A DNA stretch of 64,000 nucleotides from Brevibacterium daeguense (GTDB lineage Bacteria; Actinomycetota; Actinomycetes; Actinomycetales; Brevibacteriaceae): NCBI RefSeq assembly GCF_021729135.1, contig NZ_JAJTWW010000020.1, positions 1 through 64,000 on the forward strand, in the 5' to 3' direction. The notes under the pieces are model-generated. The model did not search any database, was not told the DNA's origin, and worked only from the letters and a program-made list of their open reading frames with translations. Below are positions 1 to 64,000 of the stretch, in pieces. Position 1 is the stretch's first letter. Every line of letters begins with the position of its first letter. Made by a program: the position numbers and the translations under genes.

Positions 1-648
1 GGCGGTGGCCTCCAGCCGGGCGTGCAGCGCCTTGAGCGGCATGAGCGGTCCGGTGAGCAGGAGTCGGCCTTCGCAGTCGTCGGTGGCCCACATCTCCACC
101 CGCCGCCGCTTGTGGGTGTCGGCTTCCCGAGCCACCGGTGGGTCGAGGAGGCGGAGGGTGTCGTTGACCTTGCGGCAGAATCCCTGCCACTGCATCCCCG
201 CCCGCAGCTTCACCAGGACGTCGTCGAGCTCCTTGAGCTGCTTGGCGGAAAGATCGAGTGCCCGCCGGGCCGCGTACTCCAACCGGACATACGTGACCTC
301 GCCCTTCAGCGCCAGCGCGAAGAGCTTCGGCAGGCCGAAGCAGGCGACGGTCGCCACCCGGGCGTGCCCGTAGGCCTTGACGATAGTGGTGTCGAGGACG
401 GCTGCGAGCACGGTGACGTGAGTGCCATCGAGCCGGTCGGCCACCCAGTCGGAGAGCGCCTCATCTTTGGGTGGGGTGAGTTCTTCGAAGTGGCGGGCGA
501 AGCATTCCTCGATCACCGCCTCGGCCAGGAACCGCAGCCGCTGCACCGCCACCACATCATGCTCCGGCAAGAACGCGGCCAACGCGGTCACGGCCGGCCC
601 GTTCTCCGACCTCCCATGGCGGCGGGTCCGCTCGTCCGTGCCCGTCAC
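1..648 (-). CDS. DUF222 / HNH-type (13E12 repeat family) protein, 3' end outside window
   Basis: The minus frame is open from a GTG at 648 to the window edge, giving 216 codons without a stop. The translation is helical and charged, with a stretch near residue 160 (DPPVAREADTHKRRRVEMW followed by an LxGPLMPLKALHARL-type segment) typical of the DUF222 domain that precedes an HNH nuclease module in actinobacterial 13E12-repeat proteins. The HNH part would lie beyond the edge, so nuclease activity cannot be confirmed. An in-frame TGA lies just upstream of the chosen GTG and a G-rich stretch gives a possible ribosome site; a second GTG at 591 is an alternative. These genes are multicopy in actinobacteria and their role is unclear. 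The family call rests on pattern only. Confidence 0.6.
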   Translation of the reverse strand, partial: MTGTDERTRRHGRSENGPAVTALAAFLPEHDVVAVQRLRFLAEAVIEECFARHFEELTPPKDEALSDWVADRLDGTHVTVLAAVLDTTIVKAYGHARVATVACFGLPKLFALALKGEVTYVRLEYAARRALDLSAKQLKELDDVLVKLRAGMQWQGFCRKVNDTLRLLDPPVAREADTHKRRRVEMWATDDCEGRLLLTGPLMPLKALHARLEATA

Positions 649-798
649 CTGCGTTCACCCCCGTTCCTGCCTCATCGCAGTGGTCCCGACCCCTCAGGCC
701 CGGCGGGAACCGGAATTCCCTGACCTGTTGGACCCACCCTACGAGGAGCCACGGACACGAACCACCCGAAACAAGACTAAATCGATCAGTAAAATGTT

Positions 799-810
799 AA
801 CGTTCGATAA
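799..810. promoter_or_regulatory. AACGTTCGATAA element, copy 1
   Basis: The 12-mer AACGTTCGATAA recurs exactly at 20832-20843, upstream of the DctP-like binding protein gene. It lies within an AT-rich patch and shares the CGTTCGATA half with the operator at 5951. It could be a variant binding site of the island regulator or of a related one. Function is inferred only from recurrence. Confidence 0.35.
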
Positions 811-926
811 CATTATTCGAAGTTTGACCAGGTGCAGTCCACCGCGAGACCGGAGACCTCACTACGGCGAGAGCGGGTGCGCGGACCTACTCGACACTGC
901 AGGAGTAGTCACGACGCACAACAACA

Positions 927-990
927 GCACAGGGTCGGACCCTCAGGTCCGACCCTGTGCAGGTGCCGGACCTTCAAGTCCGACCTTTGC
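927..990 (-). terminator. Two tandem hairpins downstream of the phosphatase operon
   Basis: Positions 927-941 and 946-960 form a perfect 15-bp inverted repeat (arm GCACAGGGTCGGACC) around a CTCA loop. Positions 961-990 are a degenerate second copy with an imperfect stem. On the minus strand the strong hairpin is followed by a T-rich stretch (TGTTGTTGTG). It lies downstream of the operon ending at 1119, so transcription termination is the simplest reading. Confidence 0.6.
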
Positions 991-1118
991 ATGTACCACT
1001 GCAATGCTTCGCCAACCGTAACGGCCTGGCGCTTGGGGCTCCTGCTGCTCAGCAACACTGCTCGCTTGCCAGCCGGAGCTCTCGCACGCCCAGCTCATCA
1101 GCCGCAGCTCCCGCACCG

Positions 1119-1811
1119 TCAGAACGTCAGCAGATCCTCTTCTTCGAGGTGCGTGATCTCGTTGCCGGTGAGCATGACAGCGCGGTCCTCGCCGAACCGC
1201 ACGCGGGTGATTCCCGCATGAGCCGGGCGGAAGAGGAAGTCGCGCTCCAGGCCGTACTCCTCAGCCAGAAACGCGTTGATCACGCCACCGTGGCAGGCAA
1301 TCGCCACCTTCTGACCGGAGTGCCGGCTGGAGATCTCCCAGATCGCACTGTGGACTCGCGTGCGGAACTCAGCCGAGCCCTCCCCCAGGGGGATGGAATC
1401 CCAGGTCAGCGTCTCGACCATCCGCCTGCTCGCCTCGAGGGCCCGCTCGGTGCCCACCGCCTGTTCGAAGCTCTGCTCGCCGGGGACATCGCGGAAGATC
1501 CCGACTTCCCGAATCCGAGCGTCCACGATCACCTCGTGGCCGTAGTGCGCCGCGATCGCCTTGCCGGTGTCGTTGGCGCGAGCCAGGTCCGAGGAGTAGA
1601 CCGCATCGATACCGACACCGGCCAGCGCCCGACTCACCGCCTCGGCCTGCTTCCAACCGATCTCCGACAGGTGGGCGTCGTAGGCCATCGACTCCGGGGA
1701 ATCCTGCCCGGCCCGCACCTGCTGGCCGTGCCGGACCAGATAGACCTCTGCACCATCAGTGGCACGCGTGAGCAGTGCCGCACCCAGAGCGCGCCCCAGG
1801 AAGTTGCTCAA
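1119..1811 (-). CDS. Histidine phosphatase family protein
   Basis: A 230-residue protein of the histidine phosphatase (phosphoglycerate mutase-like) superfamily. The catalytic RHG motif is at residues 27-29 (YLVRHGQQ), an acidic/basic core follows, and the second catalytic His lies in IACHGGVINAF. Members hydrolyse phosphomonoesters through a phosphohistidine. The TTG start overlaps the TGA of the upstream SDR gene (TTGA) and has GGGGGTG upstream, so it is the last gene of the minus-strand operon that starts at 5933. Its place beside two kinase-like genes suggests removal of phosphate from a pathway intermediate or cofactor, but the substrate is unknown. Confidence 0.85.
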   Translation of the reverse strand: MSNFLGRALGAALLTRATDGAEVYLVRHGQQVRAGQDSPESMAYDAHLSEIGWKQAEAVSRALAGVGIDAVYSSDLARANDTGKAIAAHYGHEVIVDARIREVGIFRDVPGEQSFEQAVGTERALEASRRMVETLTWDSIPLGEGSAEFRTRVHSAIWEISSRHSGQKVAIACHGGVINAFLAEEYGLERDFLFRPAHAGITRVRFGEDRAVMLTGNEITHLEEEDLLTF

Positions 1812-2566
1812 TTCGGCGCACCCCCGTCGACGGTGAGCATTGCACCAGTGGTGTAGGACGCCATTGACGAGGACAGGTAGAGCACCGCACCGACGATCTC
1901 CTCGGGCTGGCCGCCGCGCTTGGCGGCGAATTCCTGAGCCCGCTCCTGGAATGCCTCCTGGTCCCAGTGCTTGGACACGTCGGTGAGGAAGGTGCCGGGC
2001 ACCACCGTGTTGACGCGCACATCCGGACCGTAGGCGTGAGCGAGCGCCATCGTCGTGGCGTTCAGGCCGGCTTTGGCCGCCGCGTAGGGCACGACATTGG
2101 GCTTCGGATGCAGCGAGGCGATCGAGGAGATGTTGACGATCGCTCCCCCGCCGTTTCCGGTCATCTTCTCGCCCAGCAGCGCCGACAGCCGGAACGGGCC
2201 CTTGAGGTTGAGCCCGATCACCTTGTCGTAGAGCGCCTCGCTGATCCCGCTGATGGAGTCGTACAGCGGCGAGGAGCCGGCGTTGTTGACGAGCACGTCC
2301 ACGCCGCCCAGTTCCTCCCACACCGTCTCCGCGAACTCGGTGCACTGGTCCCAGTCCGCCACCTGCAGCGCGTACGGACTGACCTTTCCGCCGGTCTGCG
2401 CGGTAATCCTCTCAGCGGCGTCCTGGCAGGCCTCCAGCTTCCGCGAGGCGATCGCCACGTGAGCACCCAGCGTCGAGAAGGCACACGCCATCTCGAAGCC
2501 CAGCCCCCGCGAGCCGCCGGTGATGACGACCTTCCGGTCGGTGAAATCGAATGCCCAGTCGCTCAT
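1808..2566 (-). CDS. SDR family oxidoreductase
   Basis: A 252-residue classical short-chain dehydrogenase. The nucleotide-binding motif TGGSRGLG is at residues 16-23, NNAG at 94-97, and the catalytic Ser/Tyr/Lys group ends in YAAAK (Tyr161, Lys165). It ends with the common SDR tail TVDGGAPN. The ATG has AGGGG upstream. It lies 28 bp after the APH-type gene and overlaps the phosphatase by 4 nt, so it belongs to the operon. By context it probably oxidises or reduces a hydroxy- or keto-acyl-CoA; in the Pseudomonas Lva pathway an SDR (LvaD) reduces 4-ketovaleryl-CoA. Substrate assignment is inference. Confidence 0.88.
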   Translation of the reverse strand: MSDWAFDFTDRKVVITGGSRGLGFEMACAFSTLGAHVAIASRKLEACQDAAERITAQTGGKVSPYALQVADWDQCTEFAETVWEELGGVDVLVNNAGSSPLYDSISGISEALYDKVIGLNLKGPFRLSALLGEKMTGNGGGAIVNISSIASLHPKPNVVPYAAAKAGLNATTMALAHAYGPDVRVNTVVPGTFLTDVSKHWDQEAFQERAQEFAAKRGGQPEEIVGAVLYLSSSMASYTTGAMLTVDGGAPN

Positions 2567-2594
2567 GACTCTGCCCCTACCGTTGTCTCTGTCT

Positions 2595-3629
2595 TCATGA
2601 CTCGATGATCTCCATGGCCTGATCGAACAGGGACAGGGTCCGCTCGTGCAGACGCCTGCCCACGGACTCCGGGGCCAGCCCCGCCGAGGCGCGGGCGGTC
2701 GAGCCCTCCAGGATCGACCCGAACCGGAAGCAGGCCAGCACGTGGTAGAAGTCGACATCGTCGACGTCCCAGCGGCTGACCTCCCCGTAGGCGGCCACGA
2801 TCTCGGACTTGCCCGGCGCGCCGGGCGGCTGCAGACCGTGCGCCGACGCCAGCAGGTGGCCCAGGTCCAGCAGCGGATCGCCCAGCGTGCACAGCTCCCA
2901 GTCCACGATCGCCGCGACCTCCGGCGCCTCGTGCTTGAACATCACATTGCCGGCATGGCAGTCACCGTGGATGATCCCGGTGTTCTGCTCGGCCGGCGTC
3001 CACTCGTTCAGCCAGGCCGGGATCGCCTCGACCCCGGGATGGTCCAACCCTTCCCAGGTGTCGAACTCCCGGTAGCTCTCCAGCTGCCCGACCCAGCGGC
3101 CAGGCTGGCGAGCCAGCCAGCCGTCCGGCTTCCCGAACCCGGTCAGCCCGACCGCCGCGTAGTCGACATTGCCCAGTTCGGCGACGGCACGCGCATGGGA
3201 CAGGCCCATCGCGTGCTGCCAGTCGGTGTCGTTGCGGACATGCTCGGGCACCTCGGAGACGCCGTTGAACCCGTCGACGGCGCGCATGATGAAGAACGCG
3301 TTGCCCAGCACGTCCAGGTCCTCGCACACGGCGATGAACTCCGGGTGCGGCACCCGGCTGCCGGCCAGCGCCTCCAGGACGCGAGCCTCGCGCAGCATGA
3401 TCGTGTCAGAGTTCTTCCGCTTGTTCACCGGCGGACCGCGATAGATCAGCCGGTCATCGTTCCAGGTGAACCCCAGCAGCACATTCTGCGTGCCCCCGGT
3501 CAGGAAGTCCGGGTCCGCCAGCTGCCCCTCACCCAGCCGCTCCCGCAGCCACTCCTCCAGCCGCGCAAAGTCGATGCCGGCCTGCCGGGCATGCTCGGCC
3601 GCGACCGCCGCCTCGTTGGCCGCACTCAT
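2595..3629 (-). CDS. APH-type phosphotransferase family protein (LvaA/ACAD10-11 kinase-domain-like), copy 1
   Basis: A 344-residue kinase-fold protein of the aminoglycoside phosphotransferase/choline kinase group. The Brenner motif HGDCHAGN starts at His221 (catalytic Asp223, Asn228) and the metal-binding motif is IVDWELCTLGDPLLDL. Relatives encoded next to acyl-CoA dehydrogenases, or fused to them in ACAD10/11, phosphorylate 4-hydroxyacyl-CoA rather than antibiotics. The ATG overlaps the stop of the upstream ACAD gene (TGATG), which implies translational coupling. A second, divergent copy lies on the other side of the ACAD gene. A resistance role is unlikely given this context. Confidence 0.85.
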   Translation of the reverse strand: MSAANEAAVAAEHARQAGIDFARLEEWLRERLGEGQLADPDFLTGGTQNVLLGFTWNDDRLIYRGPPVNKRKNSDTIMLREARVLEALAGSRVPHPEFIAVCEDLDVLGNAFFIMRAVDGFNGVSEVPEHVRNDTDWQHAMGLSHARAVAELGNVDYAAVGLTGFGKPDGWLARQPGRWVGQLESYREFDTWEGLDHPGVEAIPAWLNEWTPAEQNTGIIHGDCHAGNVMFKHEAPEVAAIVDWELCTLGDPLLDLGHLLASAHGLQPPGAPGKSEIVAAYGEVSRWDVDDVDFYHVLACFRFGSILEGSTARASAGLAPESVGRRLHERTLSLFDQAMEIIES

Positions 3630-4900
3630 CAGGAGACCGCCTCGAGGTACTCGGCGAACTTCTTCTTCGCCTCCTCGGCGCGGGTCGGGATGTGCTCCGA
3701 GGGCACCTCGGTGGGCTCGTAATCCCGCAGCACCCGGCGGGACACGGTGACCTTGTGCACCTCGTCCGGGCCGTCGTAGATGCGGGCGGCACGGGCGTTG
3801 CGGTACATCTCCTCCAGCGGCAGATCCCCGGTGATGCCCAGCGAGCCGTGCACCTGGATCGCGCGGTCGATGACGTTGTAGAGCACCTGCGCGCCCCAGA
3901 ACTTGATGATCGCGATATCGGTCAGCGCAGCCTTGGTCCCGCCCTGATCCATCTTCCACGCCGCCTGCAGCGTCAGCAGCCGCGCCGCCTCCAGCTCCGC
4001 CTTCGAGGTGGCGACCATGTCCTGGATCATCTGCTTGTCCTTGAGCAGCCCGCCGGACACCTTCCGCGACACCACCCGTTCGCACATGATGTCGAAGGCC
4101 CGCTGCCCCTGCCCCAGCCAGCGCATCGCGTGGTGGATCCGGCCGGGCCCGAGGCGCTGCTGGGCCAGCATGAACCCGTCGCCCTCCTCGCCGACCAGGT
4201 GGGAGACCGGCACCCGGACGTCCTCGTACAGGATCTCCGCATGTCCCTTGTCACCGGCAGCCGCCGAATGACCCATCACCGGGATGTCACGCAGGATGTT
4301 CACGCCGGGGGTGTCGCGGTCGACCAGGATCATCGACGCCCGGCGGTGGGGCTCGGCGTCCGGGTCGGTGACGACCATGACGATGAAGAAGTCGGCATGC
4401 GAGCCGTTGGAGGAGAACCACTTGTGGCCGTTGATGACGTACTCATCACCCTCGCGCACCGCACGGGTGGACAGCTGCGTCGGATCCGCGCCGGCACCGG
4501 GCTCGGTCATCGAGAAGCACGACCGGATCTCCCCGTTCAGCAGCGGCTTCATCCACCGCTCCTTCTGCCACTCGTCGCCGCCGATCGCCAGCAGCTCCGC
4601 ATTGCCCGAGTCCGGGGCGTTGTTGCCGAAGATCGGGGGTGCGAACACCGACTGGCCGAGGATCTCGTGCATCAGCCCCAGCTTGAGCTGGCCGAACCCG
4701 CCGCCGCCCAGCTCCGGCTCCAGGTGCGCCGCCCACAGTCCCTGGTCCTTGACCTGCTGCTTGAGCTTGTCCGTGTGCTGCTTGAATGCCGCCTCCGGAA
4801 GGTCGGCGACCTCAAGTGGGATGATCTCCTCGCGGACGAACCTCCGCATCCACTCCAGCTTCTTCTCGAACTCCGGCTCAGTCGAAAAATTCCAGCTCAT
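3629..4900 (-). CDS. Acyl-CoA dehydrogenase family protein (ACAD10/11-like)
   Basis: A 423-residue FAD enzyme with the ACAD signature CFSMTEPGAGADPTQL and a C-terminal flavin region near RAIQVHGSLGITGDLPLEEM. At the usual catalytic-base loop it reads IYDGPDEVHK, with Asp where medium-chain enzymes have Glu; the DGPDEVH form is characteristic of the ACAD10/11-LvaC group. The ATG at 4900 follows AGGAGG. It lies between two APH-type kinase genes, separated by 1 bp on one side and overlapping on the other. In ACAD10/11 the kinase phosphorylates a 4-hydroxyacyl-CoA and the ACAD domain eliminates phosphate. The same chemistry is proposed here by analogy. Confidence 0.9.
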   Translation of the reverse strand: MSWNFSTEPEFEKKLEWMRRFVREEIIPLEVADLPEAAFKQHTDKLKQQVKDQGLWAAHLEPELGGGGFGQLKLGLMHEILGQSVFAPPIFGNNAPDSGNAELLAIGGDEWQKERWMKPLLNGEIRSCFSMTEPGAGADPTQLSTRAVREGDEYVINGHKWFSSNGSHADFFIVMVVTDPDAEPHRRASMILVDRDTPGVNILRDIPVMGHSAAAGDKGHAEILYEDVRVPVSHLVGEEGDGFMLAQQRLGPGRIHHAMRWLGQGQRAFDIMCERVVSRKVSGGLLKDKQMIQDMVATSKAELEAARLLTLQAAWKMDQGGTKAALTDIAIIKFWGAQVLYNVIDRAIQVHGSLGITGDLPLEEMYRNARAARIYDGPDEVHKVTVSRRVLRDYEPTEVPSEHIPTRAEEAKKKFAEYLEAVS

Positions 4901-4901
4901 A

Positions 4902-5933
4902 TCAGTTCTCCTCCTTGAGAATCGCAAGTGCCTGCCGCGCCAGGCTCTCCACGCCGGCGCCGGCGGTTTCGGGATCGAAATCCAGATCGCCCATCTGCCC
5001 GGTGATCAGGCGGGTGTACACGCCTTCGCGGATGCACGCGAGCTTCCACATCGCGAAGGCGGCGTAGTAGTCGACGTTCTCGGCCCGGATCCCGGACCGA
5101 TCCTCATAGCGGGCGATGAGCTCCTCGGTGGTCGGGAACCCATCGGCCGGCCTGGGCACCCAGATGCTCGTCAGCTCGTCCGGGGTGGTGAGCATCGCGA
5201 TGAAGTAACCCAGGTCGGTGAGCACCTCGCCGATCGCGGTGAGCTCCCAGTCGACCACCGCGTTGATCGTGCCGTCGGGGGCGAAGATCATGTTGTTCGG
5301 CTTGTAGTCGCCGTGCGCGATCCCGATCGCCGAATCGCTGAACTCCGGCATCTCCCGCTTGAGCACGTCGTGGACTTCCCGGATCTCGGGGATGTCCCGC
5401 TGGGTGATGTCCTCGAACTGGCCCAGCCAGCGCCGCAGCTGCCGCTCGATCAGACCGCCGGGCCGGCGCAGGTCACCCAGACCGACCGCCTCGACGTCCA
5501 CCCGGTGGATCGCGGCCAGCGTGTCGACCATCCCGAACGCGGTGCCACGCCGCCGGTCCTCCGGGATCCGCGCCCAGTCCTCAGGCGTATTGATCGGAAA
5601 TCCCGGGCAGTGCTCCATGAACACGAAGGGGACTTCCATCACCTCCGGATCATCGACGATCTCGAGCACGTTCGTCACCGGCACATCCGTCGGCCCCAGC
5701 GCCGCCATGATCCGACCCTCGCGCGCCACATTGTGCGCACTGCCGCCCTTGTGCCCCAGCGGCGGACGCCGCAGCACCCAGCGCTTCTGCCCGTCGACCT
5801 CGACGGTGAATGTCAGATTCGATCTGCCGATCGACAGCACCGAGTACGTCACCTCGGAGACTCCGAAGCGGTTCTCGATCCACCGGCCCACCTTCTGCGG
5901 GTCGATCCCGGCAGGTGCCAACACCTCGGTCAC
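4902..5933 (-). CDS. APH-type phosphotransferase family protein, copy 2
   Basis: A 343-residue protein of the same fold as the gene at 2595 but clearly diverged. An N-terminal lobe contains SNLTFTVEVDGQKRWVLRRPP. The catalytic motif HGDYKPNN starts at His207 (Asp209) and the metal motif is AVVDWELTAIGEVLTDLGYF. The GTG start has AGGAGGTCAAAG directly upstream. It is the first gene of the operon, whose promoter region contains an AAC-N4-GTT palindrome at 5951-5960, 18 bp upstream of the start. The open frame continues further upstream antisense to the CaiB gene, but the ribosome site supports the short form. The two kinases may form a heteromer or act on different substrates. Confidence 0.85.
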   Translation of the reverse strand: MTEVLAPAGIDPQKVGRWIENRFGVSEVTYSVLSIGRSNLTFTVEVDGQKRWVLRRPPLGHKGGSAHNVAREGRIMAALGPTDVPVTNVLEIVDDPEVMEVPFVFMEHCPGFPINTPEDWARIPEDRRRGTAFGMVDTLAAIHRVDVEAVGLGDLRRPGGLIERQLRRWLGQFEDITQRDIPEIREVHDVLKREMPEFSDSAIGIAHGDYKPNNMIFAPDGTINAVVDWELTAIGEVLTDLGYFIAMLTTPDELTSIWVPRPADGFPTTEELIARYEDRSGIRAENVDYYAAFAMWKLACIREGVYTRLITGQMGDLDFDPETAGAGVESLARQALAILKEEN

Positions 5934-5950
5934 CTTTGACCTCCTGATTG

Positions 5951-5960
5951 AACAATCGTT
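5951..5960. promoter_or_regulatory. Putative TetR operator AACAATCGTT (kinase/ACAD operon)
   Basis: An imperfect palindrome AAC-AATC-GTT with flanks TTG and CGATA. It lies 18 bp upstream of the GTG of the first kinase gene. Matching sites occur at 6061, 9923, 14698 and 20875, with a half-degenerate one at 13858. Confidence 0.65.
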
Positions 5961-6060
5961 CGATACCTTTGAACCGTAGGTAAACCGGGCGCGAGTGTCA
6001 AGCCCGCCGAGGCCCGGCAGGCTCTCGCCGGCCCGGCGGCCGCCTCGGGAACGGCTGTGG

Positions 6061-6070
6061 AACAATCGTT
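6061..6070. promoter_or_regulatory. Putative TetR operator AACAATCGTT (CaiB gene)
   Basis: The same ten bases as the site at 5951, 110 bp away, and 38 bp upstream of the GTG start of the CoA transferase. The two sites sit in the shared divergent promoter region, so one regulator could control both directions. Confidence 0.65.
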
Positions 6071-6107
6071 GAATGTCCTGACCGCGCTCGTTCAAGGAAG
6101 AATCTTC

Positions 6108-7289
6108 GTGACCCTCGATATCTCGACATCCACTCCCGGCCCGCTGTCCGGCGTCATCGTCGCCGACTTCTCGCGCGTGCTGGCCGGACCCTACTGCACG
6201 ATGATCCTCGCCGACCTCGGCGCGACGGTGATCAAGGTCGAGAGCCCCGGCGGCGACGACACCCGCGCCTGGAAGCCGCCGGCCTACCGCGGCGGCGCCT
6301 GCTACTACCAGGCGGTCAACCGCAACAAGCACTCGATCACCCTCGACTTCACCGACCAGGACGACCTCATGGTCGCCAAGGAGATCGCCGCCCGGGCCGA
6401 TGTCTTCGTCCACAACTTCAAGCCCGGCTCGATCGACAAGTTCGGGCTCGGCTACGAGGGCGTCAAGGAGCTCAACCCGGAGATCATCTACGCCCACATC
6501 AGCGGCTTCGGCACGACCGGCGCCGGCCGAGCACTGCCCGGCTATGACGTGCTGGTGCAGGGCATGGCAGGTCTGATGGACATGAATGGCGAACCCGACG
6601 GCGAGCCGGTCCGCTCCGGCGTCTCCATCTTCGACCTCACCACCGGGATGATGACCGCTGTCGGCATCGCCTCGGCGCTGCGTCACAAGGAGCGCACGGG
6701 TGAGGGGCAGCTCATCGAGAACAACCTCATGGCCAACGCGATCTTCACGATGGCCAACCAGTACCAGGTGGGTGCGACGACGGGGAAGGCGCCGCGGCGC
6801 AACGGCGCCGAGCATCCGACGATCTACCCCTACAACGCCTTCCCCACGGGAGACGGCGAGCTCATCGTGGTCGCCGGCAACAACGGGCAGTTCGCACGCC
6901 TCTGCCAGGTCCTCGGCACCTCCGAGCTCGCCGCCGACGAGCGCTTCGACGACCCCGAGAAGCGCAACGTCAACCGCGATGAGCTCCGCCCGCTGCTGGA
7001 GCAGGCGCTGTCGGCCAGGAGCAAGGACGAATGGTTCCAGCTGATGCGGGACGCGGGAATCCCGTGCTCGCCGGTGCAGAGCGTCGACGAAGGCCTCGTC
7101 TCCGCCCAGGAGCTCGGACTCGATCCGCTGTGGCACACCGAGGACCCGGAGTCGATGCCCACCGTCCGCAACTCGCTGAGCATGTCGGGCACGCCGGCGA
7201 CATACCGCAAGGAGCCGCCGGAGCTCGGCGAGGACTCCGAGGCGGTGCGCGCCTGGCTGGCGCAAGTTGCGACGGAGGCCAAGCGCTAG
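6108..7289 (+). CDS. CaiB/BaiF (family III) CoA transferase
   Basis: A 393-residue type III CoA transferase. The N-terminal Rossmann-like core contains VLAGPYCTMILADLGATVIKVE, and the catalytic Asp is probably Asp176 in GVSIFDLTTG. The family moves CoA between carboxylates, so it would activate an imported acid with CoA from another thioester. The GTG at 6108 follows AAGGAAG; an ATG at 6057 overlaps the operator and lacks a ribosome site. It is transcribed alone, divergently from the kinase/ACAD operon, and ends at a strong hairpin. The acceptor acid is unknown. Confidence 0.92.
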   Translation: MTLDISTSTPGPLSGVIVADFSRVLAGPYCTMILADLGATVIKVESPGGDDTRAWKPPAYRGGACYYQAVNRNKHSITLDFTDQDDLMVAKEIAARADVFVHNFKPGSIDKFGLGYEGVKELNPEIIYAHISGFGTTGAGRALPGYDVLVQGMAGLMDMNGEPDGEPVRSGVSIFDLTTGMMTAVGIASALRHKERTGEGQLIENNLMANAIFTMANQYQVGATTGKAPRRNGAEHPTIYPYNAFPTGDGELIVVAGNNGQFARLCQVLGTSELAADERFDDPEKRNVNRDELRPLLEQALSARSKDEWFQLMRDAGIPCSPVQSVDEGLVSAQELGLDPLWHTEDPESMPTVRNSLSMSGTPATYRKEPPELGEDSEAVRAWLAQVATEAKR

Positions 7290-7312
7290 CGCCCCGAGCA
7301 CGGCACGCATGC

Positions 7313-7347
7313 ATCAGCCGGCTGACCGTTGCGGTCAGCCGGCTGAT
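7313..7347. terminator. Bidirectional terminator between the CaiB and TAXI genes
   Basis: A perfect 15-bp inverted repeat (arm ATCAGCCGGCTGACC, 7313-7327 and 7333-7347) with a 5-nt loop, located between two convergent genes. An outer CCCGAG/CTCGGG pairing may extend it. Confidence 0.8.
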
Positions 7348-7401
7348 CTCGCCTCGGGCACTGCGCCTCGCACGAGAGGTCAGCGCCTCAGCAGCAAGGC
7401 C

Positions 7402-8577
7402 TCACCGCTGAAGCGGAATATGCGGGGCGTTGTCGTCCTTCCACTGCTCCCAGGTCTCGGCGAGCTCGTCGGAGGGAGTGTTCGCCAGCACCTCGGGCCA
7501 GCCCGCGCGCAGCTTCTCACCGCGCTCGATGAGCAGCTGATTGCGCTCCTCCATCTCCGGCGTCCACAGCCCCTGCTCCTCGAGGTAGCGGACCACGCCG
7601 TCATGGTGAGGCAGCACCATCGGCATCCATTCGATCTCCTCGAACTCCCAGTCCTTGGTGGTCGCCGTGGCGTCCCGGTAGCTCGGGAAGGACTCGTGGA
7701 AGGCCTTGGCCATCGCGTAGACCTCGTCAGCGCTGAAATCGGCGTACGTCGTCATCTGGATCGCGTAGGTCGGTCCGCGCTTGGCCTTCCCCTCCATGCC
7801 GATCGAGGATTCGAACTCCTCGATGACCACCGAGGGCGCGTACTCCTGGAGCCGCTTCTCCGCCTCCTCGTCACCGTCGAAGTCGATCCACCTGAAGTCC
7901 ATCTGGGTGGCGACCTCGATGATCGCCGACGACTGCGCTCCGAAGTAGACCATGTCGAGCCCGCCGTTGGCGAACATGTCCGGCTGCGCGCCGTACTCCA
8001 CCGGCACTTTCACGACGTCCTCCGGGGTCAGGCCGGCGTATGCGAGAATGCCCATGATCTTCTCCTGCGAGGACGGGTTCGCGGCCATCCACGGCACCCG
8101 CTTGCCCTTGAGATCCTGCAGCGTCTCGATCCCGGAGTTCGCCGCCACGCCGACCGCAACCGTCGTCGGCGGGGTCCAGAACGTCCGCAGGTCCTGCGGA
8201 CCCCAGTCCGCCGACACGAACTCGTGCTTGCCCTCGAACGCGTAGAACGCCTCATCGGACAGCCGCGCGGTCTGCGCCTGACCGGTGCGCAGCGGGGTCA
8301 GTCGACCGATGCCGGTGTCCGAACCGAGGATCCGGACCTGCGTGTCGTATTCGGAGATCAGCGCCTCGGCGACGGCAGCCTGCTCGGAGTAGTTGGAGGT
8401 GCCGACGCCGTACCCGGTCCACACGGTCGTCTTCGGCAGACCGCTGGCGTGGTGCCCGGCGGGGCTCTCCGTGACCGGTTCGCCGGTGTCGGTGATCTCA
8501 CCGCACCCGGAAAGCGTGAGCACGCCCGCCGTCAGTCCGGCGACGATCACGCTTGCGCGGCGTCGGATCGGCTTCAT
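7402..8577 (-). CDS. TAXI family TRAP transporter solute-binding lipoprotein, copy 1
   Basis: A 391-residue lipoprotein. The signal peptide has an RRR start, a hydrophobic core and the lipobox LSGC. The mature part has the TAXI-type pattern, with a TGYGVGTSNY segment, QVRILGSDTGIGRLTPLR, and a DLKGKRVPWM hinge-region segment. It would capture an organic acid outside the membrane and deliver it to a TRAP permease. It is transcribed away from the only permease gene (11522) and is a paralogue of the second TAXI gene at 10321, with many identical blocks. The ATG is preceded by GAGGAG. It probably shares the permease or binds a related substrate. Confidence 0.9.
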   Translation of the reverse strand: MKPIRRRASVIVAGLTAGVLTLSGCGEITDTGEPVTESPAGHHASGLPKTTVWTGYGVGTSNYSEQAAVAEALISEYDTQVRILGSDTGIGRLTPLRTGQAQTARLSDEAFYAFEGKHEFVSADWGPQDLRTFWTPPTTVAVGVAANSGIETLQDLKGKRVPWMAANPSSQEKIMGILAYAGLTPEDVVKVPVEYGAQPDMFANGGLDMVYFGAQSSAIIEVATQMDFRWIDFDGDEEAEKRLQEYAPSVVIEEFESSIGMEGKAKRGPTYAIQMTTYADFSADEVYAMAKAFHESFPSYRDATATTKDWEFEEIEWMPMVLPHHDGVVRYLEEQGLWTPEMEERNQLLIERGEKLRAGWPEVLANTPSDELAETWEQWKDDNAPHIPLQR

Positions 8578-8624
8578 CGTCAGCTCCTCAGGGATTCGTC
8601 CGGCACGGGTGCCGGAGCATGGAT

Positions 8625-8656
8625 AAGGCGGGGAGTCCGCTCGGACTCCCCGCCTT
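8625..8656 (-). terminator. Terminator after the thiolase gene
   Basis: A perfect 14-bp stem (arm AAGGCGGGGAGTCC) with a GCTC loop, between the thiolase stop at 8666 and the TAXI start at 8577. It separates the two same-strand genes into different transcripts. Confidence 0.75.
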
Positions 8657-8665
8657 CGGGGATTG

Positions 8666-9832
8666 TCAGTCGACGAGCTCGAGGATCGTCGCGTTGGCCT
8701 GGCCACCGGCCTCGCACATGGTCTGCAGCCCGTACCGGGTTCCGGTGCGGCGCATGTGGTGGATGAGATCGGTCATGATCCGCGCTCCCGAGGCGCCCAG
8801 CGGGTGACCGAGCGCGATCGCGCCGCCGTTGGGGTTGACCTTGTCCCAGTCGACGCCGATCTCCTTCATCCACGCCGCCGGCACCGAGGCGAAGGCCTCG
8901 TTGACCTCGAACACGCCGATGTCGGAGGCGCTCAGCCCCGACTTCTTCAGCGCCTTCTGGGTGGCCGGGATCGGAGCGGTGAGCATGATGATCGGGTTCG
9001 CTCCGGCGAGGGCTGCCGTGTGGACCTTGGCAATCGGCTTGAGCCCGAGCTCGCGGGCCTTCACATCCGTCATCACGAGCAGCGCGGCCGCGCCGTCGGA
9101 GATCTGCGACGAGTTGCCGGCGGTGATCACGCCGTCATCCTTGAAGACGGTCTTGAGTCCGCCCAGGGTCTCCAGAGTGCCGCCGGGGCGGATGCCCTGG
9201 TCCTGCTTGAACTCGAACTCCTCGCCCTCCTTCGTCAGTCCGGTGATCGGGAGGATCTGGTCGGCGAAGTCGCCGCGCTCGGTGGCGGCCTGCGCCCGGG
9301 CGTGGGAATCCAGCGCCAGCTGGTCCATCTGCGTGCGGTCGAAGCCCCACTGCTCGGCGACCATCTCCGCGCCCACGCCCTGGCTGAACTCCTCCTGGCC
9401 GTAGCGCTCGAAGATCGACGGGCCGAAGGGCTTGCCGGGGCCGTTGGTGCGGTTGGAGCCCATCGGCACGCGGGTCATGGTCTCGACTCCGCCGGCGACG
9501 GCGACGTCGTAGTGACCGGCCATCACCGAGGCGATCGCGAAGGTCAGCGCCTGCTGCGAGGATCCGCAGGCCCGGTCGACCGTGGTGCCCGGGGTGGTCT
9601 CGGGCCAGCCGGCGGCCAGCGCCGACCAGCGGGCGACATTGGAGGCCTGCTCGCCGGCCTGCACGACGCAGCCGAAGATCACGTCGTCGACGATCTGGGG
9701 ATCGAGCGAGTTCCGCTCCGCCAATCCCTTGAGAACGTGGCCCCCCAGGGTCACCGGATGGATGTCCCTCAGCGCTCCGTTGCGCTTTCCTGTCGCAGTG
9801 CGGGCTGCGTCGACAATGACTGCTTCCGGCAT
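8666..9832 (-). CDS. Acetyl-CoA C-acyltransferase (thiolase)
   Basis: A 388-residue thiolase of the degradative type. The nucleophile Cys89 is in VDRACGSSQQA, His343 in ALGHPLGASGAR, and the second catalytic Cys373 in TMCEAGGQANA. The last motif departs from the usual CIGGGMG but keeps the Cys. It would cleave a 3-ketoacyl-CoA to acetyl- or propionyl-CoA and a shortened acyl-CoA, the last step of beta-oxidation. The start follows AAGGGAAG. An AACGATCGTT palindrome lies 91 bp upstream. The gene is monocistronic, closed by the hairpin at 8625. Confidence 0.93.
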   Translation of the reverse strand: MPEAVIVDAARTATGKRNGALRDIHPVTLGGHVLKGLAERNSLDPQIVDDVIFGCVVQAGEQASNVARWSALAAGWPETTPGTTVDRACGSSQQALTFAIASVMAGHYDVAVAGGVETMTRVPMGSNRTNGPGKPFGPSIFERYGQEEFSQGVGAEMVAEQWGFDRTQMDQLALDSHARAQAATERGDFADQILPITGLTKEGEEFEFKQDQGIRPGGTLETLGGLKTVFKDDGVITAGNSSQISDGAAALLVMTDVKARELGLKPIAKVHTAALAGANPIIMLTAPIPATQKALKKSGLSASDIGVFEVNEAFASVPAAWMKEIGVDWDKVNPNGGAIALGHPLGASGARIMTDLIHHMRRTGTRYGLQTMCEAGGQANATILELVD

Positions 9833-10320
9833 CGGTCTTCCCTTTCGAACGGCGGTGTTCGGGGCCGCGCGATGAGCAGCATGCGCTGTTCCTCCAGGCG
9901 GTCCCTGCGATCGCCCGGCCCGAACGATCGTTAAGTGACTGCCATTCACAGTAGCAAGAGGCGTCACCCTCGTCACACTCCGACCCCTCCCCAAGGGCGA
10001 GGAGCAGTGAGCCCCTGGCACGCTGACCAGCGCTTTCGTTCCGCCTCCGGCGGACGGTCGTAACCAAGATCACGATTGATGCCGAATCCTCAAAGGATTT
10101 TTGGATTTTGATGTCCTCTGTGCAAGAATTCTCAGGCAATGCCATCAGGAGTGGCTTCTGTCACGGCACGGCCGGTGCTGCTGACCAGGATTTCGAAGGC
10201 GAACGTCCGTAGGCGACCTCGCTGGAGGCCTGCCGACTCTGATCTGGCCAAACCGTTCCCGCCACCGGCACCAGCCGGACGGGATCCCCCGACCACAGAC
10301 GACAGAAGGAATCAGCGCCG
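9833..10320. other. Divergent intergenic region between thiolase and second TAXI gene
   Basis: The 488 bp hold no credible gene. They contain the perfect operator palindrome at 9923-9932 near the thiolase end and, at 10071-10080, a weaker relative (CACGATTGAT). An A/T-richer stretch at 10065-10140 could hold the promoter for the TAXI/permease operon. The translation start at 10321 has AGAAGGA upstream. Confidence 0.55.
9923..9932. promoter_or_regulatory. Putative TetR operator AACGATCGTT (thiolase gene)
   Basis: The only perfectly symmetric member of the set, flanked by CG and AAGTG. It lies 91 bp upstream of the thiolase start. Confidence 0.65.
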
Positions 10321-11454
10321 ATGACCAAGCTCACCAGATTGCTTGCCTCACTCTCTGCCGGCGTGATGCTGCTTTCAGGCTGCGCCACCCTGGAGCTCAA
10401 CGAGGAGGTCTCCGCCTTCCCCGAGTTCAATGCGTGGACCACCTATGGCACCGGCACGGCGACATATGCAGACCTCGCCGCGGCGTCGAACACGATCTCG
10501 AATGCGACCGACTCGCAAGTCCGGATCCTCACCTCGGACACAGCGGTGGGCCGCCTGAGTCCCCTGCGCAACAAGCAGGCGACGATGGCGCGCACGGGCG
10601 ACGAGTACATGTTCGCGTTCAACGGCGAGCATGACTTCGCCCATCCCGACTGGGGTCCGCAGAACGTGCGCGTGGTGTGGGCCCCGCCGGCCCCTCACTC
10701 GCTCATGACCCGGACCAACACGGGTATCGAGACCCCGATGGACCTCAAGGGCAAGAAGGTCCCCGTGATCACCGCCAATCCATCGGTGCAGAACAAGTTC
10801 GACGCCGTCCTCGCCTACGCGGGGCTGACCTGGGATGACGTCATCCCGGTCAACGTCGCGTACAGCGAGCAGCCGGGCGCGCTGCAGGCCGGGCAGATCG
10901 ATGTCCTGTTCCAGCAGGTCTACGGCTCCTCCCTGTTCGAGCTCGAGAGCGCGGTCGACACCCAGTGGCTCGAGCTCGACCCCGAGGACACCGAACGCGT
11001 GGCGGCGCTGCAGGAGGTCGCCCCGGCCGTCGAGATCGGCTCCTTCACCGGAGCCGCCGGACAGGAGGAGGGCGAGGAGGCCAACGGCTACATCTACGCG
11101 ATTCCCCTGATGTCCTACGATTCCGTGGCCGACTCGCAGGTCTACCACACGGCCAAGGCGCTGCAGGAGCACTACCCCCAGTACAAGGACGCCACCGCGA
11201 CCACCGAGGACTGGGACATCGAGCACATCGTCAAGATGCCGGTGGAGGTGCCGTTCCACGACGGCACTGTCCAGTACCTCGAAGAGATGGGCGCTTGGAC
11301 CGACGAGGCCGAAGAGCGCAATCAGGCCCTGATCGCCTACGGGGAGCGGATGCGCGAGGAATGGCCGAAGTTCTATGAGCAGGCCGATCTCGACGGGGAC
11401 ATCCACGAGCAGTGGATCGCGTGGAAGGACCAGCACATCGAGCCGGTCGACTGA
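10321..11454 (+). CDS. TAXI family TRAP transporter solute-binding lipoprotein, copy 2
   Basis: A 377-residue lipoprotein with a short signal peptide and lipobox LLSGC. The mature protein has the TAXI layout, with TTYGTGTATYADLAAA near the N terminus, QVRILTSDTAVGRLSPLR, and MDLKGKKVPVITANPSVQNKF. It is 67 bp upstream of the fused permease gene and clearly its cognate binding subunit. It is a paralogue of the protein at 7402. The ligand is probably a carboxylate whose CoA ester feeds the surrounding beta-oxidation genes. The pocket cannot be read from sequence. Confidence 0.92.
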   Translation: MTKLTRLLASLSAGVMLLSGCATLELNEEVSAFPEFNAWTTYGTGTATYADLAAASNTISNATDSQVRILTSDTAVGRLSPLRNKQATMARTGDEYMFAFNGEHDFAHPDWGPQNVRVVWAPPAPHSLMTRTNTGIETPMDLKGKKVPVITANPSVQNKFDAVLAYAGLTWDDVIPVNVAYSEQPGALQAGQIDVLFQQVYGSSLFELESAVDTQWLELDPEDTERVAALQEVAPAVEIGSFTGAAGQEEGEEANGYIYAIPLMSYDSVADSQVYHTAKALQEHYPQYKDATATTEDWDIEHIVKMPVEVPFHDGTVQYLEEMGAWTDEAEERNQALIAYGERMREEWPKFYEQADLDGDIHEQWIAWKDQHIEPVD

Positions 11455-11521
11455 CCGGACCGCAACTCGAACGACTGACGTTCCGGACCGTGCACCGTCC
11501 GGCTGATTGACAGGAACAGAT

Positions 11522-13693
11522 ATGAATTCTCGAATCACCCCACTGTGGAAGGGGGTCATCGTCGTGCTCACCGTGCTCGGTGTGCTGCTGGCGATGAACC
11601 AGGCCTTCTTCTGGAACCTCGGCGGGATCGTCCTGCTGACCAACTCCTATCTCTACCTCACGTTGGCATGCTTCCTGCCGATCGTGTTCCTCGTATTCCC
11701 CATCGTGAAGTCGCAGAAGGGCAAGCCCATGCCCTTCTACGACGTCATCCTGGCGGCACTGACCTTCGTGGTCTGCCTGTACTTCGGCGTCAACGGCGAG
11801 AACATCGTCAATTTCGGCTGGGACAAGTCCCTGACCTACCCCACGATCACCCTGATCTTCTCGTTCGTCCTGTGGGCGCTCGTCCTCGAGGCGCTGCGCC
11901 GTTCCGCCGGCCTCGTGGTGACGGGGATCGCGCTCGCGTTCTCGATCTACCCGATGTTCGCGCTCGGTGTCCCGGTGCCGTTCCTGCAGGGAATCCCCTA
12001 CGAGCTCGACGACACCGCCCGTATTCACGCGATGGGCGTCGACTCGATCCTCGGGCTGCCGCTGCAGACCGCCGCCTCCATCCTCATCGGCTTCCTGATG
12101 TTCGGTGTAGCGCTCCAGCACACCGGGGGCGCGACCTTCTTCTACGACCTCGCACAGTCGCTGTTCGGCCGCTTCCGCGGCGGCTCGGCGAAGGTCTCGG
12201 TCATCTCCTCCGGATTCATGGGCATGATGTCGGGTTCGGCCGTGTCGAACGTGCTCACCACCGGCCCGATGACGATCCCCGCGATGAAGAAGTCCGGATT
12301 CCCCGGCCGCTACGCAGCCGGTGTCGAGGCGACCGCCTCGACCGGCGGCACCATCACCCCGCCCATCATGGGCGCGGCCGCCTTCCTCATGGTCTCCTTC
12401 GTGGGCGTCCCCTATGGTGAGATCGCGCTCGCGGCCGCCATTCCGGCCCTGCTGTACTACCTCGGCATCTACGTGCAGATCGATGCCTACTCGGCGAAGA
12501 CCGGACTCAAGGGCATCTCCAAGGACCTGCTCCCCAAGGCCGGCCAGACCGCACTCAAGGGCTGGCCGTACATCGTGGCCCTCGTCGGGCTCGTCCTGCT
12601 GCTGGTCGTCCAGCGGAACGAGGAGCAGGCACCCTACTGGGTGATCGGATTCCTGCTCGTCGTCGCCCTGTTCTCCAAGGAGCACCGTCTGACCCCGAAG
12701 TCCTTCATCGACTTCCTGTTCGCCTCGGGCAAGACGATCGCTGAGATCATCGGCATCATCGCCGGCGTCGGCCTGATCGTCGGCGGCCTGTCGATGACCG
12801 GCGTGTCGCTGTCGCTGGCGCGCGAGCTCATCAACCTCGTGGGCGACAACCTGTTCCTCATCCTCATCGCCGGCGCCGTGACCTCGTTCGTGCTGGGCAT
12901 GGGCATGACCGTCTCCGCCGTCTACGTGTTCCTGGCTGTCGTGCTCGCTCCGGCGCTGACCGCGATGGGCATCAACCCGATCGCCGCCCATCTGTTCGTG
13001 ATCTACTGGGCGACCGTCTCCTACATCACCCCGCCGGTGGCGCTGGCCTCGTTCGCCGCGGCCAATATCGCGGGCACACCGGCGATGTCGACGTCGCTGA
13101 CAGCCATGCGCCTGGGATCGGTGAAGTACATCATCCCGTTCGCGTTCGTCCTCAACCCGGCACTGGTGGCCCAGGACTCGGGCATCGTCGAGATCGCCTA
13201 CACCGCGGTGTTCGCCATCATCGGCGTGTTCTTCCTCGGATGCGCGTTCGAGGGCTGGATGATCGGCACGAACCGGAAGCTCAACTGGCCGATGCGCATC
13301 GTGCTGATCGCCGCAGGCCTGGCGACCCTGGCACCGGAGCTCACCTCCAGCATCATCGGTCTGGCCGTGGGAATCGCCGTCATGGTCATCACCCGATTCT
13401 GGAACGCGGGCGGGCCCGAAGAGGCTGCAGCGATCGAGCGGGAGCGGATCCGCAAGCTCGAGGCCGAGGATGCCGCCGCTGTGGCAGCCGCCGAGGCCGA
13501 GCACGGCAAGCGCGAGCCGGCCATGGTGGGTGCCGCGCCCGAGGCGTCCGACGGTGTCATGGGCCCGACCGCCACCCGGGGGCTGGCCGTCGATCTCGAC
13601 GCGAACGACGCGACCGTGCTTTCGGACGACGACCGGGCCGACGTCCACCCGGGAGCGTCGGACCGCCAGGGTCACCGGCACGACGACGTCTGA
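11522..13693 (+). CDS. TRAP transporter fused permease (DctQ-DctM type, TAXI system)
   Basis: A 723-residue polytopic membrane protein. An N-terminal group of helices corresponds to the small DctQ-like subunit and a long C-terminal part to the DctM transport subunit, with many hydrophobic segments and conserved glycine-rich blocks such as MGMMSGSAVSNVLTTGPMTIP and STGGTITPPIMGAAAFLM. The C-terminal ~80 residues are a charged, Ala/Glu-rich cytoplasmic tail with no obvious domain. The pair works as an ion-coupled importer with the lipoprotein encoded just upstream. The ATG at 11522 has AGGA before it. Transcription ends at the hairpin 13753-13805. Confidence 0.93.
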   Translation: MNSRITPLWKGVIVVLTVLGVLLAMNQAFFWNLGGIVLLTNSYLYLTLACFLPIVFLVFPIVKSQKGKPMPFYDVILAALTFVVCLYFGVNGENIVNFGWDKSLTYPTITLIFSFVLWALVLEALRRSAGLVVTGIALAFSIYPMFALGVPVPFLQGIPYELDDTARIHAMGVDSILGLPLQTAASILIGFLMFGVALQHTGGATFFYDLAQSLFGRFRGGSAKVSVISSGFMGMMSGSAVSNVLTTGPMTIPAMKKSGFPGRYAAGVEATASTGGTITPPIMGAAAFLMVSFVGVPYGEIALAAAIPALLYYLGIYVQIDAYSAKTGLKGISKDLLPKAGQTALKGWPYIVALVGLVLLLVVQRNEEQAPYWVIGFLLVVALFSKEHRLTPKSFIDFLFASGKTIAEIIGIIAGVGLIVGGLSMTGVSLSLARELINLVGDNLFLILIAGAVTSFVLGMGMTVSAVYVFLAVVLAPALTAMGINPIAAHLFVIYWATVSYITPPVALASFAAANIAGTPAMSTSLTAMRLGSVKYIIPFAFVLNPALVAQDSGIVEIAYTAVFAIIGVFFLGCAFEGWMIGTNRKLNWPMRIVLIAAGLATLAPELTSSIIGLAVGIAVMVITRFWNAGGPEEAAAIERERIRKLEAEDAAAVAAAEAEHGKREPAMVGAAPEASDGVMGPTATRGLAVDLDANDATVLSDDDRADVHPGASDRQGHRHDDV

Positions 13694-13752
13694 TCCGATC
13701 GGGGCCGGTGACCCTGGCGGTCGTGACGGGGCCCGACCAGGCGTGCACCGCC

Positions 13753-13805
13753 GATGAGGGGCGCACAGTCCGAGCCGCAGAGGTTCGGAATGTGCGCCCC
13801 TCATC
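13753..13805 (+). terminator. Terminator of the TAXI/permease operon
   Basis: A 24-bp inverted repeat with two mismatches (arm begins GATGAGGGGCGCACA) around a short loop, 60 bp after the permease stop. Confidence 0.75.
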
Positions 13806-13857
13806 GCATTCACCTTCCGACCGCGTTTCCGGTGTACTCTCGTGGTATAACTTATTG

Positions 13858-13867
13858 ATTGATCGTT
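13858..13867. promoter_or_regulatory. Degenerate operator ATTGATCGTT upstream of the tetR gene
   Basis: The right half GATCGTT matches the island palindrome; the left half is altered. It follows a TATAAC-like -10 box (13846-13851) and lies 80 bp upstream of the regulator start, a position suited to autoregulation. Confidence 0.45.
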
Positions 13868-13946
13868 AGGTAGAATCGGATACCTTCCGGACAAGGATGT
13901 CCCCCGGGAGCCGAGCTGCCGAACCCCTCATTTCTGGAGAGACACC

Positions 13947-14621
13947 ATGCGAGCCACCAACGGGCGGGCAGATATCCTGCGCGCCGCCCGCAACACCTTC
14001 GCCCGCAAAGGGTATGACGGCGCCTCGATCCGCGACATCGCGCAGGAGGCCGGACTGAGCCTTTCCGCTCTCTACTACTACTTCCCGTCCAAGCAGGACG
14101 CGCTCTACGAGCTGATCACCAAGGCCTTCGAGTGGTACATCGAGCACGCCAACGGAGTGATCGAGGACGCCGGCGACAGCGAAGTCGACAGAGTCGCGAG
14201 CCTGATCCGCTTCGTCGTGCGCTACCGGGCGCAGAACGGTCTGATCAGTCGCGTGACGCTGCGCGACACCGAACGCCTGGACCCGGAGAAGTACGAGAAG
14301 ATCCGAGAGCTCCAGCGCGTCTCGCGGGCGATCCTCACCGATGTCCTGGCCAAGGGCATGGAGACCGGAGTATTCCGGATCGAGAACCCGGATCTCGCAG
14401 GACGTGCGATCCTGTCGATCCTGAACTCGATTCCCCTGTGGTATCGGGAGGGCGGGCCGCTCGACATCCCTGCGCTTGAGCGCTCCTACACCGCCTACTG
14501 CCTGCGCCTGCTGGGCTACCAGGAGCTCGCCGGGGAGTTCGACCGGCTGCTGAACCTGCCCCTCAACGAGGACGGCACGGCGACATTCATCGAGAGCGAG
14601 ACGGCCGCCGTGAACGGTTGA
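13947..14621 (+). CDS. TetR/AcrR family transcriptional regulator
   Basis: A 224-residue regulator. The N-terminal helix-turn-helix spans about residues 8-52 (AARNTFARKGYDGASIRDIAQEAGLSLSALYYYFPSK), followed by a helical ligand domain. The long C-terminal part resembles the TetR group that senses acyl-CoA or fatty-acid catabolites. GGAGAG precedes the ATG. It lies centrally in the catabolic island, between the transporter operon and the second ACAD gene. It is the best candidate to bind the AAC-N4-GTT palindromes and release them when an acyl-CoA accumulates. This link is inferred from position and motif spread. Confidence 0.92.
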   Translation: MRATNGRADILRAARNTFARKGYDGASIRDIAQEAGLSLSALYYYFPSKQDALYELITKAFEWYIEHANGVIEDAGDSEVDRVASLIRFVVRYRAQNGLISRVTLRDTERLDPEKYEKIRELQRVSRAILTDVLAKGMETGVFRIENPDLAGRAILSILNSIPLWYREGGPLDIPALERSYTAYCLRLLGYQELAGEFDRLLNLPLNEDGTATFIESETAAVNG

Positions 14622-14697
14622 TGGCCAAGAACGGGCGGCGCCGCCCAGACAATCGCCTTGCCGGTTCGAACGGCGACCGCTAGCCTTGCCCTAACTT

Positions 14698-14707
14698 AAC
14701 GATTGTT
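14698..14707. promoter_or_regulatory. Putative TetR operator AACGATTGTT (LCAD-type ACAD operon)
   Basis: Read on the minus strand, the site and its flank are GAACAATCGTTAAGTTAGG, identical over 19 bases to 20874-20892 upstream of the acyl-CoA ligase gene. It lies 49 bp upstream of the ACAD start. Confidence 0.7.
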
Positions 14708-14756
14708 CGATCGCGCTCTTTGCGTGGTCGAACCCCTCCGGACCGGAAGAGGACTC

Positions 14757-15926
14757 ATGCGCAGAGCAATTTTCACCGAGGAGCACGACGCCTTCCGGGC
14801 GATGTGCCGCGACTTCGTCACCAAGGAGCTCGTCCCGGCCTACGACCAGTTCGAGAAGGACGGCAAGGTCGCCAAGGAGTTCTTCGCCAAGATGGGCGAG
14901 CTGGGCCTGACCGGTCTGCAGGTGCCGGAGGAGTACGGCGGCGGCGGGCAGACCCACACCTTCAAGTTCAACACCATCCTCAACGAGGAGACCGCCTACG
15001 CGGCAACCACCCTCGGCACTCTGCGAGTGCACCAGGATCTGGTGATCCCCTACATCCTCGAGTACGCGAACGAGGAGCAGAAGCAGCGCTGGCTGCCCGG
15101 GATGGCCGCCGGCACCACGATGACGGCGATCGCCATGACCGAACCGGGCACCGGCTCGGACCTCACCGGCATCCGCACCAAGGCGGAGAAGAAGGACGGC
15201 TACTACCTGCTCAACGGGGCCAAAACCTTCATCTCCGGAGGAATCAATGCCGACCGGGTGCTCGTCGTCGCCCGCACCTCCCCCTACGACGAGAACAACC
15301 GCCGAGGCGGCCTGTCGATCCTCGTCGTCGATGCCCATGCCGAGGGCTTCGAGAAGGGCCGCAACCTCGACAAGATCGGCATCAAGACGCAGGACACCGC
15401 CGAACTGGCGTTCAACAGCGTCAAGGTGCCCTTTGAGGACCTGCTGGGCGAAGAGGGCAAGGCCTTCGAGTACCTCTCCCACAACCTCGCCCAGGAGCGG
15501 ATGACGATCGCCGTCAACGCGGTGGCCAGCTCCCAGGCCGCGATCAACTTCGCCACCCAGTACGCGCACGAGCGCAAGGTCTTCGGCAACCCGCTCAAGA
15601 GCTTCCAGAACACCAAGTTCGTGCTCGCCGAGTGCTCGACCGAGGTCGAGGCGGCTCAGGTCATGCTCGACCGCGCCATCGAGGCCCTCGACGCGAACGA
15701 GCTCACCCCGGCCGACGCGGCCCGGGTCAAGCTGTTCACCACCGAGGTGCAGGCGCGCGTGGTCGACAAGTGCCTGCAGATCCACGGCGGCTACGGCTAC
15801 ATCCTCGAATACCCGATCGCCCGTCTCTACGCCGACGCCCGTGTCACCCGCATCTACGGCGGCACATCCGAGGTGATGAAGACCATCATCGCCAAGGACA
15901 TGGGCCTGTCCGAGCGGCGCGGCTGA
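14757..15926 (+). CDS. Acyl-CoA dehydrogenase, LCAD/IVD-type active site
   Basis: A 389-residue acyl-CoA dehydrogenase with both family signatures ([16 protein letters not shown] and a C-terminal [20 protein letters not shown] block). At the usual catalytic loop it has IYGGTSEV, so Glu is missing there. A Glu is instead present in the helix [11 protein letters not shown] (Glu247), as in long-chain and isovaleryl-CoA dehydrogenases, which suggests longer or branched substrates. The ATG at 14757 follows GGAAGAGG. It is the first gene of a run with an SDR and an enoyl-CoA hydratase, giving three consecutive beta-oxidation activities. Confidence 0.93.
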
Positions 15927-15942
15927 TCCCCCACTGATTTCC

Positions 15943-15968
15943 GCCGCCCGGTCAGCAGTCCGGGCGGC
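15943..15968 (+). terminator. Hairpin between the ACAD and SDR genes
   Basis: A perfect 9-bp GC stem (arm GCCGCCCGG) with an 8-nt loop, 17 bp after the ACAD stop. It has no long T tract, so it may only reduce read-through to the SDR gene or stabilise the upstream mRNA. Confidence 0.5.
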
Positions 15969-16016
15969 TTCGGCCCGGACCACGACGGTCCGGAACGCAC
16001 ACGAAGGAGAAACCCT

Positions 16017-16778
16017 ATGCAGATTTCCGGACACGCAGCACTCGTCACCGGTGGCGCCTCGGGCCTGGGCCTGGCCACGGTGCAGCGGCTGGTGGGCGAG
16101 GGAGCCAAGGTCGTCATCGCCGACGTCAACCCGCCGGCCGACGACGTCGCAGCCGAGCTCGGCGACAACGTCCGCTTCGTCACAACCGACGTCACCGATG
16201 AGGATCAGGTCTCGGCGGCGATGGACGCCGCCACCGAGCTCGGCGACCTGCGCGCCGTCGTCCACTGCGCCGGCATCGGCGGTCCGATGCGCCTGGTCCA
16301 GAAGGACGGCACGGCCGGGGACCTCAACCACTTCAAGAAGATCATCAACGTCAACCTCATCGGCACGATGATCGTGGCCAGCCAGGCCGGCGTGCGGATG
16401 GCCAAGAACGAGGAGATCGACGGGGAGCGCGGCGTCGTCATCTTCACCGCCTCGGCCGCGGCCTTCGAGGGCCAGATCGGTCAGGCCGCCTACTCGGCGT
16501 CCAAGGGCGGAGTCGTCGGCCTCACCCTCTGCGCAGCACGCGACTACGCCTCCAAGAAGATCCGCGTCGTCACCATCGCGCCGGGCACGGTGGACACCCC
16601 GCTGCTGGCCAAGGCGTCGCAGGAGGTCCGCGACTCGCTGGCCGCGATGGTGCCGCACCCCTCGCGCCTGGCCCGCCCCGACGAGTACGCCCACCTGGCG
16701 CTGTCGATCATCGAGAATGCGATGATCAACGGTGAGACCATCCGGATGGACGGCGCAATCCGGATGGCTCCGCGCTGA
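16017..16778 (+). CDS. SDR family 3-hydroxyacyl-CoA dehydrogenase (HSD17B10-like)
   Basis: A 253-residue short-chain dehydrogenase. The cofactor motif TGGASGLG is at residues 11-18, and Tyr159/Lys163 lie in [10 protein letters not shown] long insert ([18 protein letters not shown]) before the helix carrying IINVNLIGT is typical of the type-10 17beta-HSD group, which oxidises short, often branched (2-methyl-3-hydroxy) acyl-CoAs. GAAGGAGA precedes the ATG. It lies between an ACAD and an enoyl-CoA hydratase gene, so the third beta-oxidation step is the likely role. Confidence 0.92.
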
Positions 16779-16826
16779 CCCAGGCGATCCCGCTTCAATG
16801 TCGAAGAAACCGAAGGAGACACTCTC

Positions 16827-17618
16827 ATGACCGAGACCACTGAGACGACCACCGTGCAGGACGAGGTGCTGACCGAGGTCCGCGGCCAGGTCCTCATCAT
16901 CACCCTCAACCGACCCAAGGCCAAGAACGCCGCCACCGAGAACATGGCCAAGAAGATGGCCGAGATCCTCGACGACTTCGAGAGCAGCGACGAGCTGTTC
17001 GTCGCCGTCATCACCGGCGCCGGCAACACCTTCTGCTCCGGCATGGACCTCAAGGGCTTCGTCCGCGGAGAGCGTCCCTCGGTCGAGGGCCGCGGCTTCC
17101 TCTCACTGACCGAGCAGCCGCCGAAGAAGCCGATCATCGCAGCGGTCGAGGGCTACGCCCTGGCCGGCGGCTTCGAGACGATGCTCGCCTGCGACCTCGT
17201 CGTCGCAGCCGACACCGCGAAGTTCGGCATCCCCGAGGTCAAGCGCGGCCTGGCCGCGGCCGCCGGCGGACTGGTGACACTGCCGCAGCGCACCCACCGC
17301 GCCGTGGCCATGGAGATGGCCCTGACCGGCGACATCTACTCCGCGGAATTCGGCAAGACCAACGGATTCGTCAACCGCATCGTCGGCGACGGCCAGGCCC
17401 TCGACGCCGCCATCGAGCTCGCGCAGACGATCGCCGCCAATGGTCCGCTGGCGGTCAAGGCCTCCAAGCAGGTCATCGTCGAATCGGCCGACTGGTCCAC
17501 CGAGGAGAAGTTCGCCAAGCAGTCCGCCATCGTCGACCCGGTGTTCACATCCGCCGACGCCAAGGAAGGCGCAACCGCCTTCGCCGAGAAGCGCGCACCG
17601 CGCTGGACCGGCAAGTGA
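16827..17618 (+). CDS. Enoyl-CoA hydratase/isomerase (crotonase family)
   Basis: A 263-residue crotonase. The oxyanion-hole segments are FCSGMDLKGF and EGYALAGGFE, and both catalytic glutamates of the hydratases appear to be present: Glu117 (GGFET) and Glu137 (IPEVKRG). It would hydrate a 2-enoyl-CoA. It follows the SDR gene by 48 bp with its own ribosome site (GAAGGAGA) and probably shares its transcript. The nearest terminator is the hairpin at 17667. Confidence 0.93.
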   Translation: MTETTETTTVQDEVLTEVRGQVLIITLNRPKAKNAATENMAKKMAEILDDFESSDELFVAVITGAGNTFCSGMDLKGFVRGERPSVEGRGFLSLTEQPPKKPIIAAVEGYALAGGFETMLACDLVVAADTAKFGIPEVKRGLAAAAGGLVTLPQRTHRAVAMEMALTGDIYSAEFGKTNGFVNRIVGDGQALDAAIELAQTIAANGPLAVKASKQVIVESADWSTEEKFAKQSAIVDPVFTSADAKEGATAFAEKRAPRWTGK

Positions 17619-17666
17619 CCTGACGCTCGCTCGACCGCGGGCTGACAGCCCCAGCCGACCACACCG

Positions 17667-17707
17667 CACCCCCGGCCCGACTTCCTGCAGGAGTCCGGCC
17701 GGGGGTG
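17667..17707 (+). terminator. Terminator after the enoyl-CoA hydratase gene
   Basis: A near-perfect stem of about 18 bp (arm begins CACCCCCGGCC) around a TGCA loop, 50 bp after the stop codon. Confidence 0.75.
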
Positions 17708-17783
17708 TGATGTTTCGCACCGCGGACGCTCCCGCACCGCTTCGCGTTTGGTGAGAACCAGAACGAGTTGAGACCATTCAGCC

Positions 17784-19289
17784 ATGTCGAGAATCACATG
17801 CCCAGTCCTGTCCGAAAAGGTCACCACCGCGGCTGAGGCGGCGAAGTTCATCAGCCACGGAGACAACGTGGGCATGAGCGGCTTCACCGGCAGCGGTTAT
17901 CCGAAGGCGGTTCCGGGCGAACTCGCCCAGCGCATGACCGCCGCACACGCGGCGGGCGACGAGTTCACCATCGGACTGCTCACCGGTGCCTCCACTTCGC
18001 AGGAGCTCGACGGCGTGCTCGCCAAGGCCAAGGGCGTGCACCTGCGAGCTCCCTTCAACACCGACCCGGACATGCGTCGAGCCATCAACGCGGGCGACGT
18101 CGAGTTCATCGACACCCACCTGAGCCACCTCGCCCAGCAGGTGTGGTTCGGCTACTACGGGAAGCTCGATGTGGCCGTCATCGAGGTCGCCGCAGTCCTG
18201 CCCAACGGGCTGCTCGTCCCCGGCTCCTCCGTGGGCAACAACAAGACCTGGCTCGACCAGGCGGACAAAGTCATCCTCGAGGTCAACGAGTGGCACCCTC
18301 GCGAGTACGAGGGCTTCCACGACGTCTACTACGGCACCCAGCTCCCTCCGCGCCGGAACCCGATCGAGATCCTGCGACCCGACCAGCGCATCGGGGACCC
18401 CTATCTGCGCGTCGACCCCAAGAAGGTCGTCGCCATCGTGGAGACCAACGCGCCGGACAGGGACAACGCCTTCGCGCCCGTGGACGAGAAGTCGGAGGCG
18501 ATGGCGGGATACCTCATCGACTTCCTCCGCCACGAGGTGCGAGCCGGACGCATGCCCGACACCCTGCTGCCCATCCAGTCCGGCAGCGGCAATGTCGCCA
18601 ACGCCGTGCTCGACGGGCTGAAGACCTCGGAGTTCGAGCACCTCACCTCCTACACCGAGGTGATCCAGGACAACCTGCTGGGGCTGCTCGACACGGGCAC
18701 TCTCGACTCGATCTCGGCCACCGCCTTCAGCCTCTCGCGCGAGGCAGCGGAGAACTTCAACGCGAATATCGAGTCGTACAAGGGCCGCATCCTGCTGCGC
18801 CCCCAGGAGATGTCGAACCACCCGGAGATCGTCCGCCGGCTGGGGCTCATCGCGATCAACGGCATGGTCGAGGCCGACATCTACGGGCACGTGAATTCCA
18901 CCCACGTCTCCGGCTCGCGGATGCTCAACGGGATCGGCGGCTCCGGCGACTTCGCCCGCAATGCCTTCCTCAACTTCTTCGTGTCGCCGTCGACCGCCAA
19001 GAACGGGGTGATCTCCACGATCGTGCCCATGGCCTCCCACGTCGACCACACCGAGCACGACGTGCACGTTCTGGTCACCGAGCAGGGGATCGCCGATCTG
19101 CGCGGCACGTCGCCGATCAAGCGGGCCCGCCGCGTCATCGACAACTGCGCACACCCCGACTACCGGGATCGGCTGCACGACTACCTCGACCGCGCGATCG
19201 CCGCATCGAAGGGAGCCGGCCACTCGCCGCACATCCTGTCCGAGGCTCTGAGCTGGCACACCAACTTCCTCGACAGCGGCCAGATGTGA
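17784..19289 (+). CDS. Acetyl-CoA hydrolase/CoA transferase family protein (Cat1/AarC-like)
   Basis: A 501-residue family I CoA transferase of the succinyl-CoA:acetate type. The catalytic Glu is probably Glu292 in SYTEVIQDNLLGLLDTG; SGSGNVANAVLDGL and GIGGSGDFARNAF are typical CoA-binding segments. It would exchange CoA between acyl-CoA and a free acid such as acetate or succinate, or hydrolyse acetyl-CoA. It stands alone between two strong hairpins, and the upstream region has only a weak ribosome site. In this island it may activate the imported acid or recycle CoA from end products. Confidence 0.92.
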   Translation: MSRITCPVLSEKVTTAAEAAKFISHGDNVGMSGFTGSGYPKAVPGELAQRMTAAHAAGDEFTIGLLTGASTSQELDGVLAKAKGVHLRAPFNTDPDMRRAINAGDVEFIDTHLSHLAQQVWFGYYGKLDVAVIEVAAVLPNGLLVPGSSVGNNKTWLDQADKVILEVNEWHPREYEGFHDVYYGTQLPPRRNPIEILRPDQRIGDPYLRVDPKKVVAIVETNAPDRDNAFAPVDEKSEAMAGYLIDFLRHEVRAGRMPDTLLPIQSGSGNVANAVLDGLKTSEFEHLTSYTEVIQDNLLGLLDTGTLDSISATAFSLSREAAENFNANIESYKGRILLRPQEMSNHPEIVRRLGLIAINGMVEADIYGHVNSTHVSGSRMLNGIGGSGDFARNAFLNFFVSPSTAKNGVISTIVPMASHVDHTEHDVHVLVTEQGIADLRGTSPIKRARRVIDNCAHPDYRDRLHDYLDRAIAASKGAGHSPHILSEALSWHTNFLDSGQM

Positions 19290-19298
19290 CCGCAGCAC

Positions 19299-19342
19299 GA
19301 AGGGCTGGAGTGACGCAATCCATCGCGTCACTCCAGCCCTTC
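19299..19342. terminator. Bidirectional terminator, CoA transferase / DctP genes
   Basis: A perfect 18-bp inverted repeat (arm GAAGGGCTGGAGTGACGC) with an 8-nt loop between convergent genes. It ends where a 20-bp tandem repeat begins. Confidence 0.8.
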
Positions 19343-19400
19343 GGCGTCACAGCCCGACTCTTGGCGTTACAGCCCGGCTTCCGGCGTTACCGTCCGGTGC
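19341..19400. repeat. Three imperfect 20-bp tandem repeats
   Basis: Units begin at 19341, 19361 and 19381 with the shared core GGCGT(C/T)AC. The right arm of the adjacent terminator resembles the unit as well, so the array may have grown by duplication of the hairpin arm. Confidence 0.6.
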
Positions 19401-19409
19401 CGTACGCGA

Positions 19410-20699
19410 TCAGCTCGGGCGGTGCGGGAGCATGACCTCTTCGAAGTACCGCTCGCCGAACGGGTCGATGAAGTCCTCGTCCTCCATGTCGTACCACTCG
19501 TCGTAGTCGGCGAAGGTGCCCTCGTCCTTGTAGCCGAGCTCCTGGGCCACTCCGCGCCATTCCTCCATCGACGCCGGGATGTCCTGAGTCGCGCCCTCCG
19601 GAAGACGGCCCTCCTCGACCTCACCGTCGACGAGTCCCACCGACGACTCCTTGAGCCGGTCCTGCAGCTCCTGGTCCATCTCCTTGAAGGATCCGCCCTG
19701 CTCGCGCACCGTCTGGGCGGCGACATAGTTGCCGCCGAGGTCTCCGCGGCGCGACTGGATGAACTCATCCTGCATCGAGTCGAAGACCAGCTGCTGCACT
19801 GCCAGGGGCCACGAGTTCCAGGCGCTTCCCGCGTACACGCCGCCCGGCCCGCGGGCGAAGGTCACATCGGTGGTGTAGCCGATGTTCGGCGCGACCTCGA
19901 TGAACCCGCCCGAGTCAGCGGCCAGGGTGGTCGACAGGGTGCAGTCGACCGTGCCCCGCTGGAGCGCCTCGAAGGTCTCCGTGTACTGCAGGGACACCGG
20001 CGAGGCATCGAGGGCGTTGAGCTGCTCGGTCTGGGCCACCGACGAGGCGCGTACCTGGTTGCCGTCCCAGTCCTCCGCGGTCGAGTGCTCCTCGGAGCAC
20101 AGCGTCAACACGGCACCGGCGGCGTTGAACAGGTTCAGCGGCTCGATCCCCTGGTCGCGGAACTCATTCACGAGGTTCTCGTCGTTCCAGGTGAGTTCAC
20201 CGATCGCGGCGTTCGCGGCCAGCTCGTCCACGAGCGGCGAGGTGCCGGTCAGGGTGGTGCCGGTGACCCAGGCCTGGAAGATCGGGAACTGGTCGGGCTG
20301 GTAGATCGGCAGCATGTAGGCCACGTCGACGCGGCCGTCGACCAGGGCGTCGGGAAGCTCCGTGTAGCCCGCGATGCCCTGCGCGTAGGTGGTGTCCACG
20401 GTGATCTTGCCGTCGGAGAGGGTTTCCAGGTTCTCGATGAAGGCCTGCGCGCGGTACGCCTCGGGTCCCTTCGCCGACTGCGCTGAGGGCTGGTACTTGA
20501 TGGTGACCGGATCCACGTCGGCGAACGCGGCCTTGATCTCCTCGGCAGAGGCTCCGTATTCGTAGCCCTCGCCGCTGCCGCCCTCGGCTCCCGTGCCACC
20601 GCCGCCGGCCGAACCGGCACAGCCGGTGACTGCGAGCGCTGCGGCGGCCGCGCCTGCGACCACCGCAGCGGCGCGCGAACGTCGTTTGAATGTTGTCAT
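19410..20699 (-). CDS. DctP-like TRAP transporter solute-binding lipoprotein
   Basis: A 429-residue lipoprotein with an Ala-rich signal peptide and lipobox AVTGC, then a Gly-rich linker. The mature protein has the DctP/type 7 binding-protein pattern: a YQPSAQSAKGPEAYRAQAFIE start, a GYTELPDALVDGRVDVAYM core, and a helix-strand region near WDGNQVRASSVAQTEQL. The C-terminal 40 residues are acidic. No DctQM permease gene is next to it, so it must use the fused permease at 11522 or one elsewhere. GAGGGG precedes the ATG. The element AACGTTCGATAA lies upstream at 20832 and an operator at 20875. Confidence 0.88.
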   Translation of the reverse strand: MTTFKRRSRAAAVVAGAAAAALAVTGCAGSAGGGGTGAEGGSGEGYEYGASAEEIKAAFADVDPVTIKYQPSAQSAKGPEAYRAQAFIENLETLSDGKITVDTTYAQGIAGYTELPDALVDGRVDVAYMLPIYQPDQFPIFQAWVTGTTLTGTSPLVDELAANAAIGELTWNDENLVNEFRDQGIEPLNLFNAAGAVLTLCSEEHSTAEDWDGNQVRASSVAQTEQLNALDASPVSLQYTETFEALQRGTVDCTLSTTLAADSGGFIEVAPNIGYTTDVTFARGPGGVYAGSAWNSWPLAVQQLVFDSMQDEFIQSRRGDLGGNYVAAQTVREQGGSFKEMDQELQDRLKESSVGLVDGEVEEGRLPEGATQDIPASMEEWRGVAQELGYKDEGTFADYDEWYDMEDEDFIDPFGERYFEEVMLPHRPS

Positions 20700-20831
20700 G
20701 AGAACCCCTCGAGTCTTGCCCCGAACTCTGCGTCCGGCGCAGTCGCCTGCTCCAGGGCGCGGTCCCGGCTCTTCTGCGAGCTCGGGCCCGGCGAGACCTC
20801 CGCCGAACATCCCTGGGTGGACTACAGTATG

Positions 20832-20843
20832 AACGTTCGATAA
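20832..20843. promoter_or_regulatory. AACGTTCGATAA element, copy 2
   Basis: An exact copy of the 12-mer at 799-810. It is 133 bp upstream of the DctP-like gene and 32 bp from the ligase-gene operator. Confidence 0.4.
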
Positions 20844-20874
20844 GTACCCGTCAACCGCACCCGAGCCGGTCCTG

Positions 20875-20884
20875 AACAATCGTT
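20875..20884. promoter_or_regulatory. Putative TetR operator AACAATCGTT (acyl-CoA ligase gene)
   Basis: Together with its flanks (GAACAATCGTTAAGTTAGG) it matches the inverted site before the ACAD gene at 14757 over 19 bases. It lies 50 bp upstream of the proposed TTG start. Confidence 0.7.
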
Positions 20885-20933
20885 AAGTTAGGATTGATCC
20901 GGACTGCACAGCATGCGCAAGGAAGGGCATACA

Positions 20934-22625
20934 TTGACGCACTACTTCCCGCCGGGGATGCCGGAGCACCTCTCCTACCAGCCCGCCGCGGTACCCGAGG
21001 TCCTGATCGCCGCTGCCGGCAGCTACGGTGAGCGCGCCGCCGTCGTCGATGGTCCCGAGCAGCTCAGCTATGCGCAGCTCCATGCCCATGCGCTGTCCGT
21101 CGCCGCTGAGCTGCACGACGCGGGGATCGGCCCCGGCAGCGTCGTCGGCCTGCACCTGCCCAATGTCCTGCACTACTTCACCGCCTACTACGGCGCACTG
21201 CTGACCGGCGCAGCCGTCACCCTGGTCAATCCGCTGCAGCCGGCTGCCGCGCTGGCGCGTCAGCTGGCCGACGCCGGCGCCGAGGCGGTCGTCACCCACC
21301 CTGCCCACCTCGCTCCTCTGCTGGAGGCGGAGCAGGAGCTCCGTCTGTCTCGCGTGCTTATCTCCCCGTCCTCCTGGGCGGCCGGGGCCGACGACGCCCA
21401 GCTGCAGCGGGCCGCCGAGGTCATGGGCTCCGGCCCCTACCGGTCTCTCGCCGAGGTGATCGCTGCCTCGGCCCCCGACTTCGAACCGGTGATCGCCGGC
21501 CCCGATGACGTCGCCCACTACGCCTACACCGGCGGGACCACGGGCAAGTCGAAGGGTGTGCGCGTCCTTCATCGCAATGTCATCGCCAACATCACCCAGA
21601 TGGCCGCGTGGCGCCTGCACTCGACCGTGGAGCGCGCCGCGGACGGCCTGCTCCGCCTGGCACCGATCCCCGATCTCGGCACCCCGTACGTGGTGCCCGG
21701 GCAGTCGGCCACCATCCAGGTGCCGCCGCTGTTCCACGCGCAGGGCCTGACGAGCGGCGGAATGTTCATGCTCGGCGGCGTCACCATCGTGCTGGCCGGC
21801 CGGTTCGACCCGCAGACCTTCGTCGAGCTGACGAACACCTGGGAGGCGGCCTACGCCTCCGGCAACCCGCCCATGTACCTGGCAGTGTCAGCCCACTGCG
21901 CCAAGACGGGCCAGACCATGCCGAGCATGAAGCTCGCGATCTCCGGGGCGGCACCGCTCGACTCGACGTCGATCGCCCGGATCGGGGTGGCGATGCCCAA
22001 CGCCGTGGTCGGCGAAGGCTACGGCCTGACCGAGGCGACCTGCATGGTGACCTCCACGCCGGTCCAGCCGGGCACCGTGCAGAAGGTCGGGTCGGTGGGC
22101 ATCCCGGTGTGCGACACCGAGATCGAGATCCGGGACACCACGGGCACCCGTGTCCTGCCCGACGGCGAGGAGGGCGAGCTCTGGGTGCGCGGACCGCAGG
22201 TCACCGACGGCTACAGCAACGCGCCTGAGCAGACCGCAGCGCAGTACGTCGACGGCTGGCTGCGCACGGGTGACATCGCGTCACGGGACGAGGAGGGGTT
22301 CGTCCGGATCCACGACCGCGCCAAGGACATGCTGATCTACAAGGGCTACAACGTCTATCCGCGCGAGCTGGAGGACATTGCCGCGGGCCATCCCGAGGTG
22401 GCGCAGGTCGCCGTCATCGGCAGGCCGGCGGGAGAGGCCGGGGAGATCCCCGTGGCGTTCGTCGTCGCTCGTCCGGACAGCTCGGTGACGCCGGAGTCGC
22501 TCATGGACTGGGTAGCGCAGCGGGTGCTGCCGTACCAGAAGCTCCGCGAGGTGCACCTGGTGGGCGCACTGCCGACCTCGGCGGCCGGCAAGATTCTCAA
22601 GACCGAGCTGCGCAGTCTGCTCTGA
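20934..22625 (+). CDS. Acyl-CoA ligase (AMP-dependent synthetase/ligase family)
   Basis: A protein of about 563 residues of the ANL superfamily. The phosphate-binding loop YTGGTTGKSKG is near residue 200, followed by GYGLTEA, GWLRTGD, and the C-terminal domain with a catalytic Lys in SAAGKILKTEL. It would activate a free carboxylic acid to acyl-CoA through an acyl-adenylate, the entry step of the island. The TTG at 20934 is chosen because AAGGAAGG lies 7 nt before it; an ATG at 20913 lacks a ribosome site. An island operator lies directly upstream. The specific acid is not deducible. Confidence 0.92.
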   Translation: MTHYFPPGMPEHLSYQPAAVPEVLIAAAGSYGERAAVVDGPEQLSYAQLHAHALSVAAELHDAGIGPGSVVGLHLPNVLHYFTAYYGALLTGAAVTLVNPLQPAAALARQLADAGAEAVVTHPAHLAPLLEAEQELRLSRVLISPSSWAAGADDAQLQRAAEVMGSGPYRSLAEVIAASAPDFEPVIAGPDDVAHYAYTGGTTGKSKGVRVLHRNVIANITQMAAWRLHSTVERAADGLLRLAPIPDLGTPYVVPGQSATIQVPPLFHAQGLTSGGMFMLGGVTIVLAGRFDPQTFVELTNTWEAAYASGNPPMYLAVSAHCAKTGQTMPSMKLAISGAAPLDSTSIARIGVAMPNAVVGEGYGLTEATCMVTSTPVQPGTVQKVGSVGIPVCDTEIEIRDTTGTRVLPDGEEGELWVRGPQVTDGYSNAPEQTAAQYVDGWLRTGDIASRDEEGFVRIHDRAKDMLIYKGYNVYPRELEDIAAGHPEVAQVAVIGRPAGEAGEIPVAFVVARPDSSVTPESLMDWVAQRVLPYQKLREVHLVGALPTSAAGKILKTELRSLL

Positions 22626-22652
22626 GCAGCGGGCACAGTCGGAGGTGGCAGC

Positions 22653-23261
22653 ATGAGCGCGCAGTCCATGGTGCGGGAGATCGAGGCGGGTCGGCTCGCC
22701 CTGCACGCCGTCTGCGCCCTGTCCGTGGTCGCCGGCTTCGTCCTGTATGGCACCGGCCTGCTGCCCGCGGTACTGGCGATCGGCGGCCTGATCGGCCTCG
22801 GATCGCTGACTGCGGCCGTCGTCGAGCTGATCCGCAGCACCCGTGATCGGCCGGCGGAGGAGCCGTTCTACCCCGAGGTGGATGCCCTGCCGCAGACGTC
22901 CGTGGCCGAGTTCCGCCGCGGCGCCCACCGCCTGTACCGCACCGCCCAGATCACCACCCCCTCCTACATTCCCGCTCTCGGGATCCGCGGCGTGATCGCC
23001 TTCTTCGGCTGGATCGTGATGCTGGCTCTGGTCGAGGAGATCTTCAAGCCCGGGCGCCTGGCCGCCGGCCTGTTCTGGTTCCTGCTCGTCGGGGCGGCGA
23101 CTGCCCTAGCCTTCGGGAGCAAGGTGGCCTCGAACCACCGGCAGCACACGCGCAACGCCCAGGTCCTGGCACTGGCCCGGCGGGTGGAGGACAAGCATCG
23201 CGCAGGAGAGATCCCGCTGGCACCGCCGGACTGGGACGGGCCCATCCCCAGCCCTCTCTGA
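22653..23261 (+). CDS. Hypothetical membrane protein, four predicted helices
   Basis: A 202-residue protein I do not recognise. It has two hydrophobic segments near residues 16-60, a hydrophilic middle of about 45 residues (HRLYRTAQITTPSYIPALG), two more hydrophobic segments near 108-155, and a basic C-terminal tail. GGAGGTGG precedes the ATG and the gene follows the ligase gene by 27 bp, so co-transcription is possible, but nothing links it to the pathway. Confidence 0.75.
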   Translation: MSAQSMVREIEAGRLALHAVCALSVVAGFVLYGTGLLPAVLAIGGLIGLGSLTAAVVELIRSTRDRPAEEPFYPEVDALPQTSVAEFRRGAHRLYRTAQITTPSYIPALGIRGVIAFFGWIVMLALVEEIFKPGRLAAGLFWFLLVGAATALAFGSKVASNHRQHTRNAQVLALARRVEDKHRAGEIPLAPPDWDGPIPSPL

Positions 23262-23270
23262 GCTTTCCCG

Positions 23271-23290
23271 GCCGGCATTCTCGCGCCGGC
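23271..23290 (+). terminator. Weak hairpin after the membrane protein gene
   Basis: GCCGGC arms (23271-23276 and 23285-23290) around an 8-nt loop, followed by GGTTCTTCC. The short stem makes this a tentative call. Confidence 0.35.
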
Positions 23291-23422
23291 GGTTCTTCCA
23301 CTCCACCATGACGTGCTTCGCCGCCCCGGTTCACGCGCTCTCGCACGATAATGACAGGTGTACCCGCTGCAGCCGGCAGTGGGCAGTCTGCTGCTGCGCA
23401 GCCCGAGCTGGGAGCATGGAAC

Positions 23423-23959
23423 ATGAACTGGTCGGATTGGCTGACGCCGAGCATGTCGGTGCTCGAACTCGTCGCTCGCGGAACGATCACCTTTCTGCTG
23501 CTGTACATCCTCATCCGGATCGTCGGTCGTCGGGAATCCGGGGGCGTCGGAGTCACCGACCTCCTCGTCGTCGTGCTCATCGCGGACGCGGCGAGCACCG
23601 GCATGACCGGTGACAGCCAGACGATCGCTGACGGCTTCATCCTCGTCGTCGTCATCCTGTTCTGGAGCATCGTCATCGATGCGCTCGGCTATCGGTTCCC
23701 GCGGTTCGCACGGCTGCTGAAGTCCGGCCCGCAGCCGCTCATCGTCGACGGAAAGCTGGTCCGCAGGACGATGCGTCGGGAATTCATCACCTACGAGGAG
23801 GTCATGTCCCAGCTGCGGCTCCAGGGCCTGGAGGATCCGTCCGAGGTGCAGCGGGCCTACATCGAGCCCAACGGCAGCTTCAGCATCGTCACGAAGAAGC
23901 AGGCCGCGGACGAACCGCCGGGCAGTCACCAGCACGACTGGGGCTCCGACCAGGACTGA
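23423..23959 (+). CDS. DUF421 (YetF/YcaP-like) membrane protein
   Basis: A 178-residue protein with three N-terminal hydrophobic segments, the conserved LLLYILIRIVGRRESGG block and DLLVVVLIADAAS, then a cytoplasmic domain with the typical pattern QPLIVDGKLVRRTMRREFITYEEVMSQLRLQGL. DUF421 proteins are membrane proteins of uncertain role, in spore formers linked to envelope phospholipid metabolism. The ATG at 23423 follows GGGAG; an ATG at 23351 would add 24 residues without membrane character. It appears monocistronic. Confidence 0.85.
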   Translation: MNWSDWLTPSMSVLELVARGTITFLLLYILIRIVGRRESGGVGVTDLLVVVLIADAASTGMTGDSQTIADGFILVVVILFWSIVIDALGYRFPRFARLLKSGPQPLIVDGKLVRRTMRREFITYEEVMSQLRLQGLEDPSEVQRAYIEPNGSFSIVTKKQAADEPPGSHQHDWGSDQD

Positions 23960-24048
23960 CCCGGCACGGAGCGCAGAGATGACCCGGTATCAGAGGCCGT
24001 CGTCGCTGTCCTGCCGCGACTGTCCGGCGTCGATCTGCACGATCCCCG

Positions 24049-24330
24049 CTATCCCCCGTCCGATGCCTGCACCCACTCGACCAGCTCGCGCCAGGGGCCC
24101 ACCAGCGAGGACTCCGGCAGCGTGATGCTGTGCTCGGGAGTCTCGATCGCGTAGACGAAGCGATCCGCCCCCGGCGAGCCGACGGCACCTGGCCGGCTCT
24201 CCTCAGCCTCATCCCACGGACAGGCGTCGAGCAGCCGGCACCAGCGGTGCTCGTCGGGCCCTTTCGGCTGCACGCTCCAACTCCGCCGCATTCCCGCGAA
24301 GCCGCCGCTGCGCGTCACCTCGATCCTCAT
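24049..24330 (-). CDS. Emfourin-like inhibitor of the protealysin-like protease
   Basis: A 93-residue protein beginning [16 protein letters not shown], the start expected of the emfourin (protealysin inhibitor) family, followed by a small beta-rich domain ending in WRELVEWVQ. Emfourin binds and blocks the M4 protease encoded next to it. Its ATG overlaps the TGA of the protease gene (ATGA, 24327-24330), so the two are translated as a coupled pair. It has no signal peptide, as expected for an intracellular inhibitor. Identification rests on the N-terminal motif and the gene pairing. Confidence 0.85.
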   Translation of the reverse strand: MRIEVTRSGGFAGMRRSWSVQPKGPDEHRWCRLLDACPWDEAEESRPGAVGSPGADRFVYAIETPEHSITLPESSLVGPWRELVEWVQASDGG

Positions 24331-25412
24331 GACAGCACCTGACTCCGGCCGGGCAGCCGGACACCCACCTCGTCCCAGGCCTGCTCAACGGCGCTGGTGA
24401 CGGCAGAGCCCGAACCGAAGCGCCGTTCGGCCGCGGTGCGGGTCGCCTCCGCGAACAGGGAGAAGCTGCAGTCGGACGGCAGGTCCGCGACCGTCACGGT
24501 GTCGTACCAGACGCGTCCGACGTGCTCCCACACGTAGCCGCCCAGCGCAACCGCGGCCCGATAGAAGGCGTGGTTGGGAATCCCGGAGTTCAGGTGGACT
24601 CCGCCGCTGTCCTCCTCGGTGTCGAGATAGCCGTCCATCGTCGCCGGCTGCGGATCCCGGCCCAGCCGCTCGTCGTCGTAAGCGGTGCCGGGCGCGGCCA
24701 TCGAACGGATCGCCGCGCCGCTGACCCGAGGGGTGAACAGCTCCGCACCGATCAGCCAATGCGCCTGCCCCGCGGTCTGGCTGCGGCTGTACTGCTCGAC
24801 CAGCGCCCCGAACACGTCGGACACGGACTCGTGGATCGCTCCGGCCTGGCCGTGATAGGACAGCTGGGTGACGAACTGGGTCATCCCGTGCACCAGTTCG
24901 TGAGCGACGACGGACAGCGAGGCGGTGAAGCGGTTGAAGATCACCCCGTCCCCGTCCCCGAACACCATCCGGGTGCCGTCCCAGAACGCGTTCTCGTAGC
25001 GCACCCCGTAGTGGACGGTGGCCGGCAGCGGCATTCCCAGCCCGTCCATGGAATCGCGGCCGTGCACCTCGGCGAAGTAGCGATAGGTGTCGCCGAGGTG
25101 TTCGTAGGCCTCGTCGACAGCGGGGTCGCCTGTCGGGTCCTGACCCTCCGCGCGGACGAGCACACCCGGCAGCGACTCGGTGCACTGCGCATCGGAGATC
25201 CGCCTGGAGGGCGCGAGCAGGCCGGGCGAGCGCGCGGCGACGGCGGATCTGGGACGGACGGTGGGCTCCTTCGCAGCCGCGACGCGGAAGCGGTGGAGAT
25301 CGTCGATCTCCCGCAGTGCCCGCCGCGCGGCCGTCGGGGCGGGGCCGGCCGACTCCTCGTCGAGTGCGGCGATCCGCCTGAGCAGATGGGGTGGAACGAT
25401 GAAGTGCGTCAT
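24327..25412 (-). CDS. M4 family metallopeptidase, protealysin-like
   Basis: A 361-residue thermolysin-fold protease without a signal peptide. The zinc site HELVH is at residues 171-175 and the third ligand is probably Glu195 in [25 protein letters not shown] supplies the conserved catalytic His region. The N terminus carries [10 protein letters not shown], equivalent to the short propeptide motif of protealysins, which are made as intracellular precursors. The ATG follows GGGAGG and an upstream in-frame extension is repeat-derived. Protealysin-type enzymes act on host or bacterial proteins; the role here is unknown. Confidence 0.92.
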
Positions 25413-25439
25413 AAGACCTCCCGCGTGGAGGCCGACATT

Positions 25440-25475
25440 ACAACAGCCCGCTGACACACAACAGCCCGCTGACAC
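25440..25475. repeat. Two 18-bp tandem repeats upstream of the protease gene
   Basis: ACAACAGCCCGCTGACAC occurs exactly twice in a row (25440-25457 and 25458-25475), 28 bp before the protease start. The position would fall in its promoter or leader. Confidence 0.7.
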
Positions 25476-25575
25476 GGACAACGCATCGGAACGGCCCTCT
25501 TCCCGCGCTCACCTCCCGAAGGGTTCCGTCACCCGCCCGCGGCCACGCGGCGGCGTGGAGGCCTGGATTACAGTA

Positions 25576-25590
25576 GTGGGCAGTGCCCAC
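25576..25590. promoter_or_regulatory. Inverted repeat GTGGGCAGTGCCCAC before the lldD-like gene
   Basis: A 15-nt near-perfect palindrome centred 35 bp upstream of the start codon. It may be an operator for a regulator encoded elsewhere, or a small hairpin in the leader. Confidence 0.35.
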
Positions 25591-25617
25591 CGCCAGTCGT
25601 CAACGGAGACCCCATCC

Positions 25618-26883
25618 ATGGTGAAGAGACAGCTGCCCCGTCCGGCCGAGATCCTCGAGCTCATGCAGTTCCGGAAGTTCGAGCCCAACCCCAAGAAGCG
25701 CCGCCTGGCCTCGGCGCTGACAGTGGCAGATCTGCGCCGGATCGCCCAGCGCCGCACGCCTGCGGCCGCGTTCGACTACACCGACGGCGCCGCAGAGGAG
25801 GAGCTCTCCCTGACCCGCGCGCGGCAGGCGTTCGAGGACGTCGAATTCCATCCCGGCATCCTCACCGACGTCTCCCGCGTCGACACCTCCACCCAGATCC
25901 TCGGCGGCAGCTCCGCCCTGCCCTTCGGCATCGCCCCCACCGGATTCACCCGACTCATGCAGACCGAGGGCGAGACCGCAGGCGCCGGCGCAGCCGGAGC
26001 AGCCGGCATTCCCTTCACCCTGTCCACACTGGGCACCACCTCGATCGAGGACGTCGCCGCCGCCAATCCGCTCGGCCGCAACTGGTTCCAGCTCTACGTC
26101 ATGCGCGACCGCGAGATCTCCTTCGGGCTGGTCGAGCGCGCCGCGGCTGCCGGATTCGACACCCTCTTCTTCACCGTGGACACCCCCGTCGCCGGCGCCC
26201 GCCTGCGCGACACCCGCAACGGCTTCTCGATCCCGCCGCAGCTGAGCATCAACACCGTGCTCAACGCGATTCCGCGCCCCTGGTGGTGGTGGGACTTCCT
26301 CACCACCGCCAAGCTCGAATTCGCCTCCCTCAAGGAGACCGGCGGCACCGTCGGCGAGCTCATCGACTCCGCAATGGATCCGACCATCGACTACGAGGAC
26401 CTGGCCGAGATCCGCAGCATGTGGCCGGGCAGGTTCGTGGTCAAGGGCGTCCAGACCCTCGAGGACGCCAAGAAGCTCGCTGACCTCGGCGTCGACGGGA
26501 TCGTGCTGTCCAACCACGGCGGCCGCCAGCTCGACCGCGCTCCGGTCCCGTTCCGCCTGCTGCCCGGAGTGGCCCGCGAGGTCGGCCGCGACACCGAGGT
26601 GATGGTCGACACCGGCATCATGTCCGGGGCCGACATAGTCGCCTCGATCGCCCTGGGCGCGAGGTTCACCCTCATCGGCCGGGCCTACCTCTACGGCCTG
26701 ATGGCCGGCGGCCGGGAAGGCGTCGACCGGGTCATCGAGATCCTCGCCGACCAGGTCGAGCGCACCATGAAGCTGCTCCAGGTGTCCTCGATCGAGGAGC
26801 TCGCACCCTCCCACGTCACCCAGCTCACCCGCCTTCAGAAGGTTGAACCGACCGACTCCGCGCGGTCTACACTGGAATCATGA
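25618..26883 (+). CDS. FMN-dependent alpha-hydroxy acid dehydrogenase (L-lactate dehydrogenase-like)
   Basis: A 421-residue enzyme of the lactate/glycolate oxidase family. FMN-binding strands are visible ([37 protein letters not shown]), the catalytic His300 is in SNHGGRQLD, and a C-terminal [19 protein letters not shown] phosphate site follows. It oxidises a 2-hydroxy acid, most often L-lactate, to the 2-oxo acid at the membrane. The ATG at 25618 has GGAGA upstream. It overlaps the rhodanese start by 4 nt. Exact substrate is uncertain: lactate, mandelate and other hydroxy acids are all used in the family. Confidence 0.9.
26868..26879 (+). promoter_or_regulatory. TACACT box for a leaderless rhodanese transcript
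   Basis: TACACT (26868-26873) lies exactly 6 nt before the rhodanese ATG, inside the end of the upstream coding region. No ribosome site is present, so a separate leaderless transcript is possible in addition to read-through. Confidence 0.45.
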
Positions 26884-27206
26884 GTGAACCCAGCGCCAAG
26901 GTGACAGACATTCCGGAGGATGCGAACATCCTCGACGTCCGCGAGGACGACGAGTACGCGGCCGGACACATCGAAGGCGCGCAGCACATCCCGCTCGGTG
27001 ATCTGCCGGCCCGCTACGGCGAGGTGCCGATGGACGAGGACGTCTACGTCATCTGCCGCACCGGCGGCCGGTCCCGGATGGCGGTCTCCTGGCTGAACCA
27101 GAACGGCTTCGACGCGATCGACGTCAAGGGCGGAATGGGCGCCTGGAACCTCGATCACGGCAAGCCGATCGTCTCAGAGACCGGCGCGGAGCCCTGGGTG
27201 AAGTAG
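26880..27206 (+). CDS. Rhodanese-like domain protein
   Basis: A 108-residue single-domain rhodanese. It has the start [26 protein letters not shown] and the active-site loop CRTGGRS with Cys59. Such proteins carry sulfane sulfur as a persulfide for detoxification or sulfur transfer. The ATG overlaps the upstream stop (ATGA). A TACACT box 6 nt before the ATG suggests an additional leaderless promoter. The link with the hydroxy acid dehydrogenase is positional only. Confidence 0.92.
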
Positions 27207-27326
27207 CCTGGGGCACTTCCCGCAGGATTCAGCCGCCCCGGCCGGCGATCCCGGCAGCGGACCACATGGCGAGACATTTCGCGTCCCGGCTACTCTCGCC
27301 CACCCCGGTTTGGCACAGTGGAGCTC

Positions 27327-28967
<1,641 letters not shown>

Positions 28968-29007
28968 CGCCGCGATGCCCTCGGCTCCGGCGGTCCGGGC
29001 ACAGGGC

Positions 29008-29019
29008 TAGACTTCACTG
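29008..29019 (+). promoter_or_regulatory. TAGACT box of a leaderless MFS gene
   Basis: TAGACT (29008-29013) is followed by TCACTG and then the GTG start. The absence of a ribosome site makes leaderless transcription the best explanation. Confidence 0.55.
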
Positions 29020-30255
29020 GTGCTGCGCAACTACCAGGAGATCTTCGCGCTGCCCGGGGCGCTGAGATTCTCCCTCGCCGGGCTGATCGCGCGCTTCCCG
29101 ATCGCCGTCCTCGGCCTGGGCATCGTGCTCTTCATCCAGGGCGTCTCCGGCTCCTACGGCATCGCCGGCATCGTCACCGCCACCTTCATGGTCGCGCAGG
29201 CGGTCACCAATCCCTTCATCGCCCGCCTCGTCGATCGGTTCGGCCAGGCCCGAGTCATGATCCCGGTGGTCATCGTCCACCTCCTGGCGCTGACGGGACT
29301 GCTCGTCACCGTCTACGCCGACTGGTGGTTCGGCCTGGTGTTCGCCTTCGCCGCCCTGGCCGGCGCGACCGTCGGCTCGCTGGGCTCGCTCGTGCGGGCC
29401 CGGTGGAACGCAGTGACCACCACGACGCGCCAGCTCGACACCGCGTTCAGCTGGGAGGCGGTGGCCGACGAGATCCTCTTCGTGTCCGGACCGGTGCTCG
29501 TCACCGCACTGGCGACCGCGGTGTTCCCGCCGGCCGGCATCCTCTTCTCGATGGCGACGACGACCATCGGCTCGGTCCTGTTCTACTCGCAGAGGTCGAC
29601 CGAGCCCGTCCCGCACCGGAGCACGGGCTCCGACCGCGGGAAGGTCCTCACCAACCTCGGGATCTTCATCGTCGTCGTCGCCCAGGTGCTGCTCGGCATC
29701 AACTTCGGCGCCCTCGACGTCATCGCCGTCGCCTTCGCGGAGGAACAGGGACGGAAGGCGCTGGCCGGCCTGCTGCTGAGCGCCTTCGCAGCCGGTTCGC
29801 TGCTCGCCGGGGCGATCTACGGCGCGCGCACCTGGAAGTCGCGGGTCCACCATCGCTTCACGGTGCTCCTGGTGCTGCTCGCGGCCTCCACCTGGCTGCT
29901 CTTCCTCGGCCGCGACATGGTGAGCTTCGCGATCGTGATGTTCCTCGTCGGCCTGACGATCGCACCCACCCTCATCGCAGCCTCCTCGGTGATCAAGGAG
30001 CTCGCCCCGCCGCAGCGTCTCACCGAGGCGCTCGCGTGGATCAGCACCTCGCTCGGCTTCGGAGTCGCGATCGGCTCGGCACTGTCCGGCATCGTCATCG
30101 ATGCCGCGGGCGCCCGCGCGGCCGTCATCGTCATGGTCGCCGCCTCGACCGCCTCGGCCCTGGTGGCGGTGATCTTCATCCGCGCGATGGATCCGCAGGT
30201 CAGCAGCCACACCGCCCGAGCCGGGCGCACCGTCATCGACACCTCGGACCAGTGA
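29020..30255 (+). CDS. MFS transporter
   Basis: A 411-residue protein with about twelve hydrophobic helices, a basic intracellular loop after helix 2 (ARLVDRFGQARVM) and a split between two six-helix halves near residue 200 (STEPVPHRSTGSDRG). It is a secondary transporter of the major facilitator superfamily. Its overall design resembles the MFS protein at 40995, including the SLGSLVRARW block (compare SSMVRTRW there). The GTG start lies 6 nt after TAGACT. Substrate unknown. Confidence 0.88.
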   Translation: MLRNYQEIFALPGALRFSLAGLIARFPIAVLGLGIVLFIQGVSGSYGIAGIVTATFMVAQAVTNPFIARLVDRFGQARVMIPVVIVHLLALTGLLVTVYADWWFGLVFAFAALAGATVGSLGSLVRARWNAVTTTTRQLDTAFSWEAVADEILFVSGPVLVTALATAVFPPAGILFSMATTTIGSVLFYSQRSTEPVPHRSTGSDRGKVLTNLGIFIVVVAQVLLGINFGALDVIAVAFAEEQGRKALAGLLLSAFAAGSLLAGAIYGARTWKSRVHHRFTVLLVLLAASTWLLFLGRDMVSFAIVMFLVGLTIAPTLIAASSVIKELAPPQRLTEALAWISTSLGFGVAIGSALSGIVIDAAGARAAVIVMVAASTASALVAVIFIRAMDPQVSSHTARAGRTVIDTSDQ

Positions 30256-30358
30256 CCCGGGAAGGACCCGGCCCACCGGCCGGCACCGGCAGAACTGCGG
30301 CCGAGCAGTGCTGTGGATCACAGAGCGCACTGAGTTACTGACCGGTTACACTTGACGA

Positions 30359-30400
30359 GCCGTGGCGGTCCGGCTGAGAAAGTGTCGGGCCGTCACGGCT
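30359..30400. other. Inverted repeat in the MFS/glycerate kinase spacer
   Basis: GCCGTGGCGG and CCGTCACGGC form a 10-bp stem with one mismatch and a loop of about 22 nt. It may end the MFS transcript or be part of the next gene's upstream region. The ~200-bp spacer holds no other feature I can support. Confidence 0.35.
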
Positions 30401-30453
30401 TTCGACACCCGCCGCCCGGCCTCCTCCCCCGCAGACCCCACTAGGGTATGGCT

Positions 30454-31563
30454 ATGCACATCCTCCTGGCCTGCGACAAATTCAAGGGCACGCTCACCGC
30501 CGCCGAGGTGCACGCCCACCTGACACCACCCCTCGCCGAGGCCGGACACCACGTCCGCTCCCTACCGATCGCCGACGGCGGGGACGGCACCGTCGCCGCC
30601 GCCGTCTCCTCGGGCTTCTCCGAGCAGCAGGCGGAGGTCACCGGTCCGCTGGGCGAGCGCGTCACCGCGGTGTGGGCACGGCGCCGGGACACCGCAGTCA
30701 TCGAGATGGCGCAGGCCTCGGGCCTCGCGCTCATTCAGCCCACTCGCGGAACCGCCCTGCACTCGACGTCGATCGGCACCGGCGAGCTCATCCGCGCGGC
30801 GCTCGACGCCGGCTGCACCCGGATCGTGCTGGCAGTGGGCGGTTCGGCGACCACCGACGGCGGCGCCGGCATGCTCCGCGCGCTCGGGGTGGAGTTCCTC
30901 GACCGCAGGGGGATTCCGGTGTCGCCCGGCGGCGCAGGCCTGACGCGACTCGCCCGCGTCGATCTCAGGGGACTCGACCCGCGGCTGCGGGACGGAACCG
31001 CTCGGGTGATCCTCGCCTCGGACGTGGAGAACCCGCTCCTCGGCGACGCGGGGGCCGCCGCGGTCTACGGCCCCCAGAAGGGCGCCGTTCCGGAGGACGT
31101 GGCGCGGCTGGATGCGGCGCTCGCCGGATTCGCCGGACTGCTGGCCGACGATGAGTCCCACGCAGTGCGTCCGGGCGCCGGTGCGGCCGGCGGGGTGGGC
31201 TTCGCCGCCTTCGCGGTGCTGGGCGCGGAACCGGTGCCCGGCGCCGAGTACGTGATGGATCTGATCGGCTTCGACCAGGCGCTGGGCCAGGCTGAGCTCG
31301 TGGTGACCGGGGAGGGCCGCTTCGACGCGCAGACGCTGTCCGGCAAGGGCCCCGGCGCCGTCATCTCCGCCGCCGCCGAGGCGGCAGTGCCGGTCCGCGT
31401 CGTGTGCGGCTCGAGCGAGTTCACGGCCGCCAGCGCGGAGGTCCGCGGACTGGCCGGGCTGCACCCCATGACCGATCACGCGGACCTCGCAACCTGCCTC
31501 AGCGACCCCGGTCCGGTCCTCGAGGCGGTCGCTCGAGAGCTGGTGGGGTCGCTGAGCGGCTGA
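30454..31563 (+). CDS. Glycerate kinase (GarK/GlxK type)
   Basis: A protein of about 369 residues of the glycerate 2-kinase family. It begins MHILLACDKFKGTLTAAEV, followed by IADGGDGT, VGGSATTDGGAGML and the nucleotide-region motif TGEGRFDAQTLSGKGP. It phosphorylates glycerate to 2-phosphoglycerate, feeding glyoxylate or sugar-acid carbon into glycolysis. A TAGGGT box lies about 6 nt before the second ATG, so that start is preferred; an ATG two codons upstream is also in frame. The gene converges on the CopC-like gene with a gap of only 4 bp. Confidence 0.92.
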   Translation: MHILLACDKFKGTLTAAEVHAHLTPPLAEAGHHVRSLPIADGGDGTVAAAVSSGFSEQQAEVTGPLGERVTAVWARRRDTAVIEMAQASGLALIQPTRGTALHSTSIGTGELIRAALDAGCTRIVLAVGGSATTDGGAGMLRALGVEFLDRRGIPVSPGGAGLTRLARVDLRGLDPRLRDGTARVILASDVENPLLGDAGAAAVYGPQKGAVPEDVARLDAALAGFAGLLADDESHAVRPGAGAAGGVGFAAFAVLGAEPVPGAEYVMDLIGFDQALGQAELVVTGEGRFDAQTLSGKGPGAVISAAAEAAVPVRVVCGSSEFTAASAEVRGLAGLHPMTDHADLATCLSDPGPVLEAVARELVGSLSG

Positions 31564-31567
31564 GGTC

Positions 31568-32236
31568 CTACTTGGCGTCGTCCTCGGTGCCCGGGAGTCC
31601 GCGGTTCTTGCGGACCAGCAGCAGGACGACCATGACGACGATCGCCAGGGCACCCACGCCCAGCAGCACGATCATCGGCGTGGACACGCCGCCGGCAGTG
31701 TTCTGCGCATCGCCCGATTCGAGCTCGCCGCGATCCTCGCTGCCCTGCTGCGGCTCCTCGTCGACCGCACCCGCTCCCAGGCCGAGACCGGTCTCGGACG
31801 GGTCACTGCTCTTGGCCGGGTCACTGCTCTCGACCTCGCCGCCGGCGCCGCTGTCGTCCTTGAGGGTGAAGGTGAACTCCCCGCTGATCGGATGGCCGTC
31901 GGAGGAGACGACCCGCCAGATCACGGAGTATTCGGCCGGCGCCAGATCGTCCGGCAGGGCGGAGGTGAGTGTCGCGCCCTCGACGGCGATCTCCCCGGCC
32001 GACACGTCCCGCTCGCCGTTCTCCATCACCTGGATCTCAGCGCCCATCTCCTGGATCTCACCGCTGAACTCGAGCTCCAGCCAGTCGGGCTGCTGCTCGA
32101 GCTCAGAGCCGTCCTCAGGATTGCTGGCGATCAGCTGATCGTGGGCAAGCGCCGCCGGGGCGAACATCAGCCCGAGGGCGACGAAGAATGAGGCAGCCAG
32201 GGCGAGGAGGGGGAATCGTGTGCTGCGAACGGTCAC
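31568..32236 (-). CDS. CopC domain-containing membrane-anchored protein
   Basis: A 222-residue secreted and anchored protein. The signal peptide ends ALA-H, leaving His32 as the new N terminus, which is the copper ligand in CopC proteins. The CopC-type beta domain runs to about residue 125, with a further His in SSDGHPISGEFTF. A low-complexity Ser/Glu/Gly stalk and a C-terminal transmembrane segment (VLLGVGALAIVVMVVLLLV) follow. The GTG is preceded by GGAG; a TTG 12 nt upstream is less likely. It probably binds copper in the periplasm-like space for uptake or tolerance. No CopD gene is adjacent. Confidence 0.88.
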   Translation of the reverse strand: MTVRSTRFPLLALAASFFVALGLMFAPAALAHDQLIASNPEDGSELEQQPDWLELEFSGEIQEMGAEIQVMENGERDVSAGEIAVEGATLTSALPDDLAPAEYSVIWRVVSSDGHPISGEFTFTLKDDSGAGGEVESSDPAKSSDPSETGLGLGAGAVDEEPQQGSEDRGELESGDAQNTAGGVSTPMIVLLGVGALAIVVMVVLLLVRKNRGLPGTEDDAK

Positions 32237-32358
32237 GGAGTACTCCAATCGATAAGCGGATTGCCTCCATTATCGACCATGGACGGCCGCCTTGGCGATG
32301 CGGCCCCGCGGCGCGCCCGGGATGTCACGATCTGCCGGTGCGGGATAGGTTGGACTGT

Positions 32359-34317
32359 ATGAGAGAAAATTCCCTGCCCTACGGTGACCCGGCGGTCGAC
32401 GCTCGGACAGATCTGTTCCGCCATGTCAACGGCGCCTGGCTCGACAGCTTCGAGATCCCGGAGGACCGCGCCGGTGACGGCACCATGCGCACCCTCTACG
32501 ACGCGGCCGAGATCAAGGTCCGCGACCTCATCACCGGGCTGGCCGACGGTGAGCACGAACCCGGATCCGAGGCGCAGAAGATCGCCGCCCTGTACACCTC
32601 CTTCATGGACACCGACACCGTCACCGCGCGCGGTCTCGATCCGATCCGCGTCGAGCTGCAGAACATCGTCGACGCCTCCAGCCACTCGGAGCTGGCCAGC
32701 CTGCTCGGCAACTTCGAGCGCACCGGCGGCCCCGGCCTCGTCGGTGCCTTCGTGTCGCCGGATGCCAAGGAGTCGGACGTCTACGCCCTGTATGTCTCCC
32801 AGGCCGGTCTGCACCTGCCGGACGAGACGTACTACAAGGAGGACAAGTACGCGGAGATCCGCGAGGCGTTCAAGCGCCACGTCGCGAAGGTCTCCGAGCT
32901 GGCCGACCTCCCGGAGCATTCCGGACGCTCGCACGAGGAGCTCGCCGAGCTCGTGATGGACTTCGAGACCCGGCTGGCGAAGCACCACTGGGATCGGGTG
33001 GCCAATCGCGATGCCGAGGCGACCTACAACAAGTTCGCCCGGTTCGAACTCGACGAGCTCGCCGAGGGCTTCGACTTCGAGGCGTGGTTCGGCGGCTCCG
33101 AGACCACCGATGTCAGCCAGCTCGTCGTCTCCCAGCCGTCCTTCATGACCGGCATGGCGCTGGAATGGTCCGCGACTCCGCTGGCGGATCTCAAGGCGTG
33201 GCTCCAGTTCGGCGTCATCGAGTCCTTCGCAGGCCTGCTGCCGGAGGAGTTCGTCGAGGAGAGCTTCGACTTCTACGGCCGCACCCTGTCGGGCACCCCG
33301 ACCCAGCGGGAGCGCTGGAAGCGCGGAGTGGGGCTGGTCGAGGGCATGCTGGGCGAGGCGGTCGGCAAGCTCTATGTGCAGCAGGAGTTCCCGCCGGAGT
33401 CGAAGTCAGCCATTCGGGACCTCGTCGACAAGCTCATCCGTGCCTACGAGGTCTCGATCACGAACCTTGCCTGGATGGGCGAGGACACCAAGCGGCGGGC
33501 GCTGGAGAAGCTGGCGAAGTTCACCCCCAAGGTCGGCTACCCGGACAAGTGGCGCGAGTATCCGGCAGAGATGATCGCCGACGACCTCATCGGCAACGTC
33601 AAGCGGGCCAGGGCGGCGGAGCACCAGCGGCACATCGAGCGGATCGGCAATCAGATCGATCGCACCGAATGGCTCATGACCCCGCAGACCGTCAACGCCT
33701 ACTACCACCCGGTGATGAACGAGATCGTCTTCCCGGCCGCGATCCTGCAGCCGCCCTTCTTCGATCCCCATGGGTCCGACGCCGCGAACTACGGCGCGAT
33801 CGGCGCGGTCATCGGGCACGAGATCGGACACGGGTTCGACGACCAGGGATCGCGCTACGACGGCGACGGCAACCTCGTGGACTGGTGGACCCCCGCGGAC
33901 CGGGAGCGGTTCATGGAGCGCACCGAGAACCTCATCGATCAGTTCGACGCCCTCGTCCCCGCGGGGATCGACGACGCGCACCACGTCAACGGAGCCCTGA
34001 CGGTCGGCGAGAACATCGGCGACCTCGGCGGGCTGTCGATCGCCTGGAAGGCACTCCACATCCTCGCCGAGGAGCAGGGCCGCGAGGTCACCGAGGCAGA
34101 AGGACGCGAGTTCTTCTACGCATGGGCCGGCGCCTGGCGCTCGAAATTCCGCAAGGAGGAACGCCTCCGGCGCCTGAGCGTCGACCCGCACTCCCCCGAG
34201 GAGTTCCGGTGCAACCAGATCGTCAAGAACATGGACGCCTTCGTCAAGGTGTTCGATGTGCGGCCGGGCGATCCGATGTACCTGGAGCCGGAGGAGCGGG
34301 TCAGCATCTGGAGCTGA
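32359..34317 (+). CDS. M13 family metallopeptidase (neprilysin/PepO-like)
   Basis: A 652-residue protease without signal peptide or membrane anchor. The zinc motif HEIGH is at residues 487-491, the third ligand is in GENIGDLGG, and the substrate-binding sequence NAYYHPVMNEIVFPAAILQPPFF is intact. Family members cut peptides of limited size. The ATG lies 7 nt after a TAGGTT box and has no ribosome site, so the mRNA is probably leaderless. The gene is divergent from the CopC gene. Confidence 0.94.
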   Translation: MRENSLPYGDPAVDARTDLFRHVNGAWLDSFEIPEDRAGDGTMRTLYDAAEIKVRDLITGLADGEHEPGSEAQKIAALYTSFMDTDTVTARGLDPIRVELQNIVDASSHSELASLLGNFERTGGPGLVGAFVSPDAKESDVYALYVSQAGLHLPDETYYKEDKYAEIREAFKRHVAKVSELADLPEHSGRSHEELAELVMDFETRLAKHHWDRVANRDAEATYNKFARFELDELAEGFDFEAWFGGSETTDVSQLVVSQPSFMTGMALEWSATPLADLKAWLQFGVIESFAGLLPEEFVEESFDFYGRTLSGTPTQRERWKRGVGLVEGMLGEAVGKLYVQQEFPPESKSAIRDLVDKLIRAYEVSITNLAWMGEDTKRRALEKLAKFTPKVGYPDKWREYPAEMIADDLIGNVKRARAAEHQRHIERIGNQIDRTEWLMTPQTVNAYYHPVMNEIVFPAAILQPPFFDPHGSDAANYGAIGAVIGHEIGHGFDDQGSRYDGDGNLVDWWTPADRERFMERTENLIDQFDALVPAGIDDAHHVNGALTVGENIGDLGGLSIAWKALHILAEEQGREVTEAEGREFFYAWAGAWRSKFRKEERLRRLSVDPHSPEEFRCNQIVKNMDAFVKVFDVRPGDPMYLEPEERVSIWS

Positions 34318-34326
34318 CCCTCCCGA

Positions 34327-34881
34327 TCAGCTGCCGGCAGCCTCCTGCCCGGCGGCAGCCTCCTGCTGGCCAGCGGCCTCCTGGGCCGCGAGCCATTCGG
34401 CCACGCGACGGGAGCTCTCCGCCTCGGACAGGTCCTCGACGCGGGACATGATCGACCACCGCACGCCGAACGGGTCGCGGATGGAGGCGAACCGGTCCCC
34501 GGACACGAAGGTGCCCACGGGTTCGCGGATCGTCGCCCCTGCCTGTTCGGCGCGCGCGACGGTGTCATCGACATCCTCGCAGTAGAGACCCATCGAAAGG
34601 CAGTCCTCGTCGCCCTCGGGCATCGGCACGAGGCCGAAGCTCGGATTGGGCTCGCCGAGCTGCAGCCTGCCGCTGCCGAAGTCGAGCTCCGCGTGGACCA
34701 CGACGCCGCCCAGCTCGGAGACGTCCACGATCCGGGCGCCGAACACCGACCGGTAGAACTCGATCGCGTCGCGGGCATTCGGGACGGCCAGGAACGGGGT
34801 CAGGCTCGTGGATCCGTGCGGAATCCCCCTGGTGGTGTGCTCTCCGGTGACCCCTCGCTGGGGTGTTGTGTCTGCATTCAT
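34327..34881 (-). CDS. VOC family protein (PhnB/glyoxalase-like)
   Basis: A 184-residue protein with one vicinal-oxygen-chelate domain (LTPFLAVPNARDAIEFYRSVFGA to RDPFGVRWSIMSRV). The C-terminal tail is an Ala/Gln/Gly-rich low-complexity repeat (EAAGQQEAAAGQEAAGS). A TAGTGT box lies 6 nt before the ATG, suggesting a leaderless mRNA. It is divergent from the AraC-type remnant, which may once have regulated it. Many such proteins have no known reaction. Confidence 0.88.
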   Translation of the reverse strand: MNADTTPQRGVTGEHTTRGIPHGSTSLTPFLAVPNARDAIEFYRSVFGARIVDVSELGGVVVHAELDFGSGRLQLGEPNPSFGLVPMPEGDEDCLSMGLYCEDVDDTVARAEQAGATIREPVGTFVSGDRFASIRDPFGVRWSIMSRVEDLSEAESSRRVAEWLAAQEAAGQQEAAAGQEAAGS

Positions 34882-34997
34882 GCTTCGACACTACGATCGC
34901 CCGTCCGCCGCTGCCTTGAAGATTCGCGACAGCTTCGCTCCGCCGGCGGGCTCCTCGGCTCTTGTCGGCCCCTTCGCCGCAGGTCTACCGTGAACAC

Positions 34998-35536
34998 ATG
35001 GACTCGGTCGAGGAGTGGGTCCGGCGGGAGCCTGCTCCGGCGCTTCGAGGACTGATCGACGACTACGTGGGATACCGGCTGCTCGGTCAGCCGCCGGCCG
35101 TGCACCGGGGCCTGCCGTCCCGGCACATGACGTTCATCATCAGCATCGGCACCCCGATCGACGTGGTCCGGCAGACGAACGCGGCCCAACCGCCCGAGCG
35201 CTACCGGACGGTGATCAGCGGACTCCAGGCCTCCTCGGCGCTCATCGCCCACAGCGGCAGCCAGGAAGGCGTGGCGATCAGCCTGTCCCCGCTGGGTTCG
35301 GCGGCCCTGCTGCGCCTGCCGGCCGCCGAGCTGTGGGATCTCTTGTGCGCTTCGAGCGCGCGGTCGGCCTGCTGCGCGCGGCCTGCCGCGGATCCGGGAT
35401 GACGCCGACCGAAGTGGCCCTCGCCTGCGGCTACGCCGACCAGGCCCATCTCTGCCGCGAGGTCGCCCAGCTGGCCGGCTGCAGTCCCGGGCAGCTCATC
35501 GCCGGAGACGTTCCAGTCGCTCCCGAGGCCTTGTGA
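34998..35536 (+). pseudogene. AraC family regulator remnant with internal deletion and frameshift
   Basis: The first frame (ATG at 34998) encodes a sensor-domain start (ALRGLIDDYVGYRLLG, GLPSRHMTFIISIG, PLGSAALLRLPAAELWDL) and then runs out of frame to a stop at 35402. From about 35345 another frame continues with the end of an AraC helix-turn-helix domain (RFERAVGLLRAACRG, VALACGYADQAHLCREV) to 35536. Compared with the family's usual layout, about 80-90 residues including the first DNA-binding helices are missing at the junction. Both a deletion and a frame change are needed, so a sequencing error alone does not explain it. Confidence 0.8.
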
Positions 35537-35644
35537 CCCTCACCGCGGTTCCGTTAGGTTGGCGCCAGGGCGCCTTGCGTCCGGAGCAGATTCCGCCGGT
35601 CCGGCGCCCCGATCCCACCGACGCAACGAAGCGAGGGAGCGCAC

Positions 35645-36259
35645 GTGAAGATCCCGATCACCCTGGAGGTCGACGGTGAGCCGCGCGAGCTCTCGGTCGA
35701 CACCCGCACCACTGTCCTGGACGCCCTGCGCGAGCGGCTGGGAGTCACCTCCCCGAAGAAGGGCTGCGATCACGGCCAGTGCGGCGCATGCACCGTCCTC
35801 CTCGACGGCAGCCGGGTGAACTCCTGCCTGCTGCTGGCCGTGGCCGCCGACGGCTGCGCGATCACCACCGCAGCCGGCCTGGGAGCCGGGGCCGCGCTGC
35901 ACCCGATGCAGCAGGCGTTCATCGAGCACGACGGTTTCCAGTGCGGCTACTGCACGCCGGGCCAGATCTGCTCGGCCGTCGGCATGCTCGCCGAGGCGGC
36001 CGCCGGCCACCCCAGCCACGTCACCGCTTCCGCGTCCGCGTTCGAGTCGGACGGCGAGGACGGCGAGGACGGCGAGGACGGCGAGGTCCTCCTCACCGAT
36101 GACGAGATCCGCGAGCGGATGAGCGGCAACATCTGCCGCTGCGGGGCCTACGTCAACATCCGCGCCGCGATCAGCCAGGCCGCGGCCCACGCAGCCGGCG
36201 CCGATCGGAGCGCCGTACCCCACCCGCACTCGCGGCCGGCCGAGGAGGGCGCCTCGTGA
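35645..36259 (+). CDS. Aldehyde oxidoreductase, 2Fe-2S subunit (PaoA-like)
   Basis: A 204-residue iron-sulfur subunit of a xanthine-oxidase-family enzyme. A plant-type [2Fe-2S] cluster is indicated by Cys41, Cys46, Cys49 and Cys61 (GCDHGQCGACT), and a second cluster by Cys100, Cys103, Cys164 and Cys166 (CGYCTPGQ, NICRCGAY). Between these is an acidic insert with four GEDG-type repeats not usual for the family. It has no Tat signal, unlike E. coli PaoA. The GTG follows GAGGGAG. It is the first gene of a three-gene overlapping operon and passes electrons from the molybdenum subunit to FAD. Confidence 0.93.
   Translation: MKIPITLEVDGEPRELSVDTRTTVLDALRERLGVTSPKKGCDHGQCGACTVLLDGSRVNSCLLLAVAADGCAITTAAGLGAGAALHPMQQAFIEHDGFQCGYCTPGQICSAVGMLAEAAAGHPSHVTASASAFESDGEDGEDGEDGEVLLTDDEIRERMSGNICRCGAYVNIRAAISQAAAHAAGADRSAVPHPHSRPAEEGAS
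36050..36085 (+). repeat. Four 9-bp repeats inside the PaoA-like gene
   Basis: GACGGCGAG occurs four times in a row and encodes the DGE repeat of the acidic insert. A multiple of three keeps the frame, so copy number could vary without harm. Confidence 0.85.
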
Positions 36260-37314
36260 ATCCCTTCGACTACGCACGTGCCACTGACATCGACGGCGCC
36301 GTCACCGCCGTCGCTGCACGCCCCGGCGCCGCCTTCCTCGCCGGCGGCACCAACCTCGTCGACCACCTCAAGCTCGGCGTCGCCAGTCCGGAGGCGCTGA
36401 TCGACATCCGCCGGCTGCCGCTCGATGAGGTCACCGAGCTGCCCGACGGCGGGGTGCGCGTCGGGGCCACCGTGACCAACAGCGAGCTGGCCGCCCACCC
36501 GCTGATCCGGGAGCGCTTCCCCGCCCTGTCCCAGGCGCTGCTGTCGGGTGCCTCGGGTCAGCTGCGCAACCTCGCCACGACCGGCGGCAACCTGCTGCAG
36601 CGCACCCGGTGCGTGTACTTCCAGGACGTCACCACCCCGTGCAGCAAGCGCGAGCCGGGCAGCGGGTGCTCCGCGCTCGACGGCTACACCCGCTACCACG
36701 CGATCCTCGGCGCCTCGGAGCACTGCGTCGCCGTGCACCCCTCCGACATGGCGGTGGCGATGCTCGCCTATGACGCCGTCGTGGTGACGACCGGTCGGAA
36801 CGGTGAGCGCCGGATCCCGCTGGCCGAATTCCATCGCCTGCCGGGCGATGAGCCGTCGCGTGACACGGTGCTCGAGCATGGCGAGCTCATCACCGCCGTC
36901 GAGCTGCCGGCGCGGTGGTCCGCAGACATCGGGGCCGGCCAGGAACGCCTCCGGTCCACCTACCGCAAGGTCCGCGACCGCGCCTCCTACGCCTTCGCGC
37001 TGGTGTCGGTGGCGGCGGTCGTCGAGCTGGCGGCCGAGGACAGCGGGGCAGCCGACGCCGCACCGCGCATCGCCGACTGCCGCATCGTGCTCGGCGGAGT
37101 CGCCCACCGCCCGTGGCGGGCGGAGCGCGCCGAAGACGTCCTCCGCGGCGCACCCGCCGCCGAGGACGCGTTCCGCCGGGCCGCCGAGGCGGAGCTCGCC
37201 GCCGCCCGGCCGCTGCGGGACAACGCCTTCAAGATCCCGATGGCCCGCAGCACTCTCGTGGCGGTGCTCCGCGAGCTCACCGCGGGACCTCACGATCAGG
37301 AGCCGGCGCGATGA
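36256..37314 (+). CDS. Aldehyde oxidoreductase, FAD subunit (PaoB-like)
   Basis: A 352-residue FAD subunit. FAD loops are FLAGGTNLVDHLKLG and ATTGGNLLQRTRC. It has the four cysteines typical of PaoB-type subunits with an extra [4Fe-4S] cluster: Cys119, Cys129, Cys138 and Cys157 (RCVYFQDVTTPCSK, GSGCSALDG, EHCVAVHP). The GTG overlaps the PaoA-like stop (GTGA). It takes electrons from the iron-sulfur subunit and passes them to an acceptor such as oxygen or a ferredoxin. Confidence 0.93.
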   Translation: MNPFDYARATDIDGAVTAVAARPGAAFLAGGTNLVDHLKLGVASPEALIDIRRLPLDEVTELPDGGVRVGATVTNSELAAHPLIRERFPALSQALLSGASGQLRNLATTGGNLLQRTRCVYFQDVTTPCSKREPGSGCSALDGYTRYHAILGASEHCVAVHPSDMAVAMLAYDAVVVTTGRNGERRIPLAEFHRLPGDEPSRDTVLEHGELITAVELPARWSADIGAGQERLRSTYRKVRDRASYAFALVSVAAVVELAAEDSGAADAAPRIADCRIVLGGVAHRPWRAERAEDVLRGAPAAEDAFRRAAEAELAAARPLRDNAFKIPMARSTLVAVLRELTAGPHDQEPAR

Positions 37315-39395
37315 GCATCACCGTCTCCCCGTCAGCGACGAACGCGGGACTGACCCGGATCGACGGCCCAGCGAAGGTCACCGGCACCGCCGCCTACGCC
37401 TTCGAGCAGCCCGTCGAGAGCCCCCTCTACCTCCACCCCGTGCAGGCGACGATCGCGCGCGGGTCCGTGCGCTCCATCGACACCTCCCGCGCCTCCTCCC
37501 TCTCCGGCGTCGTCGATGTCATGACGCACGAGAACGCGCCCCGGCTGGCCGACGCCTCCGACGCCGAGTACGCGATCCTGCAGGGTCCCGAGATCGGGTT
37601 CCGCGGGCAGTTCCTCGCGGCCGTGGTCGCTGACACGCCGGAGATCGCCCGGCACGCGGCCGGCCTGGTCACCGTCGACTACGAGGTCTCGGAGCACGAC
37701 GCGGAGCTGCGGTGGGACCATCCGGAGCTCTACGCCCCGGAGCAGGTCAACGCGGGCAAGGCCACCGACACCGCCACCGGTGACGCGGACGCGGTGCTGG
37801 AACAGGCGGCGGTGAAGCTCGATCGGATGTATTCGACCCCGTGGGAGAACAACAATCCGATGGAGCCCCACACCACGATCGCGCTGTGGAACGACGAGGG
37901 ACTGACGCTCTACGAGTCGACCCAGGGAGTCCATCCCGTCCGAATGGCGATCGCGCCGGTGTTCGGGCTGCCCCCGGACGACGTCCACGTCATCGCCCCG
38001 CACGTCGGCGGCGGCTTCGGGTCCAAAGGCCTCCCCCACGCCAACCTCGTGCTCACCGCACTCGCCGCCCAGCGGCTGCGCGGCCGGGCAGTGAAGTTCG
38101 CGCTCACCCGGCAGCAGATGTTCTCCGTGGCCGGGTACCGTTCGCCGACCATCCAGCGCGTGCAGCTCGGCGCCGACCCGAGCGGTCGGCTGGCGGCACT
38201 CGCCGTCGACGTGGTCGTGCAGACCTCCCGGATCAAGGAGTTCGTCGAGCAGGCGGCCTCGCCGGCGCGGATGATGTACGCCGCCGAGCACCGGCGCACC
38301 TCCCACCGGGTGGCCGCGCTCGATGTCCCGATCCCGTCATGGATGCGCGCGCCCGGCGAGTGCCCCGGGATGTTCGGCCTCGAGGTCGCGATGGACGAGC
38401 TCGCCGAGGAACTGGGGCTCGACCCGATCGAGCTGCGCGAGCGCAATGAGCCGGAGATCGACCCGGAGACCGGCAAGCCGTTCGCCAACCGCAGGCTGCT
38501 CGACTGCTTCCGGCTGGGCGCGGAGCGGTTCGGGTGGGACCGGCGGAACTCCCGGCCCGGGAGCCGCTGGGAGGGGCGCCGGCGCCTCGGCATCGGAGTG
38601 GCGTCCGCGACGTACCCGTACATGCGGCAGCGGGCCAGCTCGGCGCGCATCCGCTACGAGGGCGAGGGGGTGTACGCCGTCCACATCGGAGCAGCGGACC
38701 TCGGCACCGGCACCTGGACCACCCTGACCCAGATCGCGGCCGAATGTCTCGACGTCGGCGTCGAGCAGATCCGGCTGCAGATCGGCGACTCAAGCCTGCC
38801 GATGGCGACCGTGGCCGGCGGGTCATCGGGCACCGCCAGCTGGGGCAGCGCGATCCTGGCCGCGGCGGGCAGGTTCCGCGAGGAGCACGGCACCGCGCCC
38901 GAGGCGGGGGCCGAGGTCCGAGTCAGGTCACCCAGGCAGCTGGAGACCGAGGGCCTGTCCATGCATTCGTTCGGCGCGCACTTCGCCGAGGTGTCCGTCG
39001 ACGCCGACACCGGGGAGATCCGGGTCGACCGGCTGCTCGGGGTGTTCTCGGCGGGGCGGATCATCAACCCGCGCACGGCTCGCTCCCAGTTCCTGGGCGG
39101 GATGACGATGGGGCTGGGCATGGCGCTGCACGAGCAGAGCGTGATGGATCCGCGCTTCGGCATCGTCGTCAACCACGACCTCGCCGAATACCACGTGCCG
39201 ACCAACGCCGACGTGCGGGACATGGAGGCGGTGTGGCTCGACGAGTTCGATGAGCATGTCGGGCCGCTGGGCGCTCGGGGCATCGGGGAGATCGGGATCG
39301 TCGGGACGGCCGCTGCGATCGCCAACGCCGCCTGCAATGCCACGGGGATCCGCGTGCGCGATCTGCCGATCACCCCGGACAAGCTGCTCGGCTGA
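37311..39395 (+). CDS. Aldehyde oxidoreductase, molybdenum cofactor subunit (PaoC-like)
   Basis: A 694-residue catalytic subunit. Molybdopterin-binding segments include HVGGGFGSKG and GGSSGTASWGSAIL, and the catalytic Glu is probably Glu660 in GARGIGEIGIVG. The ATG overlaps the upstream stop (ATGA), completing the paoABC order. PaoABC-type enzymes oxidise a broad range of aldehydes, especially aromatic ones, to acids. No PaoD-type or XdhC-type maturation gene follows within the window, so cofactor insertion must be supplied from elsewhere. Confidence 0.93.
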   Translation: MSITVSPSATNAGLTRIDGPAKVTGTAAYAFEQPVESPLYLHPVQATIARGSVRSIDTSRASSLSGVVDVMTHENAPRLADASDAEYAILQGPEIGFRGQFLAAVVADTPEIARHAAGLVTVDYEVSEHDAELRWDHPELYAPEQVNAGKATDTATGDADAVLEQAAVKLDRMYSTPWENNNPMEPHTTIALWNDEGLTLYESTQGVHPVRMAIAPVFGLPPDDVHVIAPHVGGGFGSKGLPHANLVLTALAAQRLRGRAVKFALTRQQMFSVAGYRSPTIQRVQLGADPSGRLAALAVDVVVQTSRIKEFVEQAASPARMMYAAEHRRTSHRVAALDVPIPSWMRAPGECPGMFGLEVAMDELAEELGLDPIELRERNEPEIDPETGKPFANRRLLDCFRLGAERFGWDRRNSRPGSRWEGRRRLGIGVASATYPYMRQRASSARIRYEGEGVYAVHIGAADLGTGTWTTLTQIAAECLDVGVEQIRLQIGDSSLPMATVAGGSSGTASWGSAILAAAGRFREEHGTAPEAGAEVRVRSPRQLETEGLSMHSFGAHFAEVSVDADTGEIRVDRLLGVFSAGRIINPRTARSQFLGGMTMGLGMALHEQSVMDPRFGIVVNHDLAEYHVPTNADVRDMEAVWLDEFDEHVGPLGARGIGEIGIVGTAAAIANAACNATGIRVRDLPITPDKLLG

Positions 39396-39451
39396 CGTCC
39401 CCGGGCGGATCCTCCTCGCTCACCGGCTGTGCGGTATCCGGCGCGCCCGCG

Positions 39452-40912
39452 TCAGTGCTTCGTGTGCACGAGGCGGGCGAACCGCTCCACCATGTCCCGC
39501 CAGGTGACGGTGTACGCCTCGGCCCGGGAGCCCGCCTCGGCCTCCCCCGCCAGCTTGGAGATCTCGATGTAGCCGATCCCGTCGGAGCCGAGCTTGGAGA
39601 TGTTCTTCCGGAACAGCGAGTCATCGGCGACCTCGGCGCTGACCGCCAACGGCACGCGTCCGAGGTCGGCGGGCATTCCCGCGAAGGTCATCCGGCCGGC
39701 GGTGAGGCTCTCGTGGCTGGCCGCCTGCGCGAGCAGCTCGGCGGACGCTCCGGCGGCCACCACCGGAAGCCGGACGGCCATGACGTCGGTGAGGACCTCG
39801 GTGATCTCGGCGCGCTGCTCTGCCGTCAACTGGTCCCCGCGATCGAGCCCGAACAGGACGACCGCCTCGTACCCGGCCAGCGGAGGCAGCTCCTCGCCTG
39901 CGGTCGGCCGCACCCGGGTGACGTCGAGCCCGTTGTCCTCGAAGTGCTCGACGAGGGAGTCGAGGTCGTCGGCGATCGAGCCGAGCTCGGTGCTGCTGCT
40001 CGTCTCGATGAGCAGGACCGGGGTGTTGATGCCCGCCTCGCTCATCGTCTGGGTGGGCCTGCGCTCGCCGGCTTCGACCGACAGCGGCAGGATGTTCTCC
40101 GGCACCGGTGCGGGGGTCGTGGCGTAGGGGGTGAACGCGAAGCCGTCGTTGACGGTCCGGTTGAAGTCGAGGATCACCGTGCCCGCGGCATCGGGCAGTC
40201 CGGTGGTGAGCCGGCGCCACGTCGCGGTGGTGAAGCCGTTGGTGTAGTCGTGGAAGCGGATGCTCAGGCCGGTCTGCCGGGACCCCTCGGTCTTGAGCCG
40301 GTGCACATGCCCTTCGAACTCGAATCGGACCTCGCCGGTGACGCTCCGATCGAACTCCAGACCGGGAGCCGCTGTCGGGACCGTGCGGATCATCGGATCC
40401 GGGAATTCGATGTAGGTGGCCGGCACCACCCACCGAAGGTCCGGGGTGAAGGTCGGGATGTCGATGAACCGGGACAGCAGAGGCGACTTCGAGTCGTGCC
40501 GCCGCACGCCGATCCAGCCGCCGCGGTTGAACAGCTCGTACATCACGCTCTCGACCACGATCCAGTCGACGGAGGCCCCGTGCGCCACGCGCGCCGACAT
40601 CTGCGTGGGCGAGTCGATCCGCACCTCCGCGACGGCGCTGGGACGGCTCATCGTCTCCAGCGCGTCCTTCCCGGGTCCTGCCATGATGCCGTCGGCCACG
40701 GTGAAGTGCACCCAGTCGCCGTTGCGGACGAAGGTGCCCGGTCCGTTCTCCCAGGTCGCCGGCTCCCCGTCCGTCAGCCAGATCAGTCCGGTGACGCTCA
40801 GCCAGCCGAAGGGAGTGGCAAGCTCTGCGACGCGCGCATCATGCCATGCCTGCCATTCTGCGGTGTACTGGTCCACGGTTGTCCTCGTCTCGAAGGTGAG
40901 TCCGTGTTTCAT
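39452..40912 (-). CDS. DUF1684 protein fused to a glutamine amidotransferase-like domain
   Basis: A 486-residue protein. The first ~300 residues show the DUF1684 pattern: TPFGWLSVTGLIWL, then RFHDYTNGFTTATWRRL, and a closing VILDFNRTVNDGFAFTPYATTPAPVPENILPLSVEAGE. From about residue 310 a second alpha/beta domain follows (NTPVLLIETSSS, LPPLAGYEAVVLFGLDRG, VMAVRLPVVAAGAS), similar in outline to ThuA/class I glutamine amidotransferase-like folds but without the usual catalytic Cys in the elbow. Function is unknown. The start lacks a clear ribosome site. Confidence 0.75.
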   Translation of the reverse strand: MKHGLTFETRTTVDQYTAEWQAWHDARVAELATPFGWLSVTGLIWLTDGEPATWENGPGTFVRNGDWVHFTVADGIMAGPGKDALETMSRPSAVAEVRIDSPTQMSARVAHGASVDWIVVESVMYELFNRGGWIGVRRHDSKSPLLSRFIDIPTFTPDLRWVVPATYIEFPDPMIRTVPTAAPGLEFDRSVTGEVRFEFEGHVHRLKTEGSRQTGLSIRFHDYTNGFTTATWRRLTTGLPDAAGTVILDFNRTVNDGFAFTPYATTPAPVPENILPLSVEAGERRPTQTMSEAGINTPVLLIETSSSTELGSIADDLDSLVEHFEDNGLDVTRVRPTAGEELPPLAGYEAVVLFGLDRGDQLTAEQRAEITEVLTDVMAVRLPVVAAGASAELLAQAASHESLTAGRMTFAGMPADLGRVPLAVSAEVADDSLFRKNISKLGSDGIGYIEISKLAGEAEAGSRAEAYTVTWRDMVERFARLVHTKH

Positions 40913-40994
40913 CGTAGGTGATGAGCGCGCCATGTACACCGCAGCAGGCGCTGGACATCGCAGCAGGCGCTGGACACGGAGGCGCACCGCGGGT

Positions 40995-42365
40995 TCAGGC
41001 GCCGGGAGGATGCGGTTCCGACCCCACCGGGTTCGCCCGTGCGGCGCCTCGCCGGCCTCCTGCCGCGGCGCGGTCGACCATCACCTGCACCAGGGCCAGC
41101 ACCAGCAGCAGGGACAGCGCGGCGATCGCCACGAAGAAGCCCTCGCGGTAGCCGGCGAGATCGACGATCGCTCCGGTCGCCGCCGAGGATGCCGACTGGC
41201 CCACGACCACACCGGTCGACATCATCGCCATCACCGTAGTGGTCCGCCCGGGCGGCGCCACCTCCGAGGCGATCGAGTACAGGGTGACCAGGCAGGGGCC
41301 GATCCCGCATCCCATGATGAGCAGGGACGGAACCACCAGGCCCAGGCCCTCGGCCGGGATCAGCAGCAGCGAGCCTGCCACTGCCAGGCCGGAGAACACG
41401 AGCCAGCGGGCGACGAACGTGAACCGCTCCGGCAGCAGGACGACTCCGAGCGCACACAGCGCCGAGCCCACGCCCATGATGCCGTAGAAGATGCCCGTGG
41501 CGTCCTCCTGCCCGAACTGGCCCATGAAGTTCGTCAGCGCCGTCAGCGATGAGCCGAAGAAGAGCCCGATGGCCGTCATTCCCGCCACTGGCACGAGGAC
41601 CACGGGCCGGAAGATCAGCGAGACCGGTGCGACGTCCTCACGCTGCTCCCCGGTCGCAGCCCTGTCAGCTCCCGAGGCGTCCGCGCCTTCCGAGACCGCG
41701 CCGGCCGCCGAGCCGCTCCCGGGTGCCGAAGCGTCCGCGCCGAGGACGGTTCGCGCGTGCCCGCGCACGTACCGCACCGAGGGATGGAGGGCGAAGGTGA
41801 TGACGCCGAGGACGGTGAGGACTGCCGCGAAGTCGAGGGGCACGACCACGCCGAGGAGGACCGCGATGAATCCGACGAGGACGGGGCCGAACACGAACAC
41901 GAGCTCATCGGTCATCGACTCGTAGGAGAGCACTGTGGTAGTCGCGCGGCGGGCGCGCTCGGCGGAGAACTCCGCCCGGATCGCGTGCAGCCACCGCGTC
42001 CTGACCATCGAGGAGGCCTGTGGGGCACTGGCCCCGATGAGGAATCCGGCGATGAGCACGGCAGCGGCGGGCGCCTCGGCGCGCAGGGCGAAGGCGAGGC
42101 CGAACAGGGCAGCGGTGTTGGCGACAGCGGTCGTGAGGAGGACCGGCTGCTGTCCCCAGCGGTCGGCGGCAGCGCCCAGGAGCGGCCCGAGGAGCGCGGT
42201 GCCGACCCCGACCAGCGCCGCCGTCGCCCCGGCGAGGGTGAAGCTGTCGCGGGTCGAGGAGACCGCGGTCATGACCGCGACGACCGACATCGCGAAGGGC
42301 AGTTTCGCGATGAGTGCGATGGGGAGGAAGCCCCACCCGAACACGCGGCTGAGGTTGGCGAACAC
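40995..42365 (-). CDS. MFS transporter
   Basis: A 456-residue protein with about twelve hydrophobic helices and a loop DRWGQQP after helix 2. A long, Ala/Ser/Gly-rich cytoplasmic linker (about 40 residues around GADASAPGSGSAAGAVSEG) divides the two halves. It resembles the transporter at 29020 in several loops, so the two may be paralogues. The GTG is 8 nt from a TAGCCT box that is the reverse complement of the box used by the divergent aminopeptidase gene. Substrate unknown. Confidence 0.87.
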   Translation of the reverse strand: MFANLSRVFGWGFLPIALIAKLPFAMSVVAVMTAVSSTRDSFTLAGATAALVGVGTALLGPLLGAAADRWGQQPVLLTTAVANTAALFGLAFALRAEAPAAAVLIAGFLIGASAPQASSMVRTRWLHAIRAEFSAERARRATTTVLSYESMTDELVFVFGPVLVGFIAVLLGVVVPLDFAAVLTVLGVITFALHPSVRYVRGHARTVLGADASAPGSGSAAGAVSEGADASGADRAATGEQREDVAPVSLIFRPVVLVPVAGMTAIGLFFGSSLTALTNFMGQFGQEDATGIFYGIMGVGSALCALGVVLLPERFTFVARWLVFSGLAVAGSLLLIPAEGLGLVVPSLLIMGCGIGPCLVTLYSIASEVAPPGRTTTVMAMMSTGVVVGQSASSAATGAIVDLAGYREGFFVAIAALSLLLVLALVQVMVDRAAAGGRRGAARANPVGSEPHPPGA

Positions 42366-42386
42366 GATTGACTAGGCTACATCGTT
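42366..42386. promoter_or_regulatory. Divergent leaderless promoters sharing one box
   Basis: Only 21 bp separate two divergent start codons. TAGGCT at 42373-42378 lies 8 nt before the rightward ATG, and its overlapping complement TAGCCT at 42379-42374 lies 8 nt before the leftward GTG. Both genes lack ribosome sites. The two polymerases could not bind together, so expression in the two directions should compete. Confidence 0.6.
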
Positions 42387-43733
42387 ATGAGCATCACGAC
42401 TGAATCCGGATCCGGTGCCATCGCAGCCGACCTGGCGGCCTTCGTCCATGAATCGCCGTCCTCGTACCACGCCGCGGCCACCGCCCGGTCCCGGCTGCTG
42501 GCCGCCGGCTTCAGCGAGCTCGATGAGCGTCAGTCGTGGGAGCTTGCGGCGGGCGGGAGATACCTCGTGATCCGTGACGGCGCGATCCTCGCGTGGGTGA
42601 TGCCGGAGCAGCCGACCGCCGCGCCCGGCTTCCGCGTGCTCGGTGCGCACACCGATTCGCCGGCGTTCAAGCTCAAGCCCAATCCGGGATTCACCGCTGA
42701 GGGCAGCCTCCAGGTGGGTGTGGAGATCTACGGCGGTCCGCTGCTGAATTCCTGGCTCGACCGGGAGCTGCGCTTCGCCGGTCGGCTGGTGACGTCCGAG
42801 GGCCGGACGGTCCTGGCGCAGACGCCGGCGATCGGACGGATCCCGCAGCTGGCCATCCACCTGGACCGGCAGGTCAATGAGAAGCTCGCGCTCGATCGGC
42901 AGCGGCACATGCAGCCGGTGATCGGGCTGGAGAACATCGCCGGCCCGTCCGCTGTGCTCGAGGTGCTCGCCGCCTCGGCAGGGGTCGACGCCGCCGACGT
43001 CGTCGGCTTCGATGTCGTGACGATCGCGGCGCAGGCGCCCGATCTGTTCGGCATCCACGACGAGTTCCTCGCCTCGGCCCGGCTGGACAATCTGTCCTCG
43101 GTGCATGCGGGAGTGGCCGCGCTGGCGCTGATCGATCCGGTCGGCCTCCGGGAGATCCCGCTGCTGGCCGCCTTCGACCACGAGGAGGTCGGCTCCGAGA
43201 GCCGCTCGGGTGCCGCCGGGCCGTTCCTGGCAGACGTCACGGAGCGGATCGTCGGCAGCCTGGGCACCGACTCCTCGGCCGGTCGCTCGGCCGGTCCCTC
43301 GACGCGTCCCGCGGCGGGCAGCCGGGAGGCCTTCCTGCAGTCGATGGCGAAGTCGATCTGCTTCTCCTCCGACGCCGGTCACGGCGTGCACCCGAATTAT
43401 CCGGAACGCCACGATCCCGTCAACCGGCCGCGGCTGGGAGGCGGGCCGCTCCTGAAGATCAATGCCCAGCAGCGCTACTCCACCGACGCGGTGGGGACGG
43501 CGGCATGGGCGCGGGCGTGCGCGACGGCGGGGGTGCGCTACCAGGAGTTCGTCTCCAACAATGCGATGCCCTGCGGCTCGACGATCGGCCCGCTCACCGC
43601 GACCCGGCTGGGCATGACGACGGTCGACGTCGGGATCGCGCTGTGGAGCATGCATTCGGCCCGCGAGATGTGCGCGGCCTCCGACGTCGCGGATCTGTTC
43701 CGGGTCGCCCACGCCTTCTTCGCAGGGAGGTGA
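42387..43733 (+). CDS. M18 family aminopeptidase
   Basis: A 448-residue di-zinc aminopeptidase. Metal-binding motifs are in order: GAHTDSPAFKLKP, SARLDNLSSV, FDHEEVGSESRSG, and MHSAREM near the C terminus, with DAGHGVHPNYPERHD as the substrate region. Family members remove N-terminal residues, often acidic or neutral, from peptides in the cytoplasm. A short Ser/Gly-rich insert is present around residue 300. The gene appears to be translated from a leaderless mRNA. Confidence 0.94.
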   Translation: MSITTESGSGAIAADLAAFVHESPSSYHAAATARSRLLAAGFSELDERQSWELAAGGRYLVIRDGAILAWVMPEQPTAAPGFRVLGAHTDSPAFKLKPNPGFTAEGSLQVGVEIYGGPLLNSWLDRELRFAGRLVTSEGRTVLAQTPAIGRIPQLAIHLDRQVNEKLALDRQRHMQPVIGLENIAGPSAVLEVLAASAGVDAADVVGFDVVTIAAQAPDLFGIHDEFLASARLDNLSSVHAGVAALALIDPVGLREIPLLAAFDHEEVGSESRSGAAGPFLADVTERIVGSLGTDSSAGRSAGPSTRPAAGSREAFLQSMAKSICFSSDAGHGVHPNYPERHDPVNRPRLGGGPLLKINAQQRYSTDAVGTAAWARACATAGVRYQEFVSNNAMPCGSTIGPLTATRLGMTTVDVGIALWSMHSAREMCAASDVADLFRVAHAFFAGR

Positions 43734-43783
43734 GCTTCGCAGGGAAGCGGGCGTGAGGACCCGGAACGATCAGTTGGTGAGGA

Positions 43784-44740
43784 TCACTCGTACATCGCGA
43801 TGTAGCGCCCGATGACGCCGCCGGCACGCAGCCGGTCGATCGCCTCGGGGATGTCCTCGTGCCGGATGTGGTTCATCGGCGGGTTGAGCTGGCCGGACTT
43901 CATCAGCTCGTAGATCCCGGCCAGGTCCTCCTGGGTGCCGGACTTCGAACCCTTGATGGTCAGCTGCTTGGTGATGAGCGGATAGGTGTTGATCGTGGAT
44001 TCCAAGCGGCCCATGCCGACCTGCACGAGAGTGCCGAATTCGGCCAGGGTCTCCACAGCGGCCGAGGTCGTGGTGCCGAAGCCCGCGTAGTCGACGATGA
44101 GGTCGAGCTCCTTGTCCTTGAACGCGTCGATCGAGTCGGCGACGTCCGTGAGCCCGATCTCCTCGGCGAGCTTCTGGGTTTCGGGGTTGATCTCCGCGCC
44201 GTAGACCTCAGCGCCGACGATCGCCGCGCTGCGGGCGCCGATGTACCCGAGCCCGCCGAGCCCGATCACGCCGACCTTCATGCCCTCCTTCGCGCCGCCG
44301 GCCGACATCATGGCGTGATACGCGGTCAGGCCGGCGTCGGTGGCCATGGCGCCGAGGTCGAACGGCACCTCGTCGGGCAGCGCGACGAGATTCGCGTCCG
44401 TGGCGACGAGCTTCGGGCCGAATCCGCCGTCCCACTGGCCGTAGCCCAGCGCGTCGCCGTCCGGCATGACCGGTGACAGCCCGACGCGGTCGCCCACCTT
44501 CCACTTGTCCTCGAGGCCGTCCCCGACCTCGGTGATGACGCCGGCGTTCTCGTGACCCATGGTGCGCGGCAGCACCGGGAACAGCGCCATCCAGCCCGGA
44601 TCGTCGAGGGCGGAGACATCAGAGTGGCAGATGCCCGCTGCCTTGACTTCGACGACGACCTGTCCGGGTCCGGCCTTCGGCTCCGGGACCTCGTTGAGTT
44701 CCAGCGGCTTGTCGGTTCCTGTGAATTGCCAGGCTTTCAT
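43784..44740 (-). CDS. MDR alcohol dehydrogenase without a structural zinc lobe
   Basis: A 318-residue medium-chain dehydrogenase. Catalytic zinc ligands fit GICHSDV (Cys), GHEN (His/Glu) and Asp in ATDAGLTAYHA, an Asp in place of Cys as in Rhodococcus ADH-A. The cofactor motif is GLGGLGYIGA. The four-Cys structural zinc loop is absent: the region reads GLSPVMPDGDALGYGQWDGGF, so the protein is about 25-30 residues shorter than usual. AAGGAG precedes the ATG. It probably acts on secondary or bulky alcohols, judged from the ADH-A likeness. Confidence 0.85.
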   Translation of the reverse strand: MKAWQFTGTDKPLELNEVPEPKAGPGQVVVEVKAAGICHSDVSALDDPGWMALFPVLPRTMGHENAGVITEVGDGLEDKWKVGDRVGLSPVMPDGDALGYGQWDGGFGPKLVATDANLVALPDEVPFDLGAMATDAGLTAYHAMMSAGGAKEGMKVGVIGLGGLGYIGARSAAIVGAEVYGAEINPETQKLAEEIGLTDVADSIDAFKDKELDLIVDYAGFGTTTSAAVETLAEFGTLVQVGMGRLESTINTYPLITKQLTIKGSKSGTQEDLAGIYELMKSGQLNPPMNHIRHEDIPEAIDRLRAGGVIGRYIAMYE

Positions 44741-44870
44741 TGCGCTCCTTCCAGACGGGACGGACACCGGAGACGGTGCCCGAGCGGCTGAGTCAGCCTG
44801 GCTCAAGGCTATCGGCAGCCCGGCAAGGTGTCATGTCCGATATGTCACAGCCGAGGTGGGCCGCAGCGCG

Positions 44871-47033
44871 TCAGGTCGTCGCCTCCAGCTCCGCGATGAG
44901 CGCGTTCTCGCCGGTCAGCGGCAGCGAGCACAGGGTGCCGCGGCAGACGACCGCGATGCCATCGCGCACCTGCCCGGAGTCCGGGTCCTTCAGCTCCGGT
45001 CCCCGGGAGTCAACGACGAAGACAGCCGGGTGCCGCAGCGCTGCCCGCACCAGTTCGGGATCCGCGGTCGCCACGCGCAGCGGGCCGGTGGCGCAGTGCT
45101 CGCTGAGGTAGAGCGCCCAGCCGCAGCCGCGCGGAGCCTGCGCCGCCAGCGCCCGGTAGCCGCCGAGCAGCCGGTGCCCGAGGTCGGCCCAGGAGTGTTC
45201 ACCGGCGGTCTCGGCGGTGAGCTCACCGAGCAGGAGGAACAGCTCGGCGGCGGCGGAGCGTCCGGCCGGTGCGGTGTTGTCGGTGGGGTCCGAGGTGCGC
45301 GCCCCGATCACCTCGTCCTCACCGTCGTAGCAGGTCACCGGGTCTGCCGACGCGTCGATGAAGGTGCCGAGCAGGTGTCTGCCGATCCGCAGTGCCAGGT
45401 CCAGCCACGGGTCCTCGTCACCGACACCACTCACGTCGGCCTGCTCGCCCGCTGCTGTCGGCGCCGCAGGCTCCAGCTGCTCGCTCAGCTCCGCGGGCGG
45501 TGCGAACCCGGCCTCCCGCAGCGCGAGGCCCGCCCGGGCCAGTCCGGCCCAGTCGACGAGCCCGGCGGCGCCGGGACCCGGGCGGGCGCCTCGAGAGCTG
45601 CGCGGCAGAGTCATGGCCCGCAGGTCGCACGTGCGCAGCAGCGCGGTCATCGCCTCGCCGGCCGCCTCGGCCCAGCGGGGCTCGTCGAACACTGCCGAGG
45701 CCCGGGCGAGCGCGGTGATCGCCAGTCCGTTCCACTCGGTGACCACCTTGTCGTCGAGGTGCGGCCGGGCGCGGGTCCCGCGCTCGGCCAGCAGCACTCT
45801 CTTCTCCTCCAGAGCCTCACTGACCTGCCACGGCCGGATGTCGACGTCGGCGCTGCCGTCGGTGAGCCAGGAGTGGATGTCGGGCCGGGTGAGCACGCCG
45901 CGACCGGAGTCCTCGACGTTCCCGGCCGGCGCGAAGTGGACGAGCTCGGACCCGCGGGTCAGCGGCAGCGTGTAGTAGGCACCTTCGCTGTGCTCGCCCT
46001 GCTCGTCGACGGAGTCGGCATCCAGCCCCGAGGCGAATGCCCCCTCCGGCGTGCGCAGCGAGTCAAGGAGGAACTCGGCGGTCTCCTGCGCCTCGCGGGC
46101 GGCGAGCGCCTGGTGCTTCACCGGCACCCGTGCCGCGGTGCGGGACACGATCGCGCTCTCCAGGGTGTGCCATTCGGCGGCCGCCCGCAGGTAGAGCGCG
46201 TTGTCGTAGAGCATCTTCTCGAAGTGGGGCACATGCCAGCGGGCGTCGACGCTGTAGCGGGCGATCCCGCCCTCCACCTGATCGCGCATCCCGCCGCTGG
46301 CGATCCGGGCGAAGGTCGTGCGCACCATGTCGAGGGCTCCGTGATCACCGGCGCGGGCGGCATGCTGGATGAGCTGCATGAGGTTCATCAGGGGCGGGAA
46401 CTTCGGAGCGGTCCCGAAGCCGCCCCAGGTGCTGTCGAAGCTGCCGGCGAGCTGTTCGACCGCGGCGGTGAGCTCCTCGTCGGTGAGCGGGGTGTCGGCG
46501 GCGCCGGCAGGCAGCGAGGCGGTGATCGCATCGGCGAGCCCGGCCAGCTGACCCGTGAGGTGGCCGGCGATCTCCGCGACCCTGTCGCGCTCGTTGTCCC
46601 AGGTGTTCGTGATGGCGGTGAGCACCTGGCGGAAGGACGGCATGCCCTGCCTGGGCGTGGGCGGGAAGTAGGTGCCGGTGAAGAACGGTCGGCCGTCCGC
46701 GTCGGTGAAGATCGTCATCGGCCAGCCGCCGGCGCCGCGCATGGCCTGCAGGGCGTTCATGTAGTGGCTGTCGACCGTGGGCAGCTCCTCCCGGTCGACC
46801 TTGATGCAGACGAACTCGCCGTTCAGCTGCGCCGCTGTGGTCTCGTCGGAGAACGACTCCGCCGCCATCACATGGCACCAGTGGCACGTGGAGTAGCCGA
46901 TCGAGATCAGAACCGGGACGTCGCGCTCGCGCGCGGATGCGAATGCCTCCGGACCCCATTGCCACCAGTCGACGGGGTTGTCGGCGTGCTGTCGGAGATA
47001 GGGGCTGGTGCTGTCTGCCAGTCTGTTCGCCAT
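44871..47033 (-). CDS. DUF255 thioredoxin-domain protein (YyaL/SSP411-like)
   Basis: A 720-residue protein. The N-terminal thioredoxin-like domain starts with the conserved [21 protein letters not shown] and holds a CHWC pair (Cys50, Cys53). The C-terminal (alpha/alpha)6 barrel region resembles N-acylglucosamine 2-epimerases ([25 protein letters not shown]). Human SSP411 and bacterial YyaL belong here; the biochemical role is not settled. The start is divergent from the amidase operon. Confidence 0.92.
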
Positions 47034-47191
47034 GTCTCCAGCGTCTCACCTCGGGCGGCGGCGATCCAGGCGTCGCGCGGACGGGGATCATCTGCCCGCA
47101 GCGGCGTGCAGGTCCCGCACCGGTGCGGGTCCATTGTCACGCGTCCCGGCCCTGGCTAGGGTGGGGATCATTCGCTCGACGAGGAGTTGCC

Positions 47192-47371
47192 ATGACTGAT
47201 CCCGACCGCCTGCGCACGCTGTTCACCGCCACCGAGCTGCCCATCAGCGAGGAGCGCATCGAGCAGAACGCGGAGACCTTCTCCGGGCTGCTGGCGCTCA
47301 TCGCCGCGGTCCGCGACCACGACTACGGCGACACCGTCCCCGCCACTCCCTTCCGAGCCTCCTGGAGCTGA
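47192..47371 (+). CDS. AtzG/GatC-like small subunit of an amidase
   Basis: A 59-residue helical protein (LPISEERIEQNAETFSGLLALIAAVRDHDYGD) ending in PATPFRASWS. A small helical protein whose C-terminal tail contains a P-x-F segment, encoded just before an amidase-signature enzyme, fits the AtzG/GatC type that stabilises its amidase. GAGGAG precedes the ATG. Its stop is 3 bp from the amidase start. It is short and easily missed; the call rests on context and general pattern. Confidence 0.7.
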   Translation: MTDPDRLRTLFTATELPISEERIEQNAETFSGLLALIAAVRDHDYGDTVPATPFRASWS

Positions 47372-47374
47372 CCG

Positions 47375-48847
47375 ATGTCGATTCTCGATCTCTCCCTCTC
47401 CGAGCTCGCAGCGCAGATCAAGGCCCGCGAGATCTCCCCGGTCGACGTCACCGAGGCCTCGCTCGCGCGGATCGCGGAAGTCGACCCGCACGTCACCGCC
47501 TTCGTCACCGTGACAGCGGATCTCGCTCGGCAGCAGGCCGCACAGGCAGCCGACGAGATCGCCGCGGGCCGCTACCGGGGACCGCTGCACGGCATCCCCT
47601 ACGCCGCGAAGGACCTGTACGACACGGCAGGGATCCGCACGACCAGCTCCTCGCAGGTGCGCGCCGACCACATCCCCGCCACCGACGCCGCCGCGGTTTC
47701 TCAGCTGCGCGAGGCCGGGATGATCCTCGTCGGCAAGACCGAGACCCACGAGTTCGCCTACGGGGCGCTGACCCCGCAGGCGGGAAATCCCTGGGATCCG
47801 AGCCGCACTCCGGGAGGGTCCTCCGGCGGCTCCGGAGCGGCGGTGGCCGCGGGTGCGGTCCACGTGGCACTCGGCACCGACACCGGCGGGTCGATCCGCA
47901 TTCCCGCGGCGGTGTGCGGAACCGTCGGGCTCAAGCCCACCTACGGTCGGACCTCGCGCTTCGGGATCGCCCCGCTGTCCTGGGCCCTCGACCATGCCGG
48001 CCCGCTGACCCGGAACGTCATCGACTCCGCCCTCGTGCTCGACGCGATGACCGGCTACGACCGCCGGGACCCGGCGTCGGTCGATCTCGCCCGGGCCGGA
48101 CATGAGGCCGGGTCCCTCGCCGAGGCGGCGGGCGCCTCGGGAGCAGGAGCCGGCGCCTCGGTGGCCGGCCTCCGCGTGGGCGTGCCGCGCAACTTCTTCA
48201 CGGAGAACGTGCAGCCGGAGGTCCTGCAGGCGCATCAGGCCACGCTCGAACTCCTCGCCGGCCTGGGCGCCGAGCTCGTCGAGGTCGAGATCCCCTACGC
48301 GGATGCGATCATCCCGACCGAGTGGGCGATCCTCATCGCCGAGGCCAGCGCCTATCACCTGCAGACCATGCGGGAGCGCCCCGAGCTGTTCACGGAGGAG
48401 GTGCGCACCTTCAACGAGGCCGGCGAGCTGATCCCGGCGGTCGACTACATCACGGCGCAGCGGATGCGCACGCTGATGCAGGATGCCTGGCGGGAGATGT
48501 TCGAGTCGATCGACGTGCTGGTCGCGCCCACCGTGGCGGCGACGGCGTTCGAGCGGTCCAACCCGCGAGTGACCTGGGCAGACGGATCGACCGAGGAGGG
48601 CACGCCCGCCTACGTCCGGCTCAGCGCCCCCGGCAATCTCACGGGGCTGCCGGTCCTCCAGGTGCCCAACAGCTTCACCGCCGACGGCCTGCCGACCGGC
48701 GTGCAGATCATCGGGCGGCCCTTCGCCGAATCGACGATCCTCACCGTGGGGCTCGTGCTCGAGGCGAACACCGACGTGGTCGGCAGGACAGCACCCGTGC
48801 TGGACGCCGATGCACAGCCGGTGGCGGGGCAGGAGGGGCGGCTGTGA
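47375..48847 (+). CDS. Amidase signature family hydrolase
   Basis: A 490-residue amidase. The Ser-cisSer-Lys group is visible: Lys79 in [11 protein letters not shown], the [14 protein letters not shown] signature (residues 147-160) and the nucleophile Ser173 in [12 protein letters not shown]. It would hydrolyse an amide to acid and ammonia, or act as GatA-like transamidase, but no GatB gene is present. Together with the preceding AtzG-like gene it probably forms a two-subunit hydrolase. It overlaps the panB start (GTGA). Confidence 0.93.
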
Positions 48848-49683
48848 GCTACCACCCGAGCGAGCAGTCGGCCTCATCCCGCACACGGGCGCCGATCCGC
48901 ATCCGCCACCTGGCGGAGTGGAAGGCGCAGGGGCGGCGCTGGCCGATGCTGACCGCGTACGACTACTCCACGGCCGTGGCATTCGACGACGCCGAGATCC
49001 CGGTGCTGCTGGTGGGCGACTCCGCCGGCAATGTCGTCCATGGGGAGTCGACGACGCTGCCGGTGACCGTCGACGAGCTCGTCCCGCTGGCCCGCGGCGT
49101 GGTGCGCGGCGCTCCGCACTCGCTGATCGTCGTCGACCTCCCGTTCGGCTCCTACGAGGTCTCGCCGGAGCAGGCGCTGCTGACCTCGATCCGGATCATG
49201 AAGGAGACCGGAGCTCACGCGGTGAAGCTCGAAGGCGGCGCGGAACGGGCGAAGGCGATCCGCGCGATCGTCGACGCGGGGATTCCCGTCATGGCGCACC
49301 TGGGATTCACTCCGCAGAGCGTCAACGCACTCGGGGGCTTCCGGGTGCAGGGCCGGGACGAGGGGGCCGCCGCGAAGCTGCAGTCGGACGCATCGGCCGT
49401 CCAGGCGGCCGGAGCCTTCGCGGTCGTGCTCGAGATGGTTCCTGCCGGGCTTGCCGCCGAGCTCACGAAGACGCTGCAGATCCCGACGGTCGGCATCGGG
49501 GCAGGCGTCGAATGCGATGCCCAGGTGCTCGTCTGGCAGGACATGGTCGGCATGACACCGGGCCGGCAGCCCAGGTTCGTGCGCCGCTTCGCGGAGGTCG
49601 GCGAGGCGCTGCGGACGGCCGCCCGCGACTACGCCGCGGCGGTGGAGTCCGGCGAGTTCCCGGCCGACGAGCACTCGTTCTGA
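48844..49683 (+). CDS. panB: 3-methyl-2-oxobutanoate hydroxymethyltransferase
   Basis: A 279-residue ketopantoate hydroxymethyltransferase. It carries [18 protein letters not shown] (Mg-binding Asp), [29 protein letters not shown] and [19 protein letters not shown]. It makes ketopantoate from 2-oxoisovalerate for pantothenate and CoA synthesis. The GTG start overlaps the amidase stop. panC and panD are not in the window, so this is an unusual neighbourhood for panB. Confidence 0.95.
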
Positions 49684-49710
49684 CGGTGCTCGGCTCGTCC
49701 GGGACGATCC

Positions 49711-50577
49711 TCAGACCGGCGAGTCGTCGTCGAACGCGGTGTCCCGTCCGAGCGCCTCGACCTCGTCGAGTTCGCGGCGCCGCCGGTCGAAGGTGCGGCG
49801 GGCGATGTCGAAGGCCTCCGGACCCAGCGGCAGCCGCCACGGACGCTGCTGACGGTTCCCGTGCGCCAGGCTGACAAGAATGTCGGCCGCTCGCGCAGGA
49901 TCGTTGGGCTGCCTGCCCGACCGGGCCTGGTACGCCTCGAACTCCTCTGCGAACACCTCGACGTAGGCAGGGTGCTCCGCCCAGTCGTGCGACCGACCGG
50001 AGAAGTCGGTCCGGAACGGGCCCGGCTCGACCAGCGTCACGTCGATGCCGAACGGGTGGACCTCACGGCCCAGTCCTTCGGACAGTCCCTCGAGCGCGAA
50101 CTTCGACGCCGAGTACGCCGATGATCCGAGTCCGGACCGGAATCCGGCCACGGAGGACATCTGGACGATCCAGCCGCGGCCGGCCGCGCGCATGCTCGGA
50201 AGCACCGCGCGGGTGACCTCGACCGCTCCGAAGAAGTTCGTCTCGAAGAGTCGGCGCAGCTGCTCCATCTCCCAGGCCTCGACAGCCCCGCGCAGGCCGT
50301 AGCCGGCGTTGTTCACGAGCACGTCGATGCGGCCGAACTGCCGGAGAGCCGAGTCGACCGCCTCCCTGATCTGCTCGGGGTCGGTGACGTCGAGCGCCGC
50401 GCTCGTCACCAGCGCCGGGTGGGCGGCGACCAGGTCTGCGAGGGCCTCCGGTCGCCTCGCCGTGGCGACCACCCGGTCCCCCGCCTCAGCAGCCCGCCGG
50501 ACGATCTCCCGCCCGAGCCCGCTGCTCGAACCCGTCGCGAACCACACGAGCTCAGTCGGCTCATCACTGTCGGCCAT
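49711..50577 (-). CDS. SDR family oxidoreductase
   Basis: A 288-residue classical short-chain dehydrogenase with TGSSSGLG at residues 15-22, NNAGYG, and Tyr155/Lys159 in SAYSASKFALEGLSEGL. The extended C terminus and VEPGPFRTDF are common in a large subgroup of broad-specificity actinobacterial SDRs. GAGGGGTGG precedes the ATG. It converges with panB 28 bp away. Substrate unknown. Confidence 0.9.
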   Translation of the reverse strand: MADSDEPTELVWFATGSSSGLGREIVRRAAEAGDRVVATARRPEALADLVAAHPALVTSAALDVTDPEQIREAVDSALRQFGRIDVLVNNAGYGLRGAVEAWEMEQLRRLFETNFFGAVEVTRAVLPSMRAAGRGWIVQMSSVAGFRSGLGSSAYSASKFALEGLSEGLGREVHPFGIDVTLVEPGPFRTDFSGRSHDWAEHPAYVEVFAEEFEAYQARSGRQPNDPARAADILVSLAHGNRQQRPWRLPLGPEAFDIARRTFDRRRRELDEVEALGRDTAFDDDSPV

Positions 50578-50688
50578 GCCCACCCCTCGATCCTCGTCGC
50601 AGCTGCGGGCCGGGCAGTGCACTCAGCGATGACTGCGCTGCCGCCCGTTCACTTCCTCGTCGAGTGTAGGCGAATCACGGCGTCCGGT

Positions 50689-52980
50689 TCATGGTCGCAG
50701 GCTTGTCGTCCCTGCAGGTTCACTGCCCTGCAGGTTCACTGCCCCTGCAGGTTCAGCTGTCGTCTCTCGGATCGCGCACCGGATGGTCCCGAGGCGGAAG
50801 ATGAGCTCGTGGATCATCTGCTGCGCGGCGACCAGGCCCTTCGACTCGGCCTCCACCGCGAGCAGGTGCAGGGCTGCGCCGTGAACGGGGGTGCCGCTGA
50901 TCGCCCCGCGCGCCGCGGCCGCATGTGCGGCCCCGATGAGGTGACGAGCGGCACCGGCGCGGTAGGGCACTTCCAGGAGGCCGTCGGCGTAGGCAGTCGC
51001 CGCCTCGGCCTGCCCCGACATCGCGGCGGCATAGGCGCCGAGCCCCAGCGCGAGCGGCAGCAGCTGGTCCGCATCCGAGTCACGCAGCGCCTCGATCGCC
51101 AGCCGCAGCTCGGCGTGCGCCTGCCGCATCGAATCCTGCCGGATGAGCACCCAGCCGGCCGCCAGGTGGATGATTCCGCCCGCCTGCAGCAGTCCCGGCG
51201 GGGCGCTCTCCAGATAATCCGCGATCAGCTGGTCGGTCTCGCTCCACCGGCTGCTGCTCGCCACGGCGATCAGGTGCCGGGACAGCACGAACTCCGAGTA
51301 CGGCAGGAACCGGCGGCCGCGGCGCTGGAGAATCTGCATCGCCTCGGCGGTCAGGGGCACCGCCGAATCGGGGCGGCCGGTGGCGGTCAGCGTGTCCCCG
51401 AGCATGGCGAGCGCGACCATCCGCGCCTCCTGGCTGGCTGCGGGGCTGGCGATGATCCCGCGGAGAGCGTCCTCACCTCCGTCGAGATCACCCTGCAGGG
51501 CGCGGGCGTGCAGCCGCAGCAGCTCGGCTCCCACCCGGGCCAGCTCCGCTCCGCGCACGGCGTGGTCCCCGGATCCGTTCGCGGCGGCGACGACCCTGTC
51601 CACATCTGCCGACCACGCGTCCGCCATCGCCTGGATCTCGTCTGCATCGGCGCCGGACTGGAGCCGGATCTGCGCGCGGAGCACCACCGCCTCCGCCTGC
51701 ATCGCCAGGTCGGTCGGTCCGCTCTCGGCAGTTCTCAGCAGCCACTCCGCACTGTCCGGCCTGCCGAGGGCGCAGTGTGCGCGCGCCGACTGCACCGCGG
51801 CCGGACGGATGAGGTCGGCGTCGCGGACAGCTGCCGCCGCACGGGCGGCAGTGTGCGGGTCCGCGGTGCTGTTGGCGATCACGGCCGCCCGCAGCAGCCA
51901 CCGGTCGGGAACGACCGCACAGCTGTCCAGGGCGCACACCACCCACGAGGCGAGGTCGCGCTGGGCGATGGGCGCGGGACGGGTCAGCTCGATGATCCGA
52001 GTCCGGATCTTCTTCCGGCGGCTGTCCGGGATCGAGCACCGGATGACTCTGCTGTACAGCGGGTGCGCCAGGTGCGCCTCCCGGCGGTCGTTCGGCTCGA
52101 CGGAGATGATGCCGCCGGCCTCCAAGTCGTCGAGCGTCCGCGCGTCCGCGAACTCCATGAGCACCGGAAGCGGGAGCGATCCCGCCAGGGACAGCGCTTC
52201 CAGCGCCGGGCGCTCGACGCTGTCCGCGGCGATCTTCGACCTCACCACCTTGACGAGCACGGGGTCGGGAGCGGTCGGCTCGGCGGTCATGATCCACACG
52301 CCGTGACGGCGAGCCAGCCGACCGAGCCGGCGCTCGCTGTCGAGGAGGGCCAGCAGCGCGAAGGGATGACCGCCGGATTCACGGGCGAGGATGCGGGCGG
52401 CGCTGCTCACGATCTCGCCGCCGAGCGTCTTCACACATAGCTCATGCACCTCCTCGTGCGTGAGCAGCGGAAGCTGATGGCGCTCGAGCAGTCCGTCGCT
52501 CCACAGCGTCAGGATCGGCCTCGGCACGTCCGGGGTCGGCCGCGCCAGCAGCAGCAGATGCGACGGCGCGGTGATCGCCGCCTGCGCCAGCACCGCCGCG
52601 CTGTGCTCATCCAGGGCGTTCGCGTCCTCGACGATCACCAGCGGGGTGGCGCCGCCGGCAGCAGCCTCGGCGCGCAGCCGCAGCTGGAGCGCGCGCAGCA
52701 CCGTGGGCGCGTTGCGCGCGTCCGCGGCCGTGCCCGGCGGCGCCAGTCGCTCGAGTGCGCCGAACGGCACTCCCCGCAGCGCCTCGGAGGCGTGGACCGT
52801 CACCCGCGGGATGCTCTCGCCCAGCACTGCCACGAGCGCGGCCGCCAACGCGGTCTTGCCGTATCCCGGCCCTCCGACGATCAGATTCCGGCTGGGCCGC
52901 GAATCCGAGAAATCTCTGACGAGCCGTTCGATCAAATCCCGCCGTCCGACAAATGTCGGCGGAGCCATCGTCTGTGCCAT
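50689..52980 (-). CDS. STAND-type AAA ATPase, LAL/MalT-like but without LuxR domain
   Basis: A 763-residue protein. A P-loop (GGPGYGKT, residues 36-43) and a Walker B-like LVIVEDANALDE fit the AAA_16 ATPase of LAL-type regulators; a long helical repeat region follows. LAL regulators normally end with a LuxR helix-turn-helix, but this protein ends in a low-complexity tail coded by a short tandem DNA repeat (50711-50756). AAGGAGA precedes the ATG. It may act as a signalling ATPase without DNA binding, or be a truncated regulator. Confidence 0.8.
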   Translation of the reverse strand: MAQTMAPPTFVGRRDLIERLVRDFSDSRPSRNLIVGGPGYGKTALAAALVAVLGESIPRVTVHASEALRGVPFGALERLAPPGTAADARNAPTVLRALQLRLRAEAAAGGATPLVIVEDANALDEHSAAVLAQAAITAPSHLLLLARPTPDVPRPILTLWSDGLLERHQLPLLTHEEVHELCVKTLGGEIVSSAARILARESGGHPFALLALLDSERRLGRLARRHGVWIMTAEPTAPDPVLVKVVRSKIAADSVERPALEALSLAGSLPLPVLMEFADARTLDDLEAGGIISVEPNDRREAHLAHPLYSRVIRCSIPDSRRKKIRTRIIELTRPAPIAQRDLASWVVCALDSCAVVPDRWLLRAAVIANSTADPHTAARAAAAVRDADLIRPAAVQSARAHCALGRPDSAEWLLRTAESGPTDLAMQAEAVVLRAQIRLQSGADADEIQAMADAWSADVDRVVAAANGSGDHAVRGAELARVGAELLRLHARALQGDLDGGEDALRGIIASPAASQEARMVALAMLGDTLTATGRPDSAVPLTAEAMQILQRRGRRFLPYSEFVLSRHLIAVASSSRWSETDQLIADYLESAPPGLLQAGGIIHLAAGWVLIRQDSMRQAHAELRLAIEALRDSDADQLLPLALGLGAYAAAMSGQAEAATAYADGLLEVPYRAGAARHLIGAAHAAAARGAISGTPVHGAALHLLAVEAESKGLVAAQQMIHELIFRLGTIRCAIRETTAEPAGAVNLQGSEPAGTTSLRP
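50711..50756. repeat. Two-and-a-half 16-bp repeats at the ATPase gene end
   Basis: CCTGCAGGTTCACTGC occurs at 50711 and 50727 and partly at 50744. The repeat lies within the last codons of the ATPase gene and could have replaced its original 3' end. Confidence 0.7.
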
Positions 52981-53036
52981 AGCGGAGTCTCCTTGTGACC
53001 GAATGACCGAATGCTGTGTTCTCGGATCTGGGGGGT

Positions 53037-54089
53037 TCACGGGCGTCCTGTCCGGTGCGAGAGCACCCCGTCCGGAACGGTGCTCTCGAGCAGGCGGGTG
53101 CGGTGGTGGCAGGCGCGCGCACTCGGAAGCGAGACGCCGATCGTCTTCGCGATGAACGGCTCCCCGATGCTCACGGTGGTCACCGTGCCGTGCTCGACGT
53201 GGAGCAGGCCGAGCGCGGTGAGGTCGTCAACCGCGGTCTCGCCGATGAAGCGCCGCACCAGGTCGAGGGGAAGCGTCTGGGACAGCGAGAGCAGCTCGAG
53301 CACCTCGCGCTGGTCCTGCGGCAGGCGCCGGAGCCGCTTGTGCGCGAGCTCGATGCTGTGCGGGCCGATGACCTCCTCGCGCACCAGCCGCAGCACCCCG
53401 TCGACCTCGACGAGGGTGCCGCCGGCGCGCTGGTCGCGGACCAGCGCTTCCAGGTAACGGGGGACCCCGCCGCTCATCGAGTGCAGCCGCCGCGCCGTCG
53501 CCGCGGAGATCCGAGCCCCGAGGACATGCTCGGCCAGGAGTCGGCTCTCGGGCGTCGTCAGCGGTCTGAGCGGAACATGCACGAGCCAACCGTCCTCCCA
53601 GAGCTCTGCGAGACCGGGCGGGAGGACTGCGGGCCTCTCGCAGGTGATCGCCAGTCGCGCGGCACGGCTGGCGGCGACCTCGGCCAGCATGGAGGCGGAG
53701 AGCTCGTCGAGCTCGTCGCCGTTGTCGATGAAGACGATCGGATCCAGCGCGCCCGCGAGGTCGCTCAGTCGCTCGGTCAGAGCCTCGAACACTCGCGCGC
53801 GGACTCGCACATCCGAGGGGTTCAGCTCGGTGAGCAGGCCGGCGAGGTCACCGTAGGCGACGTTCCGGGGGAAGCACCCTCCCTGGACGCGAACCGTCCG
53901 CGCGCTCCGGCCCAGGCGGTCGGCGGCCTGCGAGACCACCGTGGTCCTGCCGGTCGCGAAGGGCCCGGACACCAGCACACCACAGTGGGGTCCAGCGCTC
54001 AGGGAGGCGACGACGGCATCCACCGGCCCCGTGGCCTCCGTGGGGCCGGTGGCTTCCGCGGGCACCGCCGCCGAAGGGAACTTCCTCAT
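53037..54089 (-). CDS. Truncated STAND-type ATPase with degenerate P-loop
   Basis: A 350-residue protein that looks like the N-terminal ATPase part of a LAL regulator. The P-loop reads SGPFATGRTT, with Arg48 where the nucleotide-binding Lys is expected. A Walker B-like segment (DPIVFIDNGDELDE) and the winged-helix-like LPQDQREVLELLSLSQTLPLDLV remain. The helical repeats and LuxR domain are absent. It is followed after 56 bp by the gene at 50689 on the same strand; the pair may be the remains of one or two regulators. A TAGTGT box lies 8 nt before the ATG. Confidence 0.7.
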   Translation of the reverse strand: MRKFPSAAVPAEATGPTEATGPVDAVVASLSAGPHCGVLVSGPFATGRTTVVSQAADRLGRSARTVRVQGGCFPRNVAYGDLAGLLTELNPSDVRVRARVFEALTERLSDLAGALDPIVFIDNGDELDELSASMLAEVAASRAARLAITCERPAVLPPGLAELWEDGWLVHVPLRPLTTPESRLLAEHVLGARISAATARRLHSMSGGVPRYLEALVRDQRAGGTLVEVDGVLRLVREEVIGPHSIELAHKRLRRLPQDQREVLELLSLSQTLPLDLVRRFIGETAVDDLTALGLLHVEHGTVTTVSIGEPFIAKTIGVSLPSARACHHRTRLLESTVPDGVLSHRTGRP

Positions 54090-54199
54090 GGACAAGGACA
54101 CTAGGCAGGCACAGCATCATCGGGCAGGCCGATGCGGTAAACCCTGCGGGACGCCGGCAGTGGGTGCGGGAATCCTCGACTGACCGCCGGCGAGGAAGC

Positions 54200-55189
54200 T
54201 CAGAGCCAGTTCTCGGCCAGCAGCTCCAGGGACCGCTTGCGGACCGCGGGATCGAAGGCGTAGGTGACGGTGATGAGTTCGTCGGCGCCGGTGCGGTCGG
54301 CGAACTCCCGCAGCTGCGCCGTCGCCGTCTGCGGGGAGCCGACGGCCTTGACGCGCAGCGCCGACAGCGCTCCGCCGCGCTGGTCGGCCAGCTGCTCCGG
54401 GTCGACGGGCGGCTGGATCAGGCGCCGCTGGCCGGTGCGGATGTCGAGGAACATCTGCTCGATGGTCGTGAACTCGCGCTCCGCCTCCTCGTCGGTGTCC
54501 GCGACCAGGACGTTGATGCCGACCATCGCGTAGGGCTCGCTGATCTGAGCGGTGATCGCGGTGGGATTGAATGTGTCCCTGTACACCTGCAGCGCGTCAT
54601 CGATCTGCTCGGGAGCGAAGTGGGAGGCCAAGGAGAACGGCAGTCCGAGCTGCCCGGCGATCGAGGCGCCGTTGACGGTCGAGCCGAGCACCCAGATGGG
54701 CACCTCGGTCCCGGCGGACACCGCGGACTGGATCGGGATGCTCCGGGCGGTGCCCTCGGCGCCGAACCAGCCCTGCAGATCGTAGATGTGCTGCGCGAAC
54801 TCCTGCGGCTCGGCGGAGGAGCGGCTGAGCGCCCGGGCAGTCATCATGTCGGTGCCCGGCGCCCGGCCGAGTCCCAGGTCGATCCGGTCGGGGTGCATGT
54901 TGGCCAGCGTTCCGTACTGCTCGGCGACCATCAGCGGCGCGTGATTGGGCAGCATGACGCCGCCGGAGCCGACCCGGATCCGCTCGGTGACCGAGGCGGC
55001 CTGACCGATGAGGAGGGATGTGGCACTGGCGGCGAGGTTGATGGTGTTGTGGTGCTCGGCGAACCACAGTCGCCGGTAGCCGAGGCGGTCGGCCAGCCGG
55101 GCGGCCGCCATCGAGTCGGCGATCGCCTGCCGGGCGGACGATCCTTCGGAGATGGAGGCGAGGTCGAGAATGCTCAGCGGCACAGGCAT
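54200..55189 (-). CDS. LLM class flavin-dependent oxidoreductase
   Basis: A 329-residue bacterial luciferase-like protein. Typical segments are LGYRRLWFAEHHN, RIRVGSGGVMLPNHAPLMVAEQYGTL and the RIDLGLGRAPGTD loop. Members are FMN-dependent monooxygenases or F420 enzymes; this subgroup (WFAEHHN type) is usually assigned to flavin monooxygenases of unknown substrate. AAGGA lies 10 nt before the ATG. No reductase partner is adjacent. Confidence 0.92.
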   Translation of the reverse strand: MPVPLSILDLASISEGSSARQAIADSMAAARLADRLGYRRLWFAEHHNTINLAASATSLLIGQAASVTERIRVGSGGVMLPNHAPLMVAEQYGTLANMHPDRIDLGLGRAPGTDMMTARALSRSSAEPQEFAQHIYDLQGWFGAEGTARSIPIQSAVSAGTEVPIWVLGSTVNGASIAGQLGLPFSLASHFAPEQIDDALQVYRDTFNPTAITAQISEPYAMVGINVLVADTDEEAEREFTTIEQMFLDIRTGQRRLIQPPVDPEQLADQRGGALSALRVKAVGSPQTATAQLREFADRTGADELITVTYAFDPAVRKRSLELLAENWL

Positions 55190-55373
55190 GAACGCGATGT
55201 CCTTACGTTTTCGGAAATGCTCCTTCGACAAGGACAACCCGTGGGCCGGTCGGTTCTATTCCGGCCCGGCGGGTCCGCGCGCTGTCGCCCGGCGGGTCCG
55301 TGCTGCTGTCACCGGACGGACCGCGGGCAGCGCCAGGTCCCGCGCCGGCACCTGCCGACGCGGTGTCAGCTGC

Positions 55374-55871
55374 TCAGCGACCCTGCGCCAGGACGCGCAT
55401 CGCCTCTGCTGCGTGCGGCTGGTCGACCTCGACGGTGTAGCTCTCCGCCTTCAGTCCTCCGACCGACCGGAAGCTGCGACGACCGCCGCTGATGGCGAAG
55501 CCGATGAGGCCGAAGATCAGACCCCAGACCGCACCGAGCACGACTGTCCAGAGCACCGTTGACAGCATGCCGACCAGCGGAACGAAGATGGCCAGGATCA
55601 GACCGAGCAGCAGGCCGATCCAGGCACCCGAGCCGGCGCCGTAGAGCGCGGCCTTTCCGTAGTTCATGCGTCCGGTGACGTTCTCGACCGAACGCAGGTT
55701 GTGGCCGACGATGCGCACGCTGCTGACGTCGAAGCCCTTGTCGGACAGCAGGTCGACAGCCGCCTCCGCGGCGGCGTAGTCCTGGAAGTGCGCGATCGCC
55801 TCGCGCGGGGCGAAGCCGGGGCGCGGAGGCACCGGCGTGGATTCGGGTGGTGTGGAAGCAGACTCAGTCAT
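55374..55871 (-). CDS. General stress protein 17M/YflT-like domain membrane protein
   Basis: A 165-residue protein. A Pro-rich N terminus precedes a YflT-type small domain (HFQDYAAAEAAVDLLSDKGFDVSSVRIVGHNL), then a glycine-rich pair of hydrophobic segments (about residues 80-130, WIGLLLGLILAIFVPLVG and VVLGAVWGLIFGLIGFAIS) and a short C-terminal strand region. Such proteins are induced by stress in Bacillus; the role of the membrane form is unknown. Confidence 0.8.
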   Translation of the reverse strand: MTESASTPPESTPVPPRPGFAPREAIAHFQDYAAAEAAVDLLSDKGFDVSSVRIVGHNLRSVENVTGRMNYGKAALYGAGSGAWIGLLLGLILAIFVPLVGMLSTVLWTVVLGAVWGLIFGLIGFAISGGRRSFRSVGGLKAESYTVEVDQPHAAEAMRVLAQGR

Positions 55872-55966
55872 GGACTCCTCATCTCGTGATCGTGAATGAT
55901 GCTCGATTCCGATTCTACGACTCTCGTCTCAAGGAACCTTGTGTACTCAGGAGAGACCCTGTGCAC

Positions 55967-56386
55967 TCAGGAGAGCACGGCAGCCACCTGCTCGGAGTTC
56001 GGATTCGGGACCACTCGATCCTCGGTGAGGAGGAGGGGCGTGGCCAGGGCGCCGCCGGTGAGATCGCGGAGCTTCGCCTCCCCTGCCGGGTCACGCCGGA
56101 CATCCACCCAGGAGATCCGAGGGTCGCGCCGGAAGCGTCGGATCAGCGTCCGGCTGGCGGTGCAGCCCTCCTTCCAGAACACGACTCCCCTGCCGGCTGT
56201 GAGCAGCTCATCGGAGTACGGCGTGTGCGGCTTGGGTCCGAGTCCCACCGCTCCCACTGCGAGCATGATCAGTCCGAGAACGGTGAAGAGCCACCCCACC
56301 CCCGGGGAGCGATTGACGAGGTTGATGGCGCCGGAGACGAGGAACATCACTCCGGCGCCCAGCTGGATGAAGGTGAGCAGACGCAT
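55967..56386 (-). CDS. Membrane protein with C-terminal glutaredoxin-like domain
   Basis: A 139-residue protein. Two hydrophobic segments (residues 5-25 and 33-52) precede a small thioredoxin-fold domain with VVFWKEGCTASRTL, a VDVRRDPAGEAKL strand and a cis-Pro-like ATPLLL. Only one Cys lies in the active-site position (GCTAS), so a monothiol or mixed-disulfide role is possible. It is divergent from the aminotransferase gene. The family call is tentative. Confidence 0.7.
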   Translation of the reverse strand: MRLLTFIQLGAGVMFLVSGAINLVNRSPGVGWLFTVLGLIMLAVGAVGLGPKPHTPYSDELLTAGRGVVFWKEGCTASRTLIRRFRRDPRISWVDVRRDPAGEAKLRDLTGGALATPLLLTEDRVVPNPNSEQVAAVLS

Positions 56387-56471
56387 GAGACCAGCGTAGG
56401 CGGCGCGGATGGGGGTTCAGCCGGGCCTTCGGCACGATGGCATTCGGTTCGATGGCGGATAGCATGAGCAC

Positions 56472-57659
56472 ATGGATTCTGTTCGCTCTCACCTCAATGA
56501 GTATGTGACAGCGCTCGGGCGGTCGCCGGTGCGCGACCTGTTCGAGATCTCGCTCGATCCGGCCCTCATCAGCTTCGCCGGAGGGAATCCTGCGCCTGAG
56601 CTCTTCGACGTCGACGGGCTCGCGGCGGCGTTCTCGGCCGTCATGGCGACCGAAGGGGGGCGTGCGATGCAGTACTCCTCGACCGACGGCGAACCGGAGA
56701 TGCGCGAGGCGGCGGCCAAGCGGACCACGGAGATGGGCGTGCCCACCTCCCCGGATCAGCTCATCATCACCTCGGGTTCCCAGCAGGGTCTGGGCCTGCT
56801 GAGCCAGACGCTCATCAACCCCGGCGACGTCGTGCTCGCGGAGAACCCGTCCTTCGTGTCCGCGCTCCAGGCGTTCGGACTGCAGGGGGCGGAGTTCAAG
56901 CCGGTGGACACCGATGAGGCGGGGGTGATTCCCGAGGCGCTCGAGTCCGCGATCGAGAAATGGCACCCGAAGGCCGTCTATCTGATCCCGACGTTCCAGA
57001 ATCCCACCGGCATCACGATGTCCGCCGAGCGCCGGCGTCAGGTCGCCGACATCCTCGCTGCCAGCGACACCTGGCTCATCGAGGACGACCCGTATTCGGA
57101 GCTGCGGTTCACCGAGGAGCAGCAGATCCCGATCTCGGCCGACCAGCGCCTCGACGACCGCGCCTTCCTCTGCAATACGCTGTCGAAGGTCCTCTCCCCC
57201 GGCCTGCGGGTCGGCTGGGTGCGCGGCCCGGCCCACGTGCTCGAGCGGATGAGCGCGGCCAAGCAGGCGAACTCGCTGCAGACCTCGACCATCGACCAGC
57301 TGGCTGCCGCATACTATCTGGCGCACAACGACCTGCAGGCCAAGCTCGACGGGGTGCGCGCGGAGTATCGGGCGCGCCGCGATGCGATGCTCGAGGGCCT
57401 GCGCGAAGGGCTGCCCGAGGGCTCGGCGATGACCGAGCCGGAGGGCGGGATGTTCGTGTGGGCACGGCTGCCGGAAGGCCATGACGCCTCGGCGCTGGTC
57501 TACGACGCGATCAGGGCGGGCGTGGTGTTCGTCCCCGGTGCTCCCTTCTACATCGCGGAGCCGGACCCGCGGACGCTGCGGTTCTCCTTCGTGTCGAACG
57601 ATCCTGAGCACACCAGAGAAGGACTCTCCCGCCTGGGTTCGGTGTTCGACCGTGGCTGA
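56472..57659 (+). CDS. PLP-dependent aminotransferase (2-aminoadipate/MocR-type class I)
   Basis: A 395-residue fold-type I aminotransferase. The PLP Lys is Lys239 (NTLSKVLSPGLRVGW), with YLIPTFQNPTGITMS and EDDPYSELRF as conserved cofactor contacts. It resembles the LysN/2-aminoadipate transaminase group, which has broad specificity for aromatic and branched amino acids. A TAGCAT box lies 6 nt before the ATG, so the mRNA is probably leaderless. Its end overlaps the next gene by 8 nt. Confidence 0.92.
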   Translation: MDSVRSHLNEYVTALGRSPVRDLFEISLDPALISFAGGNPAPELFDVDGLAAAFSAVMATEGGRAMQYSSTDGEPEMREAAAKRTTEMGVPTSPDQLIITSGSQQGLGLLSQTLINPGDVVLAENPSFVSALQAFGLQGAEFKPVDTDEAGVIPEALESAIEKWHPKAVYLIPTFQNPTGITMSAERRRQVADILAASDTWLIEDDPYSELRFTEEQQIPISADQRLDDRAFLCNTLSKVLSPGLRVGWVRGPAHVLERMSAAKQANSLQTSTIDQLAAAYYLAHNDLQAKLDGVRAEYRARRDAMLEGLREGLPEGSAMTEPEGGMFVWARLPEGHDASALVYDAIRAGVVFVPGAPFYIAEPDPRTLRFSFVSNDPEHTREGLSRLGSVFDRG

Positions 57660-58329
57660 GCATCCCGAGTCATCCCCCGGACCCGAGGCCCCCGCGAGTT
57701 CCGCCGGCCGCGCCCACCCCCCGGCACTCGGGGGGAAGCCGGAGCAGCGCTCGGACAACTGGTTCAATGTGCCCAACACGATCAGCGTCGTGCGCCTGGT
57801 GGTCCTCGTGCCCGTGGTGATCTGGCTGATGAGCCAGCCCGAACAGCGGATCGCGGCGACCATCGCGCTGGCGATCTTCGGCGGCACCGACTGGATCGAC
57901 GGCTTCTGGGCGCGGAAGTTCGGGCAGGTGACTCGGCTCGGGGAGATCCTCGACCCGGTCGCCGACCGCCTCGGGATCGTCATCATCTGCGTGGCGATGT
58001 CGTGGTTCGGCATCCTGCCGCTGTGGATGCTCGCCGTCATCATGCTCACCGACGTTGGGCTGGGCATCATCGGCGTGATCCGGCTGGATGCCACGGTGAG
58101 GTCGACGGTCAGCTGGCTGGGGAAGTCGCGGACCGCGCTCATCATGGTGGGACTGCCGGTGCTGCTGCTGTCGACGGACAGCCGCCTGCAGGACACGCCG
58201 CTGGACGCGATCGGGATCTTCCTGCTCTCGGCCGGCTGCGTGCTCCACGTCGCCGCCGGCATCGACTATGCACAGCGCCTGCTGCGGGCGCCGCGCTCTG
58301 CGGGCCGCCGGGCCTCACCGCAGGCGTGA
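57652..58329 (+). CDS. CDP-alcohol phosphatidyltransferase family protein
   Basis: A 225-residue membrane enzyme. The family signature DG-x2-AR-x8-G-x3-D-x3-D is complete: Asp83, Gly84, Ala87, Arg88, Gly97, Asp101 and Asp105 (DGFWARKFGQVTRLGEILDPVAD). About six hydrophobic segments follow a Pro-rich cytoplasmic N terminus. It transfers a phosphatidyl group from CDP-diacylglycerol to an alcohol such as glycerol phosphate or inositol phosphate; the acceptor is not clear. It is the middle gene of a three-gene overlapping set. Confidence 0.92.
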   Translation: MAEHPESSPGPEAPASSAGRAHPPALGGKPEQRSDNWFNVPNTISVVRLVVLVPVVIWLMSQPEQRIAATIALAIFGGTDWIDGFWARKFGQVTRLGEILDPVADRLGIVIICVAMSWFGILPLWMLAVIMLTDVGLGIIGVIRLDATVRSTVSWLGKSRTALIMVGLPVLLLSTDSRLQDTPLDAIGIFLLSAGCVLHVAAGIDYAQRLLRAPRSAGRRASPQA

Positions 58330-58931
58330 GCACACCGCTCCGCGCACTCGTCGACACCAGTGTGCTGCTCTCGGACCCCCTGCGGGAGTGGATGCTGAGG
58401 CTGGTGGAGCGGGTCCACGCCGGCGCGGCCGGAAACGCTGTTCCGGCCGGCTCGGACTCCGGCGGTTGCGCGCCTGTGCCGGCCGCCGCCCCTGTCGCCC
58501 TGGAGTGGACGAAGGACATCCAGCGGGAATTCTGGGCCGGGCTCAAGCACCGGCATCCGGAGTGGAGCACCGGGCAGCGGCGGGTCGCCGAGCGGGCGTG
58601 GCTGCGGACCTGCTCCCCACAGCCGATCAGCGGCTATCAGCGCATCATCCGCGCGCATGTCCGCGACGCCGAGGACGCCCATCTCGACTCGGCGGCGGAG
58701 CATGCCGGGGTGGATCTCCTCGTCACCGACGACACCCGCGCCTTCCGGCCGACGGTGCAGTCGTCCTACCGCATCGCGAGCGCCGACGAGTTCCTCTGCC
58801 TGCTCGCCGATCTGCTGACGGTCCAGCTGGTGACCGCCGAGGTGTCGTGCGAGGATCCCGAGACGCAGGCGCGGCTGCTGCGCTCCTCGGGAGCTGTGCG
58901 GTTCGCGGAGCGAGTGCACCGGCAGCAGTGA
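58326..58931 (+). CDS. PIN domain protein
   Basis: A 201-residue protein starting RALVDTSVLLSDPLREWML, the first PIN strand with catalytic Asp10. The further acidic residues of the site are likely in RDAEDAHLDSAAEHAGVDLLVTDDTRAF. PIN proteins are RNases, often VapC toxins. The GTG overlaps the upstream stop (GTGA), and no antitoxin-like small gene is adjacent, so this may be a non-toxin PIN protein of the actinobacterial VapC-like group. It is followed by tandem hairpins. Confidence 0.82.
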   Translation: MSTPLRALVDTSVLLSDPLREWMLRLVERVHAGAAGNAVPAGSDSGGCAPVPAAAPVALEWTKDIQREFWAGLKHRHPEWSTGQRRVAERAWLRTCSPQPISGYQRIIRAHVRDAEDAHLDSAAEHAGVDLLVTDDTRAFRPTVQSSYRIASADEFLCLLADLLTVQLVTAEVSCEDPETQARLLRSSGAVRFAERVHRQQ

Positions 58932-58934
58932 TCG

Positions 58935-58977
58935 GTCCTCGTCCGAGGACAGCGATGACCGGTCCTCGGCGGAGGAC
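58935..58977. terminator. Two tandem hairpins between the PIN and GNAT genes
   Basis: Hairpins with GTCCTC/GAGGAC arms lie at 58935-58950 and 58962-58977, with a repeat period of 27 bp. They sit between convergent genes and could stop both transcripts. Confidence 0.6.
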
Positions 58978-59018
58978 AGCGGCAGCCGGCCCTCGGCCCG
59001 CTCCGCCAGCGGCGGCAC

Positions 59019-59681
59019 TCAGTCGTCGTCCCGCGGCAGCCCGAGGAACTCGGCGAACGCCTCGGCGCCGGTGACCTCCACCGGACTCCGCGGGCGCACG
59101 AGGGTTCGAGGAGTCACCACGAGGGCCTGCTCGCGGGCCGAACCGCCGGCGGCATCGCGGGTCCGCTTCTGGCCGTTGGGCGTGTATCCGCACTTCTCCG
59201 ACACCCGTCTGCTCGCCTCGTTGCCCAGCAGGTGACCGGAGTAGAGCTCCACCGCTCCGAAGCGGTCGAAGAACGCCGAGGCGATCATCTGCCGCATGAG
59301 GGTGCCGGTTCCCACGCCCTGCTGCGGGCGGCCCAGCCAGGACCCTGTAGTGCCGACCCGGGTCACCGGGTAGTGCTCGGCCTTGATCCCCTGCACACCC
59401 ACCACGCGACCGGCCCGGCGCACGGTGAACTCGACGTGCCACTTCTCACGCGTGAACCCTGCCCGCAGACCCCAGTGGTACGTCGCCAGACCCCGGGCGA
59501 CCTGGGAGTGAGGGCCGGAGTCCCAGGGAACGGCGAAGGCCTGGATCCCGTCGGCGCGCACGCCCTGGGCGGCCGCCTCGGCGATCTCCGGGCAGTCGGC
59601 CTCCCGAACCGGTGAGAGGGTGATGTCGTCACAGCGGATGGTGATTCCGAACGGGGGCCAGATCTCCTCGAGCGTCAGCAT
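59019..59681 (-). CDS. GNAT family N-acetyltransferase (RimJ/RimL-like)
   Basis: A 220-residue acetyltransferase. The acetyl-CoA loop is GSWLGRPQQGVGTGTLMRQMI and the C-terminal part has NEASRRVSEKCGYTPNGQKRT, as in RimJ/RimL-type enzymes that acetylate protein N termini or small amines. It has an extra C-terminal extension of about 40 residues. GGGAG lies just before the ATG. Substrate unknown. Confidence 0.9.
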   Translation of the reverse strand: MLTLEEIWPPFGITIRCDDITLSPVREADCPEIAEAAAQGVRADGIQAFAVPWDSGPHSQVARGLATYHWGLRAGFTREKWHVEFTVRRAGRVVGVQGIKAEHYPVTRVGTTGSWLGRPQQGVGTGTLMRQMIASAFFDRFGAVELYSGHLLGNEASRRVSEKCGYTPNGQKRTRDAAGGSAREQALVVTPRTLVRPRSPVEVTGAEAFAEFLGLPRDDD

Positions 59682-59762
59682 GCTCCCATTGTCGCCGCGC
59701 CGGGTTTCAACGGTCCGTCCGAACGCTCGATATCGATGGTGCGGATCACTATGCTGATGCCT

Positions 59763-60803
59763 ATGACTACTGTGGCCTGCTACCAGGCGACCGCCGCCGA
59801 TCAGCCCCTGTCGAAGGGCACCCTCGACCGTCGCGAGCTCCGGGACGACGACATCCTCATCGAGATCGAATACGCCGGCATCTGCCACTCCGACATCCAC
59901 ACCGTCCGCGACGAGTGGGGCGGTGCCCGCTTCCCCCTGACCCCGGGCCACGAGATCGTCGGGCGGATCGTCGAGCTCGGCTCGGGAGTCACCGGATTCT
60001 CCGTCGGCGAGCGCGTGGGCGTGGGCTGCATGGTGGATTCCTGCGGCGACTGCGAGCACTGCGCGGTCGGCGACGAGCACTACTGCACGACCGGGTCCAC
60101 CCCCACCTACAACGGCATCGACCGGCGCGACGGGTCCGTCACCCAGGGCGGCTACTCCACCCATCTTCCGGTGAATGCGCGGTTCGCCGTGCGGATTCCG
60201 GAATCGCTCGACCCGGCTGCCACCGCGCCGCTGCTGTGCGCCGGAATCACCACCTATTCCCCGCTGCGCCGCTGGGGCGCCGGTCCGGGCACGAGGGTGG
60301 CAGTCGTCGGAATGGGCGGGCTGGGCCACGTCGCCGTCAAGCTCGCCGTCGCACTGGGCGCGGAGGTCTCGGTGTTCTCCCACAGCCTGGCCAAAGAGGC
60401 CGACGGCAAGCGGTTCGGCGCCTCGGGCTACTACGCGACATCGGAGGAGGCGTTCTACCGTCCGCACAAGAACTCCTTCCACCTCATCATCAACACCGTC
60501 TCCGCCCCGCAGGATGTCAACGACTACATCAAGATGCTGCGCCCGGAGGGCATTCTGGTGCTGCTCGGCGCACCGGGCGTGAACTACGATGTCTCGCCCG
60601 GTCTGCTCATGCGGGGGAAGACGATGGCCGGCTCGATGATCGGCGGCATGCGGGAGACGCAGGAGATGATCGACTTCTGCGCCGAGCACGGGATCACCGC
60701 GGAGATCGAGCTCATCGACGCCGAGCAGATCAACGACGCGTACGAACGGGTCATCGCCTCCGACGTCCGCTACCGCTTCGTGATCGACGCCAAGACGTTC
60801 TGA
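59763..60803 (+). CDS. Zinc-dependent alcohol dehydrogenase (CAD/YahK-like)
   Basis: A 346-residue medium-chain dehydrogenase. Catalytic zinc ligands fit GICHSD, GHEIVG and CAGITTYSPL. The structural zinc Cys set is intact (CGDCEHCAVGDEHYC), and the cofactor motif is GMGGLGHVAVK. It resembles cinnamyl alcohol dehydrogenase and E. coli YahK/YjgB, which reduce aromatic and aliphatic aldehydes. A TATGCT box lies 7 nt before the ATG, so translation is probably leaderless; several upstream ATGs are ignored. Confidence 0.93.
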   Translation: MTTVACYQATAADQPLSKGTLDRRELRDDDILIEIEYAGICHSDIHTVRDEWGGARFPLTPGHEIVGRIVELGSGVTGFSVGERVGVGCMVDSCGDCEHCAVGDEHYCTTGSTPTYNGIDRRDGSVTQGGYSTHLPVNARFAVRIPESLDPAATAPLLCAGITTYSPLRRWGAGPGTRVAVVGMGGLGHVAVKLAVALGAEVSVFSHSLAKEADGKRFGASGYYATSEEAFYRPHKNSFHLIINTVSAPQDVNDYIKMLRPEGILVLLGAPGVNYDVSPGLLMRGKTMAGSMIGGMRETQEMIDFCAEHGITAEIELIDAEQINDAYERVIASDVRYRFVIDAKTF

Positions 60804-61036
60804 GGGACCGCCGCACCCTTCTGAGGCCGGCGGATCCGCCCCGGAACCCGCGGATCGGCGCTGAAGATGCGGTAACCCGCACGATTGTCCGCAGGTTCTG
60901 ACACTCCGCTCCGGACCGACAATTCTCCTGGGACGCACCCCCTATTCTTGAGCCACCACATCCACCCCATCGTTCGGGAACGGCCCTGATTCGGCGCCGG
61001 TGGCGAATCGTCAGGGGGACCCCAGAAGGAGCCACG

Positions 61037-62317
61037 ATGCTCTTCACCGCGGAGGAGTACGAAGCACGTCTGGCCCGCGTGCGGGCGCGGATGGCCGATC
61101 AGGGGCTGCGTGCGCTGATCGTGACCGATCCCGCCAACATCTACTACCTGACCGCGTACAACGCGTGGTCGTTCTACACCCCGCAGATGCTGTTCGTCCC
61201 CTACCAGGGCGACATGGTGTTCTTCGCCCGGGAGATGGATGCCAACGGCGCATTCCGCACCAGCTGGCTGCCGGAGTCCTGCATCGAGCCCTATCCGGAG
61301 GCCTACGTCCATCGAGCGGACATCCATCCCTTCGACTGGATCGCGCAGCGGCTGCGGCGGCGCAAGCTCATCGCGCCCACCACCGGAGTCGTCGGCCTGG
61401 AGATGGACTCGAATTTCTTCACCGCGAAGTCCTACCGCGCTCTCGTCAACGCGGTGCCCGAGTGGACGCTGGTGGACTCGTTCGAGCTGGTCAACTGGGT
61501 CCGCGCGGTGAAGTCGGAGGCAGAGATCGTCCTCATGCGGAAGGCGGCGACCATCACCACTGCGGCCATGGAAGCCGCCCGGGAGACCATCGCCGTCGGC
61601 GTCATCCAGGCCGAGGTCGCCTCGGCGATCTCTGCGGTCCAGTTCCGTGGCGCCGGCGAGCTGGCCGGCGACTATCCGGCGATCGTGCCGATGATGCCCA
61701 CCGGCGAGGCGGCCGACACCCCGCACCTGACGTGGAGCGGGCAGCGGTTCGAGAGGGACCAGATCGTCATCATCGAGCTCGGCGGGGTGTACAAGCGCTA
61801 TCACGTGCCCCTGGCCCGCACCTTCACGACCGGCGCGGCGTCGGAGAACGTCCGCTATCTGGCCGAGGCCGTCGACACCTCGCTGCAGGCGATGATCGAG
61901 ACGATCGCCTCCGGGGTGGCGGTCAGCGAGCTCGCACAGGCGTGGAACCGTTCGCTGTTCACCTTCGGGCTGACCAAGGAGTCCCGCCTGGGCTATTCGA
62001 TCGGTGTCGGCTATCCCCCGGACTGGGGCGAGCGCACCATCTCGATCCGCACGGAGGACGAAACCGTCCTGGAGCCGAACATGACCTTCCACCTGATCGC
62101 CGGGATGTGGATGGACGGCTACGGCTATGAGTGCTCGGAACCCGTGCGCGTGACCGCCGACGGCGTCGAGCTGTTCACCGACCTGCCCCGCGGGGTCACT
62201 TCAACGCTGGGCTCTTCCGCCGACTCGGGCTCCAACCCGGGCACCAGCCCGGTCTCGAACTCGAGCCCCGGTCCGGTCTCCAGCCCGATCGCGCCGATCA
62301 CCGCCGAATCCGCCTGA
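61037..62317 (+). CDS. M24 peptidase-family hydrolase, ectoine hydrolase (DoeA/EutD)-like
   Basis: A 426-residue creatinase/aminopeptidase-fold protein. The metal ligands of true M24 peptidases are replaced (IELGGVYKRYHVPLART), as in creatinases. Blocks such as AYNAWSFYTPQML, GDYPAIVPMMPTGEAADTPHLTW and GYPPDWGERTISIR match those of ectoine hydrolases, which open the ectoine ring to N-acetyl-diaminobutyrate. The last ~40 residues are a Ser/Pro-rich tail not needed for the fold. AAGGAG precedes the ATG. The M20 gene follows 15 bp downstream. Confidence 0.85.
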   Translation: MLFTAEEYEARLARVRARMADQGLRALIVTDPANIYYLTAYNAWSFYTPQMLFVPYQGDMVFFAREMDANGAFRTSWLPESCIEPYPEAYVHRADIHPFDWIAQRLRRRKLIAPTTGVVGLEMDSNFFTAKSYRALVNAVPEWTLVDSFELVNWVRAVKSEAEIVLMRKAATITTAAMEAARETIAVGVIQAEVASAISAVQFRGAGELAGDYPAIVPMMPTGEAADTPHLTWSGQRFERDQIVIIELGGVYKRYHVPLARTFTTGAASENVRYLAEAVDTSLQAMIETIASGVAVSELAQAWNRSLFTFGLTKESRLGYSIGVGYPPDWGERTISIRTEDETVLEPNMTFHLIAGMWMDGYGYECSEPVRVTADGVELFTDLPRGVTSTLGSSADSGSNPGTSPVSNSSPGPVSSPIAPITAESA

Positions 62318-62332
62318 CCGGCCAGCAGGACA

Positions 62333-63739
62333 GTGAACCGCGAAATGCCCCGCGCCGAGGCGCCCGTCCCGGCGACAGCCGACGGTGAGCCGATCGTCAA
62401 CCTGACCTCGCTGGCCGACCTCAACGAGATCGTCGACCTCACCTGCAGCCTCGTCGCCTGCGATTCGACCAACCCGGGCGGCACCGAGGACTCGACGGTG
62501 GAGGTGATCGTCGACTTCGCGCGCCATGCGGGGCTGCTCGTTCACGTCGCCGAGGTGGCGCCGGGACGCCCGAATGTCGTCGTCACCCTGCCCGCGACTT
62601 TCGCCGGCCCGGCCGGCCCAGACGCTGGTGAGGCAGGTGGCGCCTCGGGCGCGGGAAACGGTCCTGGTCTGCTCTTCCTGGGCCATTCCGATGTCGTCCC
62701 CGCAGGGGACGGGTGGGGCGGTGACCCGTTCGCGCCACGGGTCGAGGAGGGCCGGGTCACCGGCCGCGGCACCGCGGACATGAAGGGAGCACTGGCGGTC
62801 GTCCTGTGCGTGATGGCCGGGCTCGCCGAGGCGGTCGCGGGCGGGCACGTTGAGCTCTCCGGACCCGTCAGCCTGGCCGTCACCGTCGATGAGGAGGAGA
62901 CCGGGATCGGGATCCGGCATCTCGTCGTCGGTCGCCGCGAGGGTGACGGACGCGGTGACGAAGGCCGTGACGGTGCTGGTGACGTCGCTGGGGTGGACGA
63001 AACCCGGGCCTTGCGGGGCCGACTGGGACCGCATGCCGGAACGGAGTTCCTCGGCTGCGTGGTCGCCGAACCCACCGAGCTGGAGGTCGTTCGCGCCTGC
63101 CGGGGCGACTCCTACATCGACTTCACCATCACCGGGAAGCCCGCGCACTCCGGACGGCCGGGCGATGGCATCAACGCGATCACGGCCGCGGCGGGGGTGA
63201 TCGCGGAGATCGAGCGCGACAATCAGCGGCTCGCGCAGGAGCCGGACACGGTGCTCGGGGCGGCGACGTGGAGTCCCGGCCTGATCAGCGGCGGGACGGG
63301 CACCTCGATCGTGGCGGGGGAATGCTTCCTGTCGGTCGACCGGCGGCTGCTGCCGGGCGAGGACGTCCGCGGCGTGGCGGCGATGATGACGGCGCGACTG
63401 CTGCCCCACATGCCCCCGGGGGTCGAGGTGAGCGCCTCGGTTCCGATGGCGATGCCCGGATTCATCACCGCCGAGGACGACCCCCTGGTCACCGCGGCGG
63501 CACAGGCAGTGACCTCGGCGCTCGGACGCCCCGCGGAGGTCAGCGCCTGGAGCGCCTCCTGCGACGGCGGGTTCATCGCCGAGCGGTTCGGCATTCCCGT
63601 GATCGTGTGCGGCCCCGGCAGCGTCAACGATGAGGCGCATCAGGCGGACGAGAGCGTGGGAATCCGGGAGCTGGAGGCCGCGGCACGGGCGTATACCGAG
63701 TTGATCGACACGATGCTCGGAGCGGAGCACAAGAGCTGA
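62333..63739 (+). CDS. M20 family metallopeptidase/deacylase
   Basis: A 468-residue M20 hydrolase of the ArgE/DapE/ACY1 type. It has GHSDVVPAGDGW (metal His and Asp), GRGTADMKGAL, VDEEETGIG (catalytic Glu), PAHSGRPGDG, and a late metal His in NDEAHQADESV. An unusual basic/Gly-rich insert (about 45 residues around RREGDGRGDEGRDG) interrupts the catalytic domain. It follows the ectoine hydrolase-like gene and may remove the acetyl group that DoeB removes elsewhere. GTG is used as start because AGCAGGA precedes it; an ATG 12 nt later is an alternative. Confidence 0.88.
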   Translation: MNREMPRAEAPVPATADGEPIVNLTSLADLNEIVDLTCSLVACDSTNPGGTEDSTVEVIVDFARHAGLLVHVAEVAPGRPNVVVTLPATFAGPAGPDAGEAGGASGAGNGPGLLFLGHSDVVPAGDGWGGDPFAPRVEEGRVTGRGTADMKGALAVVLCVMAGLAEAVAGGHVELSGPVSLAVTVDEEETGIGIRHLVVGRREGDGRGDEGRDGAGDVAGVDETRALRGRLGPHAGTEFLGCVVAEPTELEVVRACRGDSYIDFTITGKPAHSGRPGDGINAITAAAGVIAEIERDNQRLAQEPDTVLGAATWSPGLISGGTGTSIVAGECFLSVDRRLLPGEDVRGVAAMMTARLLPHMPPGVEVSASVPMAMPGFITAEDDPLVTAAAQAVTSALGRPAEVSAWSASCDGGFIAERFGIPVIVCGPGSVNDEAHQADESVGIRELEAAARAYTELIDTMLGAEHKS

Positions 63740-63809
63740 GGTGCAGTAGGGATTTGAGGTGCAGTATGGATTTGAGAGGCAGTATGGATTTGAGAGGCAG
63801 TATGGAGTT
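63738..63809. repeat. Four 18-bp tandem repeats after the M20 gene
   Basis: Units begin at 63738, 63756, 63774 and 63792 with consensus GAGRGGCAGTATGGATTT-like sequence. The first unit starts within the stop codon of the M20 gene. Each has TATGG, which resembles a weak -10 element. The array ends about 40 bp before the ThpR start. Confidence 0.85.
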
Positions 63810-63851
63810 GAGTTCCTGAGCTGCTGAGACCTTCGAGGGGCGGTGCCGATC

Positions 63852-64000
63852 ATGAGCCGACGGATGTTCACCGCACTGCTCCCGCCCGCCGGCGTGCGCC
63901 GCGAGCTGGACGAATTGCTGCGACCGCGCCGGAAGACCGACCGGCTGATCCGCTACACCTCCCAGGAGCGCTGGCACGTCACTCTGAGCTTCATGCCCGC
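63852..64000 (+). CDS. thpR: 2'-5' RNA ligase family protein (ThpR), 3' end outside window
   Basis: The start MSRRMFTALLPPAGVRRELDELL and the first HxTL motif (RWHVTLSFMP) are those of the bacterial 2'-5' RNA ligase/RNA 2',3'-cyclic phosphodiesterase. Only 49 codons lie in the window. The second HxTx motif would be beyond the edge. The tandem repeat lies directly upstream and may contain or affect its promoter. Confidence 0.85.
   Translation, partial: MSRRMFTALLPPAGVRRELDELLRPRRKTDRLIRYTSQERWHVTLSFMP

Follow-up and report, generated by a model that had tools for sequence, protein, structure and literature searches.

Two different kinases beside one acyl-CoA dehydrogenase in a predicted 4-hydroxyacyl-CoA operon of Brevibacterium daeguense

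In Brevibacterium daeguense, two different kinases are encoded beside one acyl-CoA dehydrogenase (ACAD), an arrangement that varies a pathway already known, in a way open to experiment, and does not amount to a new one. By means of phosphorylation, as in Pseudomonas and in mammalian ACAD10/ACAD11, the operon very likely strips the hydroxyl from short fatty acids, making them usable as fuel. We consider it fairly probable that it is a 4-hydroxyacyl-CoA catabolic operon within a TetR-type regulon, whose two kinases widen the substrates or stereoisomers available to one lyase. The 4-hydroxy acid route was reportedly assigned to genes only lately, in 2017 with the lva operon of Pseudomonas putida and in 2024-2025 with ACAD10/11.

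According to the pathway that we propose, a hydroxy- or oxo-acid would be imported via the TRAP genes and loaded onto CoA by the AMP ligase or the CaiB-type transferase. SDR1 would convert 4-oxo and 4-hydroxy compounds into each other, and after phosphorylation of the 4-hydroxyl by a kinase, the ACAD of the operon (ACADp) would expel the phosphate, yielding a 2-enoyl-CoA that the hydratase, SDR2 and thiolase of the cluster could degrade. Most likely, the kinases kin1 and kin2 accept different enantiomers or chain lengths, and a single lyase would thereby serve a wider substrate set. In favour of this, the ACAD10 kinase has an about fourfold preference for the R isomer (PMC11342911); against it, the same kinase still accepts the S isomer, so that a second kinase may not be strictly needed. 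Combining a single lyase with two kinases and a phosphatase, the operon allows direct tests of whether stereochemistry and chain length in the pathway depend on the kinase, and of the means by which cells prevent the build-up of phospho-acyl-CoA; it is also a possible source of parts for levulinate and gamma-lactone upgrading.

In the window, a stretch of 64,000 nucleotides, five genes at positions 1119-5933, all on the minus strand, encode a kinase (HGDYKPNN), an ACAD (IYDGPDEVHK), a kinase (HGDCHAGN), an SDR and a histidine phosphatase. This content and order, given in the original prediction, were borne out by Pfam (APH 125.7 and 100.9 bits, Acyl-CoA_dh_1 132, adh_short_C2 170.4, His_Phos_1 116.7). 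Contacts of 1-4 nt had been described throughout; they hold for three of the four junctions, namely a 1-nt gap between kin2 and ACADp, a 1-nt overlap between ACADp and kin1 and, provided that the TTG start at 1811 is correct, a 4-nt overlap between SDR1 and the phosphatase gene, but not for kin1/SDR1, where the gap of 28 nt is the largest inside the operon. Two same-genus genomes, G003 and G430, have the identical five-gene order with 80-90% protein identity, and dN/dS is 0.10-0.23 across the five genes (purifying selection), so the operon is more than a chance assembly.

Table 1. Positions of the operon genes, the other cluster genes and the operator-like sites in the window
Feature	Position	Strand	Remarks
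HisPhos, histidine phosphatase branch 1	1119..1811	-	TTG start; RHG + second His; Pfam His_Phos_1 116.7 bits
SDR1, short-chain dehydrogenase	1808..2566	-	Pfam adh_short_C2 170.4 bits
kin1, APH-fold kinase	2595..3629	-	HGDCHAGN, IVDWE; 3dxp 116.8 bits
ACADp, ACAD10/11/LvaC-type acyl-CoA dehydrogenase, predicted 4-phosphoacyl-CoA lyase	3629..4900	-	R249, H257, R260, D376
kin2, APH-fold kinase	4902..5933	-	GTG start, AGGAGG upstream; HGDYKPNN, VVDWE; Pfam APH 125.7 bits
Operator-like GAACAATCGTTC	5950..5961	+	Between kin2 and divergent CaiB gene; kept upstream of kin2 in genus
Operator-like GAACAATCGTT	6060..6070	+	Upstream of CaiB
CaiB/BaiF CoA-transferase	6108..7289	+	Pfam CoA_transf_3 401.7 bits, scanned from 6057; GTG start chosen by us
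TAXI TRAP solute-binding protein 1	7402..8577	-	TIGR02122 above cut-off
Thiolase	8666..9835	-	TIGR01930 above cut-off
Operator-like GAACGATCGTT	9922..9932	+	Upstream of thiolase
TAXI TRAP solute-binding protein 2	10321..11454	+	TIGR02122 above cut-off
TRAP fused permease	11507..13693	+	TIGR02123 above cut-off
TetR regulator	13947..14621	+	TetR_N and TetR_C_24
Operator-like GAACAATCGTT	14698..14708	-	Upstream of ACAD2
ACAD2, acyl-CoA dehydrogenase	14757..15926	+	Pfam, scanned from 14703
SDR2, candidate 3-hydroxyacyl-CoA dehydrogenase	16017..16778	+	
Enoyl-CoA hydratase family protein	16827..17618	+	NF006100 (PRK08252) above cut-off
Succinyl-CoA:acetate CoA-transferase	17784..19289	+	NF053853 above cut-off
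DctP-type TRAP solute-binding protein	19410..20699	-	PF03480 61.6 bits
Operator-like GAACAATCGTT	20874..20884	+	Upstream of acyl-CoA synthetase
AMP-dependent acyl-CoA synthetase	20934..22625	+	PF00501 241.3 bits, scanned from 20913; TTG start chosen by us

Among solved structures, ACADp matched best 4hr3 (288 bits) and ACAD11 (272-274 bits), against 191 bits for the best conventional ACAD (1ukw). By alignment, with the numbering matched by count, its R249, H257, R260 and D376 are the equivalents of R626, H634, R637 and D753 of ACAD11. The phosphate-pocket stretch QRLGPGRIHHAMR, corresponding to the HCMR region of ACAD11, keeps R249, H257 and R260 and has Ala in place of Cys, and D376 lies in IYDGPDEVH, where the catalytic Asp replaces the usual Glu and is invariant across 10 aligned proteins. 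All four residues are required by ACAD11 to split phosphate off 4-phosphoacyl-CoA; R626, H634 and R637 are its phosphate-binding residues, and their substitution disrupts the reaction (PMC12440821). The bit scores and the four kept residues agree with the proposed ACAD10/11/LvaC type, the comparison being one with ACAD11. An ordinary ACAD is ruled out by the active-site signature and these scores. ACADp is predicted to split phosphate off 4-phosphoacyl-CoA.

The best solved match of kin2 was 9o56 (160.4 bits), deposited under the name 'aminoglycoside phosphotransferase', followed by 3dxp (135 bits) and the ACAD11 kinase domain (115.6 bits); kin1 scored 116.8 bits with 3dxp, 94.3 with 9o56 and 56.7 with ACAD11. 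Both kinases retain HGDxxxxN, DWE, the Arg-Glu pair of helix C and, as located by counting from D220, the equivalent of ACAD11 R176 in all three species with the merged operon. The original prediction had raised a grouping with antibiotic or choline kinases; as regards the former, this was answered by model scores and not by a tree, since both kinases reached at most 29.7 bits with curated antibiotic-resistance kinase models whose cut-offs are 205 bits and more. On these scores we reject the antibiotic-kinase reading. In a tree built without LvaA and without antibiotic or choline kinases, kin1 fell inside an 18-row clade (SH-aLRT 98), kin2 in another clade and ACAD11 with proteobacterial kinases. 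From the matches to the ACAD11 kinase domain and 3dxp, which are in line with the kinship proposed originally, kin1 and kin2 are predicted to be 4-hydroxyacyl-CoA-type kinases. Together with the type and residues of ACADp, these matches support the 4-hydroxyacyl-CoA pathway proposed from the start.

The AlphaFold model of kin1 (pLDDT 89.6) had 3dxp as best fold match (Z 30.8) and the 25-hydroxy steroid kinase 9fsg as second (Z 26.0). Antibiotic, homoserine, hexosamine and choline kinases ranked after them (Z 24 and below), as expected from one shared fold; ACAD11 does not occur in the VIA-align rows for this model, an absence that is uninformative. The steroid kinase of Sterolibacterium denitrificans (9fsg, 9ft5) shares the APH fold and the use of ATP to make a hydroxyl a leaving group, and is proposed to act in tandem with a phosphate lyase in the accessible text of PMC8449060. 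The kinase-ACAD set could use ATP to dehydrate some different hydroxylated compound (a tertiary alcohol, a terpenoid or a steroid side chain) rather than a 4-hydroxyacyl-CoA. We regard this as decidedly unlikely: in sequence, 3dxp and ACAD11 resemble both kinases more closely than does 9fsg (51.5 bits with kin2, 32.9 with kin1), the cluster is a CoA/beta-oxidation set, and the steroid enzyme differs in its non-CoA substrate and has, in the same text, no lyase gene assigned and no candidate lyase gene near its own.

We observed that each kinase has ACAD partnerships of its own, which the original prediction had overlooked. A kin2 orthologue is present in 48 of the 57 same-genus genomes, and 36 of these copies have an ACADp match of at least 300 bits at most 3 kb away on the same strand, the other 12 having no such match inside 3 kb. 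The usual neighbour of kin2 in the genus is an ACAD other than ACADp (33/48 copies). ACADp itself is present in eight of the 57 genomes, with kin1 and no adjoining kin2 in five, and behind kin2 in three, which are those with the merged operon (the window genome, G003 and G430). At the level of the class, kin1-type kinases (E ≤ 1e-60) occur in 56 of 394 genomes, our own counted, and an ACAD with the R..H.MR motif was found at 14 of 29 short loci of such kinases. These distributions suggest that kin1 and kin2 were recruited from two separate kinase-ACAD partnerships and that kin1 is ACADp's own partner.

It is also conceivable, if unlikely, that kin1 alone feeds ACADp and that kin2 acts in trans with another phosphoacyl lyase, the operon merely co-regulating parallel routes. 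Besides the usual neighbour of kin2, this would fit with the separate contigs carrying kin2 and ACADp-kin1 in G015, G016, G443 and G445, and with a candidate lyase elsewhere in the same genome: contig C1 encodes another ACAD (47% identity) with RLGPGRIHHCMR and DGPDEVH, and no kinase match was found in the 18-kb stretch around it. Against it, the tight kin2-ACADp junction is retained in three species, the coordinates of the two matches being separated by 5 every time, which suggests coupled production. Pairing within an operon is not obligatory in this family, since 35 of the best 80 related ACAD loci among the matches listed have no kinase within 4 kb, the other 45 having one; of the eight loci nearest to ACADp (61-72% identity) among the matches listed, seven have none within 4 kb.

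Two kinases at most 4 kb from an R..H.MR ACAD were found at 3 of 16 genus loci, which are the three merged operons, and at none of the best 80 contig loci among the matches listed, of 29 and 28 short class loci, of 11 longer class loci or of 5 plasmid loci; in this survey many loci were short or ended by contig edges, the kinase profile was built from the same sequences, and the stretch lacked an R..H.MR ACAD in 15/29, 8/28 and 3/11 class loci and in 1/16 genus loci. A widespread two-kinase operon was thus not found in these sets. The plasmid collection contained no near-identical copy; its best ACAD (61.6% identity) has no annotated kinase in the stretch shown. Single-kinase operons with the same row of phosphotransferase, ACAD and SDR are exemplified by a Massilia putida plasmid, whose ACAD is 51% identical and whose stretch shown has one kinase and no annotated phosphatase.

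Like the Pseudomonas lva operon, the genes studied here encode separately a kinase, an ACAD10/11-type ACAD, an SDR and a CoA ligase (the latter two, at 1808-2566 and 20934-22625, matched by gene type), with predicted phosphorylation followed by phosphate elimination. Unlike it, they comprise two kinases of different ancestry, a histidine phosphatase, TRAP transport and their own beta-oxidation genes. The gaps of the operon leave no room for an LvaB-sized gene, and the Pfam scan of the 17 cluster genes revealed no LvaR-type regulator, TetR being the only regulator there. Mammalian ACAD10 and ACAD11 have a homologous kinase and ACAD, the phosphoacyl-pocket residues (Asp, R/H/R) being retained in ACADp, but they are fused polypeptides with one kinase. 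As told in the accessible text of PMC6692424, LvaB binds LvaA and is needed by P. putida for growth on levulinate, and the kinase domains of ACAD11 form dimers (PMC12440821). With LvaB-sized genes lacking from the gaps, one kinase could, as LvaB does for LvaA, partner the other allosterically or without being catalytic itself. This is very unlikely in view of the catalytic set, intact in both kinases of all three species, and of the separate occurrence of kin1 and kin2 in other genomes.

The translated phosphatase contains VRHGQ and ACHGG (RHG and the second His; PF00300), and all 11 NCBIfam models listed score under their cut-offs. The original prediction took it for an addition not described for the known systems, which proved incorrect: in the lva cluster of P. 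citronellolis LA18T, a histidine phosphatase gene adjoins the LvaA homologue, and the authors discuss phosphate removal from 4-phosphovaleryl-CoA (PMC6692424, accessible text). A phosphatase never described before is ruled out by the same source. As far as that text goes, this cluster has the closest described gene content that we found, with an LvaA-like kinase, LvaC- and LvaD-like genes and no lvaB; it differs in its single kinase, LvaR homologue and other transport genes. The HAD domain of ACAD10 has negligible phosphatase activity, according to the part of PMC11342911 available. SDR1 may have an LvaD-like role between 4-oxoacyl-CoA and 4-hydroxyacyl-CoA.

In the genus, the phosphatase orthologue is present in 6 of 57 genomes, near kin2 every time. 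Around the best 80 related ACAD loci among the matches listed, eight phosphatase matches lie within 5 kb (708,203 bases) and one beyond (589,915 bases), the count requiring the RHG motif and thereby excluding two partial matches (L058 and L064). The phosphatase is enriched near related ACADs, yet at only about one locus in ten among the matches listed. Travelling with kin2, it would most likely remove phosphate from stalled or wrong phospho-intermediates. A broader version is rather doubtful: in it, two kinases that arose independently complement each other in specificity (enantiomer or chain length) and serve one ACAD, the phosphatase is a dedicated proofreading enzyme that recycles dead-end 4-phospho intermediates, and operons for 4-hydroxy acids in several phyla would show the same pairing of kinase and phosphatase.

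The operon is part of a conserved 17-gene cluster for CoA activation, TRAP transport and beta-oxidation, with a TetR gene; its gene order is kept in full in G003 and, for 16 of the 17 genes, in G430. ACAD2 of this cluster has neither R..H.MR nor DGPDEVH, the phosphoacyl signature. The motif GAACRATCGTT has eight exact sites in the 3.56-Mb genome, five of them inside these 15 kb, and its reversed pattern has none. With at most one mismatch, it occurs within 150 bp upstream of kin2 at 35 of 39 loci, which are close relatives and not independent (reversed-pattern control, 0/39). That the genes are mere neighbours with no common pathway, as their union in only three of 57 same-genus genomes might suggest, is extremely improbable given the collinearity, the common motif with its conservation upstream of kin2, and the purifying selection, on which we reject it. 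The cluster and its motif had been overlooked originally. In the proposed scheme, kin2 would own its operator-like site, and the TetR protein is a candidate binder of the motif; a related TetR is encoded near kin2 in G018, G429 and G014.

The five genes of the operon were found where the original prediction had placed them, all on the minus strand; the junctions from the kinase gene kin2 to the histidine phosphatase gene measure, in order, +1, -1, +28 and -4 nt.

Positions of the operon genes in the window
Gene	Position	Strand	Start
kin2 (APH-fold kinase)	5933-4902	minus	GTG start, AGGAGG upstream
ACADp (acyl-CoA dehydrogenase)	4900-3629	minus	
kin1 (APH-fold kinase)	3629-2595	minus	
SDR1 (short-chain dehydrogenase)	2566-1808	minus	
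Histidine phosphatase	1811-1119	minus	

They belong to a cluster spanning 1.1 to 22.6 kb of the window, which also holds genes for transport (two TAXI proteins, a fused TRAP permease, a DctP protein) and CoA loading (a CaiB-type CoA transferase, an acyl-CoA synthetase), together with a succinyl-CoA:acetate CoA-transferase, a thiolase, a TetR regulator, a second ACAD, a second SDR (SDR2) and an enoyl-CoA hydratase. All 17 cluster genes are collinear in the same-genus genome G003 (72-91% identity). The order of 16 is kept in G430, where the ligase reads as two pieces and TAXI1, the first TAXI protein, was not found. Elsewhere in the window, 35645-39392 encodes iron-sulfur and molybdopterin subunits of a xanthine/aldehyde-oxidase-type dehydrogenase, and 1-648 (minus strand, at the contig start) is a 216-codon open frame with no Pfam match.

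Among solved structures, the closest to ACADp were 4hr3 (288.1 bits) and ACAD11 (272-274 bits), against 191 for the top conventional ACAD. According to a published study, the lyase step of ACAD11 on 4-phosphoacyl-CoA needs R626, H634 and R637, along with the catalytic D753 (PMC12440821). We observed that R249, H257, R260 and D376 of ACADp align with these residues and are invariant in 10 of 10 aligned proteins; in the alignment, ACADp and three close orthologues carry Ala in place of the 'HCMR' Cys. On sequence grounds, ACADp is a predicted 4-phosphoacyl-CoA lyase. Contig C1 of the source genome (629662-630768; locus L271) encodes another ACAD that bears the phosphoacyl signature and is 47% identical; the stretch around it has SDR-, thiolase- and ligase-like genes and no kin1 or kin2 match.

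When the kinases were compared with solved structures, kin2 gave 160.4 bits with 9o56, a chain deposited as an aminoglycoside phosphotransferase, 135 with 3dxp and 115.6 with the ACAD11 kinase domain; the values for kin1 were 116.8 (3dxp), 94.3 (9o56) and 56.7 (ACAD11). Against antibiotic-kinase models they scored at most 29.7 bits, for cut-offs of 205 and more. HGDxxxxN, DWE and the helix C Arg-Glu are present in both kinases of all three merged-operon species, as is the Arg at the position of ACAD11 R176, located by residue count. The kin1 model (mean pLDDT 89.6) matched best the fold of 3dxp (Z 30.8, 308 residues, 2.3 A), followed by 25-hydroxy steroid kinase (Z 26.0), Rv3168 (Z 25.4) and then same-fold kinases. 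In a kinase tree of 101 rows (quick method, midpoint root), kin1 (row L005) fell in an 18-row clade (SH-aLRT 98), kin2 in a 21-row clade (SH-aLRT 97) with kinases from Nocardia and Gordonia ACAD loci, and ACAD11 in a third, 12-row clade (SH-aLRT 99) with proteobacterial kinases; 9o56 lay among Bacillaceae kinases taken from ACAD loci.

In the proposed pathway, the substrate would be imported and then loaded onto CoA, SDR1 would interconvert the 4-oxo and 4-hydroxy forms, kin1 or kin2 would phosphorylate the latter, and ACADp would eliminate phosphate to give the 2-enoyl-CoA, whose breakdown the hydratase, SDR2 and thiolase would complete. The ACAD10 kinase is reported to form about four times as much product with the R isomer as with the S isomer (PMC11342911); by analogy with this preference, we favour two isomers or chain lengths as the probable reason for having two kinases.

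The chemistry and single-kinase operons are already known, and the collections searched hold many examples of them. Among the loci examined, an operon with two kinases turned up in just three species, all of this genus, and the literature searched, mostly at title and abstract level, names no two-kinase operon, which is not proof of absence. We infer that two PARTNERSHIPS have merged in the kin2-ACADp-kin1 operon. Orthologues of kin2 (61-100% identity) occur in 48 of 57 same-genus genomes, and 36 of the 48 copies have an ACADp match of at least 300 bits on the same strand within 3 kb; the remaining 12 lack one that reaches this score at that distance. The ACAD is a different one, 0.86-1.06 kb from kin2, in 33 of the 36, and RLGPGRIHHCMR and DGPDEVH were present in all four inspected (G427, G013, G005, G454). 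The chief alternative to a division of isomers or chain lengths would have kin2 serve a different cellular lyase; beside these 33 copies stand three genomes (the source genome, G003 and G430) in which ACADp itself lies behind kin2.

ACADp (identity 85% or more) was found in 8 of the 57 genomes, five of which (G015, G016, G017, G443, G445) carry it with kin1 and no adjoining kin2. SDR1 is beside ACADp-kin1 in four of these five (not found in G443), and kin2 is on a separate contig in four, no orthologue being found in the incomplete genome G017. Across the class, kin2 homologues at the looser threshold of E <= 1e-40 are frequent, in 252 of 394 genomes, and 56 of the 394 carry a kin1-type kinase (E <= 1e-60); an R..H.MR-motif ACAD lies within the stretch at 14 of 29 short kin1-type loci. 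The ACADp clade of the ACAD tree (16 rows, SH-aLRT 99) includes ACADs beside kin1-type kinases (L276, L153, L154), a kin2-type kinase (L162) and unclassed kinases (L277, L050), the others having no listed kinase within 3 kb; these labels come from a de-duplicated kinase list (the window row is marked kin2 only, and L207 is marked 'none', yet has a kin1-type kinase). Because of the genus distribution and the tree neighbours, kin1 looks like the older partner of ACADp and kin2 like a newcomer with its own promoter. Outside the genus, the eight loci nearest ACADp among the matches listed (L050-L056, L066) share 61-72% identity; by profile, seven have no kinase and L050 a weak one, and the corresponding kinase may be encoded in another part of the genome or belong to a different class.

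An orthologue of the histidine phosphatase (E <= 1e-25) was found in 6 of the 57 genomes, always close to kin2: three of these carry the merged operon, and in G018, G429 and G442 it lies 11-13 bases (between matches) downstream of kin2. The 16-18 kb around the latter three (L202, L269, L270) hold no ACADp match, and kin2 followed directly by the phosphatase forms there a kinase-phosphatase pair apart from ACADp. The phosphatase was not in the four kin2-ACAD operons inspected; in other phyla, histidine phosphatases lie near related ACADs at about one in ten loci, among the matches listed. In P. citronellolis LA18T such a gene accompanies the LvaA homologue, lvaB is missing, and the authors suggested that the phosphatase may strip phosphate from 4-phosphovaleryl-CoA (PMC6692424). 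The 25-hydroxy steroid kinase, of the same fold, is reported also to phosphorylate 26-hydroxy steroids, the products being no pathway intermediates (PMC8449060). Since a phosphatase alone cannot make enoyl-CoA, its predicted role is repair or limitation of phospho-intermediates.

GAACRATCGTT occurs at eight sites in the 3.56-Mb genome, five of them at window 5950-20884, and the reversed control pattern at none. The three other sites are on contigs C6 (13728, near DctP-like genes), C34 (101456, near an SDR-like gene) and C56 (188067, near an acyl-CoA synthetase-like gene and DctP-like genes). With at most one mismatch, the motif was found within 150 bp upstream of kin2 at 35 of 39 loci, in 28 of them exactly, and the control pattern at none of the 39; these are 41 loci minus two without kin2, and being close relatives they are not independent. 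No exact copy of the motif was present in the ACADp-kin1 stretches of G016, G443 or G445; in those of G015 and G017 the upstream sequence is not long enough to judge. GAACRATCGTT is a putative operator that TetR may bind, and the eight sites, near CoA-catabolic and TRAP solute-binding genes, likely make up its regulon. Two tandem pairs of DctP-like TRAP solute-binding genes lie near motif sites, at L033 (10916-13570) and L038 (9730-12634), and with the window copy (19410-20699) they form an expanded uptake family.
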